Shown one piece after another: positions 1 through 47,012 of a stretch of 47,012 nt of DNA (position 1 is its first letter; every line of letters starts with the position of its first letter). The notes under the pieces are model-generated. The model searched no databases. It was not told the origin of the DNA and saw nothing but the letters and a program-made list of their open reading frames with translations. Made by a program: the position numbers and the translations under genes. The stretch is from positions 1 to 47,012 of the IMG/VR virus record IMGVR_UViG_3300006916_000081; one strand, 5' to 3'. The DNA is from a virus.

Positions 1-2
1 AA

Positions 3-308
3 CTACCTATAACCGGTCTTGATCCTAATTGCCCAAGAACAAAATTTAATCATATATACACTAAAGATGATGTATCATATATAAGTGGGGAAGTTTACTA
101 CGCTAACTGGCCTATGATAGTAAGTAAAGAGGGCAATAAAAAGATGTTTATTGATACCAAATGGGCTCATCCTTTTGAACAAACGTGGATGTCTCATATG
201 TATCAATTAACTAAAGAAGATAAATTAAAGCCTGCCGTATTATTAGCTTCACCTATTTGGCATGACCGTATTAAGTATTATGAGCCTGATGAAAGACGGG
301 AAAATTAA
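3..308 (+). CDS. 3' part of an unidentified phage protein
   Basis: An open frame enters from the left edge without a start codon and ends with TAA at 306-308, so only the last 101 residues are present. The first ATG in frame (114) is probably internal, because the frame is open and protein-like upstream of it. The fragment is rich in Trp, Tyr and Pro with no motif I recognise. It lies directly upstream of a glycosyltransferase on the same strand and may belong to a glycan gene group, but that is only context. Confidence 0.6.
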   Translation, partial: LPITGLDPNCPRTKFNHIYTKDDVSYISGEVYYANWPMIVSKEGNKKMFIDTKWAHPFEQTWMSHMYQLTKEDKLKPAVLLASPIWHDRIKYYEPDERREN

Positions 309-350
309 ATTTACTTTATATTAACAGATCTGGTAATTTACTAAAACCGT

Positions 351-358
351 AATAAGTA
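351..358 (+). promoter_or_regulatory. T4 late-type promoter box (variant)
   Basis: AATAAGTA is a two-mismatch variant of the T4 late box TATAAATA. It ends 5 bases before the ATG at 364, the same spacing seen at ten other genes in the window. The G makes it the weakest member of the set. Confidence 0.45.
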
Positions 359-363
359 TATTT

Positions 364-1626
364 ATGAAAAATGCCTATACTAATGGTTCTATTTTTGTAC
401 AAATAGCCTCTTATAGGGATAGGGAGTTATTACCAACATTAAGAGATTTACTTTCTAAAGCTGATAAGCCAAAATTATTACATATTTGTATTTGCTGGCA
501 ACATTCGGAAGATGATAGTTGGGATAATTTAGATGAATATGTTAATGATGATCAGTTTACTATTATTGATATAAACTATAAAGATTCAAAAGGGGCTTGT
601 TGGGCTAGAAACCTTATTCAACAACACTACAATAAAGAAAAGTTTACATTGCAACTAGACTCACATCATAGGTTTGTTGAAGGGTGGGATACAAAACTTA
701 AAAATATGTATGCAGGCTTACAACTTAACGGATCTTCGAAGCCGTTAATTACGACTTACTTACCAGCGTATGATATTGAAACTAGTAAGCCAATTGACTT
801 AGATCCATGGATGCTTTCTTACAACTATTTTGCAAAGGATGGGCCATTACATACAATACCGGAAGCTATCCCTAATTGGAAAGGTTTAGGAGGCCCTATT
901 AAAGGAAGATTTTATTCTGCACATTTTGCTTTTACAGATGGATCATTTAGTAAAACTGTTCAACATGATCCGGAAATGTATTTCCATGGGGAGGAAATAA
1001 GTATAGCCGCCCGGGCATTTACTCACGGGTATGATATATACTATCCTCATCAACTAATAGCCTGGCATCATTATGGTAGAAAAACTGCCACAAAACATTG
1101 GGATGACAGCGATACATGGCAAGATGATAATATTAAGTCATATAAACGGGTGCGTAAATTATTCGGTATTAATAACGAAAAGTTTAAACCTAAAGAAAAT
1201 AAATACGGTTTCGGTAAGATACGAAGTTTAAATGATTATGAACGATATGCTGGAGTTAGATTTAGAGATCAAAAAATTCAACAATTTACTTTAGATAGAT
1301 CTTATCCCCCTAATCCAGAATATACTAACAAACAAGAATATGATAATTCTTTTGTCAAGCAGTTTAAGCATTGTATAGATCCAAGCTACGAACAAGTACC
1401 ATACGATGATTATAATTTCTGGGCTGTATCTTTCTTTAATGACAAAAATGAAGAAGTATACAGGCAGGATGCTGATCCTGCCGAAATTGAAAGTCTTAAA
1501 TCAGATCCAGATGGCTATTGTAAGCTTTGGAGATGGTTTGCCACAGACGAAAATATTACTAAGTGGCGGGTTTGGCCTCAGAGTAAGGAGCATGGTTTTC
1601 CGGACCCCATAGAAGGCCATATTTAA
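364..1626 (+). CDS. Glycosyltransferase, GlcNAc-transferase-like (PF11397-type)
   Basis: 420-residue GT-A-like glycosyltransferase. The N-terminus has the FVQIASYRDRELLPTL segment and then ICWQH, both typical of the Skp1-type GlcNAc transferase family. A probable metal/nucleotide-sugar motif LDSHHRF lies near residue 98, and FHGEEISIAAR near 210 resembles the family's acceptor-side motif. No membrane segment or signal peptide is visible, so it should act in the host cytoplasm on a sugar or protein acceptor I cannot name. The C-terminal third, about 130 residues, looks like an extra domain. It converges with the minus-strand gene at 1623-1922, overlapping by 4 bases. Confidence 0.75.
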   Translation: MKNAYTNGSIFVQIASYRDRELLPTLRDLLSKADKPKLLHICICWQHSEDDSWDNLDEYVNDDQFTIIDINYKDSKGACWARNLIQQHYNKEKFTLQLDSHHRFVEGWDTKLKNMYAGLQLNGSSKPLITTYLPAYDIETSKPIDLDPWMLSYNYFAKDGPLHTIPEAIPNWKGLGGPIKGRFYSAHFAFTDGSFSKTVQHDPEMYFHGEEISIAARAFTHGYDIYYPHQLIAWHHYGRKTATKHWDDSDTWQDDNIKSYKRVRKLFGINNEKFKPKENKYGFGKIRSLNDYERYAGVRFRDQKIQQFTLDRSYPPNPEYTNKQEYDNSFVKQFKHCIDPSYEQVPYDDYNFWAVSFFNDKNEEVYRQDADPAEIESLKSDPDGYCKLWRWFATDENITKWRVWPQSKEHGFPDPIEGHI

Positions 1627-1922
1627 ACATTAATTTTATCAAGCTCTTCTCGAGCTTTTTCTAATGCTTCTTTTGCTTGGCTCGATAGGTATGTAGATTT
1701 ACCGCTAGCGTGTGTTAATGCACTTGACAGATGTAGAATAGCGCGTCGTGCAGCTTCAATCTGCGGTGAGCCTATTTGACCATCACCACTATCTGTACCT
1801 GAAACGGTCCCTTTAATTAACTTAAGGAAATAAACAGTACTTGCTAGTTTACCTCTGTTAAATGCTGGGTGCGCTTTTGGGGTATTATCGTCTTCTGGTT
1901 TATCTAAATAACTTTCGGCCAT
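1623..1922 (-). CDS. Small conserved-looking phage protein, function unknown
   Basis: 99 residues from ATG at 1922 (MAESYLDKPEDD...). I chose this start over a longer frame beginning at 1973 because the extra 17 codons lie inside the end of the polymerase gene, and GGAG lies about 12 bases upstream of 1922. The middle is Gly/Ser-rich (TVSGTDSGDGQIGSP) and the C-terminal 50 residues look helical and Ala/Glu-rich. It is the last gene of the minus-strand replication run, 16 bases after gene 43. I do not recognise the family. Confidence 0.65.
   Translation of the reverse strand: MAESYLDKPEDDNTPKAHPAFNRGKLASTVYFLKLIKGTVSGTDSGDGQIGSPQIEAARRAILHLSSALTHASGKSTYLSSQAKEALEKAREELDKINV
1641..1660 (+). 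terminator. Possible intrinsic terminator for the plus-strand glycosyltransferase
   Basis: AAGCTC, a 5-base loop and GAGCTT form a 6-bp stem that runs into a T tract, 15 bases after the stop of the glycosyltransferase. It sits inside the 3' coding end of the convergent minus-strand gene. Confidence 0.5.
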
Positions 1923-1938
1923 ACGATTATTTACTCCA

Positions 1939-2583
1939 CTATGTAAATAAATCAAATAGTTCTGTTTGAACATTTTCCGAAGGCTTACGTATCGACCACC
2001 CTACACTATCATAAAACCGAGCAATCGATTGAAATAGAATCTTATCAAACATCTTCTCATAGTCAATCTTAAATAGCTCATTAAACTCTTCTGGCCATTC
2101 ATATTTGAATCCCATTGACTGAAGACCGTACTTATTAGGAGTTTCGATATACATAAAGCGAACCTTATCCCCAGAACTAATGCTCTCATATTTGTTACCT
2201 GTTCCAAGCTTTTCAAGTATTTGATTATAGTAATAAGCCGACTTAGAATGAACAGGCATACCTTTTACTGTCTGCCACTCACGACATTGAACTGCATGCT
2301 TTTCATAACCTTTAATACCCATAACGAAAGATATCTCTTCCGGGGATAACGTTTTAAAAGTCTCATACGCTTCGTTAAAAATTTTATTAGTCTTACCTAA
2401 GTCTTGAGTAGTAAGCATAGTCTCAATAATACCCTTAGCGTAAGGCTTAATAGCATTAGGCATAGTAGTACGAACAACCTCTACACCAGTATACTTGAAC
2501 TTATTCTCTTTAATACCTTCATCATCAAGAATATGCATAACATAACGCTTCTTCTGGAGGAACGTTGCAACGTCAGCAATCAT
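1939..2583 (-). CDS. 43: DNA polymerase gp43, C-terminal part (thumb), separated by a frameshift
   Basis: 214 residues match the end of T4-type family B polymerase. LQKKRYVMHILDDEG corresponds to the T4 GKKRYALNVWDMEG region, and the frame ends in the short TELFDLF tail that T4 polymerase also has (SLFDMFDF). Coding-quality sequence in this frame continues upstream of the first ATG (2583) to 2742, adding about 53 residues including WSRKALLTNDPRFVFKRE, so 2583 is not a natural start. It is the continuation of the 2703-4514 frame in the -1 frame. Joined, the two parts give about 858 residues, close to T4 gp43 (898). Confidence 0.85.
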   Translation of the reverse strand: MIADVATFLQKKRYVMHILDDEGIKENKFKYTGVEVVRTTMPNAIKPYAKGIIETMLTTQDLGKTNKIFNEAYETFKTLSPEEISFVMGIKGYEKHAVQCREWQTVKGMPVHSKSAYYYNQILEKLGTGNKYESISSGDKVRFMYIETPNKYGLQSMGFKYEWPEEFNELFKIDYEKMFDKILFQSIARFYDSVGWSIRKPSENVQTELFDLFT

Positions 2584-2702
2584 CTCACGTTTGAATACAA
2601 ATCGAGGATCGTTAGTTAATAGCGCCTTACGAGACCAACTAGTAATACCATCGTTAAGATAGTCTTCAATCTCTTGAATCTTATCATATGTCTCTTGATG
2701 AA

Positions 2703-4514
2703 CTAGAGCATCTTCTTTAGACTCCCAAAACTTAACACCATTCTAATGAGAGGTGATATAGAGATATAAGATGAGTCAGTATCGTTATAGACAATACACT
2801 CTTCTAGGTCGCGTTCAGAGATGTTATCAGAGCCAACCTCAGCGCGCATGAAGTCTTTAAGCAACTCGTTTGAGTACTTAATAACAGCTTGACCAGTTAA
2901 TGTAACACTCGCAGCAATATCGTCATCACCGATAGGAGCATTTTTATTACCCATATAACCATAGCAAGAGTTAATAAGAATCTTAATAACCATCTGTTGA
3001 GTGTTAAGTCGTTCGACTTCATACTTTAGGTTGATGTTACCAGGGTCTTTCTTAAGCTTCTTCTGGTTAGTAAACAGACCTTTCTTAATCTCAACTCGCT
3101 GATTGTAATAGTACTCGAGAAACTCAGGAATGATACCTTGCTTCTTCTGGCTGAATAAGAACCCAGCCTTAGATAATGCACACTCTTCATCTTTAAGGAA
3201 CTTTACAAAGTCTTTCTTACTAAGCTTGAACAGTCTACCAGAGTTATGCTGGATAGTTATCTCTTTACCATCATTTTTCTCAATCTTACCCACCTTAGTC
3301 TCAGGCGAAGTATTAAGAGAGATCATCACGTTAGGGTATAGTGAGTTAGCATCGAACGATATAACATTCTCTTTAAAGCCACGTTTAGGTTCAGCAACAT
3401 ACGCACCAGGATTCTTATGATCTCTGTTACCATTACGAACAAACGTAGAGATAACCTCACCTCGCTTACGTGCTCTAACAGTTAACGCACCATTAATAAC
3501 TCCAATAGTACCCATAGCACCTTCCAGAGTTGTAAGACCTACATATGACAGCATTCTCAATAGAGGAATATATTGAAGCTTTTCTTCCAACTTAACAAGA
3601 AGGTTAACGTCCTGAACGTTGTAGTCTATAAACTTATTCCAATCTTGATCAGCTAGTTCATGAAGGGCCAACCCCTCGTAGTCAATCTTTTTCTGACCCA
3701 ATTCAAGTTCACCGATAGCATCAAGCTTATATGATTCACGCAACTTAAGACAGAAGCGTTTATACACATCAAGATAGTCAAGGTTAGCAACACCGTCAAA
3801 ATAGTACCGCTTTTGCTCACGTCCAAAGGAACCCATTCGCATACGGAAGTAAACATTACGCAACGGTGAGAGTCTATCCACATACTCTTGACCTAAGATG
3901 CGCTCCATTCGATTAACGATGTAAGGTATATCAAAACCTTCAGAGTTCCAACCACTAATAATATCAGGGTGCTGCATCTCAATATAATTGAGGAACTTTA
4001 AGAACATATCACGTTCTGTCTTACAATAATGATAAACCATATCATCACGGCCTTCACCTGTATACTCGTGAATACCAAACGTATTGAACTTCTTACTAAA
4101 ATTATCCCAACATGTTATAACATTACAAACATGAGTAGGATCATCTACATCCGGAAAGCTATCTACTGAATAAGTCTCAATATCAATAAAGCAATACTTG
4201 ATAGGATTAGTATTGAACTCTGGTTTTTCATTCTCTTCCCAATACATGTCGAGAAGAAACTGCTGAGCAGGAGGTGAGTTCTCAAATACTCTTTTAACTC
4301 CGGAATCTTGAAGGAACTTGTATCGATTGTAACCAGTGTTAAATGATCGCTTCTTTACTTTAGTACCGAAAATAGAAGTCTTATCACCTCTAGGATCTTC
4401 TGTATATAGATATGGCTCAAAAGAACATTCACGTCGAATACGATCTCCATTCTCATTCCAACCAAATAAAGTTACCGTACCCTCTCGACCATTATAGACA
4501 ACATTCCTATACAT
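2703..4514 (-). CDS. 43: DNA polymerase gp43, N-terminal and palm part, ends early at a frameshift
   Basis: Replicative family B DNA polymerase with 3'-5' exonuclease. Visible in order: Exo I FIDIETYS near 108, Exo II ISGWNSEGFDIPY near 185, Exo III YNVQDVNLL near 290, Pol motif A DANSLYPNV near 392, motif B KILINSCYGYMGN near 515, and motif C YNDTDSSYIS near 574. The frame stops at 2703, only about 20 residues after motif C, where T4 gp43 still has some 270 residues. The missing part lies in the next frame down to 1939. The gene starts 24 bases after the glycosyltransferase stop behind a GGAACT/TATAAT element. The break could be a sequencing indel, a real mutation or recoding. Confidence 0.9.
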   Translation of the reverse strand: MYRNVVYNGREGTVTLFGWNENGDRIRRECSFEPYLYTEDPRGDKTSIFGTKVKKRSFNTGYNRYKFLQDSGVKRVFENSPPAQQFLLDMYWEENEKPEFNTNPIKYCFIDIETYSVDSFPDVDDPTHVCNVITCWDNFSKKFNTFGIHEYTGEGRDDMVYHYCKTERDMFLKFLNYIEMQHPDIISGWNSEGFDIPYIVNRMERILGQEYVDRLSPLRNVYFRMRMGSFGREQKRYYFDGVANLDYLDVYKRFCLKLRESYKLDAIGELELGQKKIDYEGLALHELADQDWNKFIDYNVQDVNLLVKLEEKLQYIPLLRMLSYVGLTTLEGAMGTIGVINGALTVRARKRGEVISTFVRNGNRDHKNPGAYVAEPKRGFKENVISFDANSLYPNVMISLNTSPETKVGKIEKNDGKEITIQHNSGRLFKLSKKDFVKFLKDEECALSKAGFLFSQKKQGIIPEFLEYYYNQRVEIKKGLFTNQKKLKKDPGNINLKYEVERLNTQQMVIKILINSCYGYMGNKNAPIGDDDIAASVTLTGQAVIKYSNELLKDFMRAEVGSDNISERDLEECIVYNDTDSSYISISPLIRMVLSFGSLKKML

Positions 4515-4521
4515 CGAGTTA

Positions 4522-4537
4522 ATTATAACATAGTTCC
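4522..4537 (-). promoter_or_regulatory. GGAACT-N4-TATAAT promoter-like element before gene 43
   Basis: On the minus strand GGAACT, 4 bases and TATAATTAA follow directly after the stop of the upstream gene, with the ATG of gene 43 seven bases after TATAAT. There is no TTGACA-like -35 at 16-17 bp. The same layout occurs at 12916, 14336 and 20458. Confidence 0.5.
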
Positions 4538-4538
4538 T

Positions 4539-5756
4539 TTACGGATTCCACTGTTTAAGGTATTTTCGTTCCGGTGAACCATATGGTGTTGTAAGAGCTT
4601 CCATATGAGATCCGATATTTTCTGGATTCTCTAGGAATCGCTTAACCCCTATTTCGCGAAGCATTCTAATATTCTGGAAATATCGCTTACGGTTTTTCCA
4701 ATTCAAAATCCATTCAATCTTCTCTTCAAACTCTTCTGGTGTATTAAACTTAAGATCATCTGGTGCATCAGAGTATGTATGCATATCTTGACACAAGCAC
4801 GGTATACCTAACGTGCATGCTTCAATAAATTTAATATCAGATTTTGAATTGTTAAAGTTGTTTTGAGTTAACGGTGCTACCATTAATTGTGGGTCTAGAT
4901 TAGCAATAAATTGAGGATATTCTAGTAACGATCTCCATGGGTAAAACTCTAGCTTACCTGACTTAACTAAATCTTGTAATGGAGGTGGATAAGCACCCAC
5001 GAACACCCACTTATACTTATCTGCTGTCTTCCGAATAATATGATTAACAGCGGACATATCATCTTTACCACCTGTCTTGTTAGCTACATCATAGTGAGCT
5101 CCAGAACCAGTATACAGTATACGTGGCTTGCTTTTATGCTTCTCAAACGCAGTTTGTACTCTTTTTTGATTGAACAAATAACCCATCCAATTGTATGGTA
5201 CAAAGTTTGGTATTACAGTAACTTTCTGATTTGTGAGTTTAGACTGAAACAGTTTACGCATAAAGTCGCATGTTAATGTAACTTCATCACATAAATCCAT
5301 AATACTAACAACACTTTCTCTCACCTCATCAGTATCAAAAGCAAATTTAAACTTATTATAATCTGGAATTTCTTCTCGAAAAACAACATCATCAACTTCA
5401 TAAATAATTTTAAAGTCATGCTCTTGTTGAATTTTTTTAAGGTGCTTTACAAACTCCAACTGAGCTTTAGATGCTTGGCGCTGTAGTTTTACTGCCTTTA
5501 CTCCTTGATACCACCTCGGTTCAGCAATCATTGCAGTAATTGATTGACTTAAACCACGCTGTGTCATATTGATGACCTGTTCTGGCCATAGAATACGCCA
5601 GTGACCACACCCAGAATAATCTGCTAAATAATTAAAAAATCTTGGCATTGTTTCCTCACGTGGCTGTTGTGGTTTAGGTTGCTGTATTGGAGTAATCCCA
5701 AACGGCTGGGCCAAAGGTGAGGAAAAGGGTTGTGGAAATGGTGATGATTGAATCAT
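4539..5756 (-). CDS. GT-B glycosyltransferase between genes 46 and 43
   Basis: 405 residues. Residues 1-37 are a low-complexity Pro/Gln/Ser stretch; an internal ATG (codon 37, MPRFFNYL) could be the true start and would remove it. The remainder looks like a two-Rossmann GT-B enzyme: IIYEVDDVVF near 140, PKPRILYTGSGAHYD-type linker near 235 and a C-terminal IKFIEACTLGIPCL motif near 325 that corresponds to the nucleotide-sugar-binding EA..G.P segment of GT4-like enzymes. It sits inside the replication gene run, so DNA-base glucosylation is possible by analogy with T4 alpha/beta glucosyltransferases. Sequence alone does not tell DNA from a surface-glycan acceptor. Confidence 0.7.
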   Translation of the reverse strand: MIQSSPFPQPFSSPLAQPFGITPIQQPKPQQPREETMPRFFNYLADYSGCGHWRILWPEQVINMTQRGLSQSITAMIAEPRWYQGVKAVKLQRQASKAQLEFVKHLKKIQQEHDFKIIYEVDDVVFREEIPDYNKFKFAFDTDEVRESVVSIMDLCDEVTLTCDFMRKLFQSKLTNQKVTVIPNFVPYNWMGYLFNQKRVQTAFEKHKSKPRILYTGSGAHYDVANKTGGKDDMSAVNHIIRKTADKYKWVFVGAYPPPLQDLVKSGKLEFYPWRSLLEYPQFIANLDPQLMVAPLTQNNFNNSKSDIKFIEACTLGIPCLCQDMHTYSDAPDDLKFNTPEEFEEKIEWILNWKNRKRYFQNIRMLREIGVKRFLENPENIGSHMEALTTPYGSPERKYLKQWNP

Positions 5757-5770
5757 TATATTTAATTAAT

Positions 5771-7576
5771 CTATAGTTCAGTATAAGCCACTCTACGTGA
5801 AATGCCATTCTCTTTTTCAATATAAATTACCTCACCTGTAACAGCTTTTATAGATTCTTTACGATGTGATATAACTATAGAACATTCATCTAACTCTTCT
5901 GTACGTTCTTGCAATATTTGCGTAACTAATTCAATACCCTTTTCATCAAATGATGAATCAAATAGTTCATCATATATGGCTAGATTATACTTAACACCTC
6001 CTTGCATACGTCTCATATCAGAGAAAGTAAACAAGCAAGCCAAATCTATAGACTTACGCTCAGCTCCAGAAAAATTAAAGTATGAGCAAATTTTATTTTT
6101 TTCATTTGTAATTTCCTCTTCAAAATATTCATTAAATATGCATATAGAGTTAGAGTCCAGCTTACGTAAATATGTTAACAATTTGTTATTAAGTAATTCT
6201 AAAAGTTTATTAACTATAAATGATTTAACACCTTCTTCTGAAACTACATATTTAACAATATCTAACTTAGAGAGATCTTTTCTAAAGCTCTCTACTTTAT
6301 TTTCGGTACCCTTTAACCGTTGTTCTGACTCAATAATAAGATTATCAAAATCTGTCTCAGTACTACCTACAGATTTTAGATCTACTTCTAATTCTTCTAA
6401 CCAAACATCTAGCTGGCTAATACGTTGTTGTATACTCTCACGTTTTTGATTAGCTAATTTAGCTTCAGATAATTTATTAGTATTATTCTGTATAATATGC
6501 ATGCACTTAGCTTTAGCTTCTTTTGCTTTGTCTAAACCTTCGTTAAGTAATTTAATATCCTCTCCAAATTTAATAAGCTTACTTCTAAGAATAGACTTTT
6601 CTTTCTCCATATACTCTACATCATGATCAGCCATAGGACGTAAACATACAGGACACTCAGCTTCATTTGTACCAATTTTATTATATGCTGTTTTACTATG
6701 GGATAACTCAGCTTTTTTAGTACTTACTTCAACAGTCTTTTCATTAATCTTTTCTTCAACGGTAGATAGCTTATCAGTATAAGTTTCAATAGTCTCTTCT
6801 ATCTTAGACGTATCCGCATCCTCAAACTCCTTAAGTCTATTACTAAGTCGTTCCTTCTCGACAATGTTATTATCTTTACGTTCAATATAAACTGCCTTCT
6901 TCTCTTCCCTCTTAGTCAATGCTGCTTTCTTTTGAGCAACATAATTATTATTTTGATTTTTAACCTCAACTAATGTAGCTTGTACAATATCATGATCACG
7001 CTTTAGGTCATTATATTCAACTCGAAGTTGTGCTAACATCTGACTAAAAACTTCCATACCAAATATATCTTCAATAAACTTACGTTTTTCGATTTTACTT
7101 TTTGCCATGAATGGCACAGCGTTATTAACAGTCATAATAACACAGTTTTGAAATATAGATGGTGTAGCGCTTGTTACATCACATATAAACTTGTTAGTAT
7201 TTGAAATACTATCACGTGTAATATCTTCACCATCTTTAAAAATTAAAACTTTAGATGGATTAAGATGGCGTATAACTTTATACTTGTTTGTTTCCTTAGC
7301 GGTAACCACCTCAAAATCCAACTCAACATGCGTCTTACCACCAGTAATATTATTAGGTATAAGATCCTTTTTAAGCTCACGCAATGTATCACCAAATATA
7401 GCGAAATAGATAGAATCCGCTATAGTACTTTTACCAATTGCGTTACGTCTATCTGGTTTATCTTTATTTGTACCAGTAATCACATGTAGACCTTTACTAA
7501 AATCTACTACAACAGGCTCTTCACCTACTGAAAGAAAGTGCTGTATAGCAACTCGTTTAAAATTAACCTGTTTCAT
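5771..7576 (-). CDS. 46: Recombination endonuclease subunit gp46 (SbcC/Rad50-like ATPase)
   Basis: 601 residues. ABC-type SMC-like ATPase that pairs with gp47 to resect DNA ends in recombination-dependent replication. The Walker A loop lies within residues 35-50, ending NAIGKS, followed by long coiled coils. The zinc-hook CPVC is at 308-311, the ABC signature NFSGAERKS near 515 and Walker B LAIYDELFD near 545. Length and domain order fit T4 gp46 (560 aa). Its start overlaps the stop of gene 47 by 4 bases, indicating translational coupling. Confidence 0.95.
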   Translation of the reverse strand: MKQVNFKRVAIQHFLSVGEEPVVVDFSKGLHVITGTNKDKPDRRNAIGKSTIADSIYFAIFGDTLRELKKDLIPNNITGGKTHVELDFEVVTAKETNKYKVIRHLNPSKVLIFKDGEDITRDSISNTNKFICDVTSATPSIFQNCVIMTVNNAVPFMAKSKIEKRKFIEDIFGMEVFSQMLAQLRVEYNDLKRDHDIVQATLVEVKNQNNNYVAQKKAALTKREEKKAVYIERKDNNIVEKERLSNRLKEFEDADTSKIEETIETYTDKLSTVEEKINEKTVEVSTKKAELSHSKTAYNKIGTNEAECPVCLRPMADHDVEYMEKEKSILRSKLIKFGEDIKLLNEGLDKAKEAKAKCMHIIQNNTNKLSEAKLANQKRESIQQRISQLDVWLEELEVDLKSVGSTETDFDNLIIESEQRLKGTENKVESFRKDLSKLDIVKYVVSEEGVKSFIVNKLLELLNNKLLTYLRKLDSNSICIFNEYFEEEITNEKNKICSYFNFSGAERKSIDLACLFTFSDMRRMQGGVKYNLAIYDELFDSSFDEKGIELVTQILQERTEELDECSIVISHRKESIKAVTGEVIYIEKENGISRRVAYTEL

Positions 7577-8400
7577 CGTTTACACCGTTCGTATAGTCCC
7601 AACGTATATTCAATTATAGCCTTCGAATCATTTAAATCCATAGTACCAATAAATTCTTCAATAGCTTGCTCAACATCTACCCCTGATAGGTCTTCAATAT
7701 CTTCGCGATTATCAAGGATTCGATTAAAATTAATATCGTAATCAACAAGAAATTGTTCTGGTTGTAATTTATTAAAAACAGAAGTAAGTATATCCATATC
7801 TTCTTGAGATATGTTCTTGTCCACTTTTAATTTAACTATATTATTGTTTATTTTATGTTTAACTAATGGTGTAATATCACCTTCTTCAACTAATTCACTT
7901 AATGTTATTTTTTCATAACATGGTGATACGTTATTTTCAAAAAACTCATACTCTAACGTATCTATATCTAAAATATGATAACCTTTCTTATTACCTGCAT
8001 CCCCAAAATCCATCTGAAACGGATTTCCGACATATAAAATTGTACCTGCACCAAACTGCTTTTCATGTCTAGTATGAAAATGACCTGATATAACTAAAGA
8101 AGACTTACGTAAAAGATCCTTAACCTTTACCCCTTCTTCACATACCTTAAATGCATTCATTTTAAATGACTGAATTTCAAAGTGCCCAAATACAACATCG
8201 CTTTCTTCAATTACTGATGTGGGTGTGTTCCATGGACAGAACGAAAGTTTCCTATCAAATGCTTCTAACGTTTGATACTGCTCTAAAATAGTGACATTTT
8301 TTCTATTCTTAAATATTGACAAAGAGTTTACGTCTGTACGATGCTTATAGTAAATATCATGGTTACCGGTAATAGCAATCAGGTTAAACTCTTCAAACAT
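7573..8400 (-). CDS. 47: Recombination nuclease gp47 (Mre11/SbcD-like), C-terminal part after a frameshift
   Basis: 275 residues from the first in-frame ATG, but coding sequence in this frame continues upstream to about 8529 with the phosphoesterase motif CGDWHHNRSEIS. Within the fragment are the metallophosphatase motifs ITGNHDIYYKH, VFGHFE and ISGHFHTRHE. With its N-terminal part (8403-8633) the whole protein would be about 353 residues, close to T4 gp47 (339). It is the nuclease partner of gp46. The ATG at 8400 is internal and should not be read as a gene start. Confidence 0.9.
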   Translation of the reverse strand: MFEEFNLIAITGNHDIYYKHRTDVNSLSIFKNRKNVTILEQYQTLEAFDRKLSFCPWNTPTSVIEESDVVFGHFEIQSFKMNAFKVCEEGVKVKDLLRKSSLVISGHFHTRHEKQFGAGTILYVGNPFQMDFGDAGNKKGYHILDIDTLEYEFFENNVSPCYEKITLSELVEEGDITPLVKHKINNNIVKLKVDKNISQEDMDILTSVFNKLQPEQFLVDYDINFNRILDNREDIEDLSGVDVEQAIEEFIGTMDLNDSKAIIEYTLGLYERCKR

Positions 8401-8402
8401 AT

Positions 8403-8633
8403 CTAAAATATCAGCTGATACCTGTAACGTATTAACTGATATTTCTGATCGATTGTGATGCCAGTCGCCGCAAAATATGATATCTTTAATTCCTTTATCT
8501 CGACATTCCTCACGAAACCAATTAGCCCATTAATAGCATACTTATGCCATTCAGAACTATTAGAATGAACTCCTAAATGTAAATCACTAAAAATAGCAAC
8601 TTTACTCTTCTTAATAGTCGGAATCATCATCAA
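8403..8633 (-). CDS. 47: Recombination nuclease gp47, N-terminal part ending at a frameshift
   Basis: The first 35 residues carry the first metallophosphatase motif, IFSDLHLGVHSNSSEWHKYA, equivalent to LGDWHLG at the T4 gp47 N-terminus. After YAIN the frame becomes unlike the family, while the -1 frame reads WANWFREECRDKGIKD and then CGDWHHN. One missing T in the coding strand (an A beside + position 8529) explains everything. Three consecutive ATG codons at 8633, 8630 and 8627 are possible starts. The start overlaps the end of gene 55. Confidence 0.85.
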   Translation of the reverse strand: MMMIPTIKKSKVAIFSDLHLGVHSNSSEWHKYAINGLIGFVRNVEIKELKISYFAATGITIDQKYQLIRYRYQLIF

Positions 8634-9042
8634 TAGGCTTCACATAAACAGTCCCATGTGTATTTCTGGGATCTGTCATATACTCTTCGTATACCTTTTC
8701 CTTGTATGAAGTAATTGTCTGATGGTGCTTTTTTTCTTTCTTTATGCGATTAATAAATGCATGATAAGCAATAGTAGTAAAATAAGAAAATGGATTCGAT
8801 TTAGTTTCGAACTTATATTTTTTATACTTAAGAGCCGCATACATCTTAATCAATGCATCTCCAATCATATCATCTTTATAGCTGTAATTAATAAAGGATC
8901 CATTATAGCTCAAACCATAAGCAATCTTTTTAATATTCTCAGCAAGATCATCAGTCAAAATGTCTGAAGCATAATACTTACGTAGACTCTCTCTAAACTC
9001 TGCCGGCTTAATATAATACTCTTCTTTAGCTGTTTTAGACAT
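8611..9042 (-). CDS. 55: Late-transcription sigma factor gp55
   Basis: 143 residues, somewhat shorter than T4 gp55 (185). The conserved core YKDDMIGDALIKMYAALKYK near 54-73 and NPFSYFTTIAYHAFINRIKK near 83-102 resembles sigma region 2 of T4 gp55, which recognises the TATAAATA late promoter together with gp33 and the sliding clamp. It fits the presence of TATAAATA-like boxes before head genes in this window. It overlaps the start of gene 47 and has its own early-type promoter inside the 3' end of uvsW. Confidence 0.88.
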   Translation of the reverse strand: MSKTAKEEYYIKPAEFRESLRKYYASDILTDDLAENIKKIAYGLSYNGSFINYSYKDDMIGDALIKMYAALKYKKYKFETKSNPFSYFTTIAYHAFINRIKKEKKHHQTITSYKEKVYEEYMTDPRNTHGTVYVKPIDDDSDY

Positions 9043-9050
9043 TCTATCTA

Positions 9051-9078
9051 ATTATAGCCTTAAATTAATAAAGATCAA
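9051..9078 (-). promoter_or_regulatory. Early (sigma70-type) promoter of gene 55
   Basis: On the minus strand TTGATC, 16 bp, TATAAT, then 8 bases to the ATG at 9042. The -35 lies over the stop region of uvsW. Expected transcription start is one or two bases before the ATG. Confidence 0.65.
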
Positions 9079-10514
9079 CTAATTTCTGTTACCTTATATT
9101 GAATTTTCTCTTTATCATATATGGCCATCCGCTTTTCACAATGTGATATACCATATTTAAGTTGATCGCAAATATCAAAAATAATAAGTTTGTCTTTCGA
9201 ATCATGTTTACGAAGGCCGCGACCAATAGACTGGACTGTACGTATAAAGCTCTTACCACCTGATGCAAAAATAATATTGTGTAGGTTCTTAATGTTAACA
9301 CCTGTAGCAAAAATTGCACTAATAGCTACAACAACAACATTAGTTTCTCTCTCCATTATTGCTTTAATCTTTTCACGCTCTTCAACATCCACTGACCCTT
9401 GAATAAAATAAACTTTTTTATCTTCAAGTTTTTTGAGATGTTCCATAATAACATCCCCGTGAGCGATATGGTTAACCATGATAAGAGTATTAGCAGATAG
9501 CTTGCTAACAAGGGATTTGATGATATTATTTCGTTTATCATTACTATATATATACTCAAGTTCATCTCTATAACCTGTTTGACCACTAAAGTGGGGTTTC
9601 GGACTATATTTAATATTTAAAATTTTAATGCTAACATTTGTAAGGTAATCTTCTAACCGTAATTCAAAGGATGATTTTTCATAAATAACCGGACCAAGCT
9701 TTCCAATAATAGACCACTTATTAAGTTGATCCTCTGGCAGGGTACCGGTAAATCCAAACTTATTAGGTGTATTAATCTGCTGTACTATCTTTGAGATTTT
9801 ATTCCCTGCAGTAATTTTATGACATTCATCAACAATAAGTAAATCAATATATTTTAACCAATCATTATCAACAAACCTACTTTGTATAATTCCAATGTTT
9901 GCAATAATAACATTAGCTGTAAGGTCTGGTTTATTTTTACCAGTCCATTTTGTAAGTTTATATGTTGTACCACAGTTTAAAAATTCCTCATACGTTTGAG
10001 TAACTAGACCTAAATCAGGTACAAGCATTAAACATTTAAAGGTATCCTTATCTTTTGATACTCTAAAGAAGTTTTCAATTAATGCTGCAGTAGTAAATGT
10101 CTTTCCTGCTCCAGTTCCAAGTACGCAAGTACCTGTACCAATTCTCATGGCTTTACGTATTACTTCTTCTTGATATTTACGTAATGTAAATTTGAACTTA
10201 TCAAACAAGTCAGCCTCAATACCAACTTTAATAGCTTTAGATAGTTTATCTGTTAAAACTATCTCCTCATTTATTTGGTTTTTAATTAGGTATTGACGCA
10301 CTTCCCAATACATTCCTAACTCACATGTACCAGTTGGAGTTATAACATATTTACGCTTTGGGGCAAATCGAGCATATCTTCTAGCAAAACGCGCGCCAGT
10401 ATTTTCTACAGAAAAATGCTCACGTATATTATCAAATAAATCTGCATCATTACATCTAATAATTAATTTACTAGGTTGTCTTGCAGTAGGTCCTTTATAG
10501 TCAAACTCTATCAT
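9075..10514 (-). CDS. uvsW: UvsW-like DNA/RNA helicase (SF2)
   Basis: 479 residues against 503 in T4 UvsW, the helicase that unwinds R-loops and branched recombination intermediates and switches off origin replication late in infection. Visible: an N-terminal wing domain (1-105), Q-like LRKYQEE, Walker A GTGAGKT at 133-139, motif II VDECHK near 226, motif III FGFTGTLP near 253, and motif VI QSIGRGLRKHDSKD near 440. Start ATG at 10514 overlaps the uvsY stop (TAATG). Confidence 0.92.
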   Translation of the reverse strand: MIEFDYKGPTARQPSKLIIRCNDADLFDNIREHFSVENTGARFARRYARFAPKRKYVITPTGTCELGMYWEVRQYLIKNQINEEIVLTDKLSKAIKVGIEADLFDKFKFTLRKYQEEVIRKAMRIGTGTCVLGTGAGKTFTTAALIENFFRVSKDKDTFKCLMLVPDLGLVTQTYEEFLNCGTTYKLTKWTGKNKPDLTANVIIANIGIIQSRFVDNDWLKYIDLLIVDECHKITAGNKISKIVQQINTPNKFGFTGTLPEDQLNKWSIIGKLGPVIYEKSSFELRLEDYLTNVSIKILNIKYSPKPHFSGQTGYRDELEYIYSNDKRNNIIKSLVSKLSANTLIMVNHIAHGDVIMEHLKKLEDKKVYFIQGSVDVEEREKIKAIMERETNVVVVAISAIFATGVNIKNLHNIIFASGGKSFIRTVQSIGRGLRKHDSKDKLIIFDICDQLKYGISHCEKRMAIYDKEKIQYKVTEIS

Positions 10515-10909
10515 TACATTTGCTCCATCTTCATAATCTCAACAGCATTTTTAATATCGAATCCCATTTGTGACATAGTCTTTTCAACTTTTTCTAAATA
10601 TTCAATTATAATATCTAGTTCTTTTATCTTTGAAGTTAATGATGAAAGCGACTCATGTCTCTCAGCTGCTTGCTCTGCTGCTGATTGAGATAGCTTTACT
10701 GGAGATGTTGCAATTACCTCTTTAGTAATATTTTTTTTAAGTTTTCGTTTTTTTTCAAACGTTTGATTACGTTCAATCTTAGCTTTAATAAGTTTAGCTA
10801 CCCAGTAATGCTTACGTGCAGGTAAACGCATCGACTGCTCTTTAATATTAAAATCATCAAGTACGAGATCTTTTCCTACCTCTTCGAAATACTTTTTTAG
10901 CAATTCCAC
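10514..10909 (-). CDS. uvsY: UvsY-like recombination mediator
   Basis: 131 residues (T4 UvsY is 137). Start is GTG at 10909, since no in-frame ATG gives a protein of family length. The central Lys-rich helix KIERNQTFEKKRKLKK and the C-terminal block IIEYLEKVEKTMSQMGFDIKNAV match in position the T4 UvsY C-terminus (DFCSGALDAIKSRGFAIKHI). It loads UvsX onto gp32-coated ssDNA. The uvsY-uvsW adjacency is the same as in T4. Similarity is low, so the name rests on length, the C-terminal match and position. Confidence 0.75.
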   Translation of the reverse strand: MELLKKYFEEVGKDLVLDDFNIKEQSMRLPARKHYWVAKLIKAKIERNQTFEKKRKLKKNITKEVIATSPVKLSQSAAEQAAERHESLSSLTSKIKELDIIIEYLEKVEKTMSQMGFDIKNAVEIMKMEQM

Positions 10910-10917
10910 ATATATAG

Positions 10918-10925
10918 ATTAAATA
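10918..10925 (+). promoter_or_regulatory. T4 late-type promoter box
   Basis: ATTAAATA followed by exactly 5 bases and the ATG at 10931. It lies in the 21-bp gap between the divergent uvsY and the plus-strand gene. Confidence 0.65.
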
Positions 10926-10930
10926 ACTAT

Positions 10931-11248
10931 ATGGAAAAATCAACTGGTAAATTTGCTCGTTACTTTAAACGGTTATTACAAGTGGAAATGACCACTGGTG
11001 ATGCTGGGGTTGGTAGTACAGGTGGTTTTTCAGGAAAGAATATTAACTCTAGTGATTTCTATGCACCAAATGACGGTCGTAACCTTTTTGGTAAATATTC
11101 CAAGCACAAACCTAAAGTTCAAACAAGATTAGGTAAAAGAAGTAAAAAAATTAAACAAAAATTAAAAAAGACTAAAAAATTATACTCACCTGGTAGGAAG
11201 TCAACAAAGAAATCTAAAAAAGTTTACTTACCAGGTGATAATGTTTGA
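10931..11248 (+). CDS. Small very basic protein, possible virion or internal protein
   Basis: 105 residues. The N-terminal half is Gly/Ser-rich and neutral; residues 60-105 are strongly basic (KRSKKIKQKLKKTKK) with a repeated unit KK(T/S)KK(L/V)Y(S/L)PG near 80-90 and 94-102. The basic tail would bind nucleic acid. A late-type box lies 5 bases before the start, so it should be expressed with virion genes. I do not recognise a family. Confidence 0.65.
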   Translation: MEKSTGKFARYFKRLLQVEMTTGDAGVGSTGGFSGKNINSSDFYAPNDGRNLFGKYSKHKPKVQTRLGKRSKKIKQKLKKTKKLYSPGRKSTKKSKKVYLPGDNV

Positions 11249-11669
11249 TCTAGGTCATTGGAAATGCGAAGAGCATTGGGATGAATTACCGTTTGGGTTT
11301 GTTTATATTATTACAAACTGTTCAAATGGTATGAAGTATATTGGTAAAAAGCAAATAGTAAAGAAAACAAAGAGACCACCACTAAAAGGCAAAAAACGTA
11401 AAAGGATTATCGTAGGTGAATCTGATTGGAAGACGTATACAGGCTCATCAGACCGCCTTAACAAAGATATTGAAGTTTTAGGCAAAGAGAGATTTACCTT
11501 TAAAATTATTCGTAGCTGTGGTAATAAGAGTGAACTTGCTTACATGGAAACATTCTACCAATTTCAATCAGAAGCCCTTATTCGAGAAGATTACTACAAC
11601 GGTATTCTTAATGTTCGTATAGGCAAGGTAAAATTTACACAATCTCCCCCTAAACTCTTGCTAACTTAA
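11241..11669 (+). CDS. GIY-YIG family nuclease
   Basis: 142 residues from ATG 11241, which has AGGTG just upstream; a GTG at 11235 in the same frame would add two residues and overlap the previous gene. GIY-YIG elements are visible in order: FVYIITN (GIY position), MKYIGKK (YIG position), WKTYTGSS, a conserved Arg/Lys helix, Glu in AYMETFYQFQ and Asn in GILNVRIG. This is the single-domain catalytic core with no recognisable DNA-binding extension. T4 Seg enzymes have this fold and act as homing endonucleases. It could be a free-standing homing nuclease or a resident phage nuclease; I cannot tell which. Confidence 0.75.
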   Translation: MFDLGHWKCEEHWDELPFGFVYIITNCSNGMKYIGKKQIVKKTKRPPLKGKKRKRIIVGESDWKTYTGSSDRLNKDIEVLGKERFTFKIIRSCGNKSELAYMETFYQFQSEALIREDYYNGILNVRIGKVKFTQSPPKLLLT

Positions 11670-11691
11670 TTTATGTTCCTATAATTTGGGA

Positions 11692-11699
11692 AATAAATA
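11692..11699 (+). promoter_or_regulatory. Late-type box upstream of the gene at 11713
   Basis: AATAAATA lies 13 bases before the ATG at 11713. Unlike most others here the start codon also has a purine-rich TAGGGTA just upstream. Confidence 0.4.
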
Positions 11700-11712
11700 T
11701 AAATGTAGGGTA

Positions 11713-12210
11713 ATGCCGGTAAACACAAGTAAGACTGAGTTAAGAAGTTATTTCGATATAGATAACAATGTTGAATACATCAATCTTAAACCATACCTGG
11801 AGCATTCACATCAAAAATATAACTATTTTCTTGTTGAAAATGACCTAACTAAACTTAAACAACGAGAAAAACAAAAACTTGGTATACATTTTATATTAAA
11901 TGAAATTTTACTTATTTGTAAGATGTCAAAACGTAAAAAATGCTTTTACTATCGAGTATCTCCACCGTTTGCAGAAGAACAAAAATTAGTGGAACGTATT
12001 TTTAGAGTGCTTCCTTCTCAAATTATCTACAATCAGTTAGAGTTTGATGATTTTTTGATAGCACAACGCGAGTATGAAATATTTACACCTATTGATACTA
12101 GTAAGATATCTTGGAAGCGTTTTAAGTCCTTTCTCGTAAAGAATGATCTTACTGCTATTGAGAGAAAATTTACCGAAGATATTAACGTTAAATTGTCGCT
12201 CATACATTAA
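11713..12210 (+). CDS. Phage protein of unknown function
   Basis: 165 residues from ATG 11713 (MPVNTSKTELRS...). A TTG at 11686 would add nine residues, but the ATG follows a purine-rich TAGGG. The sequence is rich in Lys, Phe and Tyr with two similar segments, NYFLVENDLTKLKQREK near 43 and FKSFLVKNDLTAIERKF near 143, hinting at an internal duplication. I do not recognise the family. It lies between the GIY-YIG gene and the cassette of small late-type genes. Confidence 0.6.
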   Translation: MPVNTSKTELRSYFDIDNNVEYINLKPYLEHSHQKYNYFLVENDLTKLKQREKQKLGIHFILNEILLICKMSKRKKCFYYRVSPPFAEEQKLVERIFRVLPSQIIYNQLEFDDFLIAQREYEIFTPIDTSKISWKRFKSFLVKNDLTAIERKFTEDINVKLSLIH

Positions 12211-12213
12211 ATA
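12206..12213 (+). promoter_or_regulatory. T4 late-type promoter box
   Basis: ATTAAATA, then 5 bases, then the ATG at 12219. The box overlaps the stop codon of the preceding gene. Confidence 0.65.
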
Positions 12214-12218
12214 TTAGC

Positions 12219-12596
12219 ATGAGTAAGTTTCTTGATCTTATTGAAGAAAACACCCCAGATCTAGATTTAGATGAAAAGATAGCTGCAAAGAGAGCTGTGC
12301 AGCGTTGCTTAATGGAAAAAGATATTAGGTGTGATGCTGATCAGAAATCTGATAACGTTGTTATACATCTACCAGATGGACGCGCTGTTAATCTAGAGGT
12401 TATCGATTTTGTTGATACAGAAGATAATGAAATGGATGATGTGGCGGAAGCAGAGATCGCAATTGGAGCTGCAGAAAAATTTAAAGCTGCTGCAAATCCG
12501 GAGTCCAAAGGCGCTAAAAAAATGGATAAGAGTATAAGTAACTTAGTTACTGTTGTATCTAACAAAATTAATAAAATTGCCAAAAGTATAAAATAA
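12219..12596 (+). CDS. Small acidic phage protein, possible internal head protein
   Basis: 125 residues. The leader MSKFLDLIEENTPD resembles the T4 capsid-targeting leader MKTYQEFIAEA in length and pattern. The middle is acidic (VDTEDNEMDDVAEAEIAIGAAE) and the C-terminal 35 residues are Lys-rich and helical. It is the first gene of the cassette up to 18038 and has its own late-type box. No enzymatic motif is visible; the head-protein role is inferred from leader and context. Confidence 0.6.
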   Translation: MSKFLDLIEENTPDLDLDEKIAAKRAVQRCLMEKDIRCDADQKSDNVVIHLPDGRAVNLEVIDFVDTEDNEMDDVAEAEIAIGAAEKFKAAANPESKGAKKMDKSISNLVTVVSNKINKIAKSIK

Positions 12597-12597
12597 T

Positions 12598-12915
12598 ATG
12601 AAAACTTTAGATATATTTAAAAAATACGAATCTTTATATAATGAAGATCTTGAGACGTCAGATGCAACCGACACTTCTGAAATACCTACTGATGAGCTCG
12701 AACCTCAAGTAGATGCGATGACATCTGAAGGTGAGAAGTATCTTGTTGATCTTCTGGTTAAAGCTTTCCTACATGCTCCGGACGAGTCAGGCGCTGCCAC
12801 AGCCAAGGAGCTTCAAGGTATGGTTGATGAAGATCCGAAAGGTGTTGCTTCTGCAATCAGTAACTTAGTTGAAATGGGTGATGGTGAGATGAAAGAAACA
12901 CTTGCACAAGCGTAA
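12598..12915 (+). CDS. Small acidic phage protein, function unknown
   Basis: 105 residues, starting 1 base after the previous stop. Leader MKTLDIFKKYESLYNED resembles the leaders of its neighbours. An acidic Thr/Asp-rich stretch follows, then a helical C-terminal half (YLVDLLVKAFLHAPDESG). No Shine-Dalgarno is present. I recognise no family; it may be an internal head or assembly protein. Confidence 0.6.
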   Translation: MKTLDIFKKYESLYNEDLETSDATDTSEIPTDELEPQVDAMTSEGEKYLVDLLVKAFLHAPDESGAATAKELQGMVDEDPKGVASAISNLVEMGDGEMKETLAQA

Positions 12916-12931
12916 GGAACATCTTTATAGT
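12916..12931 (+). promoter_or_regulatory. GGAACA-N4-TATAGT promoter-like element
   Basis: Directly after a TAA stop: GGAACA, 4 bases, TATAGT, then 6 bases to the ATG at 12938. It is the least perfect of four GGAACW-N4-TATAnT elements in the window. Confidence 0.4.
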
Positions 12932-12937
12932 AGTGTT

Positions 12938-14335
12938 ATGAATGATTTAGAGAGTATATATGCAGCTAAAGTGTTAAATGAGAGGCTATCGTTAGACTCA
13001 GTTGATGTTAGCGGCTATAGATTAGAGGATCTCTATAAAGTTGTAAAAATTAACGAGGCTAAAGTTAATATTGAGTTTGCTGATGGTAATGTCCAAACTG
13101 TTGAAATGGATGATACTGAGGCTCGTAAATTAATGCGTCTTCAACAATCAGAAGAATCTCCTGACCTTAAAAAATGGGCTGCATCCGCTGGTTGGGATAC
13201 AGAAGCTGCTCAATTTGCTCTCGAAGGTAGATTAAATTCCATTTACAATGAGTCAATTCAAATGGACAATAAAGGGGTACGTAATTCTTTCTATAAAGAA
13301 GTTAAAACTATTACTTCATTAAAAGATACGAATAAATTAGATACTTTAACAAATGCTTTACAAGAGGGTAATACTAATTTTAAAAAGCATATTGATAAGC
13401 TTGGAGCTAGTAGAGGTTTTAAATTTATAACTAATTCAGACGCTGTAAATAAGGTTGCTTATATTACATTTGAGGAGGGCGCTGTTGGTGTAGGTCCGGG
13501 TGAGGCTGTATTAACTTTATTTTCTGAAGGTAAAAATCCAAATGAGGGTGATATTGCTCTTCCGAATGGTCAGTTAGTTGAGCTTAAGGCAGGAGCCGGT
13601 CGACCAGGTAAAGGCAAGACGCTATCTTTAATTCGTAAATTTAATGACTTTACGAAAGGGACTCAACTTACTGATCCTATTGATGTTAATGCTGCAAATG
13701 CTGTTTTAAACGGTATTGTAAATTTTGACTTTACAAAGTTACGTGCCGCGCAAATGCGGGTAGCCGAGCGTGTTATTGCAAATATTAACAGTAATAAAGA
13801 TATCGAATCTAAAATTAAATCTGTATATAAAGATACCAAGGGTAAAGCATACTTTGATAGTATAAAAGCTAAAGATGGTAAATCTATAAATGAATATTTA
13901 GCAGAATTTCAAGATCAGATTAAGCAGCGTAATGAGAAGGAAGGTGCACTTTCTAATCGTTTTTTTGATTCAGCAGATAAAAATACTTTACTAACAGGGT
14001 TATTAATGTTTGCATCTCAACCTCAAATAGTTAAACCTATTATTGAGAAAGCTCTTAATAGTGTAAGTAACAATCAAGGTGAGGTTGCGAGAGCGATTGC
14101 TGCAGCTATGCAAATCAACGAGTATCATAATGAAGAAAAAGATGATCAAAAATTTACATGGTTTACTCTTTTTAACAAAGACAACTTTAATATGCTTACT
14201 TTTGGACCATTTAGCAGTGATTATGCAGAAAATGCAAATAGAACAGTGCAAGATATGTTAACCAACATTAATGAAATTGATATATCTCCTAATACTGGTG
14301 GTGGACGCGGTGGTTATAACTTAACTCTCAAATAA
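12938..14335 (+). CDS. Large phage protein with PD-(D/E)XK nuclease-like core
   Basis: 465 residues from ATG 12938; a TTG at 12902 would extend it into the previous gene and is unlikely. The segment near 189-217 reads GEAVLTLFSEG, then GDIALPNGQLVELKAG. An early Glu, then D with E-x-K eleven residues later, matches the PD-(D/E)XK nuclease pattern. The remainder is mainly helical. The N-terminus MNDLESIYAAKVLNERL is short, amphipathic and similar in style to neighbouring leaders. A DNA-cutting role is inferred from this motif only. It is followed by the ligase-like gene at 14359. Confidence 0.6.
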   Translation: MNDLESIYAAKVLNERLSLDSVDVSGYRLEDLYKVVKINEAKVNIEFADGNVQTVEMDDTEARKLMRLQQSEESPDLKKWAASAGWDTEAAQFALEGRLNSIYNESIQMDNKGVRNSFYKEVKTITSLKDTNKLDTLTNALQEGNTNFKKHIDKLGASRGFKFITNSDAVNKVAYITFEEGAVGVGPGEAVLTLFSEGKNPNEGDIALPNGQLVELKAGAGRPGKGKTLSLIRKFNDFTKGTQLTDPIDVNAANAVLNGIVNFDFTKLRAAQMRVAERVIANINSNKDIESKIKSVYKDTKGKAYFDSIKAKDGKSINEYLAEFQDQIKQRNEKEGALSNRFFDSADKNTLLTGLLMFASQPQIVKPIIEKALNSVSNNQGEVARAIAAAMQINEYHNEEKDDQKFTWFTLFNKDNFNMLTFGPFSSDYAENANRTVQDMLTNINEIDISPNTGGGRGGYNLTLK

Positions 14336-14351
14336 GGAACTCTAATATAAT
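14336..14351 (+). promoter_or_regulatory. GGAACT-N4-TATAAT promoter-like element
   Basis: Directly after the TAA stop of the previous gene: GGAACT, CTAA, TATAATTAA, with the ATG of the next gene 7 bases after TATAAT. There is no good -35 at 16-17 bp. Confidence 0.5.
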
Positions 14352-14358
14352 TAATAAA

Positions 14359-15576
14359 ATGCGCAGTTTTAAACAATTTCACCTAAATTCACAGCTTTTA
14401 ACTGAGGCTAAAGCTAATACTCACTTAACTCACCTTGAAGAACTGGTTTTGACTAAGGGTGAGAAGGGATATGACGTGGCTCGTACCATGATTAGTAATC
14501 TTCTCTCTAAATTACAAGGTAAATCAAAGAGAAGTGTTAATACTTCGGTGAAGTGGGATGGTGCTCCTGCTATTTTCGCTGGTAAACACCCTGAAACTGG
14601 TAAATTTTTTGTTGGTACTAAGTCTATATTTAATAATGAGCCTAAGATCAACTATACTGATGCTGATGTTGAGATGAATCATGGTCACGCACCAGGGCTT
14701 GCTGATAAACTTAAGAAAGCCCTTAAATATCTTCCAAAATTAGGTATTAAGGACATACTTCAAGGTGATTTCATGTTTGATTCTTCTATGCTTGAGACGG
14801 TTGTACAGGATGGTGTTAAGCATATCGCATTTAAACCTAATACTATTAAGTATGCCGTTGAAGCAGACTCAGATCTTGGTAAAGAAATTGCTAATTCTGT
14901 ATTTGGTATTGTTTTTCATACTGGTTATAGTGATTTAAACTCACCACCTCAATACGGTATAAATGTAAAAGGTCTTAAAAAGGTGCCTGGTGTATGGGTT
15001 GATGATGCTGTATTTACTGATGCCACAGGAACGGTTACTCTTACGAAGGATGAGGCTAAGCAAGTTAGAGATTTAGCAAAGACTGCTGATGGTATCAAAG
15101 TTAAATACAAAGATCTTCCATTAGACTTACTTAACATTTATGCTAACTCGGAGATTCGTGAAGGAAAGTTTCTAGAAGATGCAGAGGGTTCATATAAAGG
15201 CTTTATGAACTGGATGAAGGGTCGAATGGAAAAGGAAATTGCTAAACGTAAGTCTAAAACTGGTAAAGAGCGCATTACAGAAGCATTTAAAAAGAAGCTA
15301 GCTGATATTAAATCACGTCAAAAGGATATTATAAATTTATTTAAAATAAGTAAGCTCTTATCTCAAGCCAAACAAATTTTCGTTAACAAATACAATAATG
15401 CTGTTTACAATACAAAGCACTTTTTAGATAATGGTGATGGTACTCTTACCGCTTCTAACCCCGAAGGTTATGTTGCTGTAGGTAAAGAAGGTGATGCAGT
15501 TAAGCTAGTTGATCGTTTAGAGTTTAGTAGAGCTAACTTTAGTGGAGGTCAAACATCTACCCCAATTACCAGATGA
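14359..15576 (+). CDS. Ligase/nucleotidyltransferase-like protein with KxDG motif
   Basis: 405 residues. Residues 65-68 are KWDG within SVKWDGAPAIFAGKH, the covalent nucleotidyltransferase motif I (KxDG) of ATP-dependent ligases and capping enzymes. VGTKSIFN near 85-92, ILQGDFMFD at 133-141 (motif III-like) and IAFKPNTIKYAV at 156-167 (motif IV-like) follow in the expected order. The N-terminal leader MRSFKQFHLNSQLLTEA ends in L-T-E-A, which fits the T4 prohead protease cleavage rule (I/L)-x-E before A/G/S. It may be a DNA or RNA ligase packaged into the head. The next gene starts inside its stop codon. The fold is inferred from motifs. Confidence 0.65.
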   Translation: MRSFKQFHLNSQLLTEAKANTHLTHLEELVLTKGEKGYDVARTMISNLLSKLQGKSKRSVNTSVKWDGAPAIFAGKHPETGKFFVGTKSIFNNEPKINYTDADVEMNHGHAPGLADKLKKALKYLPKLGIKDILQGDFMFDSSMLETVVQDGVKHIAFKPNTIKYAVEADSDLGKEIANSVFGIVFHTGYSDLNSPPQYGINVKGLKKVPGVWVDDAVFTDATGTVTLTKDEAKQVRDLAKTADGIKVKYKDLPLDLLNIYANSEIREGKFLEDAEGSYKGFMNWMKGRMEKEIAKRKSKTGKERITEAFKKKLADIKSRQKDIINLFKISKLLSQAKQIFVNKYNNAVYNTKHFLDNGDGTLTASNPEGYVAVGKEGDAVKLVDRLEFSRANFSGGQTSTPITR

Positions 15577-16124
15577 AAACGTTTAGAGAATATTACGAAG
15601 ACGGAGAGCACCTAAGAGACAAGGAGAGAATAACACTTATGCCGGGTGGTTACAAACCACCTACAAAAGGTCATTTCAGCGCTTTCAAATATCTTTTAGA
15701 AGATGCAGATCGTGGTATTGTTGTCATTGGTAATAAGGATCGTGACGGAATTACTGCTGAACAATCAAAAGCAATTTGGTATATTTATGCTAAGTATGCA
15801 GGTAAACCGGTTGAGGTTATATTAGCACCTGTTTCCCCTGTAAAATCTGTTTATGATTATGCAGATGAAAATAAAGATGTAGAGATTACAGTCGGTGCTG
15901 GTGATAAAGATGAAGACGTAAAGAGATATGCTTACTTTGAAAAGAATGCTGACAAATATCCGCTTGTGAGTGTAGTAAAAATACCACTTCAAGAGGATGG
16001 TATTTCAGGTACTAAAACAAGAGCTCTTATTGCCAATAATATTAATGAGGCTATTAATTATTTTGTACCAGAAGAGTTATCTGAAACTGATAAAGCTGCT
16101 ATAAAAGCAGTGCTTGAAGCATAA
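15573..16124 (+). CDS. Cytidylyltransferase-like (NMN adenylyltransferase-type) nucleotidyltransferase
   Basis: 183 residues. GGYKPPTKGHFSAF near 26-39 contains the (T/H)xGH nucleotide-binding motif, and ISGTKTRALI near 148-157 is the second signature (ISxTxxR) of the HxGH nucleotidylyltransferase superfamily that includes NadM, NadD and CoaD. It would join NTP to a phosphorylated substrate; NMN is a reasonable guess but not shown. The leader MKTFREYYEDGEHL resembles the T4 capsid-targeting leader. The ATG overlaps the previous stop codon, so translation is probably coupled. Confidence 0.75.
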   Translation: MKTFREYYEDGEHLRDKERITLMPGGYKPPTKGHFSAFKYLLEDADRGIVVIGNKDRDGITAEQSKAIWYIYAKYAGKPVEVILAPVSPVKSVYDYADENKDVEITVGAGDKDEDVKRYAYFEKNADKYPLVSVVKIPLQEDGISGTKTRALIANNINEAINYFVPEELSETDKAAIKAVLEA

Positions 16125-16127
16125 ATA
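16120..16127 (+). promoter_or_regulatory. T4 late-type promoter box
   Basis: CATAAATA, 5 bases, ATG at 16133. It overlaps the stop codon of the previous gene. Confidence 0.7.
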
Positions 16128-16132
16128 TATGC

Positions 16133-16861
16133 ATGAAGTCTAAACTTAATGATGCAGGTTTAATTGCTGAAGCTTATTCACAAATTTCACCGAAGTTAAC
16201 AGCAGAAGAGATTAGAGCAAAACAACTTGAGAAGATTGATACTATCATAGATAGTGCAGTTAATAGTGAAAGTGAGTTGACTGAAGAAGGACTTGGTGCA
16301 CTCGCTGGTGGTATAAGTTCTGCAGTGAGAGGTGCTGGTTCCGCTCTTAGGAAAGTAGCAACAAGTGATACTACTAAAAAGGTCTTACGAGGTGCTGGTA
16401 ATTTAGCAAGAGATGTTGCAGTTGAGACCGGAAAGGTTGCTGCTGAAGTTGGTGGTGAAGGTATTAAAGCTGCTGGTAGAGCGGTAGGATCTCTTGCTGA
16501 TAAGGCTGTTGATGCTGCTGATAAGGGTATTAGCAAGCTTGCTGGTGGTACAACTGAGGATGGTGAGAATATGCCACGTGTAAATCATCATGATGATTCT
16601 GAAATGAAAATGGCGCTCGCTGAGCTTTACAAGATTGAAAAATATGCATTTGCTCTTAGCCTTATGATGAAAGATCTTCCAGCTCTGGAAGGTTGGACAG
16701 CTGCTAAAATTACAAAAGCTGCAGATTATTTAGGTTCAGTTTTTCACAAATTAGATTATGATTTCGCTAGTGGTGAACATGCATCAATGTTTAATGTTGG
16801 TCATGAAGATGTTAAAGAATGTGGTTGTGGAGTAGAAGATAGTGAGTGCGCACATAGTTAA
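16133..16861 (+). CDS. Ala/Gly-rich helical protein, possible internal head protein
   Basis: 242 residues. The leader MKSKLNDAGLIAEAYSQ contains L-I-A-E-A, the residues found at the cleavage site of T4 internal proteins (FIAEA). Residues 55-140 form a long Ala/Gly/Lys amphipathic helix region with repeats of the type AGxxAxxVAxxTGKVAA, reminiscent of LEA or membrane-active proteins. The C-terminus has a Cys/His cluster (ECGCGVEDSECAHS) that could bind a metal. It has its own late-type promoter. No enzyme motif is visible. The head-protein role is inferred. Confidence 0.6.
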   Translation: MKSKLNDAGLIAEAYSQISPKLTAEEIRAKQLEKIDTIIDSAVNSESELTEEGLGALAGGISSAVRGAGSALRKVATSDTTKKVLRGAGNLARDVAVETGKVAAEVGGEGIKAAGRAVGSLADKAVDAADKGISKLAGGTTEDGENMPRVNHHDDSEMKMALAELYKIEKYAFALSLMMKDLPALEGWTAAKITKAADYLGSVFHKLDYDFASGEHASMFNVGHEDVKECGCGVEDSECAHS

Positions 16862-16867
16862 TTATTA

Positions 16868-17314
16868 ATGAAGACTTTCTTACAATATATAGAAGAAAAA
16901 TCTGTTTTAGGACTTATTGAGTTTTTCAATATTGAGGGTATTGGTAAAATACCCGCTAAATTAGACTCTGGTAATGGTGCTTATAATGTTATACATGGTG
17001 AAGATATTCAGGAGCAAGGTGATAAAGTATTTTTTCGCACTGTCAACGGTAAGACACTATTACTTCCCAAAAAAGGAGAAATAACTATTAACGTTGGTGC
17101 TGGTAATATGGAACATAGGCCAGTAGTTGAATTAAATTTCAAAATAGGTGATACTGAATTTAACAATATTCCTTTCTCAATAGGTAATAGAGCCTCAAAT
17201 TTATATAAAATACTGGTAGGTAAAGATTTCATTCAAAAAGATCTTGACGCTCTAATCGATGTTAGTCAGGAAAATATCGCTGATAAAAATATAGAAGTTA
17301 GTATAAATGATTAA
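16868..17314 (+). CDS. Retropepsin-like protease domain protein (RimK-associated Zn_protease family type)
   Basis: 148 residues. IPAKLDSGNGAYNVI near 28-42 contains the DSG active-site motif of pepsin-like folds, and YKILVGKDFI near 116-125 is the hydrophobic-Gly element that closes the active site. This arrangement fits the COG4067/PF05618 family, annotated as ATP-dependent zinc protease but of retropepsin fold. The leader MKTFLQYIEEKSVLGL resembles its neighbours. A single-domain protein of this size would act as a dimer. Substrate unknown. No Shine-Dalgarno is visible. Confidence 0.65.
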   Translation: MKTFLQYIEEKSVLGLIEFFNIEGIGKIPAKLDSGNGAYNVIHGEDIQEQGDKVFFRTVNGKTLLLPKKGEITINVGAGNMEHRPVVELNFKIGDTEFNNIPFSIGNRASNLYKILVGKDFIQKDLDALIDVSQENIADKNIEVSIND

Positions 17315-18038
17315 TTTTAAAACATTTTTTGAAAGTCGTTTTTATAATGACACTCTTAATCAACGATTTTGGAGTGATTCAAAAGAGTTTGATTCTGATG
17401 TTAGAGACAGACTTCTTACTATTGCAATGGATGTAGCTAAAGAAGCAGGTGTTGAGGATTTAGTAGAAGATGTTCAACTTACAGGTTCGCTATCTAATTA
17501 TAATTATACTGATTTTTCTGATTTAGATACTCATATACTTCTAGATTTTAAAGATATTAACGATGATGAAGATTTAGTTAAAAAAGCTTTAGATGGAAAG
17601 CGGTTTGTTTGGAATCTGCGGCACGATATTAATATAGGCGGTCACACTGTTGAAATATATTTTCAAGATATACATGAACCTCATAAAGCTTCCGGTCTGT
17701 ACTCTCTACTTAAAGATGAGTGGATTACCGAGCCTAATTATAAACAACCGGTTGTCGATGAAAGAGATGTCTTATCTAAAGCTGATAAAATAAAAGGTGA
17801 AATATCTGACCTTGAAATGGCTCACCAAACAGCTTCAATAGAAGACCTTGTATTTTTGCAAAAAGCTGCGAATGCTCTTAGACGTAAAATAAGTAAAATG
17901 CGTAAAGATTCACTAGATGCTGATGGTGAATTTGGTATTGGTAACCTCGCATTTAAAGAATTACGTAATTCAGACTTTATTGAGCGTCTGATTGATATAA
18001 CAAATAAGTTATATGATGATCAATTTAGCTCACAGTAA
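17307..18038 (+). CDS. Pol-beta superfamily nucleotidyltransferase
   Basis: 243 residues. LTGSLSNYNYTDFSDLDTHI near 53-72 contains the GS motif and D-x-D of Pol-beta-type nucleotidyltransferases, and GHTVEIYF near 112-119 supplies the third acidic residue. Members add nucleotides to antibiotics, proteins, RNA or small molecules; the target is not evident. The C-terminal half is helical. The leader MINFKTFFESRFYND is of the same type as its neighbours. It overlaps the previous gene by 8 bases and ends 1 base before the convergent tRNA-Thr gene. Confidence 0.75.
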   Translation: MINFKTFFESRFYNDTLNQRFWSDSKEFDSDVRDRLLTIAMDVAKEAGVEDLVEDVQLTGSLSNYNYTDFSDLDTHILLDFKDINDDEDLVKKALDGKRFVWNLRHDINIGGHTVEIYFQDIHEPHKASGLYSLLKDEWITEPNYKQPVVDERDVLSKADKIKGEISDLEMAHQTASIEDLVFLQKAANALRRKISKMRKDSLDADGEFGIGNLAFKELRNSDFIERLIDITNKLYDDQFSSQ

Positions 18039-18113
18039 TGGAGCCATCTGTCGGATTTGAACCGACGACCGGCTGATTACAAATCAGCTGCTCTACCACT
18101 GAGCTAAGATGGC
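18039..18113 (-). tRNA. tRNA-Thr (UGU)
   Basis: The minus strand folds as a full cloverleaf: acceptor GCCATCT/AGATGGC, D stem GCTC/GAGC, anticodon arm GCTGA-TTTGTAA-TCAGC with anticodon TGT, T arm GTCGG-TTCGAAT-CCGAC, and an encoded CCA end. ACA codons are frequent in this AT-rich phage. Confidence 0.95.
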
Positions 18114-18120
18114 TTTATAT

Positions 18121-18195
18121 TGGAGCGGGTGATGAGATTCGAACTCACGACATTAACCTTGGCAAGGTTACGCTCTACCACTGAGCTACACCCGC
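18121..18195 (-). tRNA. tRNA-Gly (GCC)
   Basis: The minus-strand cloverleaf has acceptor GCGGGTG/CACCCGC, D stem GCTC/GAGC, anticodon arm TAACC-TTGCCAA-GGTTA with anticodon GCC, T loop TTCGAAT and encoded CCA. It lies 7 bases from tRNA-Thr and just downstream of queD, probably on the same transcript. Confidence 0.95.
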
Positions 18196-18201
18196 TTACA
18201 A

Positions 18202-18831
18202 TTACCCCCATGTAGTACCTTCAAACCAACCACCTTTGGTTTTTGTACCAGTATTACCGACCGGTGCTGCTCTAGGATCAGCTACCGGTGTAGGTGATTC
18301 CTCTGTAGCAATAGGGCCATGTACATCTTCTAATTGTAAGGTCTCAGTGCTAGATTGTGTGTCTGTAAATGTTATCGATACATTATTATCATCCCGGTAA
18401 CAAGTAGCAAAATTACTACCATGTTCATTTATTTGTACAGATTTTACACGAACTCTACCACCAGTTGATTCATCTACAAATGTATCTGCTGTCTTAAGTA
18501 CAAATTCTGCAAAACGCTCACAACCTACACCGCCAGGTAATACAACTACTTCAGCGATACCCGCTTCATCCAATTGTTTAATTAGATCTAATTTAGGATC
18601 ATCCTGCGCTACAACTAACTTATGATCAAAAGTATGTTCTAAAGTCTTTTTAAGTTCTTTCAAACCACCAAAATCCATAACCCAGTTACGTTCATCTAAT
18701 TCATTAGCTTCAAATGTAATGTCTGCAGTTAAATTATATCCATGAATATACTGACAGTGACTATGAGTCGATCTCCATTGTCTAAAGGCAGCTGAACCTA
18801 GATCAATTATTTTGTTACTAGTAAATTTCAT
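18202..18831 (-). CDS. queD: QueD-like 6-carboxytetrahydropterin synthase
   Basis: 209 residues; the first 150 match the 6-pyruvoyl-tetrahydropterin synthase fold. Catalytic-type residues are visible: Cys in SHCQYIHGYN near 26, DH in TFDHKLV near 70, and Glu in QINEHG near 134. Two usual zinc ligands differ: the AAHR histidine is AAFR and HGH is HGY. The last 55 residues are a Pro/Thr/Gly-rich extension absent from bacterial QueD. The enzyme makes carboxytetrahydropterin from the FolE product, the second step to 7-deazaguanines. It is divergent from folE2 and followed by two tRNAs. Confidence 0.8.
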   Translation of the reverse strand: MKFTSNKIIDLGSAAFRQWRSTHSHCQYIHGYNLTADITFEANELDERNWVMDFGGLKELKKTLEHTFDHKLVVAQDDPKLDLIKQLDEAGIAEVVVLPGGVGCERFAEFVLKTADTFVDESTGGRVRVKSVQINEHGSNFATCYRDDNNVSITFTDTQSSTETLQLEDVHGPIATEESPTPVADPRAAPVGNTGTKTKGGWFEGTTWG

Positions 18832-18837
18832 ATATAT

Positions 18838-18866
18838 ATAATAACCTATTGTATTGGATAAATCAA
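18838..18866 (-). promoter_or_regulatory. Early (sigma70-type) promoter of queD
   Basis: On the minus strand TTGATT, 17 bp, TATTAT, then 6 bases to the ATG at 18831. Confidence 0.5.
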
Positions 18867-19030
18867 CTATTGTTTAGGTATTTGTTATAAGATTAATACT
18901 ATATACTGATCTCTAGATATCTGAACATTAGTGGTCATCGGCTCTCTACAATCCATTTATTCATCTGCGACCTTGATTGCAAGTGTTTCTAGAAACTTTT
19001 TAAATTTAGTTTAAAATAGGGTTAGATTAG

Positions 19031-19058
19031 TTGATTACAGCACGTGTTATGTTATAAT
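19031..19058 (+). promoter_or_regulatory. Early (sigma70-type) promoter of folE2
   Basis: TTGATT, 16 bp, TATAAT with an extended -10 TG (TGTTATAAT), then 11 bases to the ATG at 19070. Confidence 0.65.
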
Positions 19059-19069
19059 TATATTTGACT

Positions 19070-20119
19070 ATGAGTAAGACAGAAAATAACTCCAACTATG
19101 AATGGCTAGGTGATGACGATGAGCTCACCGGTGAGAAGGATACTATTGCAAAAAGTATTATGGGTAGTGAATGTGCTGAAGGATATGTACCACCCGTACG
19201 CGAGTATGATGATACAGTAGATGCAAATAAGGAGTACATTTCATCATTGCCAGATTTACAGAATGGACCTTCTAGTCTTATTCAAGGCGCGCCTGTCGCT
19301 ATTCAGCAAGTTGGTATTCATAACTTTAAGTTACCTCTTAATTATGAAAAGCGTAATGGTAAGACTATTGAGTTAGAGACTAGTGTTACCGGTAGTGTGA
19401 GTTTAGAGGCTCATAAGAAAGGTATTAATATGTCTCGTATTATGCGTAGTTTCTACGATCATAAAGATGAAACTTTTAGTATTGGTAAAATTAGAGATGT
19501 ACTTACAACATATAAAGAGAATCTTAAGAGCTTTGACTCACGCATTATGCTTAAGATATCTTATCCTATCAAACAAACTAGTTTACGTAGTGGTTTAGAG
19601 GGATATCAGTATTATGATGTTGTTTTAGAAGGAGATCTTACTAAAGATGGTGAGTTTAAGAAGTATCTTCACTTTGATTTTGTATATTCATCAGCTTGTC
19701 CTTGTAGCTTTGAGCTTAGCGAGCATGCCGAAAAGTATCGTAATCGTGCTACAGTACCTCATAGTCAGCGCAGTGTAGCTCGTGTTAGTGTTAGGTTTGA
19801 GGATAAGCTTTGGATTGAAGATCTTCAAGAGCTCTGCTTAGATGCTTTGCAAACTGAAACACAAGTAATGGTTAAACGTGAAGATGAGCAAGCATTTGCT
19901 GAGAAGAATGGAGCCTTCCTTAAGTTTGTTGAGGATGCTGTTCGTCTTCTATATTCACGTTTAGATAAAGACGACCGTATAAAGGATTTTAAGATTGTAG
20001 CTTCTCATAACGAATCGCTTCATAGTCACAATGCTATTTCTGTAATAGTCAAAGGTGTTGAGAACGGCTTCTCTGCTGGAGTTGCACGTGATGTCTTTGA
20101 GTCAACAGGCTTGCGTTAG
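19070..20119 (+). CDS. folE2: GTP cyclohydrolase type IB (FolE2)
   Basis: 349 residues from ATG 19070; the TTG at 19064 overlaps the expected transcription start and was not used. Family signatures: ACPCSFELSEH near 215 (the metal-binding Cys), VPHSQRSVARV near 234, and SHNESLHSHNAISVI near 320 with its Glu and His residues. It converts GTP to dihydroneopterin triphosphate, the first step to folate or 7-deazaguanine. With QueD and QueE present, the 7-deazaguanine route is the likely use. A strong terminator follows. Confidence 0.88.
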   Translation: MSKTENNSNYEWLGDDDELTGEKDTIAKSIMGSECAEGYVPPVREYDDTVDANKEYISSLPDLQNGPSSLIQGAPVAIQQVGIHNFKLPLNYEKRNGKTIELETSVTGSVSLEAHKKGINMSRIMRSFYDHKDETFSIGKIRDVLTTYKENLKSFDSRIMLKISYPIKQTSLRSGLEGYQYYDVVLEGDLTKDGEFKKYLHFDFVYSSACPCSFELSEHAEKYRNRATVPHSQRSVARVSVRFEDKLWIEDLQELCLDALQTETQVMVKREDEQAFAEKNGAFLKFVEDAVRLLYSRLDKDDRIKDFKIVASHNESLHSHNAISVIVKGVENGFSAGVARDVFESTGLR

Positions 20120-20139
20120 AAGGTAATACAATCTTTAAA

Positions 20140-20168
20140 GAGTACCGGTAACCGGTACTCTTTTTTTT
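20140..20168 (+). terminator. Strong intrinsic terminator after folE2
   Basis: GAGTACCGG, loop TAA, CCGGTACTC forms a perfect 9-bp stem at 20140-20160, followed by eight T at 20161-20168. Confidence 0.9.
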
Positions 20169-20175
20169 ATTTAAG

Positions 20176-20203
20176 TTGCAAACAGCATATATTAAAATAT
20201 ACT
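20176..20203 (+). promoter_or_regulatory. Early (sigma70-type) promoter of the thioredoxin gene
   Basis: TTGCAA, 16 bp, TATACT, then 6 bases to the ATG at 20210. It follows immediately after the folE2 terminator. Confidence 0.6.
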
Positions 20204-20209
20204 AACTAT

Positions 20210-20458
20210 ATGAAACAACAATCAGTTATTAAGTTAGCAACAGCACCATGGTGTGGACCGTGTCAAACAGTTAAAGCTATGTTAGCGGCTAAAGGTTTAA
20301 AAGTAGATATTGTTGATATTGATGATTCTCCGGAGTTTGCTGAAAAATATGGTATAAGATCAATACCTACCCTGTTAGTATTCCGGAATGATGAAGTAAA
20401 AGAGCAAATTACCGGTGATCCAGGTAGAATATTAGAGGTAGTCAGGGAAAATCAATAG
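20210..20458 (+). CDS. Thioredoxin-like protein
   Basis: 82 residues, short for a thioredoxin (about 105) but with the complete active site ATAPWCGPCQTVKAM at residues 11-25 and the cis-Pro loop IRSIPTLLVF near 50-59. Size and fold are like phage thioredoxin/glutaredoxin proteins (T4 NrdC, 87 aa), which donate electrons to ribonucleotide reductase. Preceded by its own promoter and followed by a GGAACT element that overlaps its stop codon. Confidence 0.85.
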   Translation: MKQQSVIKLATAPWCGPCQTVKAMLAAKGLKVDIVDIDDSPEFAEKYGIRSIPTLLVFRNDEVKEQITGDPGRILEVVRENQ

Positions 20459-20473
20459 GAACTCCGATATAAT
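20458..20473 (+). promoter_or_regulatory. GGAACT-N4-TATAAT promoter-like element
   Basis: GGAACT begins within the TAG stop of the thioredoxin gene, then CCGA and TATAATTAA. The next ATG (20494) is 20 bases after TATAAT, longer than at the other three copies. Confidence 0.45.
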
Positions 20474-20493
20474 TAAGTGTAACAAAAAATATT

Positions 20494-21312
20494 ATGGGAT
20501 TTATCAATACAATTAGTTCGCTTAATGAAGTACCTCAGTTTGAAGTAGAAAAGGTTCCTGTTTTTGGGAGAGATCAAGTACCTATCCCGGATACATTTTC
20601 ACTTCAACGTACAGATACACGTCAGCATCTTGGAATAGTAGGTAAAAAGTATAGACCTATTCAAATGGAGGAGATGATTGATGTATTAGATAAAGCATCA
20701 CGTCAAGTAGGTGATATTGATCATGTTGGCTATACTTCATCTAGAAATGGTCGAAAGGTACTTATTCAATCTAAATTAGCAGCTAATATTGATGTTGATG
20801 GGGATAAAATTGAGCCATATTTTTATACTGTAATTGATAACACCGGTATGGGATCTAATAAGACTATTCCATCAACTACAAGAATAGCTTGTGACAACGC
20901 ATTACACCTTATTAGTGGGGACGCTGATAGTACTAGTAGGCATTCTTTTTCTTTTGATATGAAAGTAGAAAAAATGTTGCAGAGTATTGTTGGTTCAATA
21001 AAGGCAGCTAAGAATTTTAATTCTACCATGGTCGAGTTAAAGAATTCTGCGTTTACTCGTGATGAAATGGTTAAATTTACGAAAAAATTAGTACCTGTCT
21101 TAGAAGATGAATCTTCACGACGTATATCAAAGCGTGAAAAACTGGTTGAGCTATTTGAAAAGGGTAGAGGTAATGTTGGCGAGACAAAATGGGATGCATT
21201 AAACGCTATTACAGAATACGAAACCCATACTGGTAAAAAAACACCGGAAAAACTGATTAGGAATCTTGTAAATACCTCAATGTCAGGTAAAGCATTGGCT
21301 CTTCTCGCATAA
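20494..21312 (+). CDS. DUF932-like phage/plasmid protein
   Basis: 272 residues. The block TRQHLGIVGKKYRPIQMEEM near 42-61, then DNTGMGSNKTIPSTTRIACDNALHL-type residues near 110-134, matches the DUF932 (TIGR03299) family common in phages and plasmids. Its biochemical function is not established. The C-terminal part is helical and Lys-rich. No Shine-Dalgarno is visible. It lies between the thioredoxin gene and a conserved phage gene. Confidence 0.7.
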   Translation: MGFINTISSLNEVPQFEVEKVPVFGRDQVPIPDTFSLQRTDTRQHLGIVGKKYRPIQMEEMIDVLDKASRQVGDIDHVGYTSSRNGRKVLIQSKLAANIDVDGDKIEPYFYTVIDNTGMGSNKTIPSTTRIACDNALHLISGDADSTSRHSFSFDMKVEKMLQSIVGSIKAAKNFNSTMVELKNSAFTRDEMVKFTKKLVPVLEDESSRRISKREKLVELFEKGRGNVGETKWDALNAITEYETHTGKKTPEKLIRNLVNTSMSGKALALLA

Positions 21313-21333
21313 TAACGTTATTATAATAACATA

Positions 21334-21888
21334 ATGAATATTTTTACTACTAACGAGTGCCCGGTTATTTCTGCTAAAGAAATGTGTGACAAACATGTTG
21401 TTAAGATGATTGTTGAGTATGCTCAGCTAATGTCGACAGCTCACCGGGTGCTTGATGGTAAGGAATATGAAGGTAGGACTCGTCTTAATAGACGTATTAA
21501 GCGCTGGTTACATCCAGATGAGGAAATGGAAAAGATTTTATATAAGGCTTCTCATATTAAACATCCTTCTGGTATTTGGTGCAGGTCTACTACCGGTAAC
21601 TATAAGTGGTTGTATGCTCATTTTATTGCTTCTTGTGAAGAGTATACTCATCGATATGAGAAGACTCATTTGACTTTTACTAAGATGGCAGAGGTATTCA
21701 AGACACCTCCTAAGAATCTTCCTAAAGGTCCGCAGCAAGAGTTTGCAGTAGCTATTGCTGCGGACCAAACATGCAGAAAGGTACCCGGTTTTAATAGTTT
21801 AAAGCCAGTTGATAAATATAAACAATATATTATTAATGATAAGCCATTTGCCGTTTGGACAAACAGACAGCCGCCTAAGTGGTATTAA
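21334..21888 (+). CDS. Conserved phage protein with CDKHVVKM motif
   Basis: 184 residues. The N-terminus reads CDKHVVKMIVEYAQLMSTAH near 18-37, a block I know from marine T4-like phage proteins of unassigned function. It contains several Cys/His (SGIWCRSTTGNYKWLYAHF near 75-93). A TATAAT at 21322 is 6 bases before the ATG but has no -35. The gene overlaps the convergent phoH by 4 bases. I cannot assign a reaction. Confidence 0.65.
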   Translation: MNIFTTNECPVISAKEMCDKHVVKMIVEYAQLMSTAHRVLDGKEYEGRTRLNRRIKRWLHPDEEMEKILYKASHIKHPSGIWCRSTTGNYKWLYAHFIASCEEYTHRYEKTHLTFTKMAEVFKTPPKNLPKGPQQEFAVAIAADQTCRKVPGFNSLKPVDKYKQYIINDKPFAVWTNRQPPKWY

Positions 21889-22607
21889 GCCGCTAGTTTA
21901 TCACAAATAAATCGAAGTATTTTACTACGCACAATTTCATCTACCCCAAACAAATGAGTGTAGATACCTTTGTCGCTACAATCATCTGATGCAAATTTTT
22001 TGAAAACATTAGAAAATCCTGATTGTTTAACGTCAGATTGTTTTGTATCTCCACATACTATGTATTGACTATTACGTCCAAACCGAGTAAGAATAGTTGT
22101 TAGTTCACCTTTTGTTAAATTTTGAGCTTCATCCACAATAACACAAATATTGTTAAAGGTTAATCCACGTACAAAATTAACTGGTATAGCATCAATTAGA
22201 CCTTTTGTTTTTAACATACTACATGTTCCAGGGCCGCAAATTTCAGTCACTTTTTCTATAAGTGGCATCATATATGGTGAAAACTTATCGTCAATTTCAC
22301 CAGGTAAAGAACCTAAACTCTTGTCAGCTGATTCAACAACAGATCTAATATATACAATTTTTTCAAATAAACCTTCCTTTAACATTTCTAAAGCCGCGTA
22401 AACAGCAATATAGGTTTTAGCTGTACCGGCTAGCCCATCAACAAATGACATCTGGGTTGTAGATTCGTGAAGCATATTATAAAACTCACGATGTTTAGGT
22501 TTAAAGTAAAAGGGTTTGCGTAATTTAAAATCCATAAGCCAGTTACTATCAAAAAGATCTTCACCAATTTCATCATGAGAGTTTATTTTTTTGTTTTGTC
22601 TACTCAT
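21885..22607 (-). CDS. phoH: PhoH-like ATPase
   Basis: 240 residues. Walker A GLAGTAKTY at 59-67, Walker B CVIVDEAQN near 155, and the sensor-like YIVCGDTKQSD near 183 identify the PhoH P-loop family. PhoH-like genes are common markers of marine phages. The cellular role is uncertain, with proposals in RNA metabolism and phosphate stress. Transcribed divergently from queE. Confidence 0.92.
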   Translation of the reverse strand: MSRQNKKINSHDEIGEDLFDSNWLMDFKLRKPFYFKPKHREFYNMLHESTTQMSFVDGLAGTAKTYIAVYAALEMLKEGLFEKIVYIRSVVESADKSLGSLPGEIDDKFSPYMMPLIEKVTEICGPGTCSMLKTKGLIDAIPVNFVRGLTFNNICVIVDEAQNLTKGELTTILTRFGRNSQYIVCGDTKQSDVKQSGFSNVFKKFASDDCSDKGIYTHLFGVDEIVRSKILRFICDKLAA

Positions 22608-22676
22608 ACAACTATATTTAGGAAGTATAATAGGGAATGTATAGTTAAATATTTGACTATAGTTTTCATAATTCAG

Positions 22677-22704
22677 TTGAATAATTTAATATCAGTATTA
22701 TAAT
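22677..22704 (+). promoter_or_regulatory. Early (sigma70-type) promoter of queE
   Basis: TTGAAT, 16 bp, TATAAT, then 7 bases to the ATG at 22712. An upstream in-frame ATG at 22703 lies inside the -10 box and is therefore unlikely to be the start. Confidence 0.65.
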
Positions 22705-22711
22705 GTATACG

Positions 22712-23470
22712 ATGGATCTAGATAAACAAACTTTGATACTTTCTGATGATAAGATCTTCTACACTGTTGAAGGGGAAGGTGAGTATGTAGGTCAGCGCTC
22801 TTTATTTATGAGAATGGCCATGTGTAATCTAACCTGTATAGGTTTTGCAAGTGAAGATTCTCCACATGGTTGTGATTCCTTTATATCATGGAGTGTAAAA
22901 AATAAAATGTCTTTTAATGAAATCTTTCAGATGATGGAAGAAAATAACTGGATTGAAAAGCTCGAGAAAGGTACAATCTGGAAACTAACTGGAGGTGAAC
23001 CTCTAATTCAGCAAAAGCAATTACTTAAACTCGTGGATGAGTTTATTTATAGGTATGGTTTTGAACCTAAGATTGATTTTGAAACTAATGCTACTCTTAT
23101 GCCAGATTCAAGGTGGCATGATGAATTTGGTGCTACCTTTACCACTTCACCAAAGCTAACTACAAATGGTGATCCTGAGGAAAAAACTTATAAGCCAGAG
23201 GTGCTTAAGTATCATAAGGAGATTGGTTCAGGCTTTAAGTTTGTTATCAATGACCCAGCAGCTGACATTGAGGAAATTTGGCGTAAGTATGTCGAAGATG
23301 ATGAAGGTATTAATATAAGTAAAGATCGTATATGGTTTATGCCATGTGCTGGTTCCCGGGATGAGCATATTGCTAATGCTGAAGCAGTTGTTGAGTATGC
23401 TAAATCAATGCATGTTCATTTTTCACCTAGACTTCACTTATTAGTATGGGATAAAGCTCTCAAGGTATAG
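22712..23470 (+). CDS. queE: QueE-like 7-carboxy-7-deazaguanine synthase (radical SAM)
   Basis: 252 residues from ATG 22712. FYTVEGEGEYVGQRSLFMRM near 14-33 is the QueE N-terminal signature, and LTGGEPLIQQ near 93 is the radical-SAM GGE motif. The cluster cysteines are CNLTC followed by an 11-residue insertion and CDS, instead of the usual compact Cx3Cx2C. It converts carboxytetrahydropterin to 7-carboxy-7-deazaguanine. With folE2 and queD, three steps from GTP are covered here; queC and a DNA transglycosylase (dpdA) are not in this window. Confidence 0.85.
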   Translation: MDLDKQTLILSDDKIFYTVEGEGEYVGQRSLFMRMAMCNLTCIGFASEDSPHGCDSFISWSVKNKMSFNEIFQMMEENNWIEKLEKGTIWKLTGGEPLIQQKQLLKLVDEFIYRYGFEPKIDFETNATLMPDSRWHDEFGATFTTSPKLTTNGDPEEKTYKPEVLKYHKEIGSGFKFVINDPAADIEEIWRKYVEDDEGINISKDRIWFMPCAGSRDEHIANAEAVVEYAKSMHVHFSPRLHLLVWDKALKV

Positions 23471-23507
23471 TACAAATTAGATATTTGTTGATAATAGGTA
23501 AATTAAT

Positions 23508-23515
23508 TGTAAATA
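23508..23515 (+). promoter_or_regulatory. Late-type box (possibly also an early -10) before the P-loop kinase
   Basis: TGTAAATA, 5 bases, ATG at 23521, the same box as at 37411. A TTGATA at 23488-23493 sits 16 bp before TAAATA, so the site could also work as a sigma70 promoter. Confidence 0.5.
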
Positions 23516-23520
23516 ATAAT

Positions 23521-24297
23521 ATGAGAATAGCTTTTAGCGGCACAGCAAATAGTGGTAAATCCACTATGGTAAAAAGTTTTCTACACACCTGGTCTAATTA
23601 TAAAACACCAGAAGAAACATATCGTGATAAATTAAATGAGAAAAAATTAGATCATTCTTCAAAGACCACACCGGAAACACAAACTCTTATATTGGATTTT
23701 TTAGTAGATCAGATTCAAGGTAAAGATATTAAAGAGAAGATCGTTTATGACAGGTGTCCGCTTGATGCTGTTGCTTATACAATGTGGGCAAATGGTAAGG
23801 AAATGGAGGGATTCACCGATGAATTTGTCGAAAAGCAAATAACAATGTCACGTGAAGCTTTACGCTCATTAGATATTATCTTTATGACACGTTTCAATGA
23901 AAAATTTGGCGTTGTTGACGATGGAACTAGAGATGTGGACGTTAAATTTATCAATGAGATGGATAATATATTCTATACATTATATATGCAATATATGACA
24001 CAAGCAGATGCTAATGTATTTTATCCAAAGGGTGACTCACCTTGTGTTATATTACTGCCAGATGACTCTCAAGCACGTATTGATATGGTTGCGGAATACA
24101 TAACACCAGATGGTAATATGTATGGTGATGAAGAGTCTATTTTAAATCCTAATAATATAGATGATTTGGAGAGTTTAGTTAGGATGCAGAAAGCTGAATT
24201 AGAAAGAGAAGAAAAGGAAAAGGAACTTTTCAAGCAATTCGGTTTAGATGGTGGCACACAACGACATGTTAGTGAATCCGATCGTTTTAACTTCTAA
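23521..24297 (+). CDS. P-loop nucleotide kinase-like ATPase
   Basis: 258 residues from ATG 23521 (MRIAFSGTANSGKST); a TTG at 23485 would prepend a poor sequence. Walker A GTANSGKST lies at 7-15. KIVYDRCPLDAVAYT near 76-90 resembles the DR..LD motif of thymidylate, deoxynucleoside and NadR-type kinases. The C-terminal 60 residues are acidic and coiled-coil-like, then QRHVSESDRFNF. It probably phosphorylates a nucleotide or nucleoside; the substrate is not clear. It overlaps the convergent tail-fibre-like gene by 4 bases. Confidence 0.75.
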   Translation: MRIAFSGTANSGKSTMVKSFLHTWSNYKTPEETYRDKLNEKKLDHSSKTTPETQTLILDFLVDQIQGKDIKEKIVYDRCPLDAVAYTMWANGKEMEGFTDEFVEKQITMSREALRSLDIIFMTRFNEKFGVVDDGTRDVDVKFINEMDNIFYTLYMQYMTQADANVFYPKGDSPCVILLPDDSQARIDMVAEYITPDGNMYGDEESILNPNNIDDLESLVRMQKAELEREEKEKELFKQFGLDGGTQRHVSESDRFNF

Positions 24298-24869
24298 AAT
24301 GTTTGAATTTGAAATCCTAATGTACCGGCGTTAGCGGCTAGACCGCCATCTAGTATGTTAACTGCACTTAAATCAACATAATTTGTATTTTTATCTGCTT
24401 CAGTAAACTGAGCAAGTTCATTTGTACTGTTAGCAACTGCAGCAGTTGGTAAAATTATATAATTAGTGTTGGGTAAGTTAGTATCAAAATTAAATCTTAC
24501 AACGTGAGTAGCTACTATGTACTCAATAGATGTAATATTAGTACCTTTTAATAATCTAGGACCGTATAGATCTTGAGCTGATAGGGAAATAAAAGCTTTT
24601 GTATTACTTCCAACAATTGTAGCCATATCTGCATTGACTTGCTCAGATAAAGAGGTAAAATCTGAAGAAAGCGCAAGAATATCGGTAGAATGTTGAGTAA
24701 TTGTAGTACCAAACGTTGTATTATCTAAACCAATAACAAAATTGGCAAAATCCATAATATTTGTACCTTCTTCTGTCTCAATTAAAAGTAAATCACCGTC
24801 AGATACAGAAAAAGTTTCAGGTAATTCTTTAATATTATAGATTAGACTTTTATTGTCAACGCATGGCAT
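24294..24869 (-). CDS. Probable virion structural protein (tail fibre or spike type)
   Basis: 191 residues. The N-terminal part (NIKELPETFSVSDGDLLLIE) is of the kind found in marine phage tail-fibre-associated proteins. The middle is helical and Ser/Thr-rich, the C-terminal half beta-rich with many Asn/Thr. A perfect TATAAATA late box 5 bases before the ATG argues for late, virion-related expression. It stands alone on the minus strand next to the glycosyltransferase cluster. No homologue is recognised with certainty. Confidence 0.6.
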   Translation of the reverse strand: MPCVDNKSLIYNIKELPETFSVSDGDLLLIETEEGTNIMDFANFVIGLDNTTFGTTITQHSTDILALSSDFTSLSEQVNADMATIVGSNTKAFISLSAQDLYGPRLLKGTNITSIEYIVATHVVRFNFDTNLPNTNYIILPTAAVANSTNELAQFTEADKNTNYVDLSAVNILDGGLAANAGTLGFQIQTF

Positions 24870-24874
24870 ATCTA

Positions 24875-24882
24875 TATTTATA
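24875..24882 (-). promoter_or_regulatory. Perfect T4 late promoter box
   Basis: TATAAATA on the minus strand, 5 bases (TAGAT) before the ATG at 24869. It is identical to the T4 late consensus. Confidence 0.8.
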
Positions 24883-24918
24883 GTTGAAATAGTGTTTTTG
24901 GAGTATAAAATATAAGTA

Positions 24919-25755
24919 ATGAGTAAGATTGGTGTAGGTATTATAACCTGTGATAGGGTAAAAATGTTTAATGTTTGCTTTGAATCTCTTAACGATGAAT
25001 GGTACGATGAATTAGTAGTTGTAGATGACGGTAAAGAAGAGCATCCTTTAATGCGCTCCGGAGCAGAATTTATACGTACACCAGGTGGAGTAGGTGTTGG
25101 TAAAGCGAAGAATGCTGCTATACAAAATCTACTGGATAAAGATTGTGATTATATTATTCTTGTTGAAGATGATATGAAATTTACAGGTAATTTGTTTGCA
25201 GAGTATATACATGCTTATAATACAACAGGTATTCATCACTTTATGTTTGCATATCATGGTCCTGCAAACAAAGCTGGTATTAGTTACGGTAAGCCAGTAC
25301 CAAGATTAGTATTCGATTACGGGCCATTTGATGAGTGCCGCATTGCTCTTAACCAGCATTGCGTAGGTGCTGTTACATTTTACACAAGAGAATCTTTAGA
25401 AAAGGTAGGATTATATGATGAAAATTTTACTAATGCATTTGAGCATGTAGATCATTCGTATCAGTTAGCAAAGAATGGTTTTAGCACGCCGTATTGGTGG
25501 TGGGCAGATATTGCTAACAGTTTAGATTTTGTACAAGAGCAGAAGTGTTCAGAAGACTCTTCAGCAATTAGACCACGGTCAGATTGGCAATCAAACATTC
25601 AAGCAGCCGCACACTATTTTATGAGCAAGAATAAAGTATCACCAGTAAAAGTCCCTGATACTCCGCAGCAAAAAGTTGTAGAGATTATTAAACGCTATAG
25701 AAAAATAATTGATGAAAGATCTAAAAGAAAAGCTAACGTTTCTGATAGCCGCTAA
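24919..25755 (+). CDS. Family 2-type (GT-A) glycosyltransferase
   Basis: 278 residues. IGVGIITCDRVKMFNVCFES at the N-terminus, VVVDDGKEE near 36, KAKNAAIQNL near 62 and IILVEDDMKF near 79 are the nucleotide-sugar and metal-binding elements (EDD in the DxD position) of GT-A enzymes. FEHVDHSYQLAKNG near 175 supplies the catalytic ED/EH-type motif. First gene of the carbohydrate cluster. Its last 44 bases overlap the next gene. Confidence 0.85.
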   Translation: MSKIGVGIITCDRVKMFNVCFESLNDEWYDELVVVDDGKEEHPLMRSGAEFIRTPGGVGVGKAKNAAIQNLLDKDCDYIILVEDDMKFTGNLFAEYIHAYNTTGIHHFMFAYHGPANKAGISYGKPVPRLVFDYGPFDECRIALNQHCVGAVTFYTRESLEKVGLYDENFTNAFEHVDHSYQLAKNGFSTPYWWWADIANSLDFVQEQKCSEDSSAIRPRSDWQSNIQAAAHYFMSKNKVSPVKVPDTPQQKVVEIIKRYRKIIDERSKRKANVSDSR

Positions 25756-26488
25756 GGTAGATCATGAAGATCGTGTCCGTAATATTCGAACGACTTTATC
25801 TTATCTACGGCATCACTTTGATGCTGATATTATTATTAGTGAACAGGATACATCAAGTAAGCTACACGATATGTGTAAAGCTTTTAAGTGTCGTCATATC
25901 TATATTGAAACAGATGAGTTCTTTAACAGGCAACGAGGAGTTAACCTTGCAGCAAAAGAGGCAACTACTCCAGTTATTGCTCATTATGATGCCGATATAC
26001 TCTTAAGACCTGAGCAGATTATTGGAGCTACTGAAGCAATTATAAACGGTCAAGCACAACTAGTATACCCGTATGATGGTCATTTTTATGATGTACCAGA
26101 AACATATTTTGATATTATTAATGAAACAAAAGATCTTCGTAATGTAAATTTAGATGATTGTACTTTGTTTAATCCACATTCGGTTGGTGGCGTTGTAATG
26201 TTTGATAGGGAGCATTATTGGAAATGTGGTGGGGCTAATGAACACTTTAAGAGTGTAGGTTATGAAGATAACGAAATAAATACTCGATTTAAAAAATTAG
26301 GTACAAAAATTGCTCGGACGCAATGGCCTCTATGGCATTTAACACATGCTCGGGGTGAAACTTCCTATAATCATAATCCACATATTGAATTTAATAGAGA
26401 CTATTACTTAGAAATTGCGCAAATGACTTCTGATCAATTAAAGAATCACATTAATCAATGGGAATGGCATAAAACTGTAGCGGTATGA
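25712..26488 (+). CDS. Glycosyltransferase, GT2/galactosyltransferase-C type
   Basis: 258 residues from ATG 25712; a TTG immediately before is the alternative. LTFLIAAKVDHEDRVRNI at the N-terminus, the metal-binding HYDADILL near 90, and the C-terminal SVGGVVMFDREHYWKCGG with YEDNEINTRFKKLG near 165-195 match the GT-A fold with a Glyco_transf_7C-like end. It overlaps both neighbours, indicating an operon. Confidence 0.85.
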   Translation: MKDLKEKLTFLIAAKVDHEDRVRNIRTTLSYLRHHFDADIIISEQDTSSKLHDMCKAFKCRHIYIETDEFFNRQRGVNLAAKEATTPVIAHYDADILLRPEQIIGATEAIINGQAQLVYPYDGHFYDVPETYFDIINETKDLRNVNLDDCTLFNPHSVGGVVMFDREHYWKCGGANEHFKSVGYEDNEINTRFKKLGTKIARTQWPLWHLTHARGETSYNHNPHIEFNRDYYLEIAQMTSDQLKNHINQWEWHKTVAV

Positions 26489-27288
26489 TTACTTCAACAA
26501 GGATAGGTAGATATGGTAATACGTGCAACTCTTTATTTCAGTTTGCAGCAGTCATTGGTATGTCTAAAAAAACCGGTTTAGATTTTGCAATTCCTAAACA
26601 TAATTCCTACTACGATGTTAATTATGAATGTAATAATTATTCTATTTTTGAAGGTTTTAATTTAGATGTGCCGGTTTTAGATTACGATATACTTAAGTTT
26701 AAAGAGGTTGGTTTTCCTTTTGAATATGTTGATGTAAAAGTAGATGATTTTACTGATATGGTTGGTTATTTTCAATCAGAGAAATATTTTAAAAATGTAA
26801 CAACAGAGTTAAAACGTCAGTTACAGTTTAGAGATTCAGTTAAAAGAGTAGTAGATCAAAAGATTACGGAAGGAATATATCCTAATCCAGATAATTGTAC
26901 CTCTATCCATGTTAGACTCGGTGATTATACTAAAAAGAGAGAGTTTCATCCTGCGCAACCAGCTGATTATTGGTCACATGCAAGTAAGTTGGCATCATCT
27001 AAGTATTATATGATATTTTCTGATGATATAGAGACAACTAAAAAAATGTTTGGTAATATAAAGACATACTATTCTGAAGAAGATAACCCATTCTCAGCCC
27101 TCTACCACATGTCTCTATGCAGAAACAATATAATCTGCAACTCGTCATTTGGTTGGTGGGGAGCTTGGTTAGGGGAATTGCAGGACCCAATAAAACATAA
27201 AACTATAGTTGCTCCGAAAAAATGGTTTGGACCAGCTCACAGTTATAACCCAAAAGATATTATACCTGACAGATGGACACTTCTTTAA
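26485..27288 (+). CDS. GT11-type alpha-1,2-fucosyltransferase-like enzyme
   Basis: 267 residues. GRYGNTCNSLFQFAA at 8-22 matches the GT11 N-terminal motif (GRLGNQLFQYA). SIHVRLGDYTKK near 140 is the HxRxGDY nucleotide-binding motif, and CNSSFGWWGAWLGE near 212 is the third signature. The donor should be GDP-L-fucose or a related GDP-6-deoxy sugar such as GDP-colitose, which fits gmd and fcl-like genes just downstream. Start overlaps the previous stop (ATGA). Confidence 0.85.
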   Translation: MITSTRIGRYGNTCNSLFQFAAVIGMSKKTGLDFAIPKHNSYYDVNYECNNYSIFEGFNLDVPVLDYDILKFKEVGFPFEYVDVKVDDFTDMVGYFQSEKYFKNVTTELKRQLQFRDSVKRVVDQKITEGIYPNPDNCTSIHVRLGDYTKKREFHPAQPADYWSHASKLASSKYYMIFSDDIETTKKMFGNIKTYYSEEDNPFSALYHMSLCRNNIICNSSFGWWGAWLGELQDPIKHKTIVAPKKWFGPAHSYNPKDIIPDRWTLL

Positions 27289-28100
27289 AAATATATTTAC
27301 AAGACTCTGCTTTTGCACATTGTATCTTTTCAAATAATCCAATGCCGCCAAAACAGTTCACCGACGAGATTGAGTGGATACGTGATAACACATTTACACA
27401 AGATGATATTGTTGTATGGACAGATATAGATATTCCAAATGCTTTAAACAGACCAGGTAAAAATATTGTTTGGTTAATTGAAGCGTATGATTATATTCCT
27501 CACTTGTATGAGTTTGTTATTAAAAATGCAGATAACTTTGAAGCCGTTTGGACACATGATGCAGAGCTAGTATCAACTTTACCCAATGCTACTCTTCTAC
27601 CATATGGTGGTTGTTGGATTGATGATTTTGACTGGGGTGTACACCCAAAGAGTAAAGACTTCTCTATTATTGCTTCTGCTAAGCGGCAACTTCCAGGTCA
27701 TAAAATGAGACATCAAATTATCGCTGGTTCGCAAGGTCGTGTGGATGTGTTTGGTGGTGGTTATAATCCTCTAGATAATAAGATTGATGGTTTAAGAGAT
27801 TATAGATATCATTTTTGTATTGAGAATATTAACCGTGATTATTGGTTTACGGAAAAGCTTATCGACTGCTTTGTAACAGGAACTATTCCAATATATTGGG
27901 GATGTCCTTCTATAGATAACTTTTTTAATATTGATGGTATGATTTGCTTTGATGAACTCGAACATTTACCAGAGTTACTACCTCAATGTACATCACAATT
28001 ATACGAGTCAAAACTTGATGCAATTAAAGAAAATTTAAAATTAGCACAAAAGTATAGACTTGCTGAACTAACTATTCCTAGTATTATTGAAAAAAGTTGA
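27273..28100 (+). CDS. GT10-type alpha-1,3-fucosyltransferase-like enzyme
   Basis: 275 residues. YRYHFCIENINRDYWFTEKL near 187-206, then GTIPIYWGCPSI, is the GT10 signature (FxxxFENS..DYVTEKL, GxxPVxxG). The N-terminal half is divergent. It should transfer fucose or a related sugar from GDP. It overlaps the GT11 gene by 16 bases. Two different fucosyltransferase families in tandem suggest a glycan with two such linkages. Confidence 0.8.
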   Translation: MDTSLKIYLQDSAFAHCIFSNNPMPPKQFTDEIEWIRDNTFTQDDIVVWTDIDIPNALNRPGKNIVWLIEAYDYIPHLYEFVIKNADNFEAVWTHDAELVSTLPNATLLPYGGCWIDDFDWGVHPKSKDFSIIASAKRQLPGHKMRHQIIAGSQGRVDVFGGGYNPLDNKIDGLRDYRYHFCIENINRDYWFTEKLIDCFVTGTIPIYWGCPSIDNFFNIDGMICFDELEHLPELLPQCTSQLYESKLDAIKENLKLAQKYRLAELTIPSIIEKS

Positions 28101-28124
28101 CTATACTATAATATAAGTTATAAT
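28097..28124 (+). promoter_or_regulatory. Early (sigma70-type) promoter of the fcl-like gene
   Basis: TTGACT, 16 bp, TATAAT, then 8 bases to the ATG at 28133. The -35 overlaps the stop of the previous gene. A second TATAAT at 28107 is too close to the -35 to use it. Confidence 0.7.
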
Positions 28125-28132
28125 ATATGTAG

Positions 28133-29053
28133 ATGAAAGTACTAGTGACTGGTGGCAAAGGTATGCTGGGTAAGCATATTGAGGATAAGTTATCTTACGA
28201 AGATCATGAAGGTATATATGTAGGTTCAAAAGATTATGATCTTACGTCGCTGTTCCAAGTACGAAAGATGTTTGAGGAAATAAGGCCTGATGCAGTTATT
28301 CATGCAGCAGCAAGAGTGGGTGGTATTCAAGAGAATATTGATCACCCAATAGAGTTTCTCGAGCAGAATATTTTAATGAATACACATGTTGTTAGTGAAT
28401 CTTATAAATATGGTGTTAAAAAACTTATTGCTGTATCAAGTACTTGTGTATATCCGGATGCATTACCGGAGACTTATTACCCCCTTAAAGAAGATATCTT
28501 GCACAATGGTCCTCCAACACCAACAAATTTTGGTTATGGAATGGCGAAGCGTGTAATGGGAACACAAGTGGAACTTTACAGAAAAATATATGACTTAGAT
28601 TACTCGACGTTGTATGCTTGTAATCTATATAGTGAATATGATAATTTTGATAACGATAAAAAAGCTCACTTTATAACTGCATTGCTTAAAAAGATTAATA
28701 ATTGTGTAAATGAAGATGAAGAAATTCTTCAATTGCTTGGTACAGGTAAGCCATTAAGACAGTTTATTCATGCAGCTGATCTCGCAGATATAATTGTGCA
28801 GGGGTTAGATAGGGAGTTGAAAATGGACTTCAATGTATGTGATAACGTAGTTTGGTCAATTAGAGAAATGGCAGAAATTGCCCTTAAAGTATTAGATAAA
28901 GATCTTATTTTAAAGTTTGACGCGTCAAAACCTGATGGTCAAATTCGTAAAGACGCTAGTGATAGTAAATTTAGAATGTTATTTCCAACATTTAGATTTA
29001 AATCATTTGCAAATGGTTTAGAGCTAGTTTATAATAAACTCGTAAATGGATAA
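28133..29053 (+). CDS. fcl: GDP-L-fucose synthase / ColC-like epimerase-reductase
   Basis: 306 residues, extended SDR fold. NAD(P)-binding TGGKGMLG at 6-13, HAAARVGGI near 56 typical of GDP-fucose synthase, catalytic SSTCVYP near 103 and YGMAK near 139-143. Fcl converts GDP-4-keto-6-deoxy-mannose to GDP-L-fucose. ColC, a close homologue, makes GDP-colitose from the 3-deoxy intermediate. The neighbouring ColD-like gene leaves both options open. The 3' end overlaps thyX by 8 bases. Confidence 0.85.
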   Translation: MKVLVTGGKGMLGKHIEDKLSYEDHEGIYVGSKDYDLTSLFQVRKMFEEIRPDAVIHAAARVGGIQENIDHPIEFLEQNILMNTHVVSESYKYGVKKLIAVSSTCVYPDALPETYYPLKEDILHNGPPTPTNFGYGMAKRVMGTQVELYRKIYDLDYSTLYACNLYSEYDNFDNDKKAHFITALLKKINNCVNEDEEILQLLGTGKPLRQFIHAADLADIIVQGLDRELKMDFNVCDNVVWSIREMAEIALKVLDKDLILKFDASKPDGQIRKDASDSKFRMLFPTFRFKSFANGLELVYNKLVNG

Positions 29054-29669
29054 TACAGTAGAGCTATTAGGTTATTATGGTAGTGATGAAGTTATTGCAT
29101 GCAGTGCGTGGACGTCAACCAGTAGAGAATTAGATGAAAAGAAGAGAGAGAGAATTCCGAAGCTCATCAACATGCTTTGGAGCCATGGACACGAGACCCC
29201 TTTTGAAAAAGGTAGCGTCCATTTTCTTGTTGATTGCGATATTGCCAGTCATATTCATTTACTTAAGCATAGATTATCTTCGCTTAATGCTGAGTCGGCG
29301 CGATACAAGGAATTAAAAGAGGATAAAATGTTTGTTCCTGACGATTGGTCGGAAGAGTGGCAGAAGAGATTAATAAAATATACAGAAGATGGAAATATTT
29401 TATATCATGAATGCTTAGAGTCTCTAGAACCAAGGTTAGGGCGCAAAAGAGCAAAAGAATCTGCACGTTTCTTTAAGACCTACAATAGTAAAATTCAATC
29501 TGATATTATGTTTAATATGAGATCGTTCGCAAATTTTCAAAAACTACGTAACAGTGAGCATGCTCAGAAAGAAATTAGAGAGATAGCACAAATGATGCTC
29601 GATCTTATTAAAAATATAGATGGAGATCCGTTTAAACATACTCTTGCAATTTGGAAAAAGAGTATATAA
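29046..29669 (+). CDS. thyX: Flavin-dependent thymidylate synthase ThyX
   Basis: 207 residues. The ThyX motif RHRxxSxNxxSxRY is present as KHRLSSLNAESARY at 74-87, with Lys for the first Arg. HGHETPFEKG near 47-56 is the second family block. It makes dTMP from dUMP using folate and FADH2. Its place inside the sugar cluster, overlapping fcl and followed by a PLP enzyme of sugar metabolism, is unusual. Confidence 0.92.
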   Translation: MDNTVELLGYYGSDEVIACSAWTSTSRELDEKKRERIPKLINMLWSHGHETPFEKGSVHFLVDCDIASHIHLLKHRLSSLNAESARYKELKEDKMFVPDDWSEEWQKRLIKYTEDGNILYHECLESLEPRLGRKRAKESARFFKTYNSKIQSDIMFNMRSFANFQKLRNSEHAQKEIREIAQMMLDLIKNIDGDPFKHTLAIWKKSI

Positions 29670-29670
29670 T
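29644..29670 (+). promoter_or_regulatory. Early (sigma70-type) promoter of the PLP-enzyme gene
   Basis: TTGCAA, 15 bp, TATAAT, then 6 bases to the ATG at 29677. It overlaps the 3' end of thyX. Confidence 0.5.
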
Positions 29671-29676
29671 AAAACT

Positions 29677-30843
29677 ATGGCAATTAACCTAGTATCTGAT
29701 ACCATCGATCGAGAAGATATAGTTGGTGTTATTAACTGGCTCAATCAAAAAGAGATCCCTCAACTTACTAAGGGTCCAATTACTAAAAAATATGAAGAAA
29801 AATTCTCCAGCTGGCTTGGTGCTAGCAGCTCTGTGTTTGTCAATTCTGGTTCATCCGCTATTTTGCTTGGCCTTACTGCTCTTAAGTTTGGAGGAAAACT
29901 GAAGAATAATAAAATTGTTGTTCCAGACTTGAGTTGGGCTACGGATGTTAGTTCACCCCTTATTCTTGGTATGGATACTTTCCTTGTTGATTGCAATCTT
30001 TATGATCTTTCAGCTGACTTAGAGCATCTCGAGCAGATCTTTAAAGAAGAAGAGCCAGCAGCTTTTATTCTAGTATCGGTATTAGGACTTGTACCTAATA
30101 TGCAACGAATTGTTAGTCTATGTAACAAGTACGATGTTCTATTAATTGAAGATACTTGCGAGAGTTTAGGTTCAGAGTTTATTGGTCAAAAGCTCGGCAC
30201 ATTTGGCTGTATGAGTTTTTTCTCTACTTACTTTGGTCATCATATTTCTACTATTGAAGGTGGTATGGTAGCTACAAGTGATAAAGAGATTAATGATTTA
30301 CTTCTTATGACTCGTTCACATGGATGGGATAGAGACTTAGATGCTGAAGCTGCTAAGAAGCTAGCAGACAAAGAAGGTATTAGTGACTTTGATAGATTGT
30401 TTACTTTCTATACACCAGGCCTCAATGTAAGAGCAACTGATCTTCAAGCAGTGATTGGTCTTAAGCAAGTAGATAAAATTGATAGATTCTCAAAGATTCG
30501 TAATGATAACTTCTTACACTTTAGTAAACGTCTACAGGATTCAAATAGCTTAATCAAACCTATTCAACGACCTGGTGACTTTATCTCAAGCTTTTGTTAC
30601 CCAGTAATGCTTGAAGAGAAACGTGAAGAATGTGTTGCAGAGCTTAAAGCTAACGACATTGCATGTAGACCTCTTATTGCAGGTTCTCTTAGTAAGAGTC
30701 CAATGTGGAAGAATTTCGGTGACTATACACCAAACAATCGTAACGCGGAGTTAGTTGATAAGACCGGGTTTTACGTTCCCAATCATCAGGGCATGACAAC
30801 TAATGATGTAGATAAGATTTGTGACATTATTAAAAAATATTGA
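29677..30843 (+). CDS. DegT/DnrJ-family PLP enzyme, ColD/RfbH-type 3-dehydratase-like
   Basis: 388 residues from ATG 29677; upstream codons overlap thyX in another frame. VNSGSSAILL near 56 and IEDTCESLGSE near 158 are PLP-binding motifs of the family. At the Schiff-base Lys position it reads SFFSTYFGHHISTIEGG, so His188 replaces Lys. This substitution is known in ColD (GDP-4-keto-6-deoxymannose 3-dehydratase) and RfbH, which remove the C3 hydroxyl rather than transaminate. Next to gmd and an fcl homologue it suggests a 3,6-dideoxy sugar. Function is inferred from the substitution and neighbours. Confidence 0.75.
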   Translation: MAINLVSDTIDREDIVGVINWLNQKEIPQLTKGPITKKYEEKFSSWLGASSSVFVNSGSSAILLGLTALKFGGKLKNNKIVVPDLSWATDVSSPLILGMDTFLVDCNLYDLSADLEHLEQIFKEEEPAAFILVSVLGLVPNMQRIVSLCNKYDVLLIEDTCESLGSEFIGQKLGTFGCMSFFSTYFGHHISTIEGGMVATSDKEINDLLLMTRSHGWDRDLDAEAAKKLADKEGISDFDRLFTFYTPGLNVRATDLQAVIGLKQVDKIDRFSKIRNDNFLHFSKRLQDSNSLIKPIQRPGDFISSFCYPVMLEEKREECVAELKANDIACRPLIAGSLSKSPMWKNFGDYTPNNRNAELVDKTGFYVPNHQGMTTNDVDKICDIIKKY

Positions 30844-30844
30844 A

Positions 30845-31834
30845 ATGAAAACAGCACTAATTACAGGCATTAATGGTCAAGATGGATCTTATCTTGCAGA
30901 GTTTCTTCTTAAGAAAGGTTATAAAGTATATGGTACTATCCGTCGTAACTCATCTCCTGAGTATAATACTACTAGGGTTGATCATATATTTGATAAGATT
31001 AATCTTGTCTATGCAGACTTGACTGATATGTCATCACTTGTTAGTGTACTTCAGACTGCTAGGCCAGACGAAATTTATAATCTTGCTGCTCAGTCTCATG
31101 TTCGTGTTAGCTTTGATGCTCCTATTTACACAGCCGAAGCAACCGGACTTGGTACCCTTAATCTACTTGAAGCTATTCGTTTGACTTGTCCTAAGGCTCG
31201 AGTTTATCAAGCTTCTTCGAGTGAGATGTTTGGTAATACTATTGATGAAGATGGGTTCCAGAGAGAAACAACTCAACTCAATCCTGTAAGTCCTTATGGA
31301 TGTGCAAAAGTATTCTCATACAACATTTGCAATAACTACAAGAATAGTTATGGTATGCACATTAGTAATGGTATTCTTTTTAATCATGAGTCGCCCAGAC
31401 GTGGTATCAATTTTGTAACTAATAAGGTTGTTAGTGGTGCTGTTGATATTAAGCAAGGTCGTAAGAAGTCTTTAACACTCGGTAACTTAGCTGCAAGTCG
31501 TGATTGGGGTCATGCTAAAGATTATGTCAAGGCTATGTGGTTAATACTTCAACAAGAGGAGCCAGACAATTATGTTTGTTCGACAGGTATATCACACACC
31601 GTTCAAGATCTTGTCGAGTATACATTTAACATACTTGGTGTTGATACTAAGTTGGTAAAGACATCGCAAAAATTTGAACGACCGGAAGAACTTGAACATC
31701 TCAAAGGAGATTCTACCAAGTTGAGAAATAAGTTGGGTTGGAAGCCAACATATACTTTTGAAACAATGCTGGATGAAATGATCTTTGTTGCAGCCAATAA
31801 GTATAATACAGATGTAGATACACACAAATTCTAA
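30845..31834 (+). CDS. gmd: GDP-mannose 4,6-dehydratase
   Basis: 329 residues from ATG 30845 (MKTALITGINGQDGSY). Rossmann motif TGINGQDGSYLAEFLL, YGTIRRNSS near 35, LAAQSHVRVSF near 77, SSSEMFGN near 121, catalytic SPYGCAK near 144-150, and GNLAASRDWGHAKDYVKAMW near 214 are all characteristic of GMD. It makes GDP-4-keto-6-deoxy-D-mannose, the precursor of GDP-fucose, colitose and perosamine. It starts 1 base after the PLP-enzyme gene. Confidence 0.93.
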   Translation: MKTALITGINGQDGSYLAEFLLKKGYKVYGTIRRNSSPEYNTTRVDHIFDKINLVYADLTDMSSLVSVLQTARPDEIYNLAAQSHVRVSFDAPIYTAEATGLGTLNLLEAIRLTCPKARVYQASSSEMFGNTIDEDGFQRETTQLNPVSPYGCAKVFSYNICNNYKNSYGMHISNGILFNHESPRRGINFVTNKVVSGAVDIKQGRKKSLTLGNLAASRDWGHAKDYVKAMWLILQQEEPDNYVCSTGISHTVQDLVEYTFNILGVDTKLVKTSQKFERPEELEHLKGDSTKLRNKLGWKPTYTFETMLDEMIFVAANKYNTDVDTHKF

Positions 31835-31835
31835 A

Positions 31836-32258
31836 ATGTTTATATCACACCGTGGTAATTTAAATGGACCTAGTACGGACTTTGAAAATCGCCCTGACTA
31901 TATTATTGAGACGTTAAATCAAGGATATGATGTAGAAACTGATGTATGGTATCTTAAAGGTATGTATTACTTAGGTCATGATTTACCGCAATATAAAATA
32001 CAATTTGATTTTTTATTACAAAATAAATTATGGTTACATTGCAAAAATAATGCTGCTTTTATAAAATTGTTAGAAGCAAAAACTAACTGCTTTTTCCAAG
32101 AAAATGAGTTAGTTGTATTAACAGGACATGGTTATAGATGGTATCATTCTGAAAGTATAGATATGAATATTGAATATGATAGTAAAAGTATTGTTGCAAT
32201 TCCTAATCAACAGTATAATATTAAAGAAATTAATATTTGTTCAGACTATTTACTATGA
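31836..32258 (+). CDS. Short glycerophosphodiester phosphodiesterase-like protein
   Basis: 140 residues. FISHRGNLNGP at the N-terminus, then FENRPDYIIETLNQGYDVETDVWYL-like residues and YLGHD near 46, match the GDPD active-site blocks (HRG, E.D, HD). Families are usually about 250 residues, so this is a reduced version containing only the first half of the barrel. It could be a variant enzyme for phosphodiester or polyol phosphate groups in a surface glycan. Its stop overlaps the next start (ATGA). Confidence 0.6.
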   Translation: MFISHRGNLNGPSTDFENRPDYIIETLNQGYDVETDVWYLKGMYYLGHDLPQYKIQFDFLLQNKLWLHCKNNAAFIKLLEAKTNCFFQENELVVLTGHGYRWYHSESIDMNIEYDSKSIVAIPNQQYNIKEINICSDYLL

Positions 32259-32776
32259 TTAAATTACTTATTTTAGATGTTGATGGAGTTCTTACCGATG
32301 GTAAGAAATATTACGATAATACAGGTTTAGCAAAGTATAAAACTTTTTGCGATAAAGATTTTTCAGCTATTAAGAAATTTAAATCTGCTGGAGTAAAAGT
32401 AATTTTTCTTTCTGGGGATACTAATATTAACGAGTCAATTGCAAAAAATAGATCAATAGATTTTTATGCTTCTAGAAGCGTATGCAAAAGTGCTTTCATA
32501 AACATATTTAAAAATACCTATAATATATCATCAGAAGAAATGTGTTATGTAGGGGATGATATTTTTGACTTGAGTATTATGAAGGCAGTTGGGTATAGCT
32601 TTTGCCCATCTGATGCTGTTAAAACTATTCGAAAGTATTGCTGTGGAAATATTTTAGACCGTGTCGGGGGAGATAATTGTATAGATAAATTATTTGATGA
32701 ATGTGAAAGTAGAAATATAATACCTCCTTTTAATGAAGAATTATTTTATAATTTAGATAAAGATGACAAGTTCTAA
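32255..32776 (+). CDS. KdsC-like HAD phosphatase
   Basis: 173 residues from ATG 32255. LLILDVDGVLTDG near 4-16 is the DxD HAD motif I in the form typical of KdsC/NeuA-associated phosphatases. FLSGD near 51 is motif II and CYVGDDIFDLSIMKAVG near 94-110 is motif IV. It would hydrolyse a sugar-acid phosphate or another sugar phosphate. It stands directly before a PfkB-type kinase and a nucleotidyltransferase-RpiB fusion. Confidence 0.82.
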   Translation: MIKLLILDVDGVLTDGKKYYDNTGLAKYKTFCDKDFSAIKKFKSAGVKVIFLSGDTNINESIAKNRSIDFYASRSVCKSAFINIFKNTYNISSEEMCYVGDDIFDLSIMKAVGYSFCPSDAVKTIRKYCCGNILDRVGGDNCIDKLFDECESRNIIPPFNEELFYNLDKDDKF

Positions 32777-33443
32777 CGTTACATTATATGGCCATTTGAC
32801 ATATGATACTATTTTTGATGGTAATAAATCTTACGAAACAATCGGTAGTATAGGTAACGTTTGGAAAGCTTTTATAAATTTTTCAACTAATATTAATGTC
32901 AGAATAGAACCAACAGAAATAGGAGAGGCTTTAATTTATGTTGATAGAGAAAAGGTGCGACGTGCTTCAACTGCAGCATTATCTATAAAGACGAGAGTGC
33001 CCTTTATACAGTTGACTGATTGGTCACACATATTATACCTCAACCAACTTAACGATTTAGAATTTGTAGAGGAGGTTGCTTCAACTAGTAAAAAAATATC
33101 TGCAGATATTTGTGCTGGGAAACCTCTTAAGAATTTAAAGGTTTTACAATTTATAGATTTACTCTTTATATCAGATGAAGACTTATGGATGCCTATTAAT
33201 GAACTTCGTAAATACGTTAAAGGTGATATAATAGTACACTATACATCAGGTAGCACATATTATGGACAAGATACATTCTCAACGAAAGTCGAGGATATTT
33301 TGAAAGGGGTAAATATTCTTGGAGCAGGAGATACTTTTGCTGCAGCAACTATTACTAATTTAATTAGTAAAAAGCCGGTCAAAGAAGCAGTTGCAATTGC
33401 ACATTCTATGACATATAATTTAATTAAGAAGAATAATGAGTAA
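32763..33443 (+). CDS. Short PfkB-family (ribokinase-like) sugar kinase
   Basis: 226 residues, shorter than usual PfkB kinases (about 300). The C-terminal signature ILGAGDTFAAATITNLI near 181-197 contains the catalytic GAGD. VTLYGHLTYDTIFDG at the N-terminus and LFISDEDLW near 135 fit the fold. The missing length lies in the N-terminal half, where the lid is. Related RfaE/HldE N-domains phosphorylate heptose-7-phosphate. It overlaps the phosphatase gene by 14 bases and the next gene by 8. Confidence 0.72.
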   Translation: MTSSNVTLYGHLTYDTIFDGNKSYETIGSIGNVWKAFINFSTNINVRIEPTEIGEALIYVDREKVRRASTAALSIKTRVPFIQLTDWSHILYLNQLNDLEFVEEVASTSKKISADICAGKPLKNLKVLQFIDLLFISDEDLWMPINELRKYVKGDIIVHYTSGSTYYGQDTFSTKVEDILKGVNILGAGDTFAAATITNLISKKPVKEAVAIAHSMTYNLIKKNNE

Positions 33444-34608
33444 GGTTAATATTTTAATACCTATTGCAGGTAAAGGACAGAGGTTTGTAGACGCTGATTA
33501 TGCAATGCCAAAGCAACTTATAATGGTAGGCGATACGCAAATGATCGATTTAAGTCTTGATTCAATTGATAATAAAGATGAGTGTAATCTTATTTTCTGT
33601 ATACGACGCGATCATGTAAGTGATTACTCGCTTGATACTATTTTAAAACATCGGTATGGTAACGATATTAAAATTATTATTTTAGATAAGATTACCCGAG
33701 GTTCAGTAGAGACTTGTTTAATGGCTGAAGATTACATTAATAATGATGATCCATTGTTAATTTATACTTTAGATGTTTTCTTTGAACCGTTCTTTGACCC
33801 AACAAAAATTGATACATCTGTTGATGGTACTATTCTTACATTTAAGAGTAATAATAATGGATATAGTTACGCAAAATTAGATGACAATAATCTGGTTACA
33901 CAAACTGCTGAGAAGGAAGTTATAAGTGAGAATGCTGCAGTAGGGGTGTATACATTTTCAAAAGGTTCAGATTTTGTAAAATATGCTAAGGTAATGATCG
34001 ATCAAGATATTACAACCAAAGGAGAATTTTATATTTGCCCCTTATATAATCTAATGATTAAAAATGGTAAGCGTATTACTATTGAAGAGGTTGATAAAAT
34101 GCATTTGATGGGCACTCCTAGTGAGCTTGAGTTTTTCTTAACCCATACACTAGTCAAATTTGGCGATAAACCTATTGCTATTTGCGCAGATCATTCCGGA
34201 TTTGATCTTAAAAATCAAGCATGTGAGGTTTTAGATGCGCTTGGTATACGTTATGTTGATTATGGTACATTTGTAAATAAAGATTGTGATTATAATGATT
34301 ATGTTTCACAAGCAGTTGAAGCAGTTAGTCGTGGTTATAGTGATCATGTTATTGCGTTTTGCCGAACAGGTCAGGGGGTTAATATAGCTGGTAATAAATA
34401 TAAAGGTATTAGAGCAGCATTGATATCTGATGAATATACTGCTGAGCATGCAGTAAGACATAATTGCGCTAATTATTTTTCTATACCAGCGAGAACTGTA
34501 GATAAAAAAATGTTTGAACTCATAATAAACATTTTACAAGTAACCACATTTGATGGTGGCAGGCATATTCCAAGAATAACAAAAGCTGAATCAAATGAAA
34601 AAGTATAA
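33436..34608 (+). CDS. Fusion of sugar nucleotidyltransferase and RpiB-type isomerase
   Basis: 390 residues, two domains. Residues 1-235 are a GT-A-like nucleotidyltransferase: ILIPIAGKGQRF at 6-17 is the NTP-binding loop (G-x-G-x-R-F), YAMPKQL at 22-28 supplies the Lys, and TLDVFF near 111-116 is the metal Asp position. Residues 246-385 match RpiB/LacAB isomerases: IAICADHSGFDLK, FCRTGQGVNIAGNKYKGIRA near 308-327, and FDGGRHIPRI near the end. The fusion joins an isomerase of pentose (or similar) phosphate to NDP-sugar formation. I know of no standard enzyme with this order. Confidence 0.8.
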   Translation: MSKVNILIPIAGKGQRFVDADYAMPKQLIMVGDTQMIDLSLDSIDNKDECNLIFCIRRDHVSDYSLDTILKHRYGNDIKIIILDKITRGSVETCLMAEDYINNDDPLLIYTLDVFFEPFFDPTKIDTSVDGTILTFKSNNNGYSYAKLDDNNLVTQTAEKEVISENAAVGVYTFSKGSDFVKYAKVMIDQDITTKGEFYICPLYNLMIKNGKRITIEEVDKMHLMGTPSELEFFLTHTLVKFGDKPIAICADHSGFDLKNQACEVLDALGIRYVDYGTFVNKDCDYNDYVSQAVEAVSRGYSDHVIAFCRTGQGVNIAGNKYKGIRAALISDEYTAEHAVRHNCANYFSIPARTVDKKMFELIINILQVTTFDGGRHIPRITKAESNEKV

Positions 34609-34921
34609 TATAAAGGATATGGTAAATGGTTGGGTAGTTGGTAACTTCGACCCTTCTGTGTTAAAGACGGAAAAATTTGAAGTAGGCTATCATAAGTATA
34701 AAAAAGGTGCACCGACGCAAAATCACTACCATAAAAAAAGCACAGAAATTAATATTGTCGTTTCTGGAGATGTTGAAATAAATGGAGAAAGATTTCGCGA
34801 AGGGGAAATATTTGTACTTGAACCATACTCTGTATCAGAGTCGTCTTTTCATAAGAACACCGATTTAATTGTGATTAGAGATGCATCTTATACAGATGAT
34901 AAATATATCATAAATGAATAA
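34595..34921 (+). CDS. Small cupin-domain protein
   Basis: 108 residues. QNHYHKKSTEINIVVSGDVE near 42-61 is cupin motif 1 (HxH...E, G), and GEIFVLEPYSVSESSFHKNT near 70-89 is motif 2 with its His. A single-domain cupin could be an epimerase/isomerase of a sugar or a sensor. It overlaps both neighbours, within the sugar cassette. Confidence 0.78.
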   Translation: MKKYNIKDMVNGWVVGNFDPSVLKTEKFEVGYHKYKKGAPTQNHYHKKSTEINIVVSGDVEINGERFREGEIFVLEPYSVSESSFHKNTDLIVIRDASYTDDKYIINE

Positions 34922-35582
34922 GGCACTTGCTATTTTTGGACAACAAAGGTTTGTCGATTTAGGTATACATTCCCTCAAACAGAACATTGTAGATTTTAAT
35001 GATTATGATGTTTTTATACACACTTGGGAAGACGGTAAAAAGAATGAAAATTTAATTTATGAGTTGTGGGAACCCAAAGAGATTATAATTGAGAAACAAA
35101 TTAATTTTAGTGATAACCCAGTTGAGTTAATTCACAAATCTATATTCTATAGTACATCACAAGTATTTAAATTAATTAAAAGTTCAGATAAAAATTATGA
35201 TGCAATTATTAGAACCCGTTTTGATGTTTGTTTAGATAATCTAAAATTAGACATATCAAACTTTGATATGAGTAGTAATATGATTTATGCACCAGATGTT
35301 TGTCACAATCCAGCGGTTTTATCTGATTTTTTAATGTTTGGTAATAGTAATAACATGCAGATTTTTGAAGATATGTTTGATAATTATGAAGATTATAAAA
35401 GTCAAGGAGTAAATGTCTTTTCAGGAGAAGAAATTATTAACAAGGCGATGATAGATGCATCTATAAATAAAGGAAAAACGGCACATAAAGCATATCTTAT
35501 ACGCCAAGAAGGTTTTGGTAGAATAACAAATTATTGGGTCGCTAAAAATCATGAGATAGTAACTAAATATTTGCCTTCTTAA
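34914..35582 (+). CDS. Putative glycosyltransferase-like protein of an LPS/capsule type
   Basis: 222 residues. The N-terminus KALAIFGQQRF and YDVFIHTWEDG near 30-40, then YDAIIRTRFDVCLDN near 98-112, are found together in proteins of bacterial surface-polysaccharide loci annotated as glycosyltransferases of GT-A type, where RxRxD takes the place of DxD. No direct functional evidence. It overlaps the cupin gene by 8 bases. Confidence 0.6.
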   Translation: MNKALAIFGQQRFVDLGIHSLKQNIVDFNDYDVFIHTWEDGKKNENLIYELWEPKEIIIEKQINFSDNPVELIHKSIFYSTSQVFKLIKSSDKNYDAIIRTRFDVCLDNLKLDISNFDMSSNMIYAPDVCHNPAVLSDFLMFGNSNNMQIFEDMFDNYEDYKSQGVNVFSGEEIINKAMIDASINKGKTAHKAYLIRQEGFGRITNYWVAKNHEIVTKYLPS

Positions 35583-35598
35583 TATATAGATATATACT
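35571..35598 (+). promoter_or_regulatory. Early (sigma70-type) promoter of the DUF366-like gene
   Basis: TTGCCT, 16 bp, TATACT, then 9 bases to the ATG at 35608. Confidence 0.5.
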
Positions 35599-35607
35599 AG
35601 TAGAGTA

Positions 35608-36189
35608 ATGATTATTGAACAAGACATATATGATGGATCTTTGATTCATAACCGATTTGCGTATGAATATTTTCGTAAAGATGTTTCTCCGGTAGGTAAC
35701 ATTGTCGCGTTTCGCGCTCCAATGGAAGTTAAAGATAATCTAATTGACTTAGAAGATACTCTAACAGATGATTATATTTCTTCTAAAGATGCAATTAATT
35801 TATGTTGGGAGATACCTAATTTATGTCCACTAGGAGCTGTTGCGTTTCAACGTTTATTCAATACAGCGGTTGCTCAACTACTATCCGAATATATTAAGCT
35901 TCCTATTTCAATGAAGGGAGATGATCTTATGGTTATTGATAAGTTTAAAGGTTCTGATGGTGAGGAAAGAGAAGAAGGTAAAGTAAGTGTTTCTATTACC
36001 TATAGTAAAGAAAACGTCGCGTTAGGACATACAGCACTTAATGTTGATGCAGGTAAAAACGCTCCAGGTTTTGCTTATTCATCAAAGTTATCAGATGAAG
36101 ATGTTGAGAGTCTTATGATTAAAATTTGTAATTACTTTAATTATGAAATTAGAGATCAGTTTGTAGCTACAACAAAAGTAATTGTATAA
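35608..36189 (+). CDS. DUF366-like conserved protein
   Basis: 193 residues. GNIVAFRAPMEV near 30-41, LIDLEDTLTDDYISSKDAI near 46-64 and LCWEIPN near 66 fit my memory of the DUF366 family (PF04017), a conserved archaeal/bacterial family with no proven function. It has its own promoter and interrupts the glycosyltransferase genes. Family assignment is uncertain. Confidence 0.5.
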   Translation: MIIEQDIYDGSLIHNRFAYEYFRKDVSPVGNIVAFRAPMEVKDNLIDLEDTLTDDYISSKDAINLCWEIPNLCPLGAVAFQRLFNTAVAQLLSEYIKLPISMKGDDLMVIDKFKGSDGEEREEGKVSVSITYSKENVALGHTALNVDAGKNAPGFAYSSKLSDEDVESLMIKICNYFNYEIRDQFVATTKVIV

Positions 36190-37046
36190 TGATTGTTGAG
36201 TATTACGGTGTTGGTGAAAACGTTTGTGAGTGGGATTACCTACAAAATATACTTAAATGCATTACATTAAATGATGATTATAAAATACATGTTGTAAGTG
36301 TAACACAAGAATGGGATTATAGAGACAAAGTAATACTTAATAGCGACAAGAAGAATATTATTATTGGTCTTTCAGACGAATTTATGACAAATAATATTCC
36401 TAAACAGTGGCAAGATAGCTGCACTGTTTTTAAAGCGTACCTAACATCAGATCAAGAGTTAAAGAATGTTCACGCCTTTCCATTAGGTTATAATAAAAAG
36501 CATGTAAAGCTTAAAAATAAAATAATTGCCGATAGAAGTATAGATGTCTTTTTCGCTGGTCATATGTCATCAGCGAATAGAGTTAAGTTTATGAGACCCG
36601 TTATTGAATTTTTTAATCAGATGTCTCATGATAAAAGACCTAAATTAGATTTTAATATTTCTCGTGGTTTTAATATGGGGTTATCAGGTGAACAATATTC
36701 AGAAAAATTACATGATTCGAAAATAGTAGTTTGTCCTGCAGGGAATGTTAGTATGGAAACATTTAGACATTATGAAGCAATGAGAAGTGGAGCTGTAGTT
36801 GTATCCCCTAAATTACAGGAAACAAAAATATACAAGGATGCTGCTATCTGTCAAGTTGAAGATTGGGATAAAGATATTGGTAATGTAATTATGGATTTAT
36901 TATCAGATTTAGATATGCTACAATTAGTGCAAAACCGGCAGCAGCAAACTTATAATAATAGATTTAAAGCTAAGTCAGTTGCTAAATATATTACAAATAT
37001 TATAATGGAGAATACATGTTATGAATTTCTTTCAGTTACAAAATAA
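36189..37046 (+). CDS. Exostosin-like glycosyltransferase
   Basis: 285 residues. DVFFAGHMSSANRVKFMRPV near 116-135 and YSEKLHDSKIVVCPAGN, METFRHYEAMRSGAVVVSP near 172-210 match the exostosin/GT47-type donor-binding region (SKFCLCP.G, R..EA...G.VPV). It is the last of the sugar genes. The start overlaps the previous stop (TAATG) and its end overlaps the 62-like gene by 26 bases. Confidence 0.72.
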   Translation: MIVEYYGVGENVCEWDYLQNILKCITLNDDYKIHVVSVTQEWDYRDKVILNSDKKNIIIGLSDEFMTNNIPKQWQDSCTVFKAYLTSDQELKNVHAFPLGYNKKHVKLKNKIIADRSIDVFFAGHMSSANRVKFMRPVIEFFNQMSHDKRPKLDFNISRGFNMGLSGEQYSEKLHDSKIVVCPAGNVSMETFRHYEAMRSGAVVVSPKLQETKIYKDAAICQVEDWDKDIGNVIMDLLSDLDMLQLVQNRQQQTYNNRFKAKSVAKYITNIIMENTCYEFLSVTK

Positions 37047-37398
37047 ACTATTTTACTCCAATAAGCAAAAGCAACCGGATCCGTTAGATCAAGAAGGTGA
37101 GCAGTCATTTGTACCTTTTCTCTTCAATAGATGGCTCACAATGTACAGTAAAGAAACTGTTGGCTTTGTAAATGAGACTCTTAATAAATATTGTGGTATT
37201 TTTGATACTGATAAGCAAAAAACGTATAAGTTTTACTTTAATTTAATACCTAGGCTCAAATTTAAACGTATTAGTTATATTAAGAAGCCTAAAAAAGATA
37301 AAGATAAGCAAGATGAAGCTGATCAACTTAAGATGATCGCGAAGAATAAAAATATGTCTGTTCGAGAGCTGGAGATATACAAGAATCTGCTTGATTAA
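37021..37398 (+). CDS. 62: Clamp-loader small subunit gp62-like
   Basis: 125 residues. FVPFLFNRWLTMYSKETVGF near 30-49, then YFNLIPRLKFKRISYIKKPK near 72-91 and a C-terminal MSVRELEIYKNLL, reproduce the order of T4 gp62 (MVENALSQFP, YLMAAVPRGKRYGKWAK, DAINYKSIL). gp62 works with gp44 to load the sliding clamp gp45. T4 gp62 is longer (187), and gp44 is not adjacent here. Confidence 0.65.
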   Translation: MNFFQLQNKLFYSNKQKQPDPLDQEGEQSFVPFLFNRWLTMYSKETVGFVNETLNKYCGIFDTDKQKTYKFYFNLIPRLKFKRISYIKKPKKDKDKQDEADQLKMIAKNKNMSVRELEIYKNLLD

Positions 37399-37410
37399 TT
37401 TTCAACTAGT

Positions 37411-37418
37411 TGTAAATA
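37411..37418 (+). promoter_or_regulatory. Late-type promoter box
   Basis: TGTAAATA, 5 bases, ATG at 37424. It decides the start: the longer frame from 37391 would contain the promoter. Confidence 0.6.
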
Positions 37419-37423
37419 TAAGT

Positions 37424-37840
37424 ATGGCACAAAGAAGTATTGATACTCTAGCTCCTCAAAAGCATCTTATTGACCTCTCGACAAATAATGATGGAGATGT
37501 TGGTCTTACAGATGAGTTTGAACTTACAATGATTTTTGATGATATTCTACTAGTTGAATACGTTGATGAAAATGATACAGGTGAAATTGAACGAAATGGT
37601 ATATTCGTACCAACTAACGCTTTGACAAAAGCTTGGCGTAAAGCCAGAGTTATTTTAGCTGGTCCAAAAGCTGAATATACAAAACCTGGTGATATTGTTA
37701 TTTTTCCAAATAATCTAGGCGTTACCGTAGCTAACATTGATGTAAATGGCTCGGCTGTAAAGAAGGGAATCTTCCTTAATGAAGATCGTTTATTTGGAAT
37801 TTGTAAATTGAAGAATGATAATACAAAGAGCAGCTCTTGA
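37424..37840 (+). CDS. 31: GroES-like co-chaperonin (gp31-type)
   Basis: 138 residues from ATG 37424. FDDILLVEYVDENDTGEIER near 38-57, GIFVPTNA, RKARVILAGPKAEYTKPGDI near 74-93 and a C-terminal FLNEDRLFGICK follow the Cpn10 order: N-terminal strand, mobile loop at the DENDTGEIERNG region, V+AVGPG, GD, and ED-hhA/G. T4 gp31 replaces GroES for folding the major capsid protein gp23. Its late-type promoter fits that role. Similarity to GroES is moderate. Confidence 0.72.
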   Translation: MAQRSIDTLAPQKHLIDLSTNNDGDVGLTDEFELTMIFDDILLVEYVDENDTGEIERNGIFVPTNALTKAWRKARVILAGPKAEYTKPGDIVIFPNNLGVTVANIDVNGSAVKKGIFLNEDRLFGICKLKNDNTKSSS

Positions 37841-38189
37841 TTCACTATTATTAAATAATGTATGTGAAATAAGATTTGTAAGACGTCGACCTAGAGCGGG
37901 GGACGGCCCTACAAGAAGAATGCTATGTACAAAGTCTTATGACTTATTAAATTCTGTAAATGGTAGAACTACATTAAACTATGCCCCTCCTAAAGGACCG
38001 GTAAAAATTAATGAAGCAGCGGAAAATGTTTTAGTTGTATGGGATATATTAATGCAAAGTTATCGGACTATAAGTATGAACTCTTGCGATCTTATTGAGC
38101 AAATTCCAACTAATGATTTTTGGGAATATTTTAATGAGAATATATACCCAATGTCTCCGGAACAAAAATATAACTTTATGAACTCATGA
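37815..38189 (+). CDS. WYL_2-like (DUF2693-type) phage protein
   Basis: 124 residues. LLLNNVCEIRFVRRRP near 11-26, RMLCTKSYDLLNSVNGR near 35-51, LNYAPPKG, and VVWDILMQSYRTISMNSCDL near 73-92 form the SH3-like WYL_2 family of T4-like phages. Function unknown; a basic N-terminal patch could bind nucleic acid. It overlaps the co-chaperonin gene by 26 bases. Confidence 0.7.
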   Translation: MIIQRAALDSLLLNNVCEIRFVRRRPRAGDGPTRRMLCTKSYDLLNSVNGRTTLNYAPPKGPVKINEAAENVLVVWDILMQSYRTISMNSCDLIEQIPTNDFWEYFNENIYPMSPEQKYNFMNS

Positions 38190-38539
38190 ACGTATCACTT
38201 GAAAAATTTTCCGATTGCATAAAACCATATCTACTTCAAACGGTTGCTATATGTACGGACCGTAAAGTTATTAGGAAAGGTAAATTACGAATTTTTCAAA
38301 TTAAACAGCATTATGCTAAACTAACTTTAGAAGATGAAGTAAGAACACGTATATATGAAATACCTTACCCGTTTGATATATCAACAGTGGGTACAAAAAC
38401 AATACTTTGCTATAAGTTGGATAAATTTTTAAATGTAGGCGACTTACAATTACAGGTTAAATTTTTAGATTCATCTAAGAAGTCCAAGATATATAATGAA
38501 AATTTGTATATAATGCCTTTAGATGAAGTTGATTTATAG
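38186..38539 (+). CDS. Phage protein of unknown function
   Basis: 117 residues, basic and beta-rich in pattern (KAVIRKGKLRIFQIKQHYAK-like stretch near 27-45). No motif recognised. Start overlaps the previous stop (ATGA), so it is probably translated with the WYL_2-like gene. Its last codons contain the -35 of the helicase promoter. Confidence 0.6.
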   Translation: MNVSLEKFSDCIKPYLLQTVAICTDRKVIRKGKLRIFQIKQHYAKLTLEDEVRTRIYEIPYPFDISTVGTKTILCYKLDKFLNVGDLQLQVKFLDSSKKSKIYNENLYIMPLDEVDL

Positions 38540-38556
38540 CAGCTCGCGACTATAAT
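38529..38556 (+). promoter_or_regulatory. Early (sigma70-type) promoter of the DinG-like helicase
   Basis: TTGATT, 16 bp, TATAAT, then 8 bases to the GTG start at 38565. Confidence 0.7.
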
Positions 38557-38564
38557 CATTGTAG

Positions 38565-40193
38565 GTGATTAATAATTTATTGCAGCATTTTCCAGAAGGT
38601 TACGACCCTAACCCATCTCAAGTTAAACTACTTAAAAGTATAGATGAAGCTTTCAATACAGGGAGTAAATTTGTAATTTGCAATGCTCCTACAGGTAGTG
38701 GTAAGAGTTTTATATCTAAATCTTTGGGTAATGTTGCTGATGAGAGCCCTGATGAGTTTCGGCAGCTAGTTACGTCATACGCTGCATATAAAAGGACGCA
38801 GAATGGTTATACCTATCAGGATGAATGTGAGGAAGCACCCCCATTTGGTTGTACGGCATTAACCATTACAAAAGCTCTACAAGATCAATATAAAGATCTT
38901 TTTGATGAAACAGCTGTCGTGAAAGGTAAGTCAAATTATCAATGCGCAATTGATGAGCGTTATCCGGTTGATGTAGCGCCATGCTTACATTCTGCTAATT
39001 TAAAAGCAGATTGCTGGGCAAAAAATAAGTGCTCGTACTATGAAGCTAGAAACAAAGCGTTAGTATCGCAGTTTAATACATTAAACTATAATATGTTTTT
39101 TGCTTTACCAAGCCATCTTAAAAAGAGACAATTTTTAATTTGTGACGAGGCTTCAGAGTTAGAGGATCAGCTTGTTAAGGAGTTTACCTGTAAAGTTGAT
39201 TATAAGTTTCTTGCGAGGATGGATATTTGTGTTAGACCGTTAACTAAACGTATGTCTGCTGTTAAATGGTTGACTGAGTTGCAACTCGACCTTACAGATA
39301 AAATTGATGATATAAAAGATATTTTATCTGTAAAAAGGACAAATAACAAAAAAGCTATTTTAGATCTTACTACCAATATGCAGCGATTAATGAACTTGCA
39401 TAATAAGGTTGAGCAAGTAACCGATTCGTGGCAAGAGTCTGAATATGTTTACGAGAAAGATGAAACTGGTATTACATTTATGCCGCTAAAAGTTGATAAG
39501 TTGGCATATAGATTATTTGATTATGCAGACAAGGTTATTTTAATGTCAGCTACAATAATTGATCCTAATAATTTTTGTAAGTCATTAGGAATTACCGATT
39601 ATAAATATGTGGAAGCAGAATCAAGTTTTGATCCTAAAAAAGCACCTATTGTCTGTAATCCTAAGTATAAGTTAAACTATCATACTATGGATAAGTATTT
39701 ACCACGTATCATTAAACAGGTTGCTGAGATATGTAATCACCATGCAAATGATAAAGGTATCATTCATTCTCAAAATAATAGTATAACTGCTAAACTTGGT
39801 ACCATGTTATATGGTGATAGATTTTTATACCGAGAACCTGGAGTTAAAAATGAAGATATTCTAGATAAGCACATGTCAAGTACGCAACCGACTGTGCTCG
39901 TTTCACCATCGATGTCTTATGGAGTTGATCTAAAAGGTGATCTAGCAAAGTTTCAAATACTAATTAAAGCACCATTTCTACCTACGAAGGATGTTAGGAT
40001 TGAACGAATGATGAAAAATGACTTTGATTGGTATCAAAATAAAATGTTATGTTCATTAATTCAAGCATGTGGTCGTGGTGTACGATCTAAGAAAGATACT
40101 TGCATAACTTATATTTTAGATGGTACAATTGTTGATAGTATTTTACGATCTAAACATAAGTTACCAAAATACTTCCTCGAAAGATTTGTTTAA
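38565..40193 (+). CDS. DinG/XPD-like SF2 helicase with Fe-S cysteines
   Basis: 542 residues from GTG 38565, chosen because the promoter and length fit. Walker A NAPTGSGKS near 39-48. Four cysteines in NYQCAIDE, VAPCLHS, KADCWAKNKCSYYEARN near 125-160 form the Fe-S domain typical of XPD/DinG. DEAH-type box ICDEASE near 194. VILMSATI near 325. QACGRGVRSKKD near 501 is motif VI. These enzymes unwind DNA 5'-3' and act on R-loops or forks. It occurs together with UvsW, a 3'-5' type enzyme. Confidence 0.88.
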   Translation: MINNLLQHFPEGYDPNPSQVKLLKSIDEAFNTGSKFVICNAPTGSGKSFISKSLGNVADESPDEFRQLVTSYAAYKRTQNGYTYQDECEEAPPFGCTALTITKALQDQYKDLFDETAVVKGKSNYQCAIDERYPVDVAPCLHSANLKADCWAKNKCSYYEARNKALVSQFNTLNYNMFFALPSHLKKRQFLICDEASELEDQLVKEFTCKVDYKFLARMDICVRPLTKRMSAVKWLTELQLDLTDKIDDIKDILSVKRTNNKKAILDLTTNMQRLMNLHNKVEQVTDSWQESEYVYEKDETGITFMPLKVDKLAYRLFDYADKVILMSATIIDPNNFCKSLGITDYKYVEAESSFDPKKAPIVCNPKYKLNYHTMDKYLPRIIKQVAEICNHHANDKGIIHSQNNSITAKLGTMLYGDRFLYREPGVKNEDILDKHMSSTQPTVLVSPSMSYGVDLKGDLAKFQILIKAPFLPTKDVRIERMMKNDFDWYQNKMLCSLIQACGRGVRSKKDTCITYILDGTIVDSILRSKHKLPKYFLERFV

Positions 40194-40195
40194 GT

Positions 40196-40203
40196 ATTAA
40201 ATA
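40196..40203 (+). promoter_or_regulatory. T4 late-type promoter box before gene 15
   Basis: ATTAAATA, then 9 bases to the TTG start at 40213, longer than the usual 5. Confidence 0.5.
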
Positions 40204-40212
40204 TATATAGCT

Positions 40213-41343
40213 TTGAAAAATTATACTTACAATTTCGAAGTTAAGGATCTCTTAACTCAGTTTGTCGCAGCATTTGATGATACCATTGTTAAACGTTATG
40301 ATAAAAATAATAATGCCCGGCAAGAGGTAGCTGTAAGATATGTGTTTGCACCTAAGCAGCGTATAATGTATGATATAGTTAATAAAGCGCAAAACATAGA
40401 GCTGCCGGTGGTAGCAGTCGATTTAGCTGGTATTACATATGATACTGAGCGGGTTTTCAATAAATTAGATAATTTTGAAAATTATGCTAACGCTAATTCT
40501 TCTTCAGCTATTAGAACTCCAACACCTGTTAACTTAACAGTTAATATGTCCATACTTTGTAGATATATGCAGGACATGGAACAGATTATTTCTAACTTTT
40601 TACCATATTCTGACCCATATATTATACTAGCGTGGAAAGAGCCAATGTCAACAGATATTAATAATACTGTAGAAATTAGATCAGAAGTATTATGGGATCA
40701 GAATATTAGTTTAAATACTCCTACCGAAACAACCTACAGTGAAAAATTTAGAATTGTTGCTGATACAACATTTACTATTAAAGGTTGGTTATTTAGAAAT
40801 AAAAATGAAAAGAGTTCTCCTATATACTTTATTGAAAATAATTTTGTAAATGTAAGACCTGATTTTAATTTTAACCAAGGCCTTTCGTCATTAGATTATG
40901 AGACGTTTTTTCAAAATGTATCATCAACAGTAGGAGACGTTGAAACGATTACTCTTTCAGGTGTACCTGAAATTACAAATGTCTATTTTAATACTTCTGG
41001 ATCTTTATTACCTATAGATAATCCGACAACTATTGTAACTAATACTTCAGCCGGTGGTAGAAGTTATACTTTATATGGTAATAACTATGATAGAACAGAG
41101 TTTGTAATGCTTAGTTCGAATAGCGCTATTACAACAGGTTTCACTGCAGTAAATACAACTTACACAGGTGAAGTAAGCGGTTATATTCTACCCTCTAGTC
41201 AGTGGAATGTACTTAATAATCAAATCCTAAACATCATGATACCAGCACTTACCGCTTCTGGTAGATTCGATGTTATTGTCAAAAACCCAGCGGGATGGAA
41301 GACTTCAGCAGAAATTGATGGCTTCTACTTCACCGCAGAATAA
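40213..41343 (+). CDS. 15: Tail sheath stabilizer gp15-like, with an extra C-terminal domain
   Basis: 376 residues from TTG 40213; T4 gp15 has 272. The N-terminal 220 residues follow T4 gp15: early FVAAFDDTIVKRYDKNN, VAVRYVFAPKQRIMYDIVNK near 41-60, PTPVNLTVNMSILCRYMQDM near 103-122, IISNFLPYSDPYI and FTIKGWLF near 190. Residues 240-376 read like an Ig/IPT-TIG beta-sandwich (SGVPEITNVYFNTSG, GRSYTLYGNNYDRTEF, GRFDVIVKNPAGWKT) that T4 lacks. gp15 caps the tail tube and sheath at the neck. It is the first gene of the virion module. Confidence 0.75.
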   Translation: MKNYTYNFEVKDLLTQFVAAFDDTIVKRYDKNNNARQEVAVRYVFAPKQRIMYDIVNKAQNIELPVVAVDLAGITYDTERVFNKLDNFENYANANSSSAIRTPTPVNLTVNMSILCRYMQDMEQIISNFLPYSDPYIILAWKEPMSTDINNTVEIRSEVLWDQNISLNTPTETTYSEKFRIVADTTFTIKGWLFRNKNEKSSPIYFIENNFVNVRPDFNFNQGLSSLDYETFFQNVSSTVGDVETITLSGVPEITNVYFNTSGSLLPIDNPTTIVTNTSAGGRSYTLYGNNYDRTEFVMLSSNSAITTGFTAVNTTYTGEVSGYILPSSQWNVLNNQILNIMIPALTASGRFDVIVKNPAGWKTSAEIDGFYFTAE

Positions 41344-41346
41344 ATA
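41339..41346 (+). promoter_or_regulatory. T4 late-type promoter box before gene 20
   Basis: AATAAATA, 7 bases, ATG at 41354. It spans the stop codon of gene 15. Confidence 0.6.
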
Positions 41347-41353
41347 ACTAAAG

Positions 41354-43132
41354 ATGGCTGATACTTCTCCAACAAATGACGGTAGAGCTGCTACTTTTGG
41401 CAGAAATCTCGTGAGTTATATCTCGAACAGATTACCGTACGCAAGTCAACAAGATGATTCTCTAAATACCAAATATAAATATTTTGCAAAACATGGTACT
41501 CAACGAGCGGAAGCGTTAGCAAAATCATCCGTTACATCATCTAATCCATATAATAATATTCCTATAGGAGATTTTGGTAAAGATGGTTCTTTCCAGGATG
41601 TAATGTATGCATCGCTAGATTCTGATAAAGGTGGTAGGTTAAGAGACTATCGGGTTATGGCTGCATATTCTGAGGTATCAGATGCATTGGATGAAATATG
41701 TGATGAGTGTATTAATATTGATGAAAATGGACGTACTGCGAAAATACATTATGAAAATATAGATTTATCAGTCGATGATAAAAAGAAACTTGATTCAGAA
41801 TTTGATAAATATATTGACTTTTTTGAGTTAAGATCGAAGGGGTGGCAATACTTTCGTCAATTATTGGTTGAGGGTGAAGTGTTCTTTGAATTAATTCTTC
41901 ATGAAAATTATACCAGAGAAGGAGTTTTAGGTTTAATGAATATACCAGCAGAGATCGTGGATCCTGTTTATAACAATATTCAAAATATGCTTGTAAAGGG
42001 TTATATATATAAGAAGCCCATTTTTAGTACTACACAACCAGATAAAATTGAAAAGACAGAAATGATACCAATGGAGCAAAATCAATTGATTTATGCTAAC
42101 TCAGGTGTTTATAATGAAACGAAAGATTTTGTAGTACCGTTTCTCGAAAATGCACGTAGACCTTATCGACAATTATCATTAATTGAAGATGCGATTGTTA
42201 TTTATCGGTTGGTACGAGCGCCAGAGCGTTTGGTATTTAACGTTGATGTTGGTAATATGGCTCCTCCAAAAGCAGAAGCTTATCTTCGTAAACTTATTCA
42301 AAACTATTGGTCTAAAAAGACTTTTGATAACGATCAAAGCAGCGTTGTTAACAAGTTTAATCCGCAATCAATGCTTGATGCATTCTGGTTTGCTAAGCGT
42401 CAAGGATCTGACGGTACACAGGTTCAGCAGCTCCCTGGAGGTGCAAATCTTGGTGAGTTAGCAGATTTAATGTACTTTATTAAGAAGCTATATCGATCAC
42501 TTAAAGTACCTGCTACACGTATCGATCCAGAAGATCGTACAGTTGATGGTACAACAGTCCTTCGCGAAGAGCTTAAGTTTGCAAAATTTATTATTAGGCA
42601 GCAACAACGGCTAGCTACAGCAGTAAAACGAGGTTTTGTTACCCATCTTAAGTTGCGAGGTATATGGGACGAATTGGAATTGTGTGAGACTAATGTTGAG
42701 ATTATATTTAACCCACCATCAAATTATTTTGAGATGCGTGAATCTCAAAAACTCGAACTCAAGGCTGCTAACTTTAACACACTAGCAGGTAATGAATTTA
42801 TTTCTGTTACTTATGCACAGAAGAAATATTTAGGATGGAGAGATAGAGATATTTTAGCTAACCGTGAATTTTTACGTAAGGATGCAGAGATGCAGTGGGA
42901 GTTAGCACAGATTCAAGCTGCCGGTCCAATGTGGAAAGAACAGCTTGCTGCATCATCAGGAGCAGAGGCTGAAGTAGGTGGTGAGGGTGGTGGAGTCGCC
43001 GGTGGAGACGGTGGTATACCTGAGTTTGGTGGAGGTCCAGCTAATACTGGTGAAGAAGCTGCAGGTGACGCAGGTGCAGAAGAATTTGATGCGGCGGTTG
43101 AGCCAGGTCCAGACGCAGGGGCTGATACTTAA
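41354..43132 (+). CDS. 20: Portal vertex protein gp20
   Basis: 592 residues (T4 gp20, 524). RDYRVMAAYSEVSDALDEIC near 98-117, WQYFRQLLVEGEVFFE near 163, PAEIVDPVYN, RLVRAPERLVFNVDVGNMAP near 287-306, DPEDRTVDGTTVLREELKFA near 392-411 and QQQRLATAVKRGF are core portal blocks. A Gly/Ala/Glu-rich tail of about 55 residues (from about 537) is likely disordered. It forms the dodecamer for DNA packaging and head-tail joining. A terminator hairpin follows the stop. Confidence 0.93.
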   Translation: MADTSPTNDGRAATFGRNLVSYISNRLPYASQQDDSLNTKYKYFAKHGTQRAEALAKSSVTSSNPYNNIPIGDFGKDGSFQDVMYASLDSDKGGRLRDYRVMAAYSEVSDALDEICDECINIDENGRTAKIHYENIDLSVDDKKKLDSEFDKYIDFFELRSKGWQYFRQLLVEGEVFFELILHENYTREGVLGLMNIPAEIVDPVYNNIQNMLVKGYIYKKPIFSTTQPDKIEKTEMIPMEQNQLIYANSGVYNETKDFVVPFLENARRPYRQLSLIEDAIVIYRLVRAPERLVFNVDVGNMAPPKAEAYLRKLIQNYWSKKTFDNDQSSVVNKFNPQSMLDAFWFAKRQGSDGTQVQQLPGGANLGELADLMYFIKKLYRSLKVPATRIDPEDRTVDGTTVLREELKFAKFIIRQQQRLATAVKRGFVTHLKLRGIWDELELCETNVEIIFNPPSNYFEMRESQKLELKAANFNTLAGNEFISVTYAQKKYLGWRDRDILANREFLRKDAEMQWELAQIQAAGPMWKEQLAASSGAEAEVGGEGGGVAGGDGGIPEFGGGPANTGEEAAGDAGAEEFDAAVEPGPDAGADT

Positions 43133-43136
43133 ACGT

Positions 43137-43162
43137 AAAAAAGCCGCTCCCTTAGGAGCGGC
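43137..43162 (-). terminator. Bidirectional terminator between gene 20 and a small minus-strand gene
   Basis: GCCGCTCC, loop CTTA, GGAGCGGC is a perfect 8-bp GC-rich stem at 43143-43162. Six A at 43137-43142 give a U tract for minus-strand transcripts; the plus side has only a weak CTTGTTT. Confidence 0.85.
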
Positions 43163-43181
43163 CTTGTTTAGTTAATATTTA

Positions 43182-43361
43182 TTATAGGCTATCGTCCCAA
43201 ACCAATATAAGGTTAGAGCCACGATTTTCTAAAATTTGAGTGAGTACAGCACCACTAGTAGGTACTACGGTAGTATTGATAAAATCTGCGAGATAAGCTT
43301 CAGTGTAACGACCATCTGGTTGCCCACTTGTTGCTGGAACTATAGTTACTTGGTAAGCCAT
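43182..43361 (-). CDS. 59-residue protein hidden between genes 20 and 13
   Basis: ATG at 43361, stop TAA at 43182-43184. The product begins MAYQVTIVPATSGQPDGRY and ends WDDSL. It is beta-rich, neutral and has no known motif. Support for a real gene: a late-type box exactly 5 bases before the ATG and a strong terminator with a U tract 20 bases after the stop, both on this strand, while the plus strand has no gene here. It is probably a small late virion or assembly protein. Confidence 0.7.
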   Translation of the reverse strand: MAYQVTIVPATSGQPDGRYTEAYLADFINTTVVPTSGAVLTQILENRGSNLILVWDDSL

Positions 43362-43366
43362 ATCAA

Positions 43367-43374
43367 TATTTAAT
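43367..43374 (-). promoter_or_regulatory. T4 late-type promoter box of the 59-residue gene
   Basis: ATTAAATA on the minus strand, 5 bases (TTGAT) before the ATG at 43361. Confidence 0.65.
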
Positions 43375-43424
43375 ACTTTATGTCTTAGATACCATATTTT
43401 TAGGTACCTTTTTCATCGCAACTG

Positions 43425-43432
43425 ATTAAATA
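43425..43432 (+). promoter_or_regulatory. T4 late-type promoter box of gene 13
   Basis: ATTAAATA, 5 bases, ATG at 43438. Confidence 0.68.
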
Positions 43433-43437
43433 AATGT

Positions 43438-44589
43438 ATGGCATCTGCATGTGAAATAACACCCCTCTCAGCTTTTTTGTCTACCAACCTTAATAATAGA
43501 ATTGAAACATATGGTAGGCTAGGTGATAGAATTAAAAGAGCTTTAGGTTACCCAGTTGTATCGTTAGAAATACATTCTGATCAGTTAAATGAAAATATTC
43601 AGATAGCCGTAGAATATTTTACTAAATTTGCAGGATATTCGAGAGAATATATGATTTTTGACTCAAATTTGTATGAAACAAATAAAGGTATTAGACTAGA
43701 TTTATTATATACATTAGCAAATACCGATTTAGACACAACAGCAAAAAAAATAGCTGGTACCAATCCACTTGGCCCTAGTTCAGAATTTTATGGTGAAACT
43801 CCAGATATAGTTTATACCTCCCAAGCAGATGTACTGTCATCAGTGTTTGCAAGCTCATCAGCGTTATCTGCGGATTTTGGCAATGGAATAAATGAAGGGG
43901 AATTATTTGACCATACACTTACAACTACAATTACTGCTTTTAATAATTCTCTTTCAGCTACTTTTAAACCTAATGTCAGACGTACGCTATCGCGAGCAGG
44001 ATCTGCTAGTGAAATGACAACATATCAAAATGTATATGATTATGATGTAATGGACTACAGAAAGGTTATAGCTGTTACAGATTTTGAAGAAGGTTCAAAT
44101 ACTGGTATCAATACATTGTTTACTTTGGAACAGACAATGGCACAACAAACATACTTCTCATATGCTATGGGTAATTATGGATTTGATCTAGTATCTTGGT
44201 ATACTCTTAAAGAATTTATCGATACTCGTGAAAAAATGCTGGCCCTTAAACGAGATCTTGTTTTTGATGAAAGATCACAATACCTCAAAATTTACCCGCA
44301 ACCACTACATGAACGGTTTTATGGGATAGTTTCAGCTTACTTAGAAAAACCAATACGAGATGTTATTAAAGAGCAATGGGTATACGAATACGCGTTAGCT
44401 TTATCGATGATTACAATCGGTAGAGTGCGTGGTAAATTTGGTCAAGTTAGTCTACTCGGTGGTGGCGCTCTTAACTATGATTTATTACAGGAAGGGCAGC
44501 AACGTAAGGCGGAGCTTGAAGAAGAGCTTATGACAGGAGCAACCTCTGGATTTGGTAGTAATGATACGGTTGGATTTATTATTGGTTAA
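43438..44589 (+). CDS. 13: Neck protein gp13-like (head completion)
   Basis: 383 residues (T4 gp13, 309). RIKRALGYPVVSLEIHSDQL near 31-50 and IQIAVEYFTKFAG correspond to T4 [32 protein letters not shown]. The C-terminal blocks WVYEYALALSMITIGRVRGK near 315-334, LLGGGALNYDLLQEG, KAELEEELMTG and final GFIIG match T4 VKDYATALAKELNGQIL, LPGGVTIDGQRLIEEA, EALREEL and GILVG. The middle carries extra residues. It forms the collar with gp14. Confidence 0.82.
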   Translation: MASACEITPLSAFLSTNLNNRIETYGRLGDRIKRALGYPVVSLEIHSDQLNENIQIAVEYFTKFAGYSREYMIFDSNLYETNKGIRLDLLYTLANTDLDTTAKKIAGTNPLGPSSEFYGETPDIVYTSQADVLSSVFASSSALSADFGNGINEGELFDHTLTTTITAFNNSLSATFKPNVRRTLSRAGSASEMTTYQNVYDYDVMDYRKVIAVTDFEEGSNTGINTLFTLEQTMAQQTYFSYAMGNYGFDLVSWYTLKEFIDTREKMLALKRDLVFDERSQYLKIYPQPLHERFYGIVSAYLEKPIRDVIKEQWVYEYALALSMITIGRVRGKFGQVSLLGGGALNYDLLQEGQQRKAELEEELMTGATSGFGSNDTVGFIIG

Positions 44590-45026
44590 TGAATAAAAAT
44601 AAAAAATACCGTCAAGGAATATTTGTCCCCGTAAATCATAACAAGTTTATAGGAGATCGTGCTGTTTATAGATCTGGTCTCGAATTAAAATTTTTTAGAT
44701 TTTGCGATAATAACGAAAAAGTTTTAAGATGGGGATCAGAAAATATTAAGATACCGTATTATAATCCACTAACTAAAAGAACACATAGGTATCATATAGA
44801 TAATTATGTTGTTATAAAGGAAGGTGAAAAAATTACTAAGTATTGTGTTGAAATAAAGCCATATAAACAAACGAAACCTCCAACTACAAAATATAGAAAG
44901 AGAGAGCATCTCATATATGAGCAAAAGCAATACGTAACTAATCAAGCTAAATGGGCTGCGGCTAAAAAATATTGTGATGGTCGTAATTATAAATTTTTAA
45001 TTTTAACTGAAAAGGAGATTTCATAA
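44589..45026 (+). CDS. 4: Head completion protein gp4-like
   Basis: 145 residues (T4 gp4, 150). FVPVNHNKFIGDRAVYRSGL near 12-31, LRWGSENIKIPYYNPLTKR near 46-64, RYHIDNYVV near 67 and KYCVEIKPYKQTKPP near 84-98 follow T4 gp4 (WVPKNISKYRGD, IIAWGSETAVIPYF, RYFMDIW, FFIEIKPKKETQPP). E-x-K with the preceding D is a PD-(D/E)XK-like nuclease pattern. In T4, gp4 stabilises DNA-filled heads before tail joining. Start overlaps the gene 13 stop (TAATG). Confidence 0.88.
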   Translation: MNKNKKYRQGIFVPVNHNKFIGDRAVYRSGLELKFFRFCDNNEKVLRWGSENIKIPYYNPLTKRTHRYHIDNYVVIKEGEKITKYCVEIKPYKQTKPPTTKYRKREHLIYEQKQYVTNQAKWAAAKKYCDGRNYKFLILTEKEIS

Positions 45027-45034
45027 GCTTTTGA

Positions 45035-45042
45035 CATAAATA
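45035..45042 (+). promoter_or_regulatory. T4 late-type promoter box of gene 21
   Basis: CATAAATA, 5 bases, ATG at 45048. Confidence 0.72.
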
Positions 45043-45047
45043 TATGT

Positions 45048-45713
45048 ATGTCAGTTAAACTAAATCTTGTTTGCGAAAACCCAGACATCGTTGATCAATT
45101 CGAGGTCTTCGAGGAGCAAACCAATAAAGATAGTGCTAAATCTCTTTTTATAAAAGGCCCTTATATGATGGCCGAAGGGGTAAATCGTAATAAACGATTT
45201 TATCCACGAAATGAGCTTGAGCGAGAAGTTGCATCCTATAACGAAAATTTTGTAAAACCAGGTCGGGCAATGGGCGAATTAAACCACCCCTCTTCTGCGG
45301 ATGTTGATCTTGAGAGAGCGTGTCATATGGTAACAGAGCTTACACAAGATGGTGATGTTTTTTATGGTAAATCAAAAGTACTTACAACCCCATGTGGTCA
45401 GATTGTTCGATCCTTAGTTAATGATGGTGTTAAAGTAGGAATGAGCTCTCGCGCTCTTGGTACTTTAGAAGAGAGCAGTGAGTATAATACAGTGCGTAAT
45501 ATGAAACTAGTAGCCATAGATTGTGTTGCAGATCCATCTTATCCTAAAGCATTTGTCAACGGTATATTGGAATCTAAGCAATGGGTTCTTGCCGAAGACG
45601 GTAAATATGAAGAAATTTACGATCAGTTTGAAAAAAGTGTTTCTAAGTTACCACGAAAAGAAGTAGAAAAATATTTGCTTGAACGCATTATGAGCTTTAT
45701 TAACAAAATTTGA
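45048..45713 (+). CDS. 21: Prohead core protease gp21
   Basis: 221 residues (T4 gp21, 212). GPYMMAEGVNRNKRFYPRNE near 38-57, the catalytic His in MGELNHPSSADVD near 77-89, and the Ser in VKVGMSSRALGTLEE near 130-144 mark the herpes-type assemblin fold serine protease. VAIDCVADPSYPKAFV near 157-172 supports it. It matures the prohead core and capsid proteins and cuts after (I/L)-x-E. Such sites occur in the leaders of the 14359 and 16133 genes in this window. Confidence 0.94.
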   Translation: MSVKLNLVCENPDIVDQFEVFEEQTNKDSAKSLFIKGPYMMAEGVNRNKRFYPRNELEREVASYNENFVKPGRAMGELNHPSSADVDLERACHMVTELTQDGDVFYGKSKVLTTPCGQIVRSLVNDGVKVGMSSRALGTLEESSEYNTVRNMKLVAIDCVADPSYPKAFVNGILESKQWVLAEDGKYEEIYDQFEKSVSKLPRKEVEKYLLERIMSFINKI

Positions 45714-45729
45714 TTAACTTACAACCCTT

Positions 45730-45737
45730 AATAAATA
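45730..45737 (+). promoter_or_regulatory. T4 late-type promoter box of the 67-like gene
   Basis: AATAAATA, 5 bases, ATG at 45743. It rules out the upstream in-frame start at 45710. Confidence 0.65.
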
Positions 45738-45742
45738 AGAAT

Positions 45743-45907
45743 ATGTCTGAGAAATCTAACAAAAACAACACAAAAGACAAAATAGTTAAGTTTATTGATG
45801 CTATTTCTGGTGAGAACTATGCAGCTGCTAATAAATATTTACAGTCGGCTGTTCAAGACAAACTCGAAGCTCGAATTCGTCAAGCAGCAGAAAAACCAAT
45901 CTTTTAA
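45743..45907 (+). CDS. 67: Prohead core protein gp67-like
   Basis: 54 residues from ATG 45743. KIVKFIDAISGENYAAANKY and LQSAVQDKLEARI resemble the T4 gp67 N-terminus (LIEAIKSNDLVAARKLFAEAM). T4 gp67 adds a long acidic tail that is absent here. It lies between genes 21 and 22, whereas T4 has 67-68-21-22. It probably belongs to the scaffold core cleaved by gp21. Too short for certainty. Confidence 0.65.
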   Translation: MSEKSNKNNTKDKIVKFIDAISGENYAAANKYLQSAVQDKLEARIRQAAEKPIF

Positions 45908-45912
45908 TTACT

Positions 45913-46764
45913 ATGAATAAAGAATCACTACCAACCGAATTACAAGATGTCCTTACTGAAGATTCAGTAGAGTCAATCGAGGTAGCACTTAAAGAGAAAG
46001 TTGAGCTTTCTGTTGAAGCTGCGCTCGCGAGCCAAGACGAACTTTACGCTGAAAAGCTTGAGACCCTTATTACACAAATTGATAAGGATCATACAACTAA
46101 GATGCAAAGTATTGTTGAAGCTGTTGATAAAAATAATGCTACCAAATTAGGTAATGTTATTAAAAAATATGAAGCAGAGCTTAACGATGGAGCATCTCAA
46201 TTTAAAGAGACTCTCGTTGAATCTATTTCCAACTATCTAGAAGAATATATTGATGAAGCTGTTCCAACAGCAGCTATTGAAGAGGCAACTCGTAACAATA
46301 CGGCTATGACCGTTCTCAATAATCTCCGCTCTACACTTGCTGTTGACTCGTCTCTTATGTCAGAGTCTGTAAAAACTGCAATCGTGGAAGGTAAAACAGA
46401 GATGGATGAGCTCAAAGCAGAAATTGCTGAACTTAAGAAAACTAACGAAACTCTTAATGAGAATTACAATCAGGCTAAGTCTGCTGCGTTCCTTGAGAAT
46501 CGATGCGCTAAGTTTAGTAGCAAAAAATCTGCATATCTTAAGAAAGTTTTATCAGATAAGTCTCCAAGATTTATCGAAGAGAATTTCGAATACACTGCAC
46601 GTCTTTTTGACCGTAAGGAAAAAGAGCAACTTGAAGTTATTCGTGAGGAAGCAATCAGCAATCGCACTGTGAAAGCTGATGCTCCGAAAACAGTTGTTGA
46701 GGAGAAAACTAAACCATCGGTACCATCAAACCCTTATCTTGAAGGGTTGGACTTGATGAAGTAA
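45913..46764 (+). CDS. 22: Prohead core scaffold protein gp22
   Basis: 283 residues (T4 gp22, 269). Acidic, almost entirely alpha-helical and coiled-coil, with many (I/L)-x-E-A/S sites as expected for a scaffold degraded by gp21. The C-terminal third CAKFSSKKSAYLKKVLSDKS near 200 and the final SNPYLEGLDLM match phage gp22 ends. It stands 5 bases after the 67-like gene and directly before the major capsid gene, as in T4. Confidence 0.88.
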   Translation: MNKESLPTELQDVLTEDSVESIEVALKEKVELSVEAALASQDELYAEKLETLITQIDKDHTTKMQSIVEAVDKNNATKLGNVIKKYEAELNDGASQFKETLVESISNYLEEYIDEAVPTAAIEEATRNNTAMTVLNNLRSTLAVDSSLMSESVKTAIVEGKTEMDELKAEIAELKKTNETLNENYNQAKSAAFLENRCAKFSSKKSAYLKKVLSDKSPRFIEENFEYTARLFDRKEKEQLEVIREEAISNRTVKADAPKTVVEEKTKPSVPSNPYLEGLDLMK

Positions 46765-46776
46765 TTTAGTTTGATT

Positions 46777-46852
46777 CATAAACATTGAGGCATTCGGTGC
46801 CTGAGTCACTTGGGGTTACCCCATTTAAAATAAACAAAACAAATTAATTATT
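46777..46852 (+). promoter_or_regulatory. Gene 23 leader with two hairpins and a weak late-type box
   Basis: CATAAACA at 46777-46784 is a two-mismatch late box. It is followed by hairpin AGGCA-TTCGG-TGCCT (46788-46802) and hairpin TGGGG-TTA-CCCCA (46811-46823), then an A-rich stretch with no Shine-Dalgarno up to the ATG at 46853. Confidence 0.45.
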
Positions 46853-47012
46853 ATGAATAAACCACAATCATTTATTGATAAAGATCGCGCTAACACCCTC
46901 TTGGAAAAGTGGGCTCCAGTGCTTGATTATACATCCGATTCAGTTAAGGCAATCGACGATGCTCACACCCGATTAAATACGGCTGTTCTCTTGGAGAACA
47001 AAGAGAAAAGGG
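46853..47012 (+). CDS. 23: Major capsid protein gp23, N-terminal fragment
   Basis: 53 codons are present before the window ends. LLEKWAPVLDYTSD near 16-29 and AVLLENKEKR near 44-53 match the T4 gp23 N-terminus (LLNKWKPLLEGEG, IFENQEK). This N-terminal segment is the part removed by gp21 during maturation. Position directly after gene 22 agrees. Confidence 0.85.
   Translation, partial: MNKPQSFIDKDRANTLLEKWAPVLDYTSDSVKAIDDAHTRLNTAVLLENKEKR

Follow-up and report, generated by a model that had tools for sequence, protein, structure and literature searches.

Likely head-targeting leaders on an eight-gene run of an uncultured marine T4-like phage

Described systems and the locus

The closest described systems are the internal proteins IPI, IPII and IPIII and the Alt protein of phage T4 (Mullaney and Black 1996, via PMC9026906), in which unrelated bodies follow an N-terminal leader of 10–19 residues with hydrophobic residues at positions 4 and 7 and a gp21-type cleavage site. 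In IPIII, residues 4 and 7 serve head targeting, and residues 8 and 10 serve processing (PMC9026906). In SPN3US and related giant phages, a prohead protease likewise strips N-terminal propeptides off head-packed ejection proteins (PMC5694885), although these propeptides mostly exceed 100 residues and are thus far longer than the leaders described here. Cyanophage virion proteomes have repeatedly held metabolic enzymes, and their authors were unable to separate packaging from carry-over. For example, a cytidylyltransferase/NMNAT was found in the virions of S-SM1 (PMC3037559), S-SZBM1 (PMC9146016), S-SCSM1 (PMC9602691) and S-CREM2 (PMC10665884). The accessible portions of these four papers name no packaging signal, and a search of the open-licence literature did not turn up any account of capsid-targeting leaders in cyanophages.

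The window, i.e., the whole stretch of 47,012 nucleotides analysed here, is a 47-kb fragment record of an uncultured marine T4-like phage; no isolated phage turned up as a near relative in a search at the DNA level. The region 41354-46764 carries T4-like markers, namely the portal, the neck proteins, the gp21 protease and a probable gp22. A sequence-only reading of this DNA had described eight consecutive proteins with short leaders at 12219-18038, and this was borne out: the eight ORFs are real, contiguous, all on the + strand and kept in relatives, and two tRNA genes, encoded on the − strand, come next. Two starts had to be revised. The third ORF more likely begins at ATG 12938 (MNDLESIYAAKVLNE) than at TTG 12902, because the former start is common to relatives, and the leader of 16133 is in fact MKSKLNDAGLIAE/A, opening at an ATG (MKSK...) that is also kept in relatives. 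Both cleavage sites that had been pointed out are present, namely LLTE/A at residues 13-17 of 14359 and LIAE/A at residues 10-14 of 16133. The features are as follows, with a slash marking the leader end.

10931..11248, + strand: very basic protein of 105 aa (net charge about +22); its leader-like start is longer
12219..12596, + strand: 125-aa protein, no assigned function; leader MSKFLDLIEE/N (12219-12248); weak phrog_20415 match
12598..12915, + strand: acidic 105-aa protein, no assigned function; leader MKTLDIFKKYESLYNE (12598-12645), ending LVE/A or LIE/A in relatives
12938..14335, + strand: 465-aa protein, PD-(D/E)XK-like motif; weak leader MNDLESIYAAKVLNE (12938-12982)
14359..15576, + strand: DUF6267 protein, ligase-like motifs; IPI-type leader MRSFKQFHLNSQLLTE/A (14359-14406)
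15573..16124, + strand: HxGH cytidylyl/NMN-adenylyl-type transferase; leader MKTFREYYED (15573-15602); phrog_395, 3e-6
16133..16861, + strand: Ala/Gly-rich amphipathic protein of 242 aa; leader MKSKLNDAGLIAE/A (16133-16171)
16868..17314, + strand: RimB/RloA-like retropepsin (KLDSGNGAYN); IPIII-type leader MKTFLQYIEE/K (16868-16897)
17307..18038, + strand: putative Pol-beta-type nucleotidyltransferase (GSLSNYNYTDFSDLDTHI); leader MINFKTFFES (17307-17336); phrog_36119, 5e-39
45048..45713, + strand: gp21-type head maturation protease; phrog_207, 6e-58
45913..46764, + strand: probable gp22 scaffold, by its position after gp21 and its acidic, coiled composition

The leader of 16868 resembles that of T4 IPIII (MKTYQEFIAE/A), and the leader of 14359 (MRSFKQFH...LLTE/A) resembles that of IPI (MKTFKEFTST...TITE/A). 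However, the T4 internal proteins are mainly small, basic and non-enzymatic, whereas the window proteins are larger, mostly acidic, probable enzymes and encoded in a single eight-gene run. Hydrophobic residues at about positions 4 and 7, the positions mapped in T4 IPIII, are present in the cassette leaders, with a shifted form in 16133 and the weakest leader in 12938 (L4, I7, LNE). The (I/L)xE end is clear in 14359 (LLTE/A), 16133 (LIAE/A), 16868 (IEE/K) and 12219 (IEE/N), and takes the form LNE or LYNE in 12938 and 12598; the leaders of 15573 and 17307 have no clear (I/L)xE exactly at residue 10. Upstream of the cassette, 10931 starts with a related but longer leader (FAEHFKDYIAE/D in relatives) and is a probable additional member of the leader-bearing set.

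A strict T4-type pattern (aromatic residue 4, hydrophobic residues 7 and 8, E10), which was settled only once leaders had been seen, matched 2 of the 57 window genes against 0.04 in shuffles. A position-weight matrix whose training set left out all window sequences and combined T4 IPI-III with leader-bearing virion proteins from four cyanophages placed 16868, 15573, 12598, 16133, 17307, 14359 and 12219, in this order, at ranks 1–7 of 57; the remaining cassette gene, taken from TTG 12902, ranked 36 of 57 (Mann-Whitney p = 6e-6 for all eight). The cyanophage training leaders were picked as T4-like among proteins detected by mass spectrometry, so that this matrix is non-circular for the window and constitutes no independent test of those cyanophages. 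With a T4-only matrix, the cassette genes held ranks 1, 2, 3, 5, 8, 9, 12 and 18, and the order was similar with a cyanophage-only matrix. In T4 itself (1-150 kb), the strict motif matched only IPII, IPIII and gp61.1. The last of these (L174:18966-19130, − strand), annotated as hypothetical, has a near-perfect capsid-targeting leader, MKTFKEFIKE/DMVAGDSGG, and is possibly an unrecognised T4 internal protein; the window protein 10931 resembles it around EDM..GD.G.

Probable head packaging and the virion proteomes of related phages

The window encodes its own gp21-type protease (45048), which is expected from its sequence to be the enzyme that cuts the leaders. The leaders would be expected to dock on gp22, for which the candidate at 45913 gave no family match in the profile search. 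The window record stops short of gp23; read from the sequences of relatives and other phages, the gp23 propeptide ends are C[IL]EE/ in relatives of the window, FLSE/A in Methylophilales phage Melnitz-3, FLAE/A in S-SCSM1 and LLTE/A in S-CREM2, and the leader ends share their (I/L)xE form.

It is likely that the cassette proteins are targeted to the phage head. We also regard it as probable that the products of the block, mostly enzymes, are packaged in the head, with leaders acting as the T4 capsid-targeting sequence does, and that these proteins are then injected. The hydrophobic residues at about positions 4 and 7 of the leader would dock the fresh protein on the gp22 core of the prohead, gp21 would then cut after (L/I)xE and free the body within the head, and the freed body would pass into the next host along with the DNA. 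The cargo could act there at once, ahead of phage gene expression, on nucleotides or NAD, nucleic acid ends, host proteins or ribosomes. For the window phage we infer core docking, cleavage and injection by analogy with T4; as related phages with this kind of leader have such enzymes in their purified particles, the phage probably injects a ready-made enzyme set with its DNA.

Homologues of the HxGH protein 15573 are present in the four published virion proteomes. In S-SM1, the sole strict leader among 211 genes, MKKFSAFLNE/A, belongs to one of them, the T4-GC190 cytidylyltransferase SSM1_190, which was detected in purified virions (PMC3037559). The virion cytidylyltransferase/NMNAT starts with MRFRQFIIE/A in S-SZBM1 and with MKSFLQFLKE/A in S-SCSM1. 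These proteins are HxGH-family transferases with a leader, as in the window, and in S-SM1 and S-SZBM1 their genes also adjoin DUF6267, although there the DUF6267 neighbour is leaderless, unlike in the window. The leaderless S-SZBM1 DUF6267 (_141) is not among the virion proteins given in the accessible part of PMC9146016. The S-SM1 gene after the virion cytidylyltransferase (L081:49421-50000 plus L082:1-842), annotated as a cytidyltransferase, encodes an amphipathic protein rich in Ala and Lys; it resembles window 16133 and occupies the equivalent position.

The S-CREM2 virion list comprises 52 proteins (Table 3 of PMC10665884). There are six strict matches in 217 S-CREM2 genes, the position-4 class having been enlarged with L after the window and S-SM1 counts and ahead of this test, and five of the six are virion proteins (Fisher p = 0.003): the SAM hydrolase (L086:3837-5081, a virion protein by published mass spectrometry), gp13, an APH-like kinase, gp136 and the cytidylyltransferase. 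The Cas9-like virion protein (L086:7704-10313) carries LRFASFMAE/A near residues 17-26. A looser leader pattern, with which the S-CREM2 enrichment was gone (p = 0.13), was dropped, and the strict form and the matrix were used instead. In S-SCSM1, ORF30 (L264:44215-44535) has the strict leader MKTFKQFMSE/S, yet is absent from the virion protein list; it is either a missed small protein or a false positive.

These proteomes bear on two other explanations of the leaders. The first, which we consider unlikely, is that they form a scaffold-binding tag and that the proteins work in the prohead, in assembly or DNA packaging, and are never injected. The T4 core proteins gp67, gp68 and gp21 act in the head and the same motif would target them; moreover, the small proteins 12219, 12598 and 16133 gave no enzyme signature in profile searches. 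However, leader-bearing enzymes persist in the mature virions of other phages, and a cargo of SAM hydrolase, kinase and Cas9-like protein fits action on the host better than action in the head. The second explanation, that the motif has another role, for instance as a membrane helix or a helix binding a shared partner in the infected cell, and that virion detection reflects carry-over of abundant proteins, is less probable still. Short amphipathic helices are generic, and the S-CREM2 and S-SCSM1 authors themselves allow that abundant proteins carry over into virion preparations (PMC10665884, PMC9602691), but the motif positions coincide with those mapped in T4 IPIII (PMC9026906), (L/I)xE equals the gp23 propeptide end of each phage, and motif-bearing S-CREM2 proteins are enriched among virion proteins compared with other genes.

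Leaders in related phages

Alignment of the leaders across related phages, proposed along with the original reading, showed that they are conserved: F4, Y/F7 and (L/I)xE/A are kept though bodies diverge or differ. F4 is invariant in relatives of 12219, 15573, 16868 and 17307. Counted on distinct rows only, many loci being closely related, the leader of 12219 has a mean identity of 79% compared with 37% for the body (12 distinct sequences; F4 and L7 invariant), and the corresponding values are 62% and 49% for 12598 and 93% and 60% for 16133, where the body diverges and the leader stays. The opposite pattern was found for 14359, with a body better conserved than its leader. In IMG/VR relatives, this DUF6267 leader varies freely save for F4, Y/F7 and an end of LLTE/A, LINE/A or LIEE, and LLTE/A is still there in a branch with another N-terminus (L038-L052 in part). 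It is an add-on, since the Pfam domain begins at residue 20.

A second lineage, around Melnitz-3, has a similar run of leader-bearing genes, with MQGFKTFLSE/A on an exonuclease-like protein, MINFSKYITE/D on DUF6267, MKKFSELTSELIE/R on a basic protein and MKKFSEIIEA on the cytidylyltransferase. Among 80 loci of this lineage, the DUF6267 leaders follow M.[NS]F..[FY][LI].E and those of the cytidylyltransferase MKKFSEI.EA; the commonest DUF6267 starts among those listed are all leader-bearing. The DUF6267 protein of Stenotrophomonas phage DLP6 begins with MMKFTQFLAE/S. Those of S-SM1, Syn1 and S-SZBM1 are leaderless, and the tag is therefore optional for that family. That the similar starts arose by descent, through duplication or 5' end reuse, and are functionless is very improbable: MKTFREYYED and MKTFLQYIEE are alike inside one genome, but leaders outconserve bodies in 12219, 12598 and 16133, and other phages carry them on different protein families.

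The idea of a head-packed toolkit for repair or counter-defence is well supported as far as head targeting is concerned: the leaders are conserved, the phage has a gp21 of its own, the gp23 propeptide ends match, and virion mass spectrometry covers leader-bearing proteins of four related phages. Its purpose can only be suggested.

Candidate enzyme bodies and possible roles

The five enzyme bodies named in the sequence-only reading fared unequally. Its HxGH transferase and retropepsin were recovered by profile matches, which are weak and fall under curated cut-offs where these exist; the Pol-beta protein combines its motif with a weak profile match, and the KxDG and PD-(D/E)XK assignments come from motifs. 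In 15573, HxGH occurs as GYKPPTKGH, accompanied by ISGTKTR, the phrog_395 match (3e-6) and a weak TIGR00125 match. For 16868, matches to NCBIfam NF052264 (RloA/RimB; 3e-8, with 33.6 bits where the cut-off is 210), PDB 9g58 (1.6e-4) and PF05618 (2e-4), together with DSG, support a retropepsin-like, RimB/RloA-like assignment by sequence. The RimB/RloA retropepsin-like bacterial peptidases (PMC11957791, PMC12239564) share this family and its D-S-G motif; in contrast to them, 16868 scores under the family cut-offs and has a head leader. In 17307, G60-S61 and D72-x-D74 (GS...DxD) are invariant, and PF01909 matched weakly in three of six members (best E = 0.0028 among relatives).

The DUF6267 domain of 14359 (PF19782, E = 5e-93) starts at residue 20. 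Invariant K65-D67-G68 (KxDG), E369-G370-x-V372 (EGxV) and K382 (VK) correspond to ligase-like motifs I, IV and V, and EGYVAV...GxxxK matches motif IV-V of T4 Rnl1, at an hhalign E of 0.017 and a probability of only 2.7%; hhalign gave nothing against T4 RnlB. A Foldseek search with the 14359 model (pLDDT 69) found no PDB match at E<=0.001, and searches of PDB sequences found no convincing match for DUF6267, 15573 or 17307. In 12938, the PD-(D/E)XK-like residues E189, D205 and E215-x-K217 are invariant in seven sequences; its model, with the motif region below 50 pLDDT, had no PDB match in Foldseek.

As a guess, 15573 would serve NAD or nucleotide chemistry, and 14359 and 17307 end joining or nucleotidyl transfer. 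The retropepsin 16868 suggests editing of the host ribosome or host proteins besides repair and counter-defence. Our guess is host protein editing, perhaps of the polyglutamylated ribosomal protein RpsF, on which RimB acts according to the accessible part of PMC11957791. In Melnitz-3, a RimK-like ATP-grasp protein (L076:82-1131) has the leader-like start MTQKFSQFITEE; it and the leader-bearing RimB-like peptidase of the window are opposite partners of one ribosome-modification pair.

We lean slightly towards the wider reading that a modular head-import tag of T4 type occurs widely among marine T4-like phages on changing enzyme sets, comprising an NMNAT-like transferase, KxDG protein, Pol-beta transferase, RimB-like peptidase, RimK-like ATP-grasp, SAM hydrolase, kinase and Cas9-like nuclease, so that the injected toolkit of the first minute could be read from sequence. 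A T4-type leader on the enzymes found in cyanophage virions provides a candidate mechanism together with a test at the sequence level, by which injected effectors could be predicted in uncultured marine phages. Counter-defence or host takeover at time zero (e.g., NAD, SAM or ribosome modification) becomes directly testable.

Beyond the cassette, PTPS/QueD-like, FolE2-type and radical-SAM-like (Fer4_12) genes at 18202-23470 point to synthesis of 7-deazaguanine, which might serve to modify DNA. A long gene run at 24919-37840, between the replication and head genes, includes glycosyltransferases and a GDP-mannose dehydratase.
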